From: Gemmatimonadota bacterium
Lineage (GTDB): Bacteria > Gemmatimonadota > Gemmatimonadetes > Palauibacterales > Palauibacteraceae
Assembly: GCA_029861425.1 (NCBI GenBank)
Contig: JAOTZH010000012.1
Coordinates: 1 to 39,287, forward strand
Direction: 5' to 3'
DNA length: 39,287 nucleotides
In this document: positions 1-39,287 of the stretch, one piece after another
Position numbering within the stretch: position 1 is the stretch's first letter
Layout: the number at the start of each line of letters is the position of its first letter
Position numbers and translations under genes: made by a program
Notes under the pieces: generated by a model
What the model was told of the DNA's origin: nothing
The model's database searches: none
The model's input: only the letters and a program-made list of their open reading frames with translations

Positions 1-732
1 CAGGAGGGAAACGGACCCCTCGGGAGTCTCAGCCATCCGCCGCAACTCGGTCACGACTCGCACCTGATCTTCCGTCGGCGTGATCGGCTTCTCGGGTGCC
101 GTCGCCCCCGCAAATGGGTCGCGGTCCACCTGGCGATCGTCGAGCTCGGCGAGGCCGCGTGACACGAGGCCGTCGATCACGCCACGCGAGAACCCGAGCT
201 GCCCGGTCAGATGCGCGAGCGACGCGATTCCGTCCAGCTCCTCGAGCAGCTCATACGCCTCACGCTGACGACGGGCGCGACCGAAAGCTTCGTCCCTCTC
301 GGTGAGGGTCTCGAGCCTGCGGCAGAGACGGACGATTCGTTCCGTCTTCACGGCGGGGGTGTCGGGCGCCCCCGCCCGCCCGCCCAGAAGGCCCGGGGGC
401 AGGGCCGTCTTCAAGACCACCCCCAGCGGCGCCACGTAGTAGTCCGCCATCCACCGACACAGCGCCAGAAGCTCGGGCCCCACGACCTCGCGATCATCGA
501 CGATCCCGCTGAGCGGCCGAATGCTCTTCGGCGCGGCCGTCCGGGTCTCCGCCAGTCCGAGCCGGTCGACGACGCCCACGGCCCCCCTCTTCCCCAACGG
601 GACGCGAACCCGGACACCCGGCCGGACCCGGCCGGCCAGTCCGTCGGGGATCGCATAGGCGAGCGTGCCCAGAAACGGCCGCGGGACCGCGACTTCACAC
701 ACCCGGCTCGAGCCGGATCCGTTCCCCGTCAC
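1..732 (-). CDS. priA: Primosomal protein N' (PriA helicase), N-terminal part, cut by window edge
   Basis: PriA is the 3'-5' DNA helicase that restarts stalled replication forks. Reading the minus strand from GTG at 732 gives an open frame of 244 codons that runs off the left edge. The N-terminus reads CEVAVPRPFLGTLAYAIPDG, then RVRVPLGKRGAVGVV, which is the typical PriA 3'-DNA-end-binding domain. Near the window edge comes PITPTEDQVRVVTELRRMAE, the segment just before the Walker A loop, so the ATPase and zinc-binding parts lie outside. The start is ambiguous: another in-frame GTG lies 12 bases upstream of the chosen one, and the nearby ATG is out of frame. It is divergent from the HNH gene, with about 110 bases between. 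Identification is strong from the N-terminal domain alone. Confidence 0.9.
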   Translation of the reverse strand, partial: MTGNGSGSSRVCEVAVPRPFLGTLAYAIPDGLAGRVRPGVRVRVPLGKRGAVGVVDRLGLAETRTAAPKSIRPLSGIVDDREVVGPELLALCRWMADYYVAPLGVVLKTALPPGLLGGRAGAPDTPAVKTERIVRLCRRLETLTERDEAFGRARRQREAYELLEELDGIASLAHLTGQLGFSRGVIDGLVSRGLAELDDRQVDRDPFAGATAPEKPITPTEDQVRVVTELRRMAETPEGSVSLL

Positions 733-840
733 GCCGCTATCCACATGGAGATCGCGGCCGTTTCGATCCAGAAACGGAACTTGACACCCGCCAGACGGGC
801 TGCTTGCTTACTCGCGACCTTCAAGAGGAGGGGAAAAGGC

Positions 841-1389
841 ATGGGGTGCCTGGCATTGAACGCCTCGTTCGAGCCACTGACGATCATCCCGGTCCGGCGC
901 GCGATCCGACTCGTCATCGACGGGAAGGCCGAGCCGCTGGAGGTGGACCCCCTGCGCCCGGTCCGGTCAGAGTCGCTGATCATGGACACTCCGGTGGTCA
1001 TTCGACTCGTCCGGTTCATTCACGTCCCGAGGCGGTTCCGCCGGCAGGTCACCAACACGTTCCTCTTCGCGCGCGACGGGTACAGGTGCCAGTACTGCAG
1101 TCGTCATCGTCGCGAACTCGGCTACCGCGAATCGCTGACCCGAGATCATATCAAGCCGATCTCTCGCGGAGGCGACAACGGATGGTCGAACGTGGTCACC
1201 GCCTGTAGCAAGTGCAACCTGAAGAAGGCCGATCGCATGTTGGGCGAGTGCGGCATGACTTTGAAGACTCAACCGCGCGAGCCGAACCATGTCGAGCTGA
1301 TCTGGGCCGTACGGCGGGTGACGCCCGCACAGGCCCGGTACATCGGCATGTTCTACGGCGAGGATGTGCTGGCGGCGCTCTCGCAGTAA
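841..1389 (+). CDS. HNH endonuclease family protein
   Basis: A 182-residue protein with a C-terminal HNH nuclease fold. Around residues 80-140 the order is RDGYRCQYC (first zinc Cys pair), TRDHIKPISRGGDN (the His of the HNH motif), WSNVVTACSKCN (Asn and second Cys pair), then KK. All zinc ligands and the catalytic His are present. The N-terminus (CLALNASFEPL, then IIPVRRAI) is typical of small stand-alone housekeeping HNH proteins rather than homing endonucleases. The frame stays open far upstream, but the ATG at 841 follows a strong GAGGAGGGG ribosome-binding site, so I chose it. It lies divergent from priA and upstream of tatB. The substrate is unknown; a role in DNA repair or restriction cannot be read from the sequence. 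Confidence 0.85.
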   Translation: MGCLALNASFEPLTIIPVRRAIRLVIDGKAEPLEVDPLRPVRSESLIMDTPVVIRLVRFIHVPRRFRRQVTNTFLFARDGYRCQYCSRHRRELGYRESLTRDHIKPISRGGDNGWSNVVTACSKCNLKKADRMLGECGMTLKTQPREPNHVELIWAVRRVTPAQARYIGMFYGEDVLAALSQ

Positions 1390-1480
1390 TTTTCTTCCAT
1401 GGTCGGGCGTGCGACAGACGGGCTCTCGATGAAGGATGCCCTGTCGCGCGCTGTTCGCGGTCTCTCGCAAGCGAGTCGTC

Positions 1481-2083
1481 ATGCCGCTGAGCGGAATCGG
1501 TTTCGGGGAAATGCTGGTCATCGCCATGCTGGTGCTGATCATCTTCGGGCCTCAACGGCTCCCTGAAATCACGCGCTCGGTCGGGAAGGCCATGCGCGAA
1601 TTCAAGCGCGGTATGAACGAGATCCAGCGCGAGCTCGAGGTGGCGGATCGTCAGAAGCGCTGGGGCACCGACACAGGCGCCGCCGCCACGGCCGCCTCGC
1701 ACCCGGCGGCCGCCGCCGCGGCGGCCGCCGCCACGGTCCCGACCGCCGAGTCAGCCGATGATCCGGGGACGGGGTCGGGCACCGCCGCGGTTGGGGGACA
1801 CGCTCCGCAGGGCGACGGGAGCGGTGCGGAAGCCGCCTCCGTCGCTCCGACGCCGGAGCCGGTGATCGCGCCGCCCACGTTCGGTTCGGATCTGCCGGAG
1901 GAGATCGAGACACAACTCGCTCCCCCGCCGACCGAGACGGCGGTCATGCCGTCCGTCCCGCCGGAAGTCGAGACCGCCGCGTCGGACGCCGGGTCGGGCT
2001 CGGAGGAGGATGGTGCCGAGAACCCGGATGCCCCTTCCGTGGAGTCGGAAACGTCCGACCCCGAGGCGAGTCCCGCCGACTAG
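1481..2083 (+). CDS. tatB: Sec-independent translocase subunit, TatB-type, with long acidic/Ala-rich tail
   Basis: A 200-residue protein that starts with one short membrane helix (residues 5-22, GIGFGEMLVIAMLVLIIFG), the hinge GPQRLPEI and an amphipathic helix (VGKAMREFKRGMNEIQREL). This is the TatA/TatB plan. Glu10 near the start of the membrane helix and GPQRLP at the hinge favour TatB over TatA. TatB helps TatC recognise folded twin-arginine substrates at the inner membrane. From about residue 65 the protein is low-complexity: an alanine run encoded by a GC-rich repeat, then Pro/Glu/Ser-rich acidic sequence to the end. The frame also has an upstream ATG at 1436, but only the start at 1481 puts the helix at the N-terminus. 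No tatC is in the window. Confidence 0.85.
   Translation: MPLSGIGFGEMLVIAMLVLIIFGPQRLPEITRSVGKAMREFKRGMNEIQRELEVADRQKRWGTDTGAAATAASHPAAAAAAAAATVPTAESADDPGTGSGTAAVGGHAPQGDGSGAEAASVAPTPEPVIAPPTFGSDLPEEIETQLAPPPTETAVMPSVPPEVETAASDAGSGSEEDGAENPDAPSVESETSDPEASPAD
1705..1732. repeat. GC-only 13-bp direct repeat inside tatB
   Basis: GGCGGCCGCCGCC occurs at 1705-1717 and again at 1720-1732 (period 15). Each copy contains the 10-base palindrome GGCGGCCGCC. The repeat encodes the polyalanine run in the TatB tail and could slip during replication in frame-keeping 3-base steps. Confidence 0.85.
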
Positions 2084-2098
2084 CGGCGGGAACCTCGC
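2066..2098. terminator. Candidate two-way terminator hairpin at the tatB stop
   Basis: TCCCGCCG (2071-2078) and CGGCGGGA (2084-2091) form a perfect 8-bp stem around the loop ACTAG, which contains the tatB stop codon. GCGAG (2066-2070) and CTCGC (2094-2098) can extend it past a 2-base bulge. It lies between convergent genes, just past the end of the gene at 2119-4005. There is no T-tract, so termination is plausible, not shown. Confidence 0.45.
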
Positions 2099-2118
2099 GT
2101 GCCCGAGCCCGGCGGCTC

Positions 2119-4005
2119 CTACAGCCCGCCCCCCGCGGTGCGACCCAGCTCCCGATAGCGCTCGTTATCGCCACGCAGGGCCTCCAGCCAATCCCTCGCG
2201 GTAGGGACACCCTCCGCACTCCCGGGATACCCCGGATCGGACACGAACACCACCGGCGCGTCGGTGCCCGTCACCCGGATCTCGATCGTCCGACCCTCCT
2301 CGCACGGGCTGCAGAGTTCCGTCCCGTTGTCCGGCGAGCCGTCCACCGTCCAGCTGCCGGGCCCGAGGCCGAGCGTGAAGCCGTCGAGGATCGCGGGGAC
2401 GCGGAAACTGCCCGCGAACCCCTCCACGCCCTGGAGTCCCCACCCCGTGAGTCGGATCTCGCCATGGAACGCCGCGAGGAGTCCCTCGGGTGAAACGCTG
2501 CCGACGAAATCGTAGTCGTCATTGTTCCAGCGGACGCGGGCCTCGAAGCCGTCCGAGTCGAGCGCGGCGGACCGCGCCCGGCGGAACTCGACCGATCCGG
2601 AGACGGTGACGGGCCTCAGGGGTCGCAGGTCCTGAATGGCTTCCTCGATGTCGCCTCCCGCGATGCTGAGCTCGACCACCGCTTCTGTCGGGGCCGGATC
2701 CGGCGGGTCCTCGGGTGGTGGAAGGAGGGTCCGCATGATTCGCTGACGGAGCCCATCGGGGTCCGGCGGTCCAGCGAGCTCATCCTCCGGGCTCTCGGCC
2801 GGGTCCTGGTCGCCCGGGGCGGGAGTCCGTGGCATCTCCACCGGTTCCCGTTCCCCCTCCTCGTTCGACTGCTCGGGCTCGTCGCCCGCCTTGTCGTCCT
2901 CCCCGGCGGGCTCGCCCTCGAACCGCGCCTCGAACTCTCGGAACCCCCCGAAATCCATGCTCCCGGACATCATCCCGTCGTCTGAGAGCACGCCCCGCAT
3001 GCGAAGCTCGATGTCGCGGCCACGCCCGCCGAGGCGGATACGCCAGCCGAACTGGTCGCCGCTCACCCATCCGTCACGGATCTCGCCATCGATTCGCTCG
3101 CCCTCCACGCGACCGATGAGCTCGCCACCCTCGGACATCTCGAGGCTCGCCAGTCCGTTGACGATGCCGGTCGGGGTGTACAGCGTGAGCCTCCATTCGC
3201 CGGTGAGGTCGATGGTCGGAGGCCCCGTCGGCCGGTCCTCACCGCCCGCGGCGGCCGGGATACCCCCGGGGCGTCCCCAGGCGGTCAGAGGAACCTCGAT
3301 CTCGGTTCGTAGGTCGTCCTCGGCCCCGGGCCAGGCGATCGCGACCGGGACCGGCTCGCCCACTAGCACGGCGCCTCCGGGATAGTTCGGCCGTGCGCCA
3401 GGGGGACGCGACGCCTGCACGGACAGGCCGGCGAGGTCTGCCGCGTCCTCATCGGTCCTCGCGGGCGGAGTCGCAGCCTCGATCGTCGCCCCCAGGCGGA
3501 GATTGCAGTCGCTCTTTCCGGTCACTGACACGAGGAGCGTGTTCCAACCTCCTCCGAGCCGAACGGCCGTCGTCGAGCCGTCGGAGGCCAGACTCTGTCC
3601 GTTGACCCACGCCCGCGCTTGCGCGCACTCGGGCACTTCGAGCCTCAGGTCAACCGTGACATCGCTGGGCGATCTGACGTAGGCGTGGGCGAGCGCTGCG
3701 GGTTCGGCCTCCGCGGAGCCGCGGTCGAGGGCGATGGACGTCGCCCCGTCTTCTCGTACCAGCGTCCAGTAGCCCGGGCCGAGCTCCAGGTCGCGATCCG
3801 GGAACACGCGCCCCTGATCGCCCTCGAGCGGGTGGGTCCCTTCGACGACCGAAACGCCGGTCACGAGCCACCGGTCGATATGTCGAAACGCCGGTTCCGG
3901 CTCACGGTCCTGGGCACTCGCGTTGCCAGCGGAAGCGAGAATCGCGACGGCCAGACCCGAGGCGCGGAGAATGCGCCTGGAGGGGCGCAGTCGAGAGTTT
4001 TGCAT
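2119..4005 (-). CDS. Secreted multidomain protein of unknown function
   Basis: A 628-residue exported protein. The ATG at 4005 has AGGAGA upstream and opens a clear signal peptide (basic MQNSRLRPSRR, a hydrophobic stretch, then NASAQ). Three regions can be seen. Roughly residues 90-190 look like a beta-sandwich, with RAWVNGQSL and LGGGWNTLLVSV resembling the 'NG...GWN.LLV' pattern of carbohydrate-binding or glycosidase accessory domains. Roughly 270-370 is a strand-rich repeat domain beginning DLTGEWRLTLYTPTG, a style also found attached to secreted amidohydrolases. Then comes a long Glu/Asp/Pro-rich linker, followed by a C-terminal beta domain (about 470-590) with GTELCSPCEEGRT. No catalytic motif is recognised. 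It probably acts in the periplasm or at the outer surface. The frame extends 21 codons further upstream, but that would bury the signal peptide. Confidence 0.7.
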   Translation of the reverse strand: MQNSRLRPSRRILRASGLAVAILASAGNASAQDREPEPAFRHIDRWLVTGVSVVEGTHPLEGDQGRVFPDRDLELGPGYWTLVREDGATSIALDRGSAEAEPAALAHAYVRSPSDVTVDLRLEVPECAQARAWVNGQSLASDGSTTAVRLGGGWNTLLVSVTGKSDCNLRLGATIEAATPPARTDEDAADLAGLSVQASRPPGARPNYPGGAVLVGEPVPVAIAWPGAEDDLRTEIEVPLTAWGRPGGIPAAAGGEDRPTGPPTIDLTGEWRLTLYTPTGIVNGLASLEMSEGGELIGRVEGERIDGEIRDGWVSGDQFGWRIRLGGRGRDIELRMRGVLSDDGMMSGSMDFGGFREFEARFEGEPAGEDDKAGDEPEQSNEEGEREPVEMPRTPAPGDQDPAESPEDELAGPPDPDGLRQRIMRTLLPPPEDPPDPAPTEAVVELSIAGGDIEEAIQDLRPLRPVTVSGSVEFRRARSAALDSDGFEARVRWNNDDYDFVGSVSPEGLLAAFHGEIRLTGWGLQGVEGFAGSFRVPAILDGFTLGLGPGSWTVDGSPDNGTELCSPCEEGRTIEIRVTGTDAPVVFVSDPGYPGSAEGVPTARDWLEALRGDNERYRELGRTAGGGL

Positions 4006-4092
4006 GTGTTCTGGGATCTCCTGCTCGTGTCGGTCGTGCATCTCTCCACTGGTACAACGCGCGAGCACCGCCGGATTCCACCGGTCGAGCAG

Positions 4093-4113
4093 CGGTCGCG
4101 GGATAGGCGACCG
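4093..4113. terminator. 7-bp hairpin between two minus-strand genes
   Basis: CGGTCGC (4093-4099) pairs with GCGACCG (4107-4113) around a 7-base loop. It lies about 120 bases past the stop of the GGDEF-EAL gene and about 90 bases before the next minus-strand gene. No T-run follows. It could be a terminator, an attenuator or chance. Confidence 0.3.
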
Positions 4114-4232
4114 ACAAGATCGGATGATAGCAGGCGCTTGGCGACTCGCGGGGCTAGCTCTGCAGACCCGCAGGCAAGTCTCGAGGCGAAGGGTACTCGA
4201 TGTGAAGAATAGACGACGCGGAGACGGTCAGG

Positions 4233-6626
4233 TCACGCCACGTTGTCGGACGAGGCGACGGCGAAGCGCTCGTTCAGAAGGGCCTGGAGGGCGGAGATGC
4301 TGAGCGGTTTCGCGTAAAGGAAACCCTGGACGTACCGGAGGCCCAACCGGCGCAGGACAGCCTCCTCCTCGACTGTCTCGACACCCTCCCCGAGCACCCG
4401 CAGGCCGAGCCGGTCGCACATGTCGGAGAGCGACTGGACGACGGCGCGCAACTCTTTCTGCGAGTCGATGCCGGTAATCACACAGCGATCCAGCTTCACC
4501 AGGTCGATTGGCAGTTCCGTCATGTGCAGGAGCGGCACCCGGTCGTCGCCGACATCATCGAGCGCCACCGCGAGGCCTGCCTCCCGCAGAGTCCGCAGAA
4601 GCGCCACGACCTCGTCGATCTTCGCTCGGCCGACCGCTTCCGTAATCTCCACACCGATCCGGTCGAGCGGGACGTCGGTGCTCGAGAAGACGTCCATTAG
4701 CTCGTCAGGATCGGCATCCTCGATGTCACAGCCCATCAGGTTCAGCCAGATCCTGCCGTCCACCCGGTCTCCCACCGTCCGCCACGCGAGCTCGATGTCC
4801 CGCATGGCCGCGCGGAGCCAGTCGCGCGACGCGCCGAGCCATTCCAGGGCGTCGATCAGGCTACGAGTCGGCACCTGCAACCGGTCTTCCCTCTGCCACC
4901 TCGCCAACGCCTCGAGGCCCACGACGGAGCCGGTGACCAGGTCGATCTGCGGCTGGAACGCACAACGGAGCTCTCCTGTCCCCAGGGCAGTCGAGAGCTC
5001 GTGGATCATCCTCCGCCCCAGCTTGCGCCGGAAGAAACGCGCGACGTCGCGTCCTCGCTCTTTCGCATCCAGGAGCGCCAGGTCCGCCTCGACCAGCAGC
5101 TCCTCGAGCTCCGCCGTTTCGCGCGCGATCGCGATGCCGGCCGTGAAGTGGAGGCGGAGCTCGAGCTCCCCGAGCTCGAGCGGCGTTTCGAGCGCGAGCT
5201 TCAGGCGTTCGACGATCATCTCGGCCTCGTTCTCCGGGTCACGGAGCCCACGGAGCAGCACGACGAACTCGTCGCCACCGACTCGACAAACCAGGTCTGT
5301 CACAGAGCGAACAGCCCCTCGGAGAGCGTGGGCGAACGCCGCCAACGCCTGGTCTCCCACATGGTGTCCATAGTCGTCGTTGATCGACTTGAAGTCGTCG
5401 AGGTCGATCTGGATCAGCGCGAAGCTCAGCAGTTCCGGATTGGCGAGGCACGCGGGTGCGACCGAGAAGAGCGCATAGCGGTTCGAGAGCCCGGTCAGCG
5501 GGTCCTCCTCGAGGGCGCTCCGGAGCCTCCGGTCGTCGCGGAGCCGTCTACGGATCAGGCGAACCGCGAACAGCACCCCGAGCGCGACGGCGGCGGCCCC
5601 GCCGTACTTGGCCGTCCGGCTCCGGAGCACCGAGACCCCAAGCTCCGCGTCCAATCTGCTCAGCGCGTGGACCCGGAGGTCCTCGACCAGGATCATCAAG
5701 TCCGGCACCCACTCGTCCCGTAGTGCGTACACCTCCTTGATCGACCCGCTGCGCGTTTGGGCGGTCAGGCCGAGCAGGTAGGGTACCTCCGCCTCCAGCT
5801 CGGTGACGCCCGGGTGTGTCGAGAGTCGATCGAGAAGAGCCGCCATGGTGGAGTCGGCCTGCACCGCTAGCTCCGGCTGGATGTACTCTTCGAAGGGTGT
5901 GTATTCTCCAGCGGCTTCCCCGTGGGACTCCCGGAGCTGGCGCGTCCAGGCGAGCGAGACGTTGTACGAGTCGATAAGGTCGGGGTTGGCGGGTTCGCGG
6001 CCCGTGAGCTGCCACTCCCGCGCCATCGCGAGATCGAGGTAGTCCTGCACGACAACGGGGACTTCCTGCGACCACGTGGCCACCCCGAGCAGGGCCGACC
6101 ACTCTCCCATGTTGTCGGTCGGGACGACGCGCTTGAAGTCGTAGAGGAACTCGCTCAACCACGAGTGTGTCTCGCTACTCGATCGAGGGTCTTCGAACGA
6201 GTCGAGCGCGAAGTCGACGGCCTCGTTCATCTCGCGATGAGTTTGGGCCCATCCGTCGGAGGGGGACATCGAGTCGAGTCGGGCCTCGGCCTCCCGGACT
6301 CGGTCTCCGAGCACTCGATAACGGCGTTCCAGTTCCGCCTCGTACCCACCCTCGTACATCTGCATCGACAGCGTGGCGATGAAATCGGACGCGGCGACCG
6401 ATACGTCACGTTCGACGACGAGGAACTCGAGACCTTCTCGCATGCCTTCAAGCGGCACGCGCTCGACGTTCTCGCGGCTGACCACGAGCGCCCCGGCCAC
6501 CGCCGTGGTCATAGCCAGCAACGCGACGCCAAGCCCCTCCCAGATTGGCCGTGGGGACCACTTGGGCACTGCCGTCTCGGGCGTCGCGTCGCGCCGCGAT
6601 CGCGGATTTTGCGGGCTTCCGGCCAT
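4233..6626 (-). CDS. Membrane-anchored GGDEF-EAL cyclic-di-GMP protein
   Basis: A 797-residue signalling protein that can make and/or break down cyclic di-GMP. There is a membrane helix at about 30-50, a helical periplasmic sensor region (about 51-340), a second helix at about 341-358, a GGDEF domain (about 375-535) and an EAL domain (about 540-790). The cyclase signature GGDEF (450-454) is intact. The inhibitory I-site RxxD is not: SVTD stands where RxxD is expected. In the EAL domain, EAL (572-574), NLMG, EITEA, VALDD, VKLD and GEGVET are present, so phosphodiesterase activity is plausible. Loop 6, usually DDFGTG, reads DDVGDD. The frame is open 143 codons further upstream with Arg/Pro-rich non-protein-like sequence, so the ATG at 6626 is preferred. 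The sensor ligand is unknown. Confidence 0.9.
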   Translation of the reverse strand: MAGSPQNPRSRRDATPETAVPKWSPRPIWEGLGVALLAMTTAVAGALVVSRENVERVPLEGMREGLEFLVVERDVSVAASDFIATLSMQMYEGGYEAELERRYRVLGDRVREAEARLDSMSPSDGWAQTHREMNEAVDFALDSFEDPRSSSETHSWLSEFLYDFKRVVPTDNMGEWSALLGVATWSQEVPVVVQDYLDLAMAREWQLTGREPANPDLIDSYNVSLAWTRQLRESHGEAAGEYTPFEEYIQPELAVQADSTMAALLDRLSTHPGVTELEAEVPYLLGLTAQTRSGSIKEVYALRDEWVPDLMILVEDLRVHALSRLDAELGVSVLRSRTAKYGGAAAVALGVLFAVRLIRRRLRDDRRLRSALEEDPLTGLSNRYALFSVAPACLANPELLSFALIQIDLDDFKSINDDYGHHVGDQALAAFAHALRGAVRSVTDLVCRVGGDEFVVLLRGLRDPENEAEMIVERLKLALETPLELGELELRLHFTAGIAIARETAELEELLVEADLALLDAKERGRDVARFFRRKLGRRMIHELSTALGTGELRCAFQPQIDLVTGSVVGLEALARWQREDRLQVPTRSLIDALEWLGASRDWLRAAMRDIELAWRTVGDRVDGRIWLNLMGCDIEDADPDELMDVFSSTDVPLDRIGVEITEAVGRAKIDEVVALLRTLREAGLAVALDDVGDDRVPLLHMTELPIDLVKLDRCVITGIDSQKELRAVVQSLSDMCDRLGLRVLGEGVETVEEEAVLRRLGLRYVQGFLYAKPLSISALQALLNERFAVASSDNVA

Positions 6627-6684
6627 AATGCAATCAGACCCACAGGGGGTGTGCGCCGTACCGACCCGCGCGACCGTGCCGCCT

Positions 6685-6699
6685 GGGTCGAAACGACCC
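6685..6699. promoter_or_regulatory. 15-bp perfect inverted repeat between divergent genes
   Basis: GGGTCG-AAA-CGACCC is a perfect 6-bp inverted repeat with a 3-base centre, about 60 bases upstream of the GGDEF-EAL start and 100 bases upstream of the 2Fe-2S gene. Its size and position suit an operator. No regulator is known, and chance is possible in GC-rich DNA. Confidence 0.3.
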
Positions 6700-6799
6700 C
6701 CGTCGAGGACGTTTCCGATGGTTGTCGACGGCGTAAGAGGGCAAGCGGCGCGCCAGTACCGGCTTGCAAGCTTTCGGGGACACGGACAGCTTTCGACCG

Positions 6800-7327
6800 A
6801 TGCACACGATCCTCGAGCTCCGCGTGAACGGAGACCGAACCGAAACCGGCGTCCCGACGCACTACACCCTGCTCGAGACGCTTCGATACGTGCTCGGCCT
6901 GACCGGGTCCAAGCAGGGTTGCGACAAAGGCGACTGCGGGGCCTGCACGGTATTGCTCGACGGTGACGCCGTTCTGTCGTGCATCCTCCCGGTCCACGAG
7001 GCCGTGGGACGCGAGGTCTGTACCGTGGAAGGTCTCGCGGACGGCCCGCATCCACATGCGCTGCAGGATGCGTTCGATCTCACCGGCGGCGCGCAGTGCG
7101 GGTTCTGCACGCCCGGGATTCTCTGCTCGGCGTATGGCCTGCTGGCCCGAAACGATGACCCGACGCGGCGGGAAATCGCGGAGGCACTCTCCGGCAACCT
7201 CTGCCGGTGCACCGGCTACACGAAGATCTTCGAGGCGGTGGAGGTGGCGGCCGAATCGATCCGGACGGGGAAGACCCCCGAGGACGTGGTGTCGGCCAGG
7301 CGCCAGACCCGGGGGGACGGCGGATGA
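6800..7327 (+). CDS. 2Fe-2S subunit of a xanthine-dehydrogenase-type molybdenum hydroxylase
   Basis: A 175-residue small subunit carrying two [2Fe-2S] clusters that passes electrons from the molybdenum site. All eight cluster cysteines are present: C41, C46, C49 and C61 (motif GCDKGDCGACTVLLDG) in the ferredoxin-like domain, and C100, C103, C135 and C137 (CGFCTPG and NLCRCTGY) in the helical domain. Length is normal for the family (about 150-180). A TTG 36 bases upstream is also in frame; ATG 6800 gives the usual short N-terminus before the first strand. Its stop overlaps the start of the next gene (ATGA at 7324-7327), so the two are translationally coupled. No FAD subunit or large subunit is adjacent; a large subunit lies at 35439-37913. 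The substrate is unknown. Confidence 0.92.
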   Translation: MHTILELRVNGDRTETGVPTHYTLLETLRYVLGLTGSKQGCDKGDCGACTVLLDGDAVLSCILPVHEAVGREVCTVEGLADGPHPHALQDAFDLTGGAQCGFCTPGILCSAYGLLARNDDPTRREIAEALSGNLCRCTGYTKIFEAVEVAAESIRTGKTPEDVVSARRQTRGDGG

Positions 7328-7893
7328 CCTGCCCCGTCGCGGTCCCGGCGACTCGCCGGTGGGGGAATGCCGGGGCGATGGCGATCGTCGGCCTGGTCGT
7401 CGCGGGTGCCAGCACGGTCGAGGCCCAGCCGACTCCGGAAGACCGACTGGTGGAGCTCGGCATCGTGCTGCCGACCCCCGATGCACCCGTCGCCAACTAC
7501 GTGAAGGCCGTGACCGCCGGGAACCTCGTCTTCGTCGCCGGACACGGTCCGTGCGGCGGGCTCGACGAGTCGAACACCGGGAAGATCGACCGCGACCACA
7601 CGGTCGAAGAAGGCTATGCGATCGCCCGCTGGGTTGGTGTTTGCGTGCTCGCGTCGCTCAAGCGGGAGATCGGCGAGCTCTCTCGCGTAAAGCGCATCGT
7701 GAAGGTGCACGGGATGGTGAACTCCTCGCCGGAGTTCACCGGTCACTCCCAGGTGATCAACGGATTCTCGGACCTCATGGAGGAGGTGTTCGGACCCGAG
7801 ATCTCGAAGCACGCCCGCGCCGCCGTCGGGATGGCGTCGTTGCCGCGGAACCAGACAGTGGAGATCGAGACGGTCGTGGAGATCCGCGACTGA
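7324..7893 (+). CDS. Exported RidA (YjgF/YER057c/UK114) family protein
   Basis: A 189-residue protein. The first 35 residues form a signal peptide (TRRW, then GAMAIVGLVVAGAS, then VEAQ), followed by a RidA-like trimer-type domain: NYVKAVTAGNLVFVAGHGP, KIVKVHGMVNSSPEF-like core text and HARAAVGMASLPRNQTVEIE at the end. Arg165 sits where RidA proteins bind the substrate carboxylate (R-x-x-V-x-x-x-x-L-P), and Glu182 in EIE is also kept. Cytoplasmic RidA hydrolyses reactive enamines and imines; this copy appears to act in the periplasm. The ATG at 7324 overlaps the stop of the 2Fe-2S gene by 4 bases, suggesting joint production. Function in this setting is inferred only. Confidence 0.85.
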   Translation: MTCPVAVPATRRWGNAGAMAIVGLVVAGASTVEAQPTPEDRLVELGIVLPTPDAPVANYVKAVTAGNLVFVAGHGPCGGLDESNTGKIDRDHTVEEGYAIARWVGVCVLASLKREIGELSRVKRIVKVHGMVNSSPEFTGHSQVINGFSDLMEEVFGPEISKHARAAVGMASLPRNQTVEIETVVEIRD

Positions 7894-7899
7894 GACTGC

Positions 7900-7932
7900 G
7901 GGCCGACCACCTCGGGATCAGCGGATCGGCCC
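7900..7932. terminator. Weak hairpin between convergent genes
   Basis: GGGCCGA (7900-7906) can pair with TCGGCCC (7926-7932) across a 19-base loop, in the 24-base gap between two convergent stops and the first codons beyond. There is no T-tract and the loop is long, so this is only a possible terminator. Confidence 0.22.
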
Positions 7933-8595
7933 CTGCTCCGCGGGCGCCACCTCGAGGACGAAATCGTCGAACCAGCTGATGGCGCTGGAGCCGGTATCAT
8001 CGGTGTCGACGAGCACCGCCACGCCCGTGATCCCAGGAGGCCGCTCGCCAAAGGCGTCCTCGAAGTCGGCCATGAGGTTCCGCTGCTCACGCACCCAACG
8101 GCCCGCCGAGGCATCGCCGCTGCGGACCACGAAGGTGGCGACATCGCCGATCACGGGATTCCGGTACTCCGCCCCCACGGGCTCCTGACCCGCCCAGACG
8201 TAGGACAGGGCCCGTGTGCCGCGCTCGAACGGCTCGTCTCCGAAGATCACGAAGACACGAGCCGCGTAGTCGTCCCCGCGGCGCTCACGTTCACGTTCGT
8301 TATCGGTGAGGCTCTCGGAAATCCGCCAGCGCCACTCGAGCACGGCCCTGTCCGGTGGTGGTGTCTCGATCCGACGCAGGAATGCGGCGGCGGAGTTCTG
8401 GCTCGTCGCGACGAGAACCTGCTCCCCACTGGTGGTCGTCGTGCTGTAGGAGGTCTGCCGACGATCTAGCCGGACGCGCTCCCATGAACCGAGTCCCGCG
8501 TCGAACCTCTCACTCATTACGACCTGCTGCTGGCCGACGAGGGGCGCCACGCAACAGCCCGTGATGAACGCGAACGAGAGGAGCCGTCGAGCCAT
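7918..8595 (-). CDS. Exported DUF3047-like protein
   Basis: A 225-residue protein with a signal peptide (MARRLLSFAFITGCCVAPLV). The mature part begins SERFDAGLGSWERVRL and continues with LEWRWRISESL, GDDYAARVFVIFGDE, LSYVWAGQEPVG and GVAVLVDTDDTGSSAISWFDD. This strand-rich pattern matches the DUF3047 family, which resembles carbohydrate-binding jelly-roll folds and has no known activity. Two cysteines (GCC) in the signal region might allow lipid attachment, but the lipobox is poor. It starts 4 bases after the OmpH-like gene stop on the same strand, so the two form an operon. Confidence 0.75.
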   Translation of the reverse strand: MARRLLSFAFITGCCVAPLVGQQQVVMSERFDAGLGSWERVRLDRRQTSYSTTTTSGEQVLVATSQNSAAAFLRRIETPPPDRAVLEWRWRISESLTDNERERERRGDDYAARVFVIFGDEPFERGTRALSYVWAGQEPVGAEYRNPVIGDVATFVVRSGDASAGRWVREQRNLMADFEDAFGERPPGITGVAVLVDTDDTGSSAISWFDDFVLEVAPAEQGPIR

Positions 8596-8599
8596 GCGA

Positions 8600-9175
8600 T
8601 CAGCCCCCGTCCCCGCCCGCCTGGAGACGAGTCAGCACCAGCTGCGTGATGTCCACACGGTCGCTGTTCATCACCACGCCGGGATTGCCGTTGTTGAGGA
8701 TCAGGTCGTATCCCTCCTCGAGCATGATCGCCTCGAGCGCCGGGCCGATCTCTTCGCGGACCTGCTGGAGTCCCTGCGCCTGGAACGCCTGCGCCTGGCC
8801 CTGGATATCCTGCTGGAATCGCTGGAAGCTCGTCAGCGCGTCCTGATACTCGCGCTGGAGAGCCCGCAAAAGAACGACGTTCGTCGTGTCGGCGGCGACC
8901 ACCCGAGCCTGAATGTCCTCCACCTCCGTCTGTCGACGGGAGAGCTCGACGTTGTACTGGTCCTGAAGCGCCGCGATCTCGCCCGCGAGCACCTGTCCCG
9001 CCGGGGACTGGACCGCGATGTAGTCGATGTCGACGACCGCGATCCTGACAGGCGGTTCCTGAGCGACGATCGTCACGGCGCCCGCCACCAGCACGCCAGC
9101 TCCGATTGCAAACGCCGACAGCGTGCGGCGCGCCCGGCGAAGGACGGCGTTGTCGCGAACAATGTATCCCGGCAT
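8600..9175 (-). CDS. OmpH/Skp-family periplasmic chaperone-like protein
   Basis: A 191-residue exported protein. A signal peptide (RRARRTLSAFAIGAGVLVAG, ending near TIVAQ) leads into IAVVDIDYIAVQSPAGQ, which is the usual OmpH/Skp opening. Next is a long Gln/Glu-rich coiled coil (about residues 60-145, with AALQDQYNVELSRRQTEVED) and a short C-terminal domain with EEGYDLILNNG. Skp binds unfolded outer-membrane proteins in the periplasm. Length is close to E. coli Skp (161 residues). ATG 9175 is preceded by AGGAGA at a good distance; the frame extends 59 codons upstream without protein-like content. It forms an operon with the DUF3047-like gene. Confidence 0.85.
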   Translation of the reverse strand: MPGYIVRDNAVLRRARRTLSAFAIGAGVLVAGAVTIVAQEPPVRIAVVDIDYIAVQSPAGQVLAGEIAALQDQYNVELSRRQTEVEDIQARVVAADTTNVVLLRALQREYQDALTSFQRFQQDIQGQAQAFQAQGLQQVREEIGPALEAIMLEEGYDLILNNGNPGVVMNSDRVDITQLVLTRLQAGGDGG

Positions 9176-9459
9176 GTCTGATCTCCTGTGTTGCCATGAC
9201 CCCGCGCGGCCGAAACTACCCGAACCGCCTCGAGTGGGTCCGGAGTTCCGTGGGACGGGTCGACGGATGGCCCGACGGCAGCGCCCGTGGGGCTCCTGGC
9301 GGGCCTGAGAGGCTACAGCCCGCGCGCGCCGGATGGAACCCCGGCGCTGCACGTCCGCGGGAGGCGTCGGCTCCTTGACGCTGCCGTGGCGGGGATCCGA
9401 TCCTCCCTCCGCGAGTAGACCTCCTTACGCATGTGCACCCCGAACCACCCGGAGCACGA

Positions 9460-10977
9460 ATGACGGCTCGCAGACCGGCTATGTGGCTGATCGTCACGTG
9501 GACCCTTCTCTCGTCGGCAGCGGGGCTCGGCGCCCAGACGGTCGATTCGCCGACCAGACTCCTCGTGAACGCCACGGTCGTCGACGGCACCGGTTCGCCG
9601 GGCTTCACGGGCGAGGTTCTCGTTCGCGACGGCCTGATCGCCGCGGTGGGTGACCCCGGCTCCATCCCTCGTCCGGCGGGCGCGGAGGTGATCGACCTAT
9701 CGGGGCTCGTGCTCACGCCGGGTTTCGTCGACATCCACAATCACTCGACGGGCGGGATCTTCCGTGACCCGCTCGCGGCCACCCAGGTCTCACAGGGAAT
9801 CACGACGATCGTCGTCGGGGCAGACGGCGGATCGCCCTGGCCGATCGGCGATTTCCTGGATCGGATCGACGCGACGCGACCGGCGGTCGACGTGGCGACT
9901 CTCGTTGGTCACGGAACCGTCCGCAGGGCCGCGCTGGGCGATGACTTCCGCCGGACCGCGACGGATCTCGAGATCGCCGACATGACCGAACGGGTCGCGG
10001 TGGCGATGAGCGAAGGGGCCTACGGGCTGTCGAGCGGTCTCGAGTACGACCCTGGCTTTTACTCTTCGACCGGCGAGCTCGTCGCGCTGGCCCGCGAAGC
10101 GGCCGCCCACGGCGGATTCTACATGTCGCACATGCGGGACGAGGAAGAGGGGCTCCTGGACGCCGTTGCGGAAGCGATCCGCATCGGACGCGAAGCGGGT
10201 CTCCCGGTCCAGATCTCTCACATCAAGGCGGGAAACGCCTCTGTCTGGGGGAAGGCCGCCGAGGTATTGGGAATGATCGCGGCCGCGAACGCGGCGGGGC
10301 TGGATGTGACCGCCGACCAGTATCCGTACACCGCCTGGCAGTCGGGTCTGGCGATCGTCGTCCGCTCGCGTCAGTTCCAGAACCCCGACTCGGTGGCCGC
10401 CGGTATTGACGCGATCGGTGGAGGTGAGAGGCTTCAAGTCGTCGGATACGATCCCGAGCCGACCCTCAACGGCCTGCGGCTGAGCGAGATCGCGACGCGG
10501 AAGGGCCTGTCGGAGGTGGACACGTACATGCTGCTCATGAGGAACGGAGGATCCCGCGTCATCGGGCATACGATGAACGACGATGACGTGGACGAGTTCA
10601 TGCGATCACGCTGGGTGATGACGTCCAGCGACGGGGGCATCGGCAGTCCGCACCCGCGCGGCGCGGGGACGTTTCCGCGGGTACTCGGCCACTACGTCCG
10701 CGAACGGGGGCTGATCGGGCTGGAGCAGGCCGTACGCCGAGCCACGTCGATGCCGGCACGCAGAATGAGCCTCAACGATCGCGGAGTGATTCGCGTCGGC
10801 GCACGCGCCGATCTGGTGGCGTTCGACGCAGCGACCGTGGCCGACAGAAGCACGTTCTCGGATCCAGGTCTGACGGCCGTCGGCATCGATCGGGTCTGGG
10901 TTGCGGGCGAGTTGGTATGGGCCGAAGGGGCCGTCACGGGGGCCCGCCCGGGGAAAGCGGTCCGTGCCTTGCCCTGA
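9460..10977 (+). CDS. Secreted N-acyl-D-amino-acid deacylase-like amidohydrolase
   Basis: A 505-residue exported amidohydrolase of the D-aminoacylase group, which removes acyl groups from N-acyl-D-amino acids. A signal peptide (MTARRPAMWLIVTWTLL, then GLGAQ) is followed by the small beta domain and the TIM-barrel. Metal and active-site motifs are DIHNH (H93, H95), SSGLEYDPGF, MSHMRDE (H224, R226), QISHIKAGN (H254, K256) and TSSDGG (D391), then HPRGAGTFPRVL. The metal-bridging Cys of classical D-aminoacylases (in QGVTT...GNCG) is replaced: this protein reads QGITTIVVGADGG, with Asp122 in that place. ATG 9460 has GGAG 6 bases upstream. Periplasmic recycling of D-amino-acid derivatives is a reasonable guess. 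Substrate is unproven. Confidence 0.85.
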   Translation: MTARRPAMWLIVTWTLLSSAAGLGAQTVDSPTRLLVNATVVDGTGSPGFTGEVLVRDGLIAAVGDPGSIPRPAGAEVIDLSGLVLTPGFVDIHNHSTGGIFRDPLAATQVSQGITTIVVGADGGSPWPIGDFLDRIDATRPAVDVATLVGHGTVRRAALGDDFRRTATDLEIADMTERVAVAMSEGAYGLSSGLEYDPGFYSSTGELVALAREAAAHGGFYMSHMRDEEEGLLDAVAEAIRIGREAGLPVQISHIKAGNASVWGKAAEVLGMIAAANAAGLDVTADQYPYTAWQSGLAIVVRSRQFQNPDSVAAGIDAIGGGERLQVVGYDPEPTLNGLRLSEIATRKGLSEVDTYMLLMRNGGSRVIGHTMNDDDVDEFMRSRWVMTSSDGGIGSPHPRGAGTFPRVLGHYVRERGLIGLEQAVRRATSMPARRMSLNDRGVIRVGARADLVAFDAATVADRSTFSDPGLTAVGIDRVWVAGELVWAEGAVTGARPGKAVRALP

Positions 10978-11035
10978 TAGGGAGCGGAGCGTCCGGCCCG
11001 GCCTGCGGGGCTGCGGAGCGGACCGGAAGGCGAAC

Positions 11036-11806
11036 ATGGGCTACGTGGTATACATCACACGTGCGCGGCACCAGCTGGAAGGGCCGCAAACGCCGATCCC
11101 GCAAGAAGATTGGCGCGTCGTGATCGAGAACGATCCCGACTTGCGCGCGGCTGGCGAGACTCCCGATCTCGCGCATTGGGCGGGGCCAGCGAGGGTTCGC
11201 GACCCATCCATCGATTGGGCGAACGGGAACCTTTTTTCACGAGACCCTGACCATTCTGTCATTCGCAAGCTGATCGACATCGCCGGTTTGCTCGGCGGCC
11301 GGGTGCAGGGGGATCGAGGAGAGCTCTATTCGATCGAGCGGGGCCGGGTGATCAGCGACGAACCACCGGCTGACCTCGCGTCGGCAGCAGCCGTCCCTGA
11401 TTCCGTGTCCTTGTCCGAGCCCTTCCAGGGGGTGGAGCCCCTTGCGACGGGCGGCCTGGAGGGAGCCATGGGCGAGGAGGAACTGGACGCGGCCCTCGGC
11501 GCGCTCGCGACCCACAACGAGGCGGTTCTCGACGACGTCTCACGGAGCGCGCCCGCCCCCGAGGACCCGAACGCCAGCTTCGCGCGCCCGCCGGAGGATG
11601 CTCTGGGGCAAGACCCGGCCGGTCAGGCGCCGGGTCCGATCCCGTTCGTCGTCGGACAACGGGTGCAGACGCCGTGGGGTCGGCCCGGCACGATCGTGTC
11701 GATCGATCCCGATGCGGACTGGGGGATGGGCCATATCGAGATCAAATACGACGATGGCCGAACGGCGACCACCAGCTGTATAGCGCACGGTCTCGAACCC
11801 ATGTAG
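11036..11806 (+). CDS. Two-domain hypothetical protein
   Basis: A 256-residue protein with no signal peptide. The N-terminal part (residues 1-110) begins MGYVVYITRARHQLEG, then PIPQEDWRVVIENDPDL, NGNLFSRDPDHSVIRKLIDI and LGGRVQGDRGELY. I have seen this style in uncharacterised bacterial proteins of about 120 residues, but cannot name the family with confidence. Residues 110-205 are an acidic/Pro/Ala-rich linker. The C-terminus (about 205-256) reads VGQRVQTPWGRPGTIVSIDP, then HIEIKYDDGRTA, a small KOW/SH3-like barrel. It lies between the amidohydrolase and the DinB-like gene on the same strand. No function is proposed. Confidence 0.65.
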   Translation: MGYVVYITRARHQLEGPQTPIPQEDWRVVIENDPDLRAAGETPDLAHWAGPARVRDPSIDWANGNLFSRDPDHSVIRKLIDIAGLLGGRVQGDRGELYSIERGRVISDEPPADLASAAAVPDSVSLSEPFQGVEPLATGGLEGAMGEEELDAALGALATHNEAVLDDVSRSAPAPEDPNASFARPPEDALGQDPAGQAPGPIPFVVGQRVQTPWGRPGTIVSIDPDADWGMGHIEIKYDDGRTATTSCIAHGLEPM

Positions 11807-11866
11807 CGTGCGCCGTCGCGTCCGTCACCGGCGGACGACATCCCAATTCCCCCCCGGAACACGCTC

Positions 11867-12370
11867 ATGTCGCAATCGCCTGAGGCGCGCGCCGAGATCG
11901 CACGATTCCAGCTCCATTCGACCCTGGCTGCACTCGATGCCGTCGATCGCGCGTTCGCGGCGATTCCCGATGACCGACTCGACGAGGAGCCGGTGGCGGA
12001 TCAGATGGCCGCGGGTACCATGGTCGCGCATATCTACCAGGCCGTCGCCATGTGCGCCCGCGCGTTCGTCCTCGGACGGATGGAGGAGGGGGACATGGAC
12101 GGGCTCACCGACCCGGAAGAGGGGTGGAAAAAAGAGGCTATCGTCGCTCTCTCAAAGGCCGCGCGGGCAGAGCTGGCGAGCGCCCTGGCAGCGGTCTCTC
12201 CAGACAGCGCGGAGCGGACGATCGACTTCTACTTCGGCTTCTCGGCGTCGGGGCTGGACACGGCGTGGCTCGGTCACTCCGAGCTGCTGCACCACCGCGG
12301 GCAGCTCGTGACGTTCATGCGAATCATGGGTCTCGAGCCACCGAACATCTACGAGGGTCACCCGCTCTAG
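11867..12370 (+). CDS. DinB-family (four-helix bundle) protein
   Basis: A 167-residue all-helical protein of the DinB/DinB_2 superfamily, many members of which bind a divalent metal through three His residues and some of which are thiol-dependent transferases. His55 (TMVAHIYQ) and the C-terminal group His137/His142/His143 (GHSELLHHRGQL) are candidate ligands. The ending TFMRIMGLEPPNIYEG is characteristic of the family. No membrane segment or signal is present. Its TAG stop shares the CTAG at 12367-12370 with the stop of convergent queF. The substrate is unknown. Confidence 0.82.
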   Translation: MSQSPEARAEIARFQLHSTLAALDAVDRAFAAIPDDRLDEEPVADQMAAGTMVAHIYQAVAMCARAFVLGRMEEGDMDGLTDPEEGWKKEAIVALSKAARAELASALAAVSPDSAERTIDFYFGFSASGLDTAWLGHSELLHHRGQLVTFMRIMGLEPPNIYEGHPL

Positions 12371-12777
12371 GGTTTGCGGCGTCCGATCTCCCCTCGCTCG
12401 GCGCGCGCCAGTATCTCGATCCCGCCCCGTACGTTCTGCTGGACATCGATCCGAACCCAGACTGGTTCGATCGCGAACACGATGTCGTCCGCGATGCGCG
12501 CCGCGAGGTCCTCACAGAATGCGCCTTCGTCGCGGAAGGACCAGAGATAGAACTTGAGAGCCCTGGATTCGATCAGGAGCTCACGGGGAGAATATTCAAT
12601 GGTCACCTTCCCGAAGTCCGGCTGACCCGTTCGCGGGCAGATCGAGGTGAACTCGGTCGCCCGCAATATCACCCGTTGTGTGTCGGAAGCCGGGATCGCC
12701 TCCTGACGCAGGGTCTGACGGCCTTCATCGGGGTTCTTCGGTCGCGGAAGTGGTCCGCTGGCCGGCAGTTCCGTCAT
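12367..12777 (-). CDS. queF: 7-cyano-7-deazaguanine (preQ0) reductase QueF, short type
   Basis: A 136-residue NADPH-dependent nitrile reductase that turns preQ0 into preQ1 on the way to queuosine in tRNA. It has the short, single-module T-fold form. The motif TSICPRTGQPDFG carries catalytic Cys47 and Asp54, and ESRALKFYLWSFRDEG carries the QueF signature. Glu89, which holds the purine ring, is kept. The residue before it is Cys88 (GAFCED), where QueF normally has His (FHE). The gene is divergent from queC with 35 bases between starts, so they share one short promoter region. It overlaps the DinB-like gene's stop by 4 bases. Confidence 0.92.
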   Translation of the reverse strand: MTELPASGPLPRPKNPDEGRQTLRQEAIPASDTQRVILRATEFTSICPRTGQPDFGKVTIEYSPRELLIESRALKFYLWSFRDEGAFCEDLAARIADDIVFAIEPVWVRIDVQQNVRGGIEILARAERGEIGRRKP

Positions 12778-12812
12778 CGTGACGCTCCGGTGCTCCCTGT
12801 AGCTTCGTGAAG

Positions 12813-13520
12813 ATGACCAACGATCCCAAAACTAGCATGCAAGACCACGACCGTCCCGGTCGGGCGGTGGTTCTGCTCAGCGGAGGCCTGGATTCCTCGA
12901 CGGTGCTGGCGATCGTGCGCGCGCGCGGCTACGAACCGTGGGCGCTTACCGTGAGGTATGGCCAGCGTCACACCGAAGAGCTCGAGGCGGCCCGACGGGT
13001 GGCGCAGTCCATCGGCGTCGCGGGGCATGAGGAGATCGACGTGGGGCTTGGACGCTTCGGCGGCTCGGCGCTGACGGCGGCGGACATCCCCGTCCCGAAG
13101 GACCGGGAACCCGGCGAGGGCGGCGTTCCACCGACCTACGTACCGGGGCGAAACACGGTCCTGTTGGCACTCGCGCTCGCATGGGCCGAAGTCCTCGGCG
13201 CGGAGGACCTCTTCATCGGCGTGAACTCGATCGACTATTCCGGCTATCCGGACTGCCGCCCCGAGTTCATCGAGGCTTTCGAGCGTGCGGGACGTCTTGG
13301 CACGGTCGCTGGTGGTGCCCGTATCCATGCGCCCCTGATCGAGTTGACCAAGGGCGAGATCATTCGCTGGGGGACGGACCTCGGCGTCGACTACGCCCTC
13401 ACCTCGAGCTGTTACGACCCGGTCGCGGGAGCGGCGTGCGGCCGCTGCGACGCCTGCATCCTCCGCCGACGGGGGTTTCAGAGCGCCGGAGTGGTGGACC
13501 CGACGACGTACGCGGGCTAG
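12813..13520 (+). CDS. queC: 7-cyano-7-deazaguanine synthase QueC
   Basis: A 235-residue ATP-dependent enzyme that makes preQ0 from 7-carboxy-7-deazaguanine and ammonia. The PP-loop SGGLDSST sits at about residues 23-30. Further motifs are [42 protein letters not shown] and, at the end, the zinc site with four cysteines [19 protein letters not shown]. All expected motifs are present and length is normal. A GTG two codons upstream (12807) is an alternative start. Together with queF it covers the first dedicated and the reducing step of preQ1 synthesis; queD and queE are not in this window. Its stop overlaps the transporter's stop in the CTAG at 13517-13520. Confidence 0.94.
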
Positions 13521-14761
13521 GAGTCGGGCTTCACTCCCGGGGTTCCATCCAGGTCGGCCTCCTCGCCACCCGCCAGACTCTCTACGACCGTCGCCGAGGC
13601 CAAGTGGCCGACAACGTTCGTGGCGGATCGGAACATGTCCGGAACGCGGTCGATTCCCAGCATGATTCCGAGTGCGCTGAGGGGGATGCCGACCGTGTCC
13701 AGAGCGGGGGCCATCGTCATGATGCTCGCACTTGGAACCGGCGCCACGGTCATGGCAGCCAGAAACGTCGCCAGCACGGCTCCCGCGATCGCCGCCGGCG
13801 TCACCGAGACGTCGTATACGGAGGCGAGGAAGATGACCGCCGCCCCCTGAAACAGCGCACTCCCGGGTCGGTTGATCGACGCGGCAAGAGGCAGCACGAG
13901 GTTGGACGTTTCCTTCGAGAGGCCGAGTCGGTCCGCGTCATCGAACATCACGGGCAGCGTGGCGACAGAGCTCGTCGTGCTGAACCCCATGGCATACGTC
14001 CCGATCGTCCCCTTGATGAACTTCCCGACGGGCATCTTCCCGACGAATCGAACGGCGGGAAGGAAGATGATGGCCATGAAGATGAAGAGCCCGGCGACGA
14101 CGGCGATGATGAACACGGCGAGGTTCTGGAGCATGGCGATTCCGGTGCGCGCCGCGACGGGCGCGGCGAGCCCGAATACGCCGAGAGGTGCCGTCAACAA
14201 CACCCAGTGGACAAGTCTGATCAGGACATCGCTGACCGACTCGCCGAGCGAGATGAGAGGTTCGCGCTTATCGGCCGGGAGCGTCGTCGTCGCGGCCGCG
14301 AACAGGACCGTGAAGACGATGATAGGAAGAAGCGATCCCGCCGCTGCGGCCTCGAACGGATTTCGTGGAATCAGGTTGACGAGAAAATCCACGATACCCG
14401 GAAGCTCGCTCGCCACCTCGGCCGCGACCGTTGGTGGCGTGACGGGAGGGGCGAAGGCGAGCGCTACTCGCATCACGATCATCCCGAGGACGATCGCCGG
14501 CAGCGTGGTGAGCCAGAAGAAGCCCACGGAGGCACCTCCAAGCCGCCCGAGCTTGCGAGGATCTCCGATCTTCGCGACCCCTACGAAGACGGTCACTCCG
14601 ACGAGCGGGATCACCACCATCTGAATGGCCCGCATGAAGGCGGCGCCGAAAGGCGCCGAGGCCTCGGCGATCGCGATCAGCGTTTCGTTTCCGGTGGCCG
14701 AAGCGATCACGCCGAGTGCGAGACCCAGGACCAGCCCAGCGAGGATGGCGATCTGACTCAT
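13517..14761 (-). CDS. Dicarboxylate/amino-acid:cation symporter family (SLC1/DAACS) transporter
   Basis: A 414-residue inner-membrane transporter of the GltP/GltPh family, which takes up glutamate, aspartate or C4-dicarboxylates. The two hairpin and two core-helix signatures are visible: [10 protein letters not shown] (residues 261-270, hairpin 1), [12 protein letters not shown] (helix 7), APVPSASIM (hairpin 2) and [18 protein letters not shown] (helix 8). Substrate-site Asp375, Arg378 and Asn382 remain. The helix-7 NMDGT motif, whose Asp helps bind sodium, reads NRPGS here, and the helix-8 GD that binds sodium in GltPh reads GH (His386). Coupling may therefore differ from sodium symport. 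It is convergent with queC. Confidence 0.88.
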
Positions 14762-14936
14762 TGAGAGACCTTTCGTGACTCCGCGTCAGGTCACCGAGTC
14801 TAACCGCGACGCGACGGCCCCGGCGACCCGCCGTGCGCGGGGACCGGGGGTCCGAATAGATTTCGCCCGTTCGCTACGCCACAGAGGGTCATCGCCTCCG
14901 GCCGGGACGCGGGACGGCCGTCGATGAACGGGGAGC

Positions 14937-17003
14937 ATGCTGAATCTGGCCGTTGGAGACACGATTTCGCGTTACGAACTGCTCGAGAAGATCGGGCAGG
15001 GCGGAATGGGCGTGGTGTACCGCGCGCTCGACACGCGACTGGATCGCGAGGTCGCCCTCAAGTTCGTCATGTCTTCCATGGCGGAGGGCGAAGATGCTCG
15101 CGAACGGTTCCTCCGCGAGGCCCGGGCCGCCGCGGCCCTCGACCACCCGAACGTTGGAGCCGTCTACGAGATCGACGAGGCCGACTCGTTCATGTTCATC
15201 GCGATGGCCTTCATCGAGGGCGAGAGTCTCGACCACATCATCAAGACCCGCAGCCTCGATGTCCTCGAAGCGGTCGACCTCGCCATACAGATCGGCGAGG
15301 GTCTCGCCGCCGCGCACGAACAGGGGATCATCCACCGCGACGTGAAGACGGCCAACGTCATCGTGAAACCCAAGGGCCGGGCAGTCGTGCTCGATTTCGG
15401 GGTGGCACGCACGACCGACTACACCCCGATGACCGCCACCGGCGGCGTGATCGGCACGACGGCGTACATGTGTCCCGAACAGTTCACCGGCGCCGAGTAC
15501 GATCATCGCTGCGACATCTGGGGACTCGGGGTGGTCCTCTACGAGATGCTGACGGGGGCGTTGCCGTTCGAGGGTCGGACACACCTGGCGGTCATGCAGG
15601 CCATTCTCAATACGGCGCCGCATCCGGTCGGGGCGCTCCGGGCGATCGAGGACATGGGGGTCGAGCACATTCTGAATCGGGCGCTCGCGAAACAGCCGAA
15701 GCGACGGTATCAGACGATGTCGGCGTTCGTCGCCGATCTGCGCAGTGTCGAGGAGGCCGCGCGGGCCCTCGAGGTCGCCGAAGAGTCGACGGATCCACTC
15801 AGGCGCCACTCGCCGCGAGTTGTCGTCCCGCCCCCGGTGGAAGTGCTCGACCGTCCGATCCGGATCCTGGTCGTGGACGATGAGCCCGATCTGGAGCTGC
15901 TCGTACGCCAGCACTTCCGCAAACAGACGCGGGCGGGCGATCTCGCGTTCTCCTTCGCCGGTGGAGGGACGCAGGCGCTGGAGACGCTCGAGGCGGAGCC
16001 GCACATCGGGATCGTCCTGACCGACATCCGTATGCCCGGAATGGATGGCCTGACGCTTCTCGGAAAGATGTCGGAGCTCGACCGGGCCCTGAAAGCCGTG
16101 GTCGTGTCGGCGTACGGCGACCTCGGGAATATCCGGACGGCGATGAACCGGGGCGCGTTCGATTTCGTCACCAAGCCGATCGACTTCAGCGACCTCGAGA
16201 CGACGATTGCGAAGGCGTGGAGTGAGCTCATCCTCCTGCGCGAAGGCCGTGAGGCGCAGCGGCGCCTCTCCGCTGTCCAGCAGGAGCTGGACGTCGCCCG
16301 TCGCATCCAGGACGCCATGCTCCCGAAGTCGTTGCCGGACCGAAGCGACCTCGACGTCTACGCGTTCAAGGTGCCCGCAGCGGACGTGGGCGGAGACTTC
16401 CACGATCTCTTCGTCCTGCCGGACGGTCGGGTCGCGTTGCTCGTCGGCGAGGTCGTGGGGACGGGGGTCGCCGCGACGATGCTCGCGGTGATGGCCCGAA
16501 CGCTGATCAAGGCGATCGCGCCCCGGTCGGATTCACCGGTCGAGTGTCTCGCCGAAGTCGGGCGCCTCCTCGAAGCCGAGAGGCTGAACGCGCTGTCCGT
16601 GACCGCCGTCCTCGCTTACGTGGACGGCGAAACCGGCGCCGTCGAATTGGCGAACGCCGGTCATGTCGCTCCGTACCTCCTGAGCGCCGACGAGGCGCCG
16701 GAGCCCCTGGGAAAGAGCATGTCTGCCGCGCTGGGTCAGGCCGGGGGCGACTTCTTCGCCGGCACTGCCACGCTCGAGCCAGGTGGCGGACTCTTCCTTT
16801 ACACGGATGGCGTCGCGGACACGGTGGACTCGTATCACTCGGTGTTCTCCCGCGAACGACTCGAGGCCGTACTGGCCGAATGCAGGGGAGAATCCGCGCC
16901 CGAGCTGGTCCGATCCGTCATTCGCGAGCTGGACGAGTTCGCCGACGGAGCCCCGCAGCATGCCGACGTGAGCGTCGTGGCCCTCAGCTACAAGGGCGCC
17001 TAG
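14937..17003 (+). CDS. Ser/Thr kinase - receiver - SpoIIE/RsbU-type phosphatase fusion
   Basis: A 688-residue cytoplasmic protein joining three signalling modules. Residues 12-270 are a complete Ser/Thr kinase: GQGGMGVVY loop, K42, HRDVK with catalytic D135, and DFG 153-155. Residues 308-425 form a receiver: acidic pair D314/D315, phosphoacceptor D363 in LTDIRMPGMDG, S391 and K413. Residues 440-688 form a PP2C-like SpoIIE/RsbU phosphatase, starting with the usual helix (ELDVARRIQDAMLPKSLP), then DVGGDF (D487) and LYTDGV (D624). In the third metal motif, normally GDVSGKG, Glu505 replaces Asp (VGEVVGTG), and the final DD pair reads AD (A676-D677). No membrane segment. A partner-switch (anti-sigma/anti-anti-sigma) output is the usual role of such phosphatases; no such partner gene is nearby. 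The start has no well-spaced ribosome-binding site. Confidence 0.92.
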   Translation: MLNLAVGDTISRYELLEKIGQGGMGVVYRALDTRLDREVALKFVMSSMAEGEDARERFLREARAAAALDHPNVGAVYEIDEADSFMFIAMAFIEGESLDHIIKTRSLDVLEAVDLAIQIGEGLAAAHEQGIIHRDVKTANVIVKPKGRAVVLDFGVARTTDYTPMTATGGVIGTTAYMCPEQFTGAEYDHRCDIWGLGVVLYEMLTGALPFEGRTHLAVMQAILNTAPHPVGALRAIEDMGVEHILNRALAKQPKRRYQTMSAFVADLRSVEEAARALEVAEESTDPLRRHSPRVVVPPPVEVLDRPIRILVVDDEPDLELLVRQHFRKQTRAGDLAFSFAGGGTQALETLEAEPHIGIVLTDIRMPGMDGLTLLGKMSELDRALKAVVVSAYGDLGNIRTAMNRGAFDFVTKPIDFSDLETTIAKAWSELILLREGREAQRRLSAVQQELDVARRIQDAMLPKSLPDRSDLDVYAFKVPAADVGGDFHDLFVLPDGRVALLVGEVVGTGVAATMLAVMARTLIKAIAPRSDSPVECLAEVGRLLEAERLNALSVTAVLAYVDGETGAVELANAGHVAPYLLSADEAPEPLGKSMSAALGQAGGDFFAGTATLEPGGGLFLYTDGVADTVDSYHSVFSRERLEAVLAECRGESAPELVRSVIRELDEFADGAPQHADVSVVALSYKGA

Positions 17004-17015
17004 CGGCAGGCGGCG

Positions 17016-19280
17016 TCAGCGGGCCTCAGCCCGGCCCTGCTCCCGCCGGGCCTTCTTCAATCGCTCCTCGTAGGATCCCCAACCGAACGTCAGACCCACG
17101 ATCGAATCGATCTTCGGCAACCCCGACATCGCGTTCGCGGCGAGCATGCCCGAGATCGTGGCCCCCTCGACGCACCCGCCATTGAACGGGCTCCACGTCC
17201 AGTCGCCGGCCAGATACAGGTTGTCGAAGCCGGACGCCCCGGGCTGCAACCGGTGCTCGCTGGTTCCCGGCAGGGACATCACGTAGCGCTCCGTCGGCTG
17301 GACGTTCGCGCGGAAGTACTGCGACTCCAGACGCGCAGCGCCCCTGTTGCTGCCGGGCCGGTTGTCGACGAGCCGATCCCAATCGAACTGCCCCCGGTTC
17401 GATCCACGGGGCCACAACCGGTACATCTCGTCCTCGAGGAAGGTCGTGAAACGCCGCCGGATGGTCTGATTCGCGGACTTCTGGTCGAGCTCCTCACAGG
17501 ACTGCTTTGGTCCGTGGGGCGTGGTCGGCAGTGGCTTCTCCTGCATGGGGCCGCAGAAATACGCGATGCTGAGCGGAGACTCGTCGCCCACGCCCGGCCA
17601 TGCTTCCCGCACCAGCAGCTCGGTCATGTCGGCCCACGTGTCGAAGTTCGATGAGTCGTACGTCGCGAGGAGCGGGTGCCCGGGGTGGGTCCACCCCATC
17701 TCGTATGTCGTGTCCGTCAACCAGAGCTGCCCGGCCTGCGTCGCGATCGTGGCCACGTTGTCGACCATCTTCTTCCAGTCGTCGCTGTGGTCGATGAGAT
17801 CCCCGCAGATGTAGGGGTGCGCCCCCAGGGAGATCCCGAGTACGACGTCGTCGAAGTGCGTTCCGCGAACCAGGGTCCGGGTGCCGAGGTGCGGGCTGCA
17901 CCAATCCTCGAAGTCGATGCCTTCCGCGGCGTACTTCTCGCCGTCCACGAGCTGGGACCAATCGGGTTCACTCGGCCAGCAGTCGAGCCCGCGCACCTCG
18001 ACCAGGGGCTGATACGCGATCTGGCTATCCACGATCTTCGCCTGCGTGGCGATCTCGATCCCGTCGATCGATTTCCCCGCGGTCTCGAGCTTCGTGACCT
18101 TCTGGAAGTACTCGAACTTGACTCCGCGCTGCTTCAATATCTGATAGGCGGGGGTAAAGATCGTGTCGCCCATCCCCGCCTGCATCCGCCAGATGACCGC
18201 GCCCTTCCAGGTGAGCCCGAGGCGGAAAAGCGTGTACACGGCCGCGCCGGCGGAAAAGCGCATCTTGTCGAGGTCGCCGTTCACGTAGGCGAAGTCCGCA
18301 TCGTACAGAAACCTCGCCAGGGGCGAGCGCAGAGTCAGCGACTCGCCTTCGGCTCCCGGGTGAGCGTCGTCGACGATGTGCTTTCCGAGCCACTCGCGGA
18401 AATCGAGGTGCTCGATCGAGTCGAACCCCTTCCGGAACAGGTCGTCATCGATGATCCCGCGGAGGAACCCGACGCCGAAGTTCATGAAGATCCAGGCTTG
18501 CCGGGCGCCGAGGTCGTCCATGTGCCGCTTTGCCCGCCTCCAGTGGAAACGGACGAGCCCTTGCACGAACCAGATGCCGAGCCGTTGAAGAAGGTGGAAG
18601 ATCGCGTAGACGCCACCCCGTACGAACTTCGGGAGCAGCCGGCCCACCGTGCTGGTCAGCAGGTGGCCGACTTCGTACACCGTGTAGAACGCGAGCGAGA
18701 CGATCTCGGTCAGCGTCAACGCCGTGTAGTAGAAGAGCCGGAAGAAAAGTCCCGCGAAGAAGCCGGCGCCGGATGTCCGTTTCTCGTGTCGCTTACGGTG
18801 CGAGGTCTTCAGACGGTCCAGTACGAAGCCGAACGCCTCGCCGATGTAGCTCCAGAAAGGCAGGAAGAGCTTCGCCTCCGGGTCACCGGGCAGCTGATCG
18901 TTGGTCGGAGGCTCGATCACCCACGAGACCCACTCGCCGTTGTACTTCTCTTCCAGGGCGACGACCTCGCAGGGCTTGAACGCGTCGAGCCACGTAGCGA
19001 GCGGTGCGTCGGGCGCCCGCCCCAGCTCCTCGTACGCCCCGCGCATCAGTCGGAACGCGTTGTCGTACAGACCGGCCCACACATGTAGGCCGTGTTCCTC
19101 GATCCTGCACCCTTGCTCAAGGTTTCGGCCGCTCGCGCCCTTCCCGCCGATCCGCCAGCCGAGCTGGTAGATCGTGATGTCGTACTTGTCTCGAAGCTCG
19201 GGGCGGGTGAGCTCGAGGGCGGTCGTGATGCCCCCGACCCCGCCCCCCAGGATCGCGATCTTGCGTTTGTTTTCGCTCAT
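17016..19280 (-). CDS. Phytoene-desaturase-like FAD-dependent oxidoreductase
   Basis: A 754-residue flavoprotein. The N-terminus has the dinucleotide motif KIAILGGGVGGITTALEL (GGGVGG 12-17), then QLGWRIGGKGASGRN, where the second-strand acidic residue that binds the ADP ribose is replaced by Gln. The C-terminus has LYLAGDWTWSPFNGGCVEGA, the second FAD motif of the phytoene desaturase/amine-oxidase family. An insert at about residues 170-260 is rich in hydrophobic and aromatic helices (FFAGLFFRLFYYTALTL and following), suggesting binding to a membrane or to a greasy substrate. The protein is longer than most CrtI-type desaturases (about 500). It is last in a three-gene minus operon, starting 4 bases after the receptor stop. 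A dehydrogenase or desaturase of an isoprenoid-like compound is inferred. Confidence 0.82.
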   Translation of the reverse strand: MSENKRKIAILGGGVGGITTALELTRPELRDKYDITIYQLGWRIGGKGASGRNLEQGCRIEEHGLHVWAGLYDNAFRLMRGAYEELGRAPDAPLATWLDAFKPCEVVALEEKYNGEWVSWVIEPPTNDQLPGDPEAKLFLPFWSYIGEAFGFVLDRLKTSHRKRHEKRTSGAGFFAGLFFRLFYYTALTLTEIVSLAFYTVYEVGHLLTSTVGRLLPKFVRGGVYAIFHLLQRLGIWFVQGLVRFHWRRAKRHMDDLGARQAWIFMNFGVGFLRGIIDDDLFRKGFDSIEHLDFREWLGKHIVDDAHPGAEGESLTLRSPLARFLYDADFAYVNGDLDKMRFSAGAAVYTLFRLGLTWKGAVIWRMQAGMGDTIFTPAYQILKQRGVKFEYFQKVTKLETAGKSIDGIEIATQAKIVDSQIAYQPLVEVRGLDCWPSEPDWSQLVDGEKYAAEGIDFEDWCSPHLGTRTLVRGTHFDDVVLGISLGAHPYICGDLIDHSDDWKKMVDNVATIATQAGQLWLTDTTYEMGWTHPGHPLLATYDSSNFDTWADMTELLVREAWPGVGDESPLSIAYFCGPMQEKPLPTTPHGPKQSCEELDQKSANQTIRRRFTTFLEDEMYRLWPRGSNRGQFDWDRLVDNRPGSNRGAARLESQYFRANVQPTERYVMSLPGTSEHRLQPGASGFDNLYLAGDWTWSPFNGGCVEGATISGMLAANAMSGLPKIDSIVGLTFGWGSYEERLKKARREQGRAEAR

Positions 19281-19284
19281 CGGC

Positions 19285-21966
19285 TCAGAACGAGTAGGCG
19301 AGCTGGAGCATCGCGAGCCGCCCGATCGCGGGGGTCCCGATGTACTCGAAGTGCTCGTTGTCGAAGAGGTTCTGGACGGACAACCTGAGCGTCGCCCGTC
19401 GGTGGAACGGCAGCGGATACGCCGCGTTCACGTCGACCACCGTATAGGAATCCACGGTCCCGGCGAAAACGCCGGAGAGGACCGGGAAGCTGTCCACGTA
19501 CCGAATCCGCACCCCCGTATCGAGGCCGATCGCCGGATCCCTGAAGGTGACGATCCCATTCACCTTGTTCATCGGCGCGTTCAGCGCGATGTCCTGGATC
19601 TGGTTCGGTCCCCTCGGGAACAGATCCTTGCTGATGTGGGAGTAGTTGACCCCGATCCCCCACCGTGGGGTCGGCGAGTACTGGAGATTCAGGTCCGTCC
19701 CCCACAGCGAGACGTCGCCCTTGAAGTTCCGGAACGTGAGGATCAGATCTGCAGGGCTCAACGCCCCCGCCTCGGACGGCGTGATCGTGCCCAGCGGGAT
19801 CGCGGCGATCCCCGCGGCCAGCCCCGCGGCCTCGTCGGCGGGCATGAACCCCGTCAGGTAGGTCGTTAGAGACGCGGCGTCGTAGAACGCGTTCGGCGTC
19901 TGCACATCGAGGCTGCTGACGAAGTTCTCGACCTGCGAGTAGTACACGTCCGCGGAGAAGAGCCAGCGATCGGACAGAAGGCCGCGGTACCCGACCTCGA
20001 ACGTGTTCGTGATCCCGGGCTCGGGAGGCCCGATGTCGTTCAGATCGCCCGGATCGATCGCGTCGAACGCTCCAGTGCCGGTGTTGAGGATCGCGAGGAC
20101 CGTGGCGACCTCGGCTGTGCCGGGCGCCGGGATCCCGGAGATGTCGACACCCTGGCCCCCCAGGATCGCTACGACCGACGACCACAGTTGCGTGACGTCG
20201 GCGTCGATGAACTCCTCCCGTCCACCGGCGTTGAACGGCGACTGCATGAAGAAGCCCCCGACCCCCGTCTCCGAATCGCGCATGAACGAGTAGCCCGTGT
20301 CCGGCGACCTGAGTCCGCGGAGGCCGTAGGGCAGCGGACCGAGCTGGCCGAGGTTCAGATCCAGAAAGAGCTGGGGGCTGGATGGCGTCGTGAACGCGCG
20401 GTTGTAGGTCGCGCGGAAGGTGTGGTCCGGGTCGGGGTTGAACACGAGAGCCGCCCGTGGCGAGAAGATCGCCGCGTCGAGACGGCTATGGGCGTCCACC
20501 CGGGCCGTGGCCACGAGGCGTAGCGTCTCCGTCAGCTCGGTCTCGGACTGAACGTATGCTCCGAACAGGTCGATGCTGTCGTCGTCCTCGAAGCGCCCGT
20601 GGATGGTGAAGTTCGTGTTGGGCCGCGTTAGGTAGGCGTCCGCGCCGTAGATGAAGTCCTGGCGTCCGTCGGCCAACGATGTCCCGTGCTGAAGTTGCGC
20701 CACGAACAGTCTGGACTTGTCGACGATCCGGTCGCCGGTCCGCCGTAGATACGTGCGCGGGTTCTCCGTGTTGCCAGCGTTGAGGAACACCTGTCCGAAG
20801 AAGCGCCCCTTGGACGCGCGTAGCTGGCCAAAGCTGTTTCGCCAATCCGCATTCTGGCTGGCGCCGACGTCCGTGATCATCAGGCCCTTCATCTGCGCGA
20901 CGCCGCCGGTGAGGTTTACGTCCCAGCCCGCGCCCGGGCGGAAATCCAGCCTCGCCTCGGCCTTGTAGTTCTCGACGTCGAAGTCGCGGAGATTCTCGAT
21001 CGGGTCGTCGTCGCTCACGCGGCCCTCGAGCGTGTACTGACCGAGAAGAACCGAGTCGGGCTCGGCCGGGTCGTCATACTCCCAGTCGGCGCCGGTATAA
21101 AGTGAACCGGACACCTTGAGAGCGAACTTCTGGCTGAAGACGCTCGCGTGACGGAACGAGGCCGAGAAGAGATCTCGCTCGCCGATCCCGATCGTGGCCG
21201 TCGTGCCCGGCGAGTCGAATGGCGACTTCGTGATGATGTGCATCACGCCGTTCGCGGCGTTCGCGCCATAGAGCGCCGACCCCGGGCCCCGCACCACCTC
21301 GATCCGCTCGATGTCATCGTTGATCGGCGTCAACAGCTCCGCGATGTTGTGTCGAAGCCCCGGGATGTGGGTGTTGCGGTTGTCGACGAGTACCAGTGTC
21401 TTGTCGAACGTGCTGAGCGCGTTGTTGAATCCGCGGATCGCGATCCGCGTCTGATTGAGCCCGGAGCTGGCAACGTCCACCGCAGGCACATGCCGCAGGT
21501 GCTCCGGCACCGTGAGGACCTGCCGTCCCGCGATCTCCTGCTGGTCGACGAGCGACACCGAAGCCGGCGCTTCGACGGCCTTCTCGATCTGACGCGAGAC
21601 CGAGACGACGAGCGTGTCGCCGAAGACCGCCGCGATCTCGAGCGCGATGTCGATCGTGCGGTCGTCCCCGGGCCCGACCCGGACGGGGGTGTCTTCAAAC
21701 GGCGAATACCCGATGAGTGACGCGGTCAGCGTGTAGGCGCCGGGCGCGACGTCCCGGAAGACGTAGACGCCCTGCTGGTTGGTAGTCGCGCGTCTGAACC
21801 CGGTGCCTTCATCCGCCAGCGCCATGTTCACGCCCGTGAGCGGCCGCAGATCCGAATCCGTAACCGTTCCACGGATGGTCGCCGTCTGCGCGGTCGCGGC
21901 CGCACAGGCCCACACCGTCATCACAACCGCACCGAGCATTGCTCGGGCCGACATCGCCTGCCTCAT
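19285..21966 (-). CDS. TonB-dependent outer-membrane receptor with N-terminal carboxypeptidase-like domain
   Basis: An 893-residue receptor. The signal peptide (MLGAVVMTVWACAAATAQ) is followed by a carboxypeptidase-regulatory-like domain (about 28-110: TIRGTVTDSDLRPLTGVNMA, GVYVFRDVAPGAYTL), a plug (about 125-255: ASVSLVDQQEIAG, RGFNN, IERIEVVRGPGSALYGANA) and a 22-strand-type barrel ending in Phe893 (LQLAYSF), the usual outer-membrane insertion signal. ATG 21966 has CGGAG 6 bases upstream. It is the middle gene of the minus operon: 24 bases after the lycopene-cyclase-like gene and 4 bases before the FAD oxidoreductase. That position implies the receptor imports the substrate of, or otherwise serves, those two enzymes. 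The ligand is unknown. Confidence 0.92.
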   Translation of the reverse strand: MRQAMSARAMLGAVVMTVWACAAATAQTATIRGTVTDSDLRPLTGVNMALADEGTGFRRATTNQQGVYVFRDVAPGAYTLTASLIGYSPFEDTPVRVGPGDDRTIDIALEIAAVFGDTLVVSVSRQIEKAVEAPASVSLVDQQEIAGRQVLTVPEHLRHVPAVDVASSGLNQTRIAIRGFNNALSTFDKTLVLVDNRNTHIPGLRHNIAELLTPINDDIERIEVVRGPGSALYGANAANGVMHIITKSPFDSPGTTATIGIGERDLFSASFRHASVFSQKFALKVSGSLYTGADWEYDDPAEPDSVLLGQYTLEGRVSDDDPIENLRDFDVENYKAEARLDFRPGAGWDVNLTGGVAQMKGLMITDVGASQNADWRNSFGQLRASKGRFFGQVFLNAGNTENPRTYLRRTGDRIVDKSRLFVAQLQHGTSLADGRQDFIYGADAYLTRPNTNFTIHGRFEDDDSIDLFGAYVQSETELTETLRLVATARVDAHSRLDAAIFSPRAALVFNPDPDHTFRATYNRAFTTPSSPQLFLDLNLGQLGPLPYGLRGLRSPDTGYSFMRDSETGVGGFFMQSPFNAGGREEFIDADVTQLWSSVVAILGGQGVDISGIPAPGTAEVATVLAILNTGTGAFDAIDPGDLNDIGPPEPGITNTFEVGYRGLLSDRWLFSADVYYSQVENFVSSLDVQTPNAFYDAASLTTYLTGFMPADEAAGLAAGIAAIPLGTITPSEAGALSPADLILTFRNFKGDVSLWGTDLNLQYSPTPRWGIGVNYSHISKDLFPRGPNQIQDIALNAPMNKVNGIVTFRDPAIGLDTGVRIRYVDSFPVLSGVFAGTVDSYTVVDVNAAYPLPFHRRATLRLSVQNLFDNEHFEYIGTPAIGRLAMLQLAYSF

Positions 21967-21990
21967 CTCCAGCTCCGGTCTCCCCGAGTC

Positions 21991-22986
21991 TTACTCGTCT
22001 TCCGGCCCCGGCCCGAACAGCGCCTGCCAGAACGGACGGTCCAGGTGGAAGTACATGCGAAACGTCTCGTACGCCCCGACGGCGCCGAACGCGGCGGCCA
22101 GCCACAACAGCACCGCCTCGACCGGAAGCTCGGCCCATGCCGTGATCCGGATCCCGATCATCTGTTCGCCCTGGTAGTTCCACCAGTTGTACGGAACGCC
22201 CAGCGTCGCTTCCCACACCAGGCTTACGAGTAGTAGAACGGCATACGCGAAGACGAAGGCTCGCCAGTTGATGAACTTCCCGACCGATCCGATGAGAACG
22301 GAGGCCGGGACGAACGCGAGGAGGCACAGAAACGTGAAGTACGCGGGGAACCCCGCGTTGTGCGGCGCCGGCAACGATTTCTTGAAGAAGTAGGCGACGG
22401 CGATCAGGGCGACGGCGATCACGATCGGCCACGGCGAGAAGTTGATGATCTTGCGGTGGTGCAGCGCGAGGATGCCGCGCTGTTCGTGGTCGTAGACCTT
22501 GAGCCAGTCCGTGTCGGCCCAGATGTATGTCGTGATCATGAAGAAGGCGCCGAAGATGTAGAAGCCGAACTCCTCGATCGGCAGGTAGTCCCCTACCCAG
22601 GCCATTTGACCCCAGCTCCAGGCGGGAAGGCGCCACCCGAGCGTCGCGTCCGGGTTCGGGAATACGAAAAACGAGTATCCGAACCCGAAGTCGAGAATCG
22701 AGCCGAGGATGAAGACCGCGAGCGCAGCACAGAGCATCGCCTTGCGGTCCACGTGTTGTCTGGGGTGCAGGAAGAACCAGATGCCGATGACCGCGACCGG
22801 CATCGCGAACAGCAGCAGGCTGATCGTGTACCCGAACGGCGTCGGATTCTGTGACGGCGGGGTGGTTGACGGCGCGTCGACGTTCATCAGCGTCAGGATC
22901 GCCGGCACGAGCAGAGCGACGGTCATCGCGATGACCGTCGTGAGGGTCTTCGGATGTTCGGGGAGCTTCGTGGGGTCCGACGTCAT
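21991..22986 (-). CDS. Polytopic membrane protein with lycopene-cyclase-domain-like repeats
   Basis: A 331-residue protein with about seven to nine membrane helices. Two halves share a pattern. The first has TLGWRLPAWSWGQ, then DYLPIEEFGFYIFGAFF (P136-I-E-E139). The second has EATLGVPYNWWNYQGEQ, then AWAELPVEAVLLWLAAAF (P288-V-E-A291). A proline-x-glutamate-glutamate helix after a Trp/Tyr-rich loop is the mark of the CrtYc/CrtYd lycopene cyclase domain, fused in tandem in archaeal and fungal enzymes. The second motif keeps Pro and the first Glu only. Start ATG 22986 is the first gene of the minus operon. Whether it cyclises an isoprenoid is inference. No crtB, crtI of usual type or crtE is in the window, so ordinary carotenoid synthesis is not shown. 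Confidence 0.7.
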   Translation of the reverse strand: MTSDPTKLPEHPKTLTTVIAMTVALLVPAILTLMNVDAPSTTPPSQNPTPFGYTISLLLFAMPVAVIGIWFFLHPRQHVDRKAMLCAALAVFILGSILDFGFGYSFFVFPNPDATLGWRLPAWSWGQMAWVGDYLPIEEFGFYIFGAFFMITTYIWADTDWLKVYDHEQRGILALHHRKIINFSPWPIVIAVALIAVAYFFKKSLPAPHNAGFPAYFTFLCLLAFVPASVLIGSVGKFINWRAFVFAYAVLLLVSLVWEATLGVPYNWWNYQGEQMIGIRITAWAELPVEAVLLWLAAAFGAVGAYETFRMYFHLDRPFWQALFGPGPEDE

Positions 22987-23242
22987 GGGCTGCGCGACCT
23001 TTCTCAGGGATGCTCCGACGCGATGGCATCCTCCAGGTGCGACTGCTGAAGTCGCGGAAAAACATGACCTTCGCCACCCGCGACCGCCAGCGGCCCGCCC
23101 CGCAGTAGCCCGCCGTCTCGGGCAGAGCCGATCTTCGGGCCGATCACGTTAGCCCGGCGTGGACACGTGCCCCGCGGCGAGGCTACCGTAATCCCGCGCT
23201 CGATCCTGTCTCCCGTCCGCCGTAATCCGGAGTGTTGAACCG
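22987..23242. promoter_or_regulatory. Divergent promoter region between the two isoprenoid-type transcription units
   Basis: A 256-base gap between two divergent starts, so promoters for both units should be here. CCGTAATCC occurs twice, at 23186-23194 and 23220-23228, 34 bases apart (about three helical turns), just upstream of the decarboxylase-like gene. GCCGATC is also repeated at 23127 and 23139. No convincing -35/-10 pair is seen. CCGGAG at 23227-23232 may serve as ribosome-binding site for the plus-strand gene. Confidence 0.45.
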
Positions 23243-24352
23243 ATGACCGACCCAAACGGATCTATCTACCCGGAGCTCATCAGCACGGGACTCCTTCTTC
23301 CGATTCCGCAGGGCCCGTACGTCGCGAACGGCGTCACGATGTCGAGCTTCCTCGTGCACGCGGATCACGACAAGCTCCAGGGCCACCTGGACCATTACAT
23401 CAACGATCGCGACCCGGACGGCGAGTGGGAGTACAAGGCGCTGATCCCGAACGTCCTCATCACCTACGCGCATCTGATGGGGGACGTATTCCAGGAGGAC
23501 GGAAAGAAGGTCGGGCTCATGGACGAGAACGACCTGTGCTTCTGGGTCCTGTGTGTCGCGATGCGAAAGACGGCCCTCGGAATCCGCATCCCCAGCCATC
23601 TGACCTGGTTCGTCCCTTTCATCTTCGTCGACAACCCGTTTGCGGTCGTCGCGGGCCGAGAGATCTACGGGTTCCCCAAGACCGTGGGGAGGTTCCTCGA
23701 TGCGGACGGCGTCGACATCCGGAGACACCAGGACCACCAGATCGACGTCAGGAATCCGACGTACCGTGTGGACGTCCTGGCGTTCGACAAGTCGCAGCCC
23801 GACCAGCTAGGGACGGAGCAGACGCTCCTGTCCTGTGAGCCTCTCGACGAGCCGTCCGGCCACCCGGGCGACACCTGGACCGACCCGAAGCAGGCGGTCG
23901 AGGGGTTCGTTCCGCACCTCACGGGTCACGAGCAGGGCATGGTACATCCGAGCTTCCTCGACGAGGCCCTGGACGCGCTCCTGCACTTGCTCAAGCCAGA
24001 CATGAACCTGTTGTTCCTGAAGCAGCACCGTGCCGCGGCCTCGATCAAGCGCGCCGGCTACCAGGCGATCGTGGAAGAGCCGATCTCGCTGACGGGGTTC
24101 CACGGCATGGGCCTCTACACACACAAGTATCGCCTGACCCTCAACCCGCTGTGGCACTATCCGATCGCCGAGATGCTGGGTATCCAGAACGAGAACGGCG
24201 TGTTGACGCCGTCGGTCGGCTCGTGGTCGATCGTCGACTTCTCCAATGCCGACGCCAACGTGCGCTGGCAGTGGCCTCCGCTACCGGACGGCGAGACGCC
24301 CCCCGAGCACCGCTCGGGGTGCATGCCTCTCTCGGGTCTGTTCAAGAAGTAA
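23243..24352 (+). CDS. Acetoacetate-decarboxylase-superfamily protein
   Basis: A 369-residue soluble protein. The central segment WFVPFIFVDNPFAVVAGREI, followed directly by YGFPKTVG, is the hallmark of the acetoacetate decarboxylase fold: Glu140 in GRE and Lys146, which corresponds to the Schiff-base lysine of the clostridial enzyme. That enzyme has a second lysine next to it, which lowers the pKa of the first; here Thr147 takes its place. The protein is also longer than the roughly 245-residue decarboxylase, with extra N- and C-terminal parts. Superfamily members lacking the second lysine can do other Schiff-base chemistry, so decarboxylation should not be assumed. The gene is divergent from the receptor operon and followed after 21 bases by the hybrid kinase gene. 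Confidence 0.82.
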   Translation: MTDPNGSIYPELISTGLLLPIPQGPYVANGVTMSSFLVHADHDKLQGHLDHYINDRDPDGEWEYKALIPNVLITYAHLMGDVFQEDGKKVGLMDENDLCFWVLCVAMRKTALGIRIPSHLTWFVPFIFVDNPFAVVAGREIYGFPKTVGRFLDADGVDIRRHQDHQIDVRNPTYRVDVLAFDKSQPDQLGTEQTLLSCEPLDEPSGHPGDTWTDPKQAVEGFVPHLTGHEQGMVHPSFLDEALDALLHLLKPDMNLLFLKQHRAAASIKRAGYQAIVEEPISLTGFHGMGLYTHKYRLTLNPLWHYPIAEMLGIQNENGVLTPSVGSWSIVDFSNADANVRWQWPPLPDGETPPEHRSGCMPLSGLFKK

Positions 24353-24373
24353 CCCGCACCGGCTGACGACGGC

Positions 24374-27300
24374 GTGAAGGAGATCGCCGGGTACGATCTC
24401 GGGGAGAAGCTCTACGAGAGCCAGAAGTCCATCGTCTACCGGGCGCGCCGCTCGGCCGATGGGCTCGGCGTCATCATCAAGTTTCTCAACCGGACGCACC
24501 CCACCTCAGATGAGCTCTCGCGGCTGCGGCTCGAATTCGACGTCATGGCGGGCCTGGAAGTCGAGGGCATCGTCGACGTGTTGGAGATCGTCCAGCAGGG
24601 ACCGACCGTGGGTTACGCGATGGAGGACTCGGGCGCGGAGTCCCTCGCTTCGCACTTGCAGTGGGCCCGCTTCGACCTGCCGGCGTTCCTCGATCTGGCG
24701 ATCCGACTCGTCGAGATCGTGGCCCAGGTGCACGCGAATCGTGTGGTTCACAAGGACCTGAATCCGAGCAACATCCTCTTCAATCCGAGGACGCGGGTCC
24801 TCCAGCTCATCGACTTCGGGATCTGCTCCACCCTCCCGTCCGAACGGGCGACGGTCAGCAACCCGGAGGTGCTCGAGGGCACACTCGCCTACATGGCCCC
24901 CGAGCAGACCGGCCGCATGAACCGGCCGATCGATTATCGGTCCGACTTCTACTCGCTCGGGGCGACGTTCCACCAGCTTCTGACCGGTGCGCCTCCGTTC
25001 TCCGCCGATGACCCGATGGAGCTCGTGCACGCCCACATCGCGCGCGAGCCGGAGCCTGTCCACGCCGTCCGCGAAGACATACCGGAGGTGGTCTCGGAGA
25101 TCGTACTGAAGCTCCTGAGCAAGACGGCCGAAGCGCGGTATCAGACGGCCGAAGGGCTGCTCGCCGACCTCCGGGAGGTCGTTCGTCGCCTCGAAGGTGG
25201 AGCCACGGTCGACGCATTCGAGATCGGGCGCCGTGACGTCTCGAGCGAGCTCAAGATCCCCGACAAGCTCTACGGGCGGGAGGACGAGACCGCGACGCTC
25301 CTCGAGGCCTTCCGTCGTGTTTCCGAAGGCGCGACCGAGGTCATGACCTTCACCGGTCCGGGCGGGATCGGGAAGACGGCCCTGGTCCAGGAAGTCTACA
25401 AAGGCATCGCCGCGCGACGCGGCTACTTCGTCTCGGGCAAGTTCGACCAGTTCCAGAACCTCCCGTACAGTGCGCTGAGGAGCGCTCTTCGCGATCTGAT
25501 TCGGCAGATTCTCACGGAGAGCCCCGAGCGGATCGAGGACTGGAAGACCCGGTTGTTGGCGGCCGTCGGTTCGAGTGGGCAGGTGATCATCGAGGTGATC
25601 CCGGAGGCCGAGTGGATCCTGGGGCCACAGCCTCCGGCCCCGGCGCTCGGGGCTGTGGAGGGGCAGACGCGTCTGAACGCGGTCTTCCAGGGCTTCATCG
25701 GCGCCCTCACCGCGGACGGCACCCCGATCGTCCTGTTCCTCGACGATCTGCAATGGGCCGACCAGGCGTTCCTCTCGCTGATCGGCGCCTTGCTGCCCAC
25801 GTCGCACAACCTCCTCGTACTCGGGGCCTATCGGGACGAAGAGGTCGAGGCCGGGCACCCCCTTCGGCTCACGCTCGAGCAGATCGAGTCGGCCGGCATC
25901 CCGGTGCATCAAATACCGGTGGGCCCACTCACCGTCGAGCACGCCGGTGAGTTGATCGCGGACAGCCTCGCCTGCTCCGAGGATGCGGCCATAGATCTGG
26001 CCGTACTGCTATCGACCAAGACGGCCGGCAATCCGTACTTCCTCCGACAGCTCCTGTTCTCGCTCGAAGAGGAGAAGCTGCTGAGCTTCGACGCGAGCGA
26101 GGGCGGGTGGACGTGGGACCCGGAGGCCCTCGCTTCGATCGACATCACGGAAAACGTCGTCGATCTCATGGCCGGGAAGATCCGGGGTCTGCCCGACGAT
26201 TCGCAGCGTGCGCTCCAGTGGGCTGCGTGCCTGGGGAACCGGTTCGACCTGACGACGCTGGCGCTCGTACGGGAGAAGAGCGAGCCGGAGGTCGCGGCCG
26301 AGCTGTGGCCCGCGGTCATTCAAGGTCTCCTGACCCCCGAGGGGGACGCCTACAAGCTGGTCGCAGAGTTCCGGGCGGACGGCGACACGTCGCCCGATAG
26401 CCCGAGCGCGGGCCTGGACGTCTCCTACCGATTCGCCCACGACCGCGTACAGCAGGCCGCCTACTCGCTCATTCCCCCGGACAACCGCGGCGACGTGCAC
26501 CTTCGGCTCGGCAGGGTGCTGCAGGAGCGGGCCGAGCGAGAGCTCACGCCGTCAGGCGGCTGGAGGTTCGATGAGGCGATGTCCACCGAATCGCTCCTCG
26601 ACGCGGTGAACCACCTGAACCTGGGCCGCGCACTGATCCACTCGCGCCCGGAACGCGAATCGCTCGCGCGGCTGAACCTCTGGTCGGGACAACGCGCGAA
26701 GGCGGCCGCGGCCTACGCGCAGGCGCTCGAGTATCTCCTCGTCGGCGCGGAGATGCTCGGGGAGGCGCTGTGGACCACGCAGCACGATCTCGGTCTCACT
26801 CTCCGGTCGGAGGCCGCCGAGGCCGCGTACCTGAGCACGGACTTCGAACGAAGCGAGGAGTTGGTCCGGGAAGTCCTCGCGCACGTAAAGGACGTGATCG
26901 AGGAGGCGTCCGTCTACGAGATCCGCATCCAGTCGTACATGGCTCAGCAGCGCCTGGTCGAGTCGGTGGACGCCGCCCTCGAGGTTCTGAAGAAGCTCGG
27001 GGTCTCGCTGCCCCGGAGTCCGGGAGACCTGCGGATCCTGGCCGGATTCCTGAGGACGAAGGCCGCGCTCGGCCGTCGCTCGGTCGACGATCTTCGCGCA
27101 TTGCCGGACATGACGGACCCCAGGACACTCGCCGCGATGCGGATCCTGATGGTCGCGACGGCTCCGATCTACTTCACCACGCCGAAGCTCTTTCCGCTCG
27201 TCGCCTTCGAGATGGTCAAGCTGTCCGTGCGGCACGGAAACGCGGCGTATTCGGCTTACGGCTACGGCATCTACGGGATTCTGCTGTGTGCGGCGTTCGG

Positions 27301-29758
27301 GGACATTCCGAACGGGTATCGGTTCGGGCGGCTCGGTCTCGACCTGGTCGATCACTTCGACGCACGTGAGCTCATCGCCAAGGTCACGCTCGTCTTCAAC
27401 TCGAGTGTCGCGCAGTGGCAGGATCCGCTGCGAGACACCCTGCCGCCGCTCCTGAAGGCGTACCAGAGCGGCGTCGACGCCGGTGACGCGGAGTACGCGA
27501 CCCTCTGTGTCGGTACGCGGGGTTACAACGGGTTCGCCTGCGGCCGGGAGCTGTCGGACGTCGCGTCTGACCTGGATGGCGCCATCGACGTGGCCGGCCG
27601 GTTCAAGCAGACCAAGCACAGACTGCAGATGTCCCTGTTCCGGCAGGGCGTGGAGAACCTCACGAACCCGGTCCCGGACCCCGCACGTCTGAAGGGCGAG
27701 TTCTTCGACGAGGACGTCGAGCTCGCGAAGCTCACCGATCTGGCGGACGTCTCGATGATGTGCCAGGCGTCGATCATCAAGAGCGAGCTCGCGTGCGTGT
27801 ACGGGGACTACGAGACGGGCGCGGCGTTCTCTGTCGAAGCGGGGCGGATCATCGAGTCACTGGTCGGCACCGGCCTCCACCCCATGCACCACTTCTACGA
27901 CGCACTGTCGACGCTGGCCGCGGCTCCGGATGGGTTGAAGCGACGAACGGCCCGGCATCTGCTGAAGCGGGCGGACAGATCGCTCAAGAAGCTGCGGAAG
28001 TGGGCCGAGCACGCACCGTCCAACTTCGAGCACAAGGTTCTGCTGCTCGAAGCAGAGCGTGCGCGGGTGACCGGCGATCCGACCGGCGCGATCGAGCTCT
28101 ACGATCGCGCCATCGCGGCGGCGCGCTCGAACGAGTATCCGCACGAGGAAGGGATCGCCAGCGAGCTCGCGGGGCGTTTCTACGAATCGGTCGGCAAGCC
28201 GAGGTTCGCGCTGGACTACCTGCTCGACGCGCGCCATGCCTACGTCCGGTGGGGAGCAAGCGCCAAGGTCGCAGAGCTCGACGCCGCGCACCCCGAGGTC
28301 GCGAAACGGGTCGCGGACGAGGGCTTCGACACCGACTGGCAGGGGACGACTCCGACCGGGCGCACCGGTCAGATCCTGGATGTGACGACGGTGACCAAGG
28401 CGTCCCGCGCGATCTCGGGCGAAATCGTGCTGGAAAAACTCGTCGACACTCTGATGCGAATCGTGGTCGAGAACGCTGGCGCGCAGCGGGGCTTCCTGAT
28501 CCTGGACGTGGACGGCGAGCTTCTGATCGACGGAGCCATGGACGTCGGGGAGGACACGGTCCGGGTGATGCAGTCCGAGCCGGTCGAGGAAAGCGCCGAG
28601 CTTTCACAGTCGATCGTCAACTACGTGGCGGGGACGGGCGAGCTCGTAGTGCTGAACGACGCGACGAGTGACGAGCTCTTCGCGAGCGATGACTACGTGC
28701 TGGCGCGCGAGCCCAAGTCGATCTTCTGTCTTCCGCTCCTCAACAGGGGAGAGCTGACGGGGCTCGTCTATCTCGAGAACAACCTGACCACCGGGGCGTT
28801 CACGGAGGCCCGACTGGAGGTCCTGCGTCTGCTCTCGTCCGAGATGGCGATCTCCATCGACAACGCGCGGCTGTACGCGAACCTCGAGCACAAGGTCGAG
28901 CAGCGGACCGAGGAGCTGCGACACGCGAACGAGGAGCTGAGCGCCGCGCTCGATGGCCTGAAGGCCGCCCAGACCCAGCTCATTCACACCGAGAAGATGG
29001 CGTCTCTCGGCCAGCTGACCGCGGGGATCGCGCACGAGATCAAGAACCCGCTCAACTTCGTCAACAACTTCGCGAAGTCGATACAGTCGTTGATGGAGGA
29101 GTTGGAGGAGGAGCTCGCCGAGCGGAAGGAAGCGACCGTGGCCGAGGTGCTTCCCGATCTCGACGAGGTGCTGTCCGACCTCAAGGTCGCGGCAGACCGC
29201 GTCGCGACCCACGGGTCGCGGGCCGACACCATCATTCGCAGCATGATGCAGCATGCCCACGAGTCCGGCAGCGAGCGGCGGTCGACGGATGTGAACGCGC
29301 TCGTGAAGGACTACGTGGAGCTCACCTACCACGGGATGGCCGCTCAGCGCGCCGACTTCCACGTGAACGTCGAGACGGACTTCGACGAGACTGCCGACGA
29401 GCTGGATCTGGTGCCCCAGGACATCGGGCGGGTTCTGGCGAACCTGCTGTCGAACGCCTACTACGCGGTCGATGAGCAGAAGGAGCGGACCGGGCCCGAT
29501 TACACACCGACCGTGTGGGTCACGACGCGGCGGACCGCCGACGGGGTGGAGATCAGGATCGCGGACAACGGACCGGGGGTGCCCGAAGAGATTCGCGAGA
29601 TGATCTTCGAGCCGTTCTACACGACGAAGCCGACCGGAGATGGGACGGGGCTCGGGTTATCCCTCAGCTACGACATCGTCGTGACACAGCACGGCGGTGC
29701 GTTCCGTCTGGACGATGCGTCGGAAGAGGGGGCGGCGTTCGTGGTGGTGCTGCCTTAG
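24374..29758 (+). CDS. Giant hybrid: Ser/Thr kinase - AAA ATPase - TPR-like - GAF - histidine kinase
   Basis: A 1794-residue cytoplasmic signalling protein. Residues 1-265 are a Ser/Thr kinase with HKDLNPSN (catalytic D128) and IDFG (D147), but no glycine-rich loop: the segment reads GEKLYESQKSIVYRA. About 296-560 is an AAA-type ATPase with Walker A GPGGIGKT (328-335) and Walker B VLFLDDLQWAD (to 463). About 560-1330 is a helical MalT/TPR-like sensor region. A GAF domain lies at about 1335-1500, a coiled coil at about 1503-1545, the phosphoacceptor His1554 in GIAHEIKNPLNF, and the ATP-binding domain at about 1680-1794 with NLLSNAYYAV, DNGPGVP and GTGLGLSLS. This order is known from multifunctional kinases of several phyla. 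It has no receiver; a partner may be elsewhere. Start GTG 24374 lacks a clear ribosome-binding site. It probably shares a transcript with the upstream decarboxylase-like gene. Confidence 0.93.
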   Translation: MKEIAGYDLGEKLYESQKSIVYRARRSADGLGVIIKFLNRTHPTSDELSRLRLEFDVMAGLEVEGIVDVLEIVQQGPTVGYAMEDSGAESLASHLQWARFDLPAFLDLAIRLVEIVAQVHANRVVHKDLNPSNILFNPRTRVLQLIDFGICSTLPSERATVSNPEVLEGTLAYMAPEQTGRMNRPIDYRSDFYSLGATFHQLLTGAPPFSADDPMELVHAHIAREPEPVHAVREDIPEVVSEIVLKLLSKTAEARYQTAEGLLADLREVVRRLEGGATVDAFEIGRRDVSSELKIPDKLYGREDETATLLEAFRRVSEGATEVMTFTGPGGIGKTALVQEVYKGIAARRGYFVSGKFDQFQNLPYSALRSALRDLIRQILTESPERIEDWKTRLLAAVGSSGQVIIEVIPEAEWILGPQPPAPALGAVEGQTRLNAVFQGFIGALTADGTPIVLFLDDLQWADQAFLSLIGALLPTSHNLLVLGAYRDEEVEAGHPLRLTLEQIESAGIPVHQIPVGPLTVEHAGELIADSLACSEDAAIDLAVLLSTKTAGNPYFLRQLLFSLEEEKLLSFDASEGGWTWDPEALASIDITENVVDLMAGKIRGLPDDSQRALQWAACLGNRFDLTTLALVREKSEPEVAAELWPAVIQGLLTPEGDAYKLVAEFRADGDTSPDSPSAGLDVSYRFAHDRVQQAAYSLIPPDNRGDVHLRLGRVLQERAERELTPSGGWRFDEAMSTESLLDAVNHLNLGRALIHSRPERESLARLNLWSGQRAKAAAAYAQALEYLLVGAEMLGEALWTTQHDLGLTLRSEAAEAAYLSTDFERSEELVREVLAHVKDVIEEASVYEIRIQSYMAQQRLVESVDAALEVLKKLGVSLPRSPGDLRILAGFLRTKAALGRRSVDDLRALPDMTDPRTLAAMRILMVATAPIYFTTPKLFPLVAFEMVKLSVRHGNAAYSAYGYGIYGILLCAAFGDIPNGYRFGRLGLDLVDHFDARELIAKVTLVFNSSVAQWQDPLRDTLPPLLKAYQSGVDAGDAEYATLCVGTRGYNGFACGRELSDVASDLDGAIDVAGRFKQTKHRLQMSLFRQGVENLTNPVPDPARLKGEFFDEDVELAKLTDLADVSMMCQASIIKSELACVYGDYETGAAFSVEAGRIIESLVGTGLHPMHHFYDALSTLAAAPDGLKRRTARHLLKRADRSLKKLRKWAEHAPSNFEHKVLLLEAERARVTGDPTGAIELYDRAIAAARSNEYPHEEGIASELAGRFYESVGKPRFALDYLLDARHAYVRWGASAKVAELDAAHPEVAKRVADEGFDTDWQGTTPTGRTGQILDVTTVTKASRAISGEIVLEKLVDTLMRIVVENAGAQRGFLILDVDGELLIDGAMDVGEDTVRVMQSEPVEESAELSQSIVNYVAGTGELVVLNDATSDELFASDDYVLAREPKSIFCLPLLNRGELTGLVYLENNLTTGAFTEARLEVLRLLSSEMAISIDNARLYANLEHKVEQRTEELRHANEELSAALDGLKAAQTQLIHTEKMASLGQLTAGIAHEIKNPLNFVNNFAKSIQSLMEELEEELAERKEATVAEVLPDLDEVLSDLKVAADRVATHGSRADTIIRSMMQHAHESGSERRSTDVNALVKDYVELTYHGMAAQRADFHVNVETDFDETADELDLVPQDIGRVLANLLSNAYYAVDEQKERTGPDYTPTVWVTTRRTADGVEIRIADNGPGVPEEIREMIFEPFYTTKPTGDGTGLGLSLSYDIVVTQHGGAFRLDDASEEGAAFVVVLP

Positions 29759-29804
29759 AGCTCCGAGGTGCTTCAGCCGGGCTTGGAAGCGCCGGCCACC
29801 GGCC

Positions 29805-30917
29805 TCACGGATCGGTTCCCGCCTTCGCCTCACGCGCACCCCTGCGCCGGAGCATCCAGATTCCGAGCGTGAGGATCGGGATCACGTAGAAGACGATGAA
29901 CCCCCAGGTGATCGTCCCGTACCCCGCCGAGATCAGCTCGATGAGCCCGAGCGGCGTGAGCGACACGGCTACCCCGAGACACACGACCGCGACGACCGAC
30001 CGCACCCAGGGTGGCGTGTCGTGACCCGCCTCGTGACGCGTCGCGACGATCCGCTCGTTGAGCGCGTGGATCATGCCGCCCCCGGTCTCGATCAGAGTGC
30101 CGAACAGCACGACCTGAAACAGCACCTGGAACGTGCGGGACCCCAGCGCCTCGAGAAGGAAATTCGCCGGAACCGCCCGTTCGGTGATCTCCGGGTAGTG
30201 CCCGACCATGGCCAGGTAGAGAAACAGCGCGGGCAGGATGCCGATCAGCCCCGTGAGAAGACCCGCGCTCACCGCCTCTTTGCGCGTCTGAATGTGACGC
30301 ACCGTAAAGAGCACTACCGCGCCCGCGGAAAGATTGTATCCGGCGTAGCGGACCCCGTTCAGGAGCCATGAGCCCTCGAGGGCACTGGCCGAGAACGCCT
30401 GCGAGACCTGCCCCCCCCACCGCGCGAGCGAGAACACGACGAGGGCGATGTAGACGCCGTAGAGGACGAACGACCAGCCAGCCAGGACGCGCTCGATCGC
30501 GGAGCTCCCGAAGAAGAGGAGCGCCGCGACCGCGCTGATTGCCCCGACTACCCCGACCGCGTAGGGCCAGCCGAACGTCTCATCTACGATTGCCCCGGCC
30601 GCCGCGCCGATCACCGCGAGCACCAGCAACATCATCAGGACATACGTGATCTCGAAAGCCAGCCACCCGCGGCCGAGGAGCCGTTGGAAGAAGCCTCGAT
30701 ACTCGAACGTCCTGAAGGTGCGAGCGAATTCGAACGTCGTCGCGGCCACCGCGCTCCAGATGAGCGTCGACACGGCCATCGCCGCGAGCCCCGGCGTAGG
30801 GCCGAGCGATAGGAAGAACTCCACGATCTCCCGCCCGGTCCCGTAGCCGCCTGCGATTACGGCGGACTGGAACACGACGCCTGGCAGGAGGTATCGGCGG
30901 AACCACGAGGGTTTCAT
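29805..30917 (-). CDS. YkvI-family polytopic membrane protein
   Basis: A 370-residue protein with about ten membrane helices and the APC-transporter-like look of the YkvI family: WFRRYLLPGVVFQSAVIAGG, then YGTGREIVEFF at the N-terminus, NLSAGAVVLFTVRHI mid-protein, GTLIETGGGMIHALNERI, and a basic C-terminal tail (WMLRRRGAREAK). The unwound first helix (GGYGTGRE) fits a substrate-binding site. The substrate is unknown for the family. ATG 30917 (MKPSWF) is preferred over a start 12 codons upstream because it places the basic residues directly before the first helix. It is convergent with the giant kinase and divergent from the PadR cassette. Confidence 0.82.
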   Translation of the reverse strand: MKPSWFRRYLLPGVVFQSAVIAGGYGTGREIVEFFLSLGPTPGLAAMAVSTLIWSAVAATTFEFARTFRTFEYRGFFQRLLGRGWLAFEITYVLMMLLVLAVIGAAAGAIVDETFGWPYAVGVVGAISAVAALLFFGSSAIERVLAGWSFVLYGVYIALVVFSLARWGGQVSQAFSASALEGSWLLNGVRYAGYNLSAGAVVLFTVRHIQTRKEAVSAGLLTGLIGILPALFLYLAMVGHYPEITERAVPANFLLEALGSRTFQVLFQVVLFGTLIETGGGMIHALNERIVATRHEAGHDTPPWVRSVVAVVCLGVAVSLTPLGLIELISAGYGTITWGFIVFYVIPILTLGIWMLRRRGAREAKAGTDP

Positions 30918-30983
30918 GCGCCAACAGTACCCGTCGCGACCGAACCGCGGCAACGCGCCTCCCCTTGCCCCGGACCTTGCCGA

Positions 30984-31013
30984 AACATTTCTTCACCTTT
31001 GCCGTATATATGT
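30984..31013 (+). promoter_or_regulatory. AT-rich promoter candidate upstream of the PadR cassette
   Basis: A conspicuous AT-rich patch in GC-rich DNA, about 80 bases before the first cassette gene. TATATA at 31005-31010 could be a -10 element. The nearest TTGCCG (30977-30982) is 22 bases away, too far for an ideal -35. It is the likeliest promoter position by composition only. Confidence 0.3.
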
Positions 31014-31090
31014 CGCGAGGCGGTTCTCGGTGTCTGTTCGGCGCTGGGAATCGGGGGCTGCGAGCCCCAGACCCGATCCTGAGGAACGGT

Positions 31091-31480
31091 ATGAAATACG
31101 TGAAGCTCCTGGCGGGCGTGCTCTCCGGGTACGCCATCATGGTGATCCTGATCACCGTCGTGCAGGAAGGCTTGTTCGGAGGCGTCGGTTGGGGCCAGTC
31201 CTCTCTGGGAGTCCTCGCCGCCGCGGGTCTCGGGACGTTCCTGTCGGCCGTCGCGGGCGCGTTCGCCGGGACGAAGATCGCGGGCGGCGCCCGTTGGGTC
31301 GTCGCGAACGTCATGAGCATGCTCGTCGTGACGGAGACGGTCGTCACCACGCTGGACGGGACGCTCACCGGTCCGCTCTGGTTCGATCTCATGTCCTCGG
31401 GGAGTCTCATCGTGGGCATCTTCCTCGGCGCGGCGCTCTTCATGCGGAGGTTGCCGATCCGGCGGGCGGCGGAGGCCTGA
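31091..31480 (+). CDS. Small four-helix membrane protein (first copy)
   Basis: A 129-residue hydrophobic protein with about four membrane helices: MKYVKLLAGVLSGYAIMVIL at the start, LGVLAAAGLGTFLSAVAGA, a third stretch around VVANVMSMLVVTETVV and a last one before FMRRLPIRRAAEA. ATG 31091 has GAGGA five bases upstream; longer starts would add non-hydrophobic sequence. The N-terminus (MKYVKLL..G.L.GYA) and the Pro-x-Trp-Phe near the last helix match the protein at 32439-32810, so the two are probably paralogues. It is first in a five-gene unit with the PadR gene 3 bases downstream. Function unknown. Confidence 0.75.
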   Translation: MKYVKLLAGVLSGYAIMVILITVVQEGLFGGVGWGQSSLGVLAAAGLGTFLSAVAGAFAGTKIAGGARWVVANVMSMLVVTETVVTTLDGTLTGPLWFDLMSSGSLIVGIFLGAALFMRRLPIRRAAEA

Positions 31481-31483
31481 GCC

Positions 31484-31816
31484 GTGGCGCGCGGTGACCA
31501 TCTGGGGGAGTTCGAGCTCATCGTGCTGGCCGCGGTCATGCGCGTCGGTGCGGACGCCTACGGGGTCGCGGTTCACGAGGAAATCGAGCGACGCACCGGG
31601 AGAAGCGTCGCGATCGGCTCGGTCTACAAGGCGCTCGAGAGGCTGAAGCGGAAGGGTCTCGTCGAGAGTCGACGGGGTGATCCGACGCCCGTTCGCGGCG
31701 GCCGCGCGAAACAGCACTTCGTCGTGACGGGATCGGGGCGGAGGGCTCTCGCGACCACCGTGGCGAGGCTGGACCGGATGTTCGACGGTCTCGACCTCGA
31801 ATGGGGCCGGGCGTGA
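31484..31816 (+). CDS. PadR-family transcriptional regulator
   Basis: A 110-residue winged-helix repressor-type protein of the short PadR group. LGEFELIVLAAVMRVGADAY opens the domain; GVAVHEEIERRTGRSVAIGS precedes the recognition helix VYKALERLKRKGLV; the wing reads GGRAKQHFVVTGSGRRAL. It begins with GTG 3 bases after the previous stop. PadR proteins usually repress their own operon, so it probably controls this cassette. Its end overlaps the next gene. Confidence 0.92.
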   Translation: MARGDHLGEFELIVLAAVMRVGADAYGVAVHEEIERRTGRSVAIGSVYKALERLKRKGLVESRRGDPTPVRGGRAKQHFVVTGSGRRALATTVARLDRMFDGLDLEWGRA

Positions 31817-32442
31817 CCGGGTCGACCGGGCCCGGTCACGTCGGCGGGCGCCGCTCCGGACCGCCGAGGATCGCCGCCGCAGCTCTCGGCTTCGCCCTGC
31901 CCGAGGGCGAGCGCGAAGCCGTGCTTGGGGATCTCGAGGAGGGGTTCAACGAGCGGGTCGCCTCGGTCTCGGCGCCGACGGCGCGGCGGTGGTACCGAAG
32001 CCAGGTGTCCCGGTCCATCTGGCCCGCCTTGAGTCTGCACCTGGACCGGCGCGGGGTCGGTCGGCTGATCGAGGCGGTGTTGCTCGGGTTCGCGACGCTG
32101 TGGCTGGTCGGCGACCTCGTCCTCATCGGCTCGCGTGCGGGCTACGCTGCGCTGTTTCCGGCTGACCCCTCCCCCGAGCTGATCCTCCGACTCACCTACC
32201 TCGGCTCGATGATCCCGACATGCGTCCTCGCCGGCCTGCTCGCCGCCCGCTCGGGCGGAGACGTCGGACGCCTGGCGACGATCACGCTGGGCTGCCTGCT
32301 TGTCGCCCCCGCGCTCGTCGCGCCCCTTGTCTCGCATGGCGGCGATCCACTGTGGGCCCGCATGCTGTGGGTCGTCTCAGCACCGACAGCCGTCCTCGTC
32401 GGGTCGGGACTCCAGTGGCCCTCGAGAGCGAGTGCTCGATGA
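31801..32442 (+). CDS. Membrane protein with permease-prefix-like N-terminal region
   Basis: A 213-residue protein. Residues 24-78 (RIAAAALGFALPEGEREAVL, then GDLEEGFNER, then ARRWYRSQVSRSIWPAL) match the prefix region found before MacB/FtsX-type permeases that accompany PadR regulators in Acidobacteriota and relatives. Here no permease domain follows; instead there are about four membrane helices (from IEAVLLGFATLWLVG on). It may be a reduced descendant or a separate sensor. ATG 31801 overlaps padR by 16 bases; a GTG at 31813 forming a GTGA overlap is an equally good start. Its stop overlaps the next ATG (ATGA at 32439-32442). Confidence 0.72.
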   Translation: MGPGVTGSTGPGHVGGRRSGPPRIAAAALGFALPEGEREAVLGDLEEGFNERVASVSAPTARRWYRSQVSRSIWPALSLHLDRRGVGRLIEAVLLGFATLWLVGDLVLIGSRAGYAALFPADPSPELILRLTYLGSMIPTCVLAGLLAARSGGDVGRLATITLGCLLVAPALVAPLVSHGGDPLWARMLWVVSAPTAVLVGSGLQWPSRASAR

Positions 32443-32810
32443 AATACGTCCGGTTGGTGGGTGCGGGTTTGCTCGGGTATGCGGTCTTTGCGCTCGGTCT
32501 ATCGGGAATCGTGATCGCCGTCTGGCACGAAGGGTGGATCCAGCCGGTCGGCGTCTGGATCGTCCTCATCGTGCTAGCCCAGCTAGTGCTCGGCTGGGTG
32601 ACCGGAGCGGCCACGGCGCTGGCCGGGGGGCCGTTCGGCGGGCTCGCCGTCTATGCCGTCGCCGTTCTGATCCTCGTCGTGACCCTGGCGAACATCTGGA
32701 TGGACGTCGCCGTCGAGCCGACGTGGTTCAAGCTATGCGTCATCGGGTTTGTCGCACCGACGGTGGTGCTGGTCGGGCGCCGGCGCGCGGCCCGCTCGAG
32801 TAAGCCATGA
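32439..32810 (+). CDS. Small four-helix membrane protein (second copy)
   Basis: A 123-residue hydrophobic protein beginning MKYVRLVGAGLLGYAVFAL, with about four membrane helices and a basic tail (RRRAARSSKP). It resembles the protein at 31091-31480 at the N-terminus (MKYV[KR]L, GYA) and around P-x-WF before the last helix, so I read the two as diverged paralogues flanking padR and the prefix-like gene. Start and stop both overlap neighbours by ATGA (32439-32442 and 32807-32810), which suggests translational coupling. Function unknown. Confidence 0.75.
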   Translation: MKYVRLVGAGLLGYAVFALGLSGIVIAVWHEGWIQPVGVWIVLIVLAQLVLGWVTGAATALAGGPFGGLAVYAVAVLILVVTLANIWMDVAVEPTWFKLCVIGFVAPTVVLVGRRRAARSSKP

Positions 32811-33640
32811 TCGCACTCGCGCTGACCCTCTTCTTAAATGCTCTCGCGCCCGTGGCGCTCTCGCCTTTCGACACGGTCGCCGTACCGGTGGTCTGGCTGA
32901 CCGAGGGGCACTCGATCGTGTGCGACATCGCCTGGCGCGAACTCACTCCCGAATCCAGGGCAGGTGTCGCCGCGCTGCTCGCCGCCGATTCCGACTTCGA
33001 AGAGTTCGGACCGTCGTGCGACTGGCCGGACATGGTCCGCGGGATCGCCGAGTACGATCGCTACGTCACCGCCCACTATGTCAATGTCGAGCCCGGCGCG
33101 GATGGCGTGAACGTGGCGCGCGACTGCGGACCTGGCCTCTGCGCGGTCGACGCGATCGGGGTATTCGCCGGCCGGCTGCGCGATCCCGACACGCCGCTCG
33201 ACGAGCGACTCGTTGCGCTCAAGTACCTCGGCCACATCGTCGGCGACATTCATCAGCCGCTACACGCCGGTTATCAGTCGGATCAGGGCGGGAACCAGGT
33301 CGACGTGTGCTTCCCCGACGGTCGGACCGGTAGCCTGCACTGGGTGTGGGACTCGTTTCTGGTCGACGCGCGGCTGGCCGCGGCGGAGCTGGGCTGGCGG
33401 GACTACGCCGGGGTGCTCCACGCAGACATCAACGAGGTCGAGCGACGCCTCTGGTCGTCGACCGACCCGCGGGACTGGGCGAACGAGTCGTTCGCGCTCG
33501 TCCAGGATGAGGTCTACGACGGTGTCGGTGACGGGTGCTTCGGCGAGGACTACGCCGGGCTCCACGCATTCACGATCGAGCGCCGCTTCAAGCAGGCCGG
33601 ACTGCGGCTGGGCGCCCTGCTGAACGACATCTTCGGGTAG
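32807..33640 (+). CDS. S1/P1-family nuclease
   Basis: A 277-residue zinc nuclease of the S1/P1 family, which cuts single-stranded DNA and RNA. All trinuclear zinc ligands are present at correct spacing: Trp30 (the mature N-terminus in P1), His35, Asp75 (SCDWPD), His90 (TAHYVNV), His143 and Asp147 and His153 (LGHIVGDIHQPLHAG), His178 and Asp182 (LHWVWDS). Residues 1-29 must be removed for Trp30 to bind zinc. They are hydrophobic (MIALALTLFLNALAPVAL) but have no Arg or Lys, which is odd for a signal peptide. The ATG overlaps the previous stop (ATGA), tying this nuclease to the PadR cassette. It probably acts outside the cytoplasm, scavenging or degrading nucleic acid. Confidence 0.9.
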   Translation: MIALALTLFLNALAPVALSPFDTVAVPVVWLTEGHSIVCDIAWRELTPESRAGVAALLAADSDFEEFGPSCDWPDMVRGIAEYDRYVTAHYVNVEPGADGVNVARDCGPGLCAVDAIGVFAGRLRDPDTPLDERLVALKYLGHIVGDIHQPLHAGYQSDQGGNQVDVCFPDGRTGSLHWVWDSFLVDARLAAAELGWRDYAGVLHADINEVERRLWSSTDPRDWANESFALVQDEVYDGVGDGCFGEDYAGLHAFTIERRFKQAGLRLGALLNDIFG

Positions 33641-33696
33641 CCACGGACAGGACCGGCGCGCCACCGATCTCGGCGCGTCGACGTCTCGCGGCGTGC

Positions 33697-34278
33697 CTAC
33701 GTCTCCCCGCGCGTAGGTGAGACGACGAGCGTGACGGCATACTGGTTCGCGCCCGGATCCTCGTTGTCGCGAAGGAACTCCTCCAATCCCTCCAGCCGAC
33801 GGTTGAGCTGGGCCAGGGCCTCCTCATTCAGTCGAGGGTGGAACTGCATGAGCGTTCGCTCCCTAGCATCCCCGCTCTGCCGCACCTCCGGGTCCCGGAG
33901 AGCCGCAGCATGCGCGCGGCCCGCCCAGCGCAGCAGACCGGCCGCCATATCGGCGTAGGCATCTCGAAACTCCTGGTTCGCGCCCTCGACACCTACCTCG
34001 AACGCTCGCGAGACAAGCTCGTAGAGCTGCGCGAGCCGGCGCTCGGTGGGGCGCTTGCCGGCAGGGACGATCAGCCCCGCCTCCGCCAAGTGTTTGATGT
34101 GGTAGTAGAGGGACTCCGGCGCGACGCCCATGTGCTCGGCCAGGTCGCGCACGGAACAGCGTCCCAGGCCCTCGAACCCCGCGATAATCCTGTGACGCAC
34201 AGGGGACGCGATGGCGCGCAGCTGGTCCGCCCGTTCGATGAGGTACGTGGCTTCCTTTGGTCGATCCGATTCCGACAA
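33697..34278 (-). CDS. ArsR-type winged-helix transcriptional regulator
   Basis: A 193-residue regulator. The N-terminal winged helix reads ADQLRAIASPVRHRIIAGFE, CSVRDLAEHMGVAPESLYYH (recognition helix region) and IKHLAEAGLIVPAGKR. The C-terminal half (about 100-193) is helical with many Arg/Glu residues (EEALAQLNRRLEGLEEFLRD) and may serve for dimer formation or ligand sensing. There is no ATG near the start; an in-frame stop lies upstream and TTG 34278 is the only reasonable start. It is divergent from the alpha/beta hydrolase, which it probably controls. Confidence 0.82.
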   Translation of the reverse strand: MSESDRPKEATYLIERADQLRAIASPVRHRIIAGFEGLGRCSVRDLAEHMGVAPESLYYHIKHLAEAGLIVPAGKRPTERRLAQLYELVSRAFEVGVEGANQEFRDAYADMAAGLLRWAGRAHAAALRDPEVRQSGDARERTLMQFHPRLNEEALAQLNRRLEGLEEFLRDNEDPGANQYAVTLVVSPTRGET

Positions 34279-34347
34279 CTTGAAACCGTCCGGGGCTTGA
34301 CGTCGTCCTCTCTAATACCTGAAATATCTATACCTTTTTCAGTTGTC
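34274..34347. promoter_or_regulatory. Inverted repeat between regulator and hydrolase starts
   Basis: GACAACTTGAAA (34274-34285) and TTTCAGTTGTC (34337-34347) are inverted copies differing by one base deletion. A shorter CTGAAA (34319-34324) / TTTCAG (34337-34342) pair brackets an AT-rich 12 bp. The left copy covers the regulator's TTG start. AAGGAG (34351-34356) is the hydrolase ribosome-binding site. This looks like the operator of the ArsR-type regulator. Confidence 0.5.
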
Positions 34348-34366
34348 GAGCAAGGAGACACGAGAC

Positions 34367-35422
34367 ATGAGCGGACGTTCGATCGCACGCGGAGCGCTTC
34401 GGGTCGTGAAGGGTCTGGGGATCGCGGTTCTGGTCCTGGCCTCCGTCGGGGCGATCGTGGGAGCCGTGTACCAGGAGATCGGACTGCGCCGCGATCGGAC
34501 GGCGTTTCCGGCTCCGGGCGAGCTCGTATCGATCGGCAGCCATGCACTGCACATCCACTGTCTCGGAGAGGGCGGCACGCCAATCATGCTCGACGCCGGA
34601 GCCGGTGGCTGGTCCCTTCAGTGGTTCATGTTCCACGAACAACTGGCGAACGAGGGCCGCGTGTGTGCGTTCGACCGGTCGGGATTCGGCTGGAGCGAGG
34701 ACGGAGTGGGCGTCCGTGACGGAGAAGGGCTGGCTCACGAGCTTCACGCGCTTCTGGCGGCGGTCGGGATCGGCCCAGTCGTCTACGTCGGGCACTCGCT
34801 AGGCGCCAACCTGGCGCAGATCCACTACCGGCTCTTCCCTGACGACATCGCCGGGCTGGTGCTCATCGATCCCGGCCGGCCGGTAGACATGCTCGAGGAC
34901 TTCACCGGGACCCGAGAGGACGCCATGGCGATCGAGGGGTGCGGGTGGAAGTGTCCGGCCGCCTCGGCGGCGACGCGTGTCGGCCTGGTCCGGTTCGCGA
35001 GCAGAAACGCCGGCCGCCGAACACTCGGTGAAAGGCGCCAGCGTCTCTACAACGCCGGCCTCTCCCGTCAGTCCACCGCGCGCACGCTCGTCGGGTACCT
35101 CGATCTCCTCCCGAAGACTGCGTACCAGAACCTCGACTCGACGGACTTCGGCGACGTCCCCCTGACCGTCGTGTACTCGGGAAACACGCGGGAGCCCGTG
35201 GGTGACGAGACCGAGGCGGACGTCGTCCGTTGGCACCGCGAAGTGCTGGTCGACATGGCTCGGCTGGCTTCAGGCTCCACGCGTGGGCGCGGCCCGGTTG
35301 TCATCGAAGGAGCGACCCACCAGTCGATCGTGACCGAGGAGAAGTACGTCGAGCCGGTTCTCGAGGAGATCCGACGGGTCGTGAACACGGCCCGTCCTGT
35401 TGGTGCCGACACCGGTCGTTGA
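34367..35422 (+). CDS. Alpha/beta hydrolase with N-terminal membrane anchor
   Basis: A 351-residue hydrolase. One membrane helix near the N-terminus (VKGLGIAVLVLASVGAIVGA) is followed by the fold: oxyanion-side MLDAGAGGWSLQW, then CAFDRSGFGWSE, nucleophile Ser144 in VGHSLGANLAQ, LVLIDPGRP, and catalytic His318 in IEGATHQSIV. The acid residue is likely the Asp or Glu after LTVVYSGNTREP. ATG 34367 follows AAGGAG at ideal spacing. The combination of anchor and fold suggests an active site facing the periplasm. Substrate cannot be told. It is divergent from the ArsR-type regulator and 16 bases upstream of the molybdo-hydroxylase subunit. Confidence 0.85.
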   Translation: MSGRSIARGALRVVKGLGIAVLVLASVGAIVGAVYQEIGLRRDRTAFPAPGELVSIGSHALHIHCLGEGGTPIMLDAGAGGWSLQWFMFHEQLANEGRVCAFDRSGFGWSEDGVGVRDGEGLAHELHALLAAVGIGPVVYVGHSLGANLAQIHYRLFPDDIAGLVLIDPGRPVDMLEDFTGTREDAMAIEGCGWKCPAASAATRVGLVRFASRNAGRRTLGERRQRLYNAGLSRQSTARTLVGYLDLLPKTAYQNLDSTDFGDVPLTVVYSGNTREPVGDETEADVVRWHREVLVDMARLASGSTRGRGPVVIEGATHQSIVTEEKYVEPVLEEIRRVVNTARPVGADTGR

Positions 35423-35438
35423 CCGCTAGATTCCGCTT

Positions 35439-37913
35439 ATGCACCCTAGCGAGTTGATCCCGAAGCAGGCGGAGACTGCCGAGCCGCCCGAGGCGCTCGA
35501 AGAGCTCGCCGACGCCGAGTTCACGGCACTTGGGCGCCGAGCCCGGCGCGTCGAAGGCCTCCGGAAATCGACCGGCAAAGAGGTCTACACCGACGACATC
35601 GTCCTCCCGGGGATGCTGCACGGAAAGATCCTCCGCTCGACCGAGGCGCACGCGAACATCCTCTCGATCGATACGTCGAAGGCGGAGGCGCTCGAAGGCG
35701 TGCACGGCGTGATCACCGGTGCGGACATGCCGCTCGCCTACGGGATCATCCCGTGGACGCGCGATGAGCACGCTCTCTGTATCGACAAGGTGCGCTTTAT
35801 CGGCGACGGGATCGCGGCCGTGGCGGCCGTGGACGAGGACACCGCGAACGCCGCCCTCGAGCTGATCGAGGTCGAGTACGAGCCGCTACCCGCGTACCTG
35901 ACCGCCGAAGAGGCGCTGACCCCCGAAGCGGCGGCCGACCCGATCCACGCGCCGAAGAAGCCGGACCGGAACGGCAACGTGCTGAAGCACGTCCACCTCG
36001 AGTTCGGCGACGTCGACACGTTGATGGCCGAGGCGGACGTCACCGTCGAGGGCGAGTACTACTTCCATGGCACGACACACACGCCGATCGAGCCGCACTG
36101 CGCGATCGCCCGGCTGAGCCAGAACGGCGTCCTCGAGGTGTGGTCGTCGACGCAGGTGCCGCATTACCTCCACCGCGAGCTCGCCCGGGTGCTCGACCAC
36201 GACGTCGCGAAGATCCGGGTGGCCCAGCCCGCCGTGGGCGGCGCGTTCGGCGGGAAATCCGAGCCGTTCGATCTCGAGTTCTGCGTCGCGCTGCTGGCGA
36301 AACGTACCGGGCGCCCCGTGAAGATCCTCTACACGCGCGAGGAGGTCTTCTACTCGCACCGCGGCCGCCACCCTATGGAGATGAAGTACAGGCTCGGGGC
36401 CTCCTCCGACGGGAAGCTCAAGGCGCTCGACGCGAAGACGATTCTCGACGGGGGCGCGTACGCATCGTTCGGGCTCGTCACGGCCTACTACTCGGGGCAG
36501 CTCCTCACCTCGCCGTGCCACATCGAGTCGTACCGCTTCGATTCGACCCGCACATACACGAACGTCGCGCCCTGCGGGCCCAAGCGCGGGCACGGATCCG
36601 TCCAGCCACGATTCGCCTACGAGATCTCGCTCGACAAGATGGCCGAGAAGCTCGGGCTGGATCCGTTCGAGATCCGCCGCAGGAACTTCATGGGTACCGG
36701 CCGGACCGTGAACGAGTTCAAGGTCCAGTCGAACGGGTTCCTCGAGTGTCTCGACGCCGTCGAGCGCGCGAGCGACTGGAAGAACCGGTTCGGAGCCATG
36801 GAGCCCGGTCGCGGACTCGGTCTCGCCGCGTCCTCCTATATTTCCGGGACGAACTACCCGATCTACCCCAACGAGATGCCGCAGGCTGCCGTACAGGTGC
36901 AGGCGGAGCGGTCGGGTCGCGTGACCGTCCTCCACGGCGCGTCCGAGATCGGCCAGGGCTCGGATTCGACGATGGCGTACATCGCCTGCGAGGAGCTCGG
37001 AGTCCCGCTCGACTACGTGCGCGTCTACTCGGCCGACACCGACCTGACCCCGGTCGACCTCGGCGCGTACTCGTCCCGAGAGACCCTGATGGTGGGGAAC
37101 GCCTGCGCAAACGCCTGCCGCAGCCTCCGCGACCAGATCACCGGCGCGCTCGCCCGGCACTGGGATGTCCCGCAGGACCGCATCCGCCTCGCTCGCGGCT
37201 GGGCCTTCGATACCGAGAGTGTCCGGAAGGACCTCAACGGAGGCTCAACGGGCACGGACGGGGAGGCGAGTGAGGCCGACCCCGACACCGCCGAGCGGCG
37301 AATCCCGATCGCCGAGGCGTTCAACATCGCCGAGACGGCGCTCGGTCTTCTCGGTGCGGTCGGCTCGTACAACACGCCCAAGGACGTCCACGGCGACTAC
37401 CGCGGCGGCACGATCGGCTCTTCGCCCGCCTATAGCTTCACCGCGCACGTCGCCGAGGTGGAAGTCGATGCCGAGACGGGTTTCGTCGACGTGAAGAACA
37501 TCTGGGTGGCCCACGACTGCGGCCGCGCGCTCAACCCGACCCTGGTCGAGGGCCAGATCGAGGGCTCGGCGTACATGGGCTTCGCCGAGGCGATCTTCGA
37601 GGAGCAGCTGTTCAAGGAGGGGACGCCGGAGGGCGGTCTCCACAACGCCCCGTCGCTCCTCGACTACCGAATCCCAACGTCGCTCGACTGTCCGGAGTTC
37701 GAGGCGCTGATCGTGGAGTCGGTCGACCCCGAGGGCCCGTACGGCGCGAAAGAAGCGGGCGAGGGACCACTCCATCCGTCCCTCCCCGCGATCGCGAACG
37801 CGATCTACCAGGCGGTCGGTATCCGGATGGACAGGCTGCCGTTCACGCCGCAGCGGGTGTGGAAAGCGATTCGGGAAGCAACCGCGGAGGCCGAGGAGCG
37901 CGGCGTCGCCTGA
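35439..37913 (+). CDS. Molybdopterin-binding large subunit, xanthine-dehydrogenase family
   Basis: An 824-residue catalytic subunit of a molybdenum hydroxylase. After an acidic N-terminal extension of about 35 residues come the a/b hammerhead domain (RVEGLRKSTGKEVYTDDIVL) and the molybdopterin-binding regions: GGAFGGKSEPFD, PCGPKRGHGSVQ, GASEIGQGSDS, AHDCGRALNP and GAKEAGEGP with the catalytic Glu775. All expected cofactor loops are present. Substrate-site text (CGPKRGHG) differs from the AFRGFG of true xanthine dehydrogenases, so another substrate is likely. No Shine-Dalgarno is obvious; TAGATT lies a few bases before the ATG. FAD and 2Fe-2S subunits are not adjacent; the only 2Fe-2S subunit in the window is at 6800-7327. 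Confidence 0.92.
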   Translation: MHPSELIPKQAETAEPPEALEELADAEFTALGRRARRVEGLRKSTGKEVYTDDIVLPGMLHGKILRSTEAHANILSIDTSKAEALEGVHGVITGADMPLAYGIIPWTRDEHALCIDKVRFIGDGIAAVAAVDEDTANAALELIEVEYEPLPAYLTAEEALTPEAAADPIHAPKKPDRNGNVLKHVHLEFGDVDTLMAEADVTVEGEYYFHGTTHTPIEPHCAIARLSQNGVLEVWSSTQVPHYLHRELARVLDHDVAKIRVAQPAVGGAFGGKSEPFDLEFCVALLAKRTGRPVKILYTREEVFYSHRGRHPMEMKYRLGASSDGKLKALDAKTILDGGAYASFGLVTAYYSGQLLTSPCHIESYRFDSTRTYTNVAPCGPKRGHGSVQPRFAYEISLDKMAEKLGLDPFEIRRRNFMGTGRTVNEFKVQSNGFLECLDAVERASDWKNRFGAMEPGRGLGLAASSYISGTNYPIYPNEMPQAAVQVQAERSGRVTVLHGASEIGQGSDSTMAYIACEELGVPLDYVRVYSADTDLTPVDLGAYSSRETLMVGNACANACRSLRDQITGALARHWDVPQDRIRLARGWAFDTESVRKDLNGGSTGTDGEASEADPDTAERRIPIAEAFNIAETALGLLGAVGSYNTPKDVHGDYRGGTIGSSPAYSFTAHVAEVEVDAETGFVDVKNIWVAHDCGRALNPTLVEGQIEGSAYMGFAEAIFEEQLFKEGTPEGGLHNAPSLLDYRIPTSLDCPEFEALIVESVDPEGPYGAKEAGEGPLHPSLPAIANAIYQAVGIRMDRLPFTPQRVWKAIREATAEAEERGVA

Positions 37914-37944
37914 CCATCGCCGACAGTCCCTCTCGAGCCGTCGG

Positions 37945-39051
37945 TTACTGCTCCCCTCGGCCCCCTCCGCCTCCCGAGCGACCGTCCGCGCCCGGCTCGT
38001 CGCCGAGCAGAGCGTCCGCGATCCGGGGAGCCACCAGGTCGGCGAAGAGTCGATTGCCCTCCGGGCTGAAGTGGCGATCCACCGTGCCGAAGAGCCGCTC
38101 GCCGCTCTCGTGCCTGGCGCGGAACCCCTCGAGGACGTCATGGAACCGCAGGCCGCGCGACGTTAGTTCAGCCGACAGCATCCGATTCGGCTGCTCCAGA
38201 TCGATCGCGTCGATATCGAGATCGAAGCCACGGACGTTGTCCATGAGGTCGGCGGGGTCAACCTGGAACGAGGTCGGGACGAGGACGAAGAGCGCTTCGC
38301 TCCCGTGCTCGGCGGCCAGCGCCGCGATGTCTTCGCAGAGCCGAGCGGTCACGGCCCAGCGCGGGTTGGGCGAGGCGGACCGCATGAAATAGCGCGGGAA
38401 CGGCAACGCATCGAGTCCGACCTCCCTGCGGGCGTTCTGCATTCGGTTCTTTACCAGGACGAACGCGTGAGAACGTACCTCGAGGGCATCGTTCAGCGGG
38501 CGCAGGAAGGCGTCCACGAACTCCGTCCAACTGAAGCCTCGCGGCATCCGTAATTGGTGCCGCTCCACGGGTGACCGCGGCGGCACGTAGTCTCGCCGGA
38601 CCCGAATCACGTCGTTGCCCATGAACAGGGCGGTGACAACCAGATCGAAGTCCTCTCGCGCGAGGAGAGACTGGGCACGAAGCAAGTACTGATCCGGGTC
38701 CCACCCCCCGACCCCGGCGTTTCGTAGTGCGACGGGCTCTCCCACCAGCTCCGGGAGAGCGGCTTCGATCAACCCCGGGCTCGACGCCTCGTAGTCGACC
38801 TGGAGCGCCTCCATGAACGAATCGCCCAGGAGAAGCACTTTGCGGTCCGCATCCACCGGGCCGTTCGCCCCGACGCGGAACCCGGCCTCATCGGTGAAGA
38901 CCGAGACGGTGCGCTCACCGGTGTTGATCTCGATGTCGACGTTCGGCCGATGAACCCACCCGACGGTGTCGGCGGGCTCCCAGAGGTCCGGCCGAATGAG
39001 GATGAGCTGCTGGGGCGCCGCGATCCGGATCGCGAACTCGGCGATGAACAA
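37945..39051 (-). CDS. Membrane-anchored SGNH/GDSL hydrolase
   Basis: At least 368 residues. The SGNH blocks are KVLLLGDSFMEALQV (Ser), NAGVGGWDPDQ (Gly), TALFMGNDVIRV (Asn) and TVDRHFSPEGNRLFA (Asp-x-x-His). This type is found in acetyl-esterases and O-acetyl-transfer proteins for exopolysaccharide (AlgJ/AlgX-like). The called start is TTG 39051, but the upstream codons encode the rest of a membrane helix (KSIAINLTVLSVSLLIALFI) with basic flank, so the protein surely begins earlier; see the next entry. The tail is Gly/Asp-rich. The active site would face the periplasm. Confidence 0.78.
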   Translation of the reverse strand: MFIAEFAIRIAAPQQLILIRPDLWEPADTVGWVHRPNVDIEINTGERTVSVFTDEAGFRVGANGPVDADRKVLLLGDSFMEALQVDYEASSPGLIEAALPELVGEPVALRNAGVGGWDPDQYLLRAQSLLAREDFDLVVTALFMGNDVIRVRRDYVPPRSPVERHQLRMPRGFSWTEFVDAFLRPLNDALEVRSHAFVLVKNRMQNARREVGLDALPFPRYFMRSASPNPRWAVTARLCEDIAALAAEHGSEALFVLVPTSFQVDPADLMDNVRGFDLDIDAIDLEQPNRMLSAELTSRGLRFHDVLEGFRARHESGERLFGTVDRHFSPEGNRLFADLVAPRIADALLGDEPGADGRSGGGGGRGEQ

Positions 39052-39270
39052 CGCGATGAGCAGCGATACCGAAAGGACGGTCAGGTTGATGGCGATAGAC
39101 TTCAGGCGCCCACGCTTTCGCTCCTGGCCTTCGGCGACCGGCTCGGCCTCCCCCGAGGGGTCGGTGTCGGCCGCGCCGCTCTCCTTGTGGTCTGGTGCAG
39201 CAGGGTCGTCGTTCAGGACTCGCTCCGCGATGCCACATGAGTGCCGTGTCGCCCCCGATCCGGCGGGGAC
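39052..39270 (-). other. Upstream coding extension of the SGNH hydrolase without a usual start codon
   Basis: The same frame stays open from TTG 39051 back to a TAG at 39271-39273. It encodes CGIAERVLNDDPAAPDHKES, an acidic stretch, EGQERKRGRLK and the membrane helix. Composition is protein-like, yet no ATG, GTG or TTG occurs in it. An ATG at 39236-39238 is in another frame. A rare start codon (CTG in ERVLN) or a one-base sequencing error are the options. Confidence 0.5.
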
Positions 39271-39287
39271 CTAACTCCCCAACCTAT

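Follow-up and report, generated by a model that had tools for sequence, protein, structure and literature searches.

The window analysed here, a 39,287-nucleotide stretch of a Gemmatimonadota genome (contig JAOTZH010000012.1), carries three open reading frames (ORFs) on the minus strand: a FAD-dependent oxidoreductase, P0001 (17016..19280, 754 aa), a TonB-dependent outer-membrane receptor, P0002 (19285..21966, 893 aa), and a CarR/lycopene-cyclase-like membrane protein, P0003 (21991..22986, 331 aa). P0001 and P0002 are spaced by 4 bases, P0002 and P0003 by 24. Divergent from them lies a plus-strand acetoacetate-decarboxylase (ADC)-superfamily enzyme, P0004 (23243..24352, 369 aa), and the 256-base intergenic stretch between P0003 and P0004 (22987..23242) contained no sigma-70-like match. 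The four genes and both gaps reported in the initial annotation were borne out by these coordinates. Named neighbours in the receptor and flavoprotein trees likewise suggest Gemmatimonadota as the window's phylum.

Two plus-strand signalling-protein genes had been left out of that annotation. The first encodes a 1794-aa protein kinase/AAA_16/GAF/histidine-kinase protein (24374..29758), whose ORF begins 21 bases downstream of P0004; a large sensor protein proved to be the commonest neighbour after the ADC-like enzyme. The second encodes a protein kinase/response regulator/SpoIIE phosphatase protein (14937..17003), convergent with P0001 and possibly a cognate regulator.

The flavoprotein, its enzyme partner and neighbouring sensors

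P0001 scored above the Pfam cut-offs for Amino_oxidase, NAD_binding_8 and DAO, and partially matched two equivalog models at scores far below their cut-offs, HpnE (52.6 v 283 bits) and zeta-carotene desaturase (42 v 622 bits). At E ≤ 1e-3, HpnE was matched by all 60 members of the flavoprotein family and zeta-carotene desaturase by 55. When the predicted model of P0001 was used in a fold search, the top match was the plant phytoene desaturase 5mog (E 5.8e-15; TM 0.72, target length), chains of which occupied ranks 1–4. This search supports a phytoene-desaturase-like fold, and upholds the original reading of P0001 as a phytoene-desaturase-like flavoprotein, the predicted FAD amine-oxidase fold being closest to 5mog. 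The family thus shares a predicted fold and FAD motif with phytoene desaturase, zeta-carotene desaturase and HpnE, but differs from them in its length (approximately 750 aa), its long helical insert (about residues 142–255 in P0001), its low equivalog scores and its tie to ADC-type enzymes and sensors.

P0004 fell just below the PF06314 cut-off (29.4 v 29.8 bits). With the acetoacetate decarboxylase superfamily it shares a GREIxGxxK stretch that includes the putative Schiff-base lysine: K146, kept in 29 of 29 alignment rows, aligned weakly (E 0.075 and 0.085) with the GFPKK lysine of two solved ADCs, a position that we take to be that of the Schiff-base lysine of acetoacetate decarboxylase. 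Unlike acetoacetate decarboxylase, the P0004 family lacks the neighbouring second lysine, presumably a functional residue of that enzyme (0/29 rows), and occurs with the flavoprotein, either as a fusion or as a paired protein.

The survey covered 86 flavoprotein loci: that of the window, five others belonging to the same phylum, and the 80 best of at least 585 hits. The loci fetched span nine named phyla. Gene tags were based on profile hits, because choosing the longest ORF sometimes gave the wrong gene in GC-rich DNA (L020, L118). In 75 of the 86, an ADC-superfamily enzyme was fused to the flavoprotein or present in its locus: 42 had an ADC fusion, 15 an ADC within 300 bases, 6 an ADC at another place in the locus and 12 a DUF2071-type partner within 3 kb. 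The other 11 had no such partner. Fusions occurred in both orders, ADC then flavoprotein (L032 and others) and flavoprotein then ADC (L019, L033), and a DUF2071-type domain followed the flavoprotein in L041 (checked), L051, L071, L096 and L101. At L024 the ADC was instead fused to a CarR-like protein. Because of these fusions and the synteny across phyla, a functional link between the flavoprotein, the ADC-like enzyme and the other parts is supported. A first contig scan with P0001 as the sole query confirmed nothing, and a plasmid tblastn with P0004 returned no match. Cultured carriers include Shewanella, Pseudoalteromonas, Janthinobacterium and Azospirillum, and plasmid p3 of Azospirillum brasilense combines an ADC protein, a FadL-type protein and a kinase of the same architecture with the flavoprotein, which matched at two places in the record.

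A signalling-component protein of at least 350 aa lay within 1.5 kb of the flavoprotein at 56 of the 86 loci, though some of these 56 proteins may be shadow frames; the underlying component (c1) is a single-linkage cluster, characterised from a selection of 42 proteins, a few of them more than 1.5 kb away. Over the first kilobase, signalling proteins reached a density of 3.29 per 10 kb, compared with 0.14–0.89 at greater distances. Among the 42 chosen neighbours, AAA_16 was found in 24, 7TMR-DISM in 14, cyclase in 14 and protein kinase domains in 13. Counterparts of the 1794-aa kinase sit near the flavoprotein in relatives, and receiver/histidine-kinase proteins adjoin the kinase in L023 and L024 (the receiver scoring below cut-off in L024).

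The membrane protein and the isoprenoid context

P0003 scored below the curated cut-offs of both lycopene-cyclase models (PF18916, 18.8 v 27; TIGR03462, 23.6 v 39.4), so the cautious "lycopene-cyclase-domain-like" wording first given to it was apt. PF18916 was matched at E ≤ 0.1 by seven of nine P0003-type members. In profile comparisons, for which the positive control reached a probability of 95%, the two halves of P0003 matched each other at 78%, and the protein is probably a tandem repeat. Its first half matched genuine-type cyclases at 68 and 83%, and its second half at 22 and 12%; the whole profile matched one genuine-type cyclase at 15%, with the PIEEF stretch alone aligned. This stretch lies in half 1 of P0003, and PVEA in half 2. 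Across the nine P0003-type members, half 1 carries PxEE in all, whereas half 2 carries PxEE in two and PxEA in seven, including P0003; PxEE in both repeats is presumably the functional motif of CarR-type lycopene cyclases. A fold search with P0003 gave no PDB match at E ≤ 0.001. The sequence comparisons support P0003 as a diverged, remote relative of the CarR-type (CrtYc/Yd) cyclases, sharing with them the probable tandem repeat and a PxEEF motif, but differing in its sub-threshold scores, in a second half that is mostly PxEA and in a genome with no phytoene synthase match.

A P0003-like protein is also found next to the flavoprotein in two other genomes, one from Anaerolineae and one from a proteobacterium; in the latter it is fused to an ADC-like enzyme. 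The flavoproteins of the window, L023 and L024 group together, on the same side of a branch supported at 100/97, and the tie to a CarR-like protein was seen in this one clade. Of the four families proposed to occur together, three recur in L023, L024 and receptor-bearing loci, but all four were found in the window only. A plasmid tblastn with P0003 yielded one record, from Granulicella, with no flavoprotein or ADC among the annotated neighbours within 12 kb and a TonB receptor approximately 9.5 kb off.

Pfam scanning of 17 window ORFs revealed no prenyl or phytoene synthase, as the initial annotation had stated. The genome (a MAG, 90% complete) had no match to phytoene/squalene synthase PF00494 (control matched in 7/14 genomes), carotenoid oxygenase PF03055 or PF04240 (both with working controls); given this completeness, the absences are not final. 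Retinoid formation by a carotenoid oxygenase was rejected on the PF03055 result. PF01036, searched with rhodopsin chromophore supply in mind, matched nothing in the genome, nor anywhere in its control, so this result carries no weight. PF05834 (CrtY-type lycopene cyclase) matched two other contigs of the genome, once above cut-off (26.9 v 23.4 bits), and we read this provisionally as a general FAD-binding match, because 10 of the 14 control genomes, including E. coli, were matched by the same search.

Modification of an isoprenoid-like molecule by the cluster is supported. The enzymes might instead act on a non-isoprenoid lipid, such as an unsaturated or keto fatty acid, with the resemblance to carotenoid enzymes confined to the superfamily level. 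Oleate hydratase is within the top ten fold matches of P0001, Azospirillum has the FadL-type protein, Shewanella sp. ANA-3 has a flavoprotein-ADC fusion and no PF00494 match, and, by the profiles used, many gamma- and betaproteobacterial loci (e.g., Shewanella, Oxalobacteraceae) lack any receptor or isoprenoid gene within 8 kb. However, the four best fold matches are all phytoene desaturase chains, and carotenoid-type genes recur in related clusters (CarR-like, PF04240, CrtC-like, rubber-oxygenase-like and polyprenyl synthetase). We consider a non-isoprenoid substrate unlikely, while according it some weight.

The receptor and the question of uptake

P0002 is certainly a TonB-dependent receptor by its sequence, with barrel (PF00593), plug (PF07715) and carboxypeptidase-regulatory domains above cut-off. 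Such receptors are common: of 395 genomes from the phylum, 237 encode a P0002-like protein at E ≤ 1e-90. The closest sit elsewhere, with partner enzymes found at 0 of 20 fetched loci, several of which end at contig ends. On the best receptor tree, the setting of the cluster-borne receptors must have changed three times, or at least twice when well-supported branches alone are counted. A dedicated receptor clade was rejected: six receptors at CarR-like or flavoprotein clusters fell outside a group of 17 from elsewhere (93/98), the tree did not bear out a single clade of the six, and P0002 was placed elsewhere. The abundance of the family, the location of its closest members and the changes of setting favour a receptor that is a chance neighbour of an internal pathway formed, with no import, by the flavoprotein, CarR-like and ADC-like proteins. 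Against this stand the single operon with its 4-base gap, a receptor within 200 bases of the flavoprotein at 7 of 86 loci (in the window's phylum, Alteromonadales and an acidobacterium), and four genomes in which a CarR-like gene lies no more than 6 kb from a receptor belonging to a single lineage. On balance, we think it improbable that the receptor is there by chance.

The initial annotation held that the cell imports and modifies an isoprenoid-like molecule rather than making it. The modification part is supported, but "imports rather than makes" is weak: the receptor belongs to a common family whose closest members are found apart from these enzymes; PF00494 enzymes are encoded by 10 of the 12 further flavoprotein-bearing genomes, where the substrate may therefore be self-made; and many clusters have no receptor or isoprenoid gene nearby. 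Uptake of the substrate by P0002 in this genome is likewise less well supported than its modification. Improbable, in our view, is a biosynthetic cluster making an isoprenoid-derived product or signal from the cell's own prenyl precursors, with the receptor importing something else or retrieving the product, for which the relatives' PF00494 enzymes, the frequent sensor proteins and a polyprenyl-synthetase-profile match near the flavoprotein in 6 of the 86 loci (for L021, also by Pfam; flavoproteins forming one group, support 100/100; tandem ADC in 4/6) can be cited, whereas the scanned window ORFs include no prenyl synthase, this genome has no PF00494 match, and TonB receptors and FadL are known import proteins.

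A candidate sense-and-convert module

Our preferred reading, to which we give even chances, is that of a module that senses and converts a hydrophobic molecule, probably an isoprenoid or polyene. In this genome P0002 would import the molecule, whose double bonds or end group would be the target of the membrane-docked flavoprotein and the CarR-like protein. The ADC-like enzyme would form a Schiff base to act on a keto group, and the kinase encoded downstream of that enzyme would sense the substrate or product. Literature searches found no description of such a system. The edc estrogen cluster likewise includes a TonB receptor, EdcT, for a hydrophobic steroid, but in the sections of that report available to us its named enzymes belong to other families and no sensor kinase is mentioned (PMC7793797). 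In rubber degradation, TonB and FadL proteins have been proposed as oligoisoprene importers, and an Lcp-like oxygenase is present in L121 and L037; however, the main text of that source, where the word "acetoacetate" is absent, does not mention the flavoprotein-ADC module in the parts available (PMC5979037).

More speculatively, and in our view with a distinctly small chance of being right, the module could be a widespread bacterial counterpart of retinoid/apocarotenoid signalling, in which the flavoprotein and a Schiff-base ADC-family enzyme would produce a ligand from an isoprenoid in the environment. This ligand would be read by STAND-type kinases, cyclases or 7TMR-DISM sensors encoded alongside, and outer-membrane receptors would have been recruited repeatedly for import. 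The existence of cultured carriers makes the module testable. The variously fused two-enzyme unit, usually beside a large sensor, is a clear target in the search for a new hydrophobic substrate or signal, and to this the window, from a genome with no phytoene synthase match, contributes a form that also includes a receptor and a cyclase-like protein.

Gene layout and the flavoprotein-ADC core

Three genes lie together on the minus strand of the window with gaps of 4 and 24 bases, encoding a flavoprotein (P0001, 17016-19280), a TonB-dependent receptor (P0002, 19285-21966) and a lycopene-cyclase-like membrane protein (P0003, 21991-22986). Divergent from them is a gene for an acetoacetate-decarboxylase (ADC)-like enzyme (P0004, 23243-24352). 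The initial annotation had described these open reading frames and gaps correctly, and the system is real. Elsewhere in the window are a subunit of a xanthine-dehydrogenase-type molybdenum enzyme (35439-37913) and an S1/P1 nuclease (32807-33640).

Aligning the flavoprotein against named genomes gave at least 585 relatives, the best 80 of which were retained; with five loci from the phylum and the window, these made up 86 loci, which are the most similar set rather than a random sample and of which several end at contig ends. An ADC-type domain was fused to the flavoprotein in 42 of the 86, encoded separately within 300 bases in 15, and found elsewhere in the locus in six, including the window. 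A DUF2071-type protein, a type whose members also match ADC below its cut-off, lay within 3 kb of the flavoprotein in 12 loci, and 11 had neither partner. Three successive flavoprotein genes follow the DUF2071-type gene in an acidobacterium (L048:9998-16334) and a planctomycete (L097:9995-16039). The fusions run from ADC to flavoprotein (L032), from flavoprotein to ADC (L019, L033), or with the DUF2071-type domain last (L041 and four other loci), and in L024 a CarR-like protein is joined to ADC. Being so differently built, they are strong evidence that the fused proteins act together.

All 29 aligned ADC-like members matched PF06314 (E ≤ 0.01) and kept K146, the putative Schiff-base lysine of P0004, which aligned with the GFPKK lysine in both solved-ADC alignments printed; the ADCs listed had E-values from 0.075 to 0.51. 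None of the 29 has the second lysine, so plain decarboxylation should not be assumed. Six loci with a polyprenyl-synthetase match (L021:11943-16433, L072, L075, L077, L081 and L092) carry a single flavoprotein group; four of them encode a long, tandem ADC protein, and the second ADC domain of L021 has serine at the lysine position.

The cluster is accessory in this lineage, since its genes are rare in the phylum and were not found in other listed genomes of the genus: the flavoprotein occurred in 6/200 genomes of the phylum and P0003 in 6/395 (own genome counted in both), against 0/9 and 0/15, respectively, of the other genomes listed for the genus.

Enzyme families and likely chemistry

The family assignments held unevenly: P0002 is a standard TonB-dependent receptor and P0001 was above Pfam cut-offs in the amine-oxidase superfamily, but P0004 fell 0.4 bits below its cut-off and P0003 clearly below both lycopene-cyclase cut-offs. 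The predicted model of P0001, which is confident (mean pLDDT 88, pTM 0.91), retrieved rice phytoene desaturase chains at ranks 1-4 of a fold search, and the first ten matches also included a gamma-carotenoid desaturase and oleate hydratase. HpnE was matched by 60/60 family members and zeta-carotene desaturase by 55/60 (E ≤ 1e-3). The sequence profile gave weak, mixed matches in the PDB, headed by phytoene dehydrogenase (0.001) and followed by protoporphyrinogen oxidase and many LSD1 entries. On these matches, the substrate class is suggested, not shown; the isoprenoid chemistry first proposed is a plausible guess.

The first half of P0003 resembled genuine-type cyclase halves (68 and 83%) and its own second half (78%), whereas the second half had no clear likeness to them (22 and 12%; positive control 95%). 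The PxEE motif was present in the first half of 9/9 members and the second half of 2/9. On these comparisons we call P0003 cyclase-like rather than a lycopene cyclase. A relative adjoins the flavoprotein in two other loci, L023 from Anaerolineae and L024 from a proteobacterium, and in L024 it is fused to ADC. These two flavoproteins and that of the window clustered together (support 100/97), so the combination probably arose once and was then kept or passed between phyla. A large kinase and a receiver-type protein are common to the three loci, the L024 receiver domain being below cut-off.

P0003 relatives in four other genomes of the phylum had a TonB receptor within 6 kb, and no flavoprotein match was found in those genomes. 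Three of the four loci (L118-L120) carried PF04240-type proteins (of two tested, one was above cut-off and one had no match; the rest were assigned by homology), two a CrtC-like protein (L119 barely above cut-off, L118 by homology), and L121 a rubber-oxygenase/MpaB-like protein (PF09995, 7990-9261) with a relative at L037:13781-15859, near the flavoprotein there. CrtC/lipocalin-type proteins also lie near the flavoprotein unit in Catenovulum, a gammaproteobacterium (L046:8022-9005), and in L023 (5487-6632). The window's own genome has a second P0003 copy, 67% identical (L117:2879-3940; G000:C113:2924-3904). Neither a flavoprotein nor an ADC was tagged in the surrounding 15 kb that were fetched; a distant TonB receptor lies 2 kb from this copy.

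Receptor and uptake

That the cell imports its substrate rather than making it was overstated. Profile searches of the window's own genome, with working controls, gave no match to PF00494, PF03055 or PF04240; a hit to PF05834 on a different contig probably lacks specificity. Import is thus likely here. It is no general feature of the module, because PF00494 was present in 10/12 other flavoprotein-bearing genomes (Shewanella sp. ANA-3 is among the two that lack it) and a polyprenyl-synthetase match lay near the flavoprotein in six loci, whose flavoproteins form one group.

The receptor is the weak leg. P0002-like receptors (E ≤ 1e-90) are common, occurring in 237/395 genomes of the phylum, and no flavoprotein, ADC, CarR-like, PF04240-type or CrtC-like gene was tagged in the 20 loci fetched for the closest of them, some of which were short. 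A second subfamily (24/390 genomes) includes the receptors of L118-L121, L019 and L022. Of its 18 remaining genomes, 17 formed a separate group (support 93/98) with no partner tags at their receptor loci; the receptor of the eighteenth (G374) grouped with L118-L120, and a P0003-like fragment lies on other contigs of that genome.

By profile, 7/86 loci had a receptor no more than 200 bases from the flavoprotein and 14/86 had one within 8 kb; Azospirillum has a FadL-type protein in place of a receptor. Outer-membrane import proteins thus seem to have been recruited to the module repeatedly, which would fit, without proving, uptake of a hydrophobic molecule. Published work describes apparent estrogen uptake by EdcT, a TonB receptor (PMC7793797), and discusses TonB and FadL proteins as candidates for oligoisoprene import (PMC5979037).

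Sensors beside the module

The first reading overlooked the sensors. In the window, the gene that starts 21 bases downstream of P0004 encodes a kinase of 1794 aa, which combines protein-kinase, AAA_16, GAF and histidine-kinase domains. A kinase/receiver/SpoIIE gene and the P0001 gene have their ends 12 bases apart. In 56/86 loci, a signalling-component protein of at least 350 aa lay no farther than 1.5 kb from the unit, and the density of signalling proteins per 10 kb was 3.29 in the first kilobase and 0.14-0.89 farther out. Among 42 chosen neighbours, domains included AAA_16 (24), the 7TMR-DISM region (14), nucleotide cyclase (14) and protein kinase (13). A sensor of variable architecture is the most frequent partner after the ADC-type enzyme.

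We found no description of a flavoprotein-ADC-sensor module in the open-access literature, subscription papers falling mostly outside it. The enzyme families are already known; as far as could be searched, their frequent combination with one another and with sensors has not been described.
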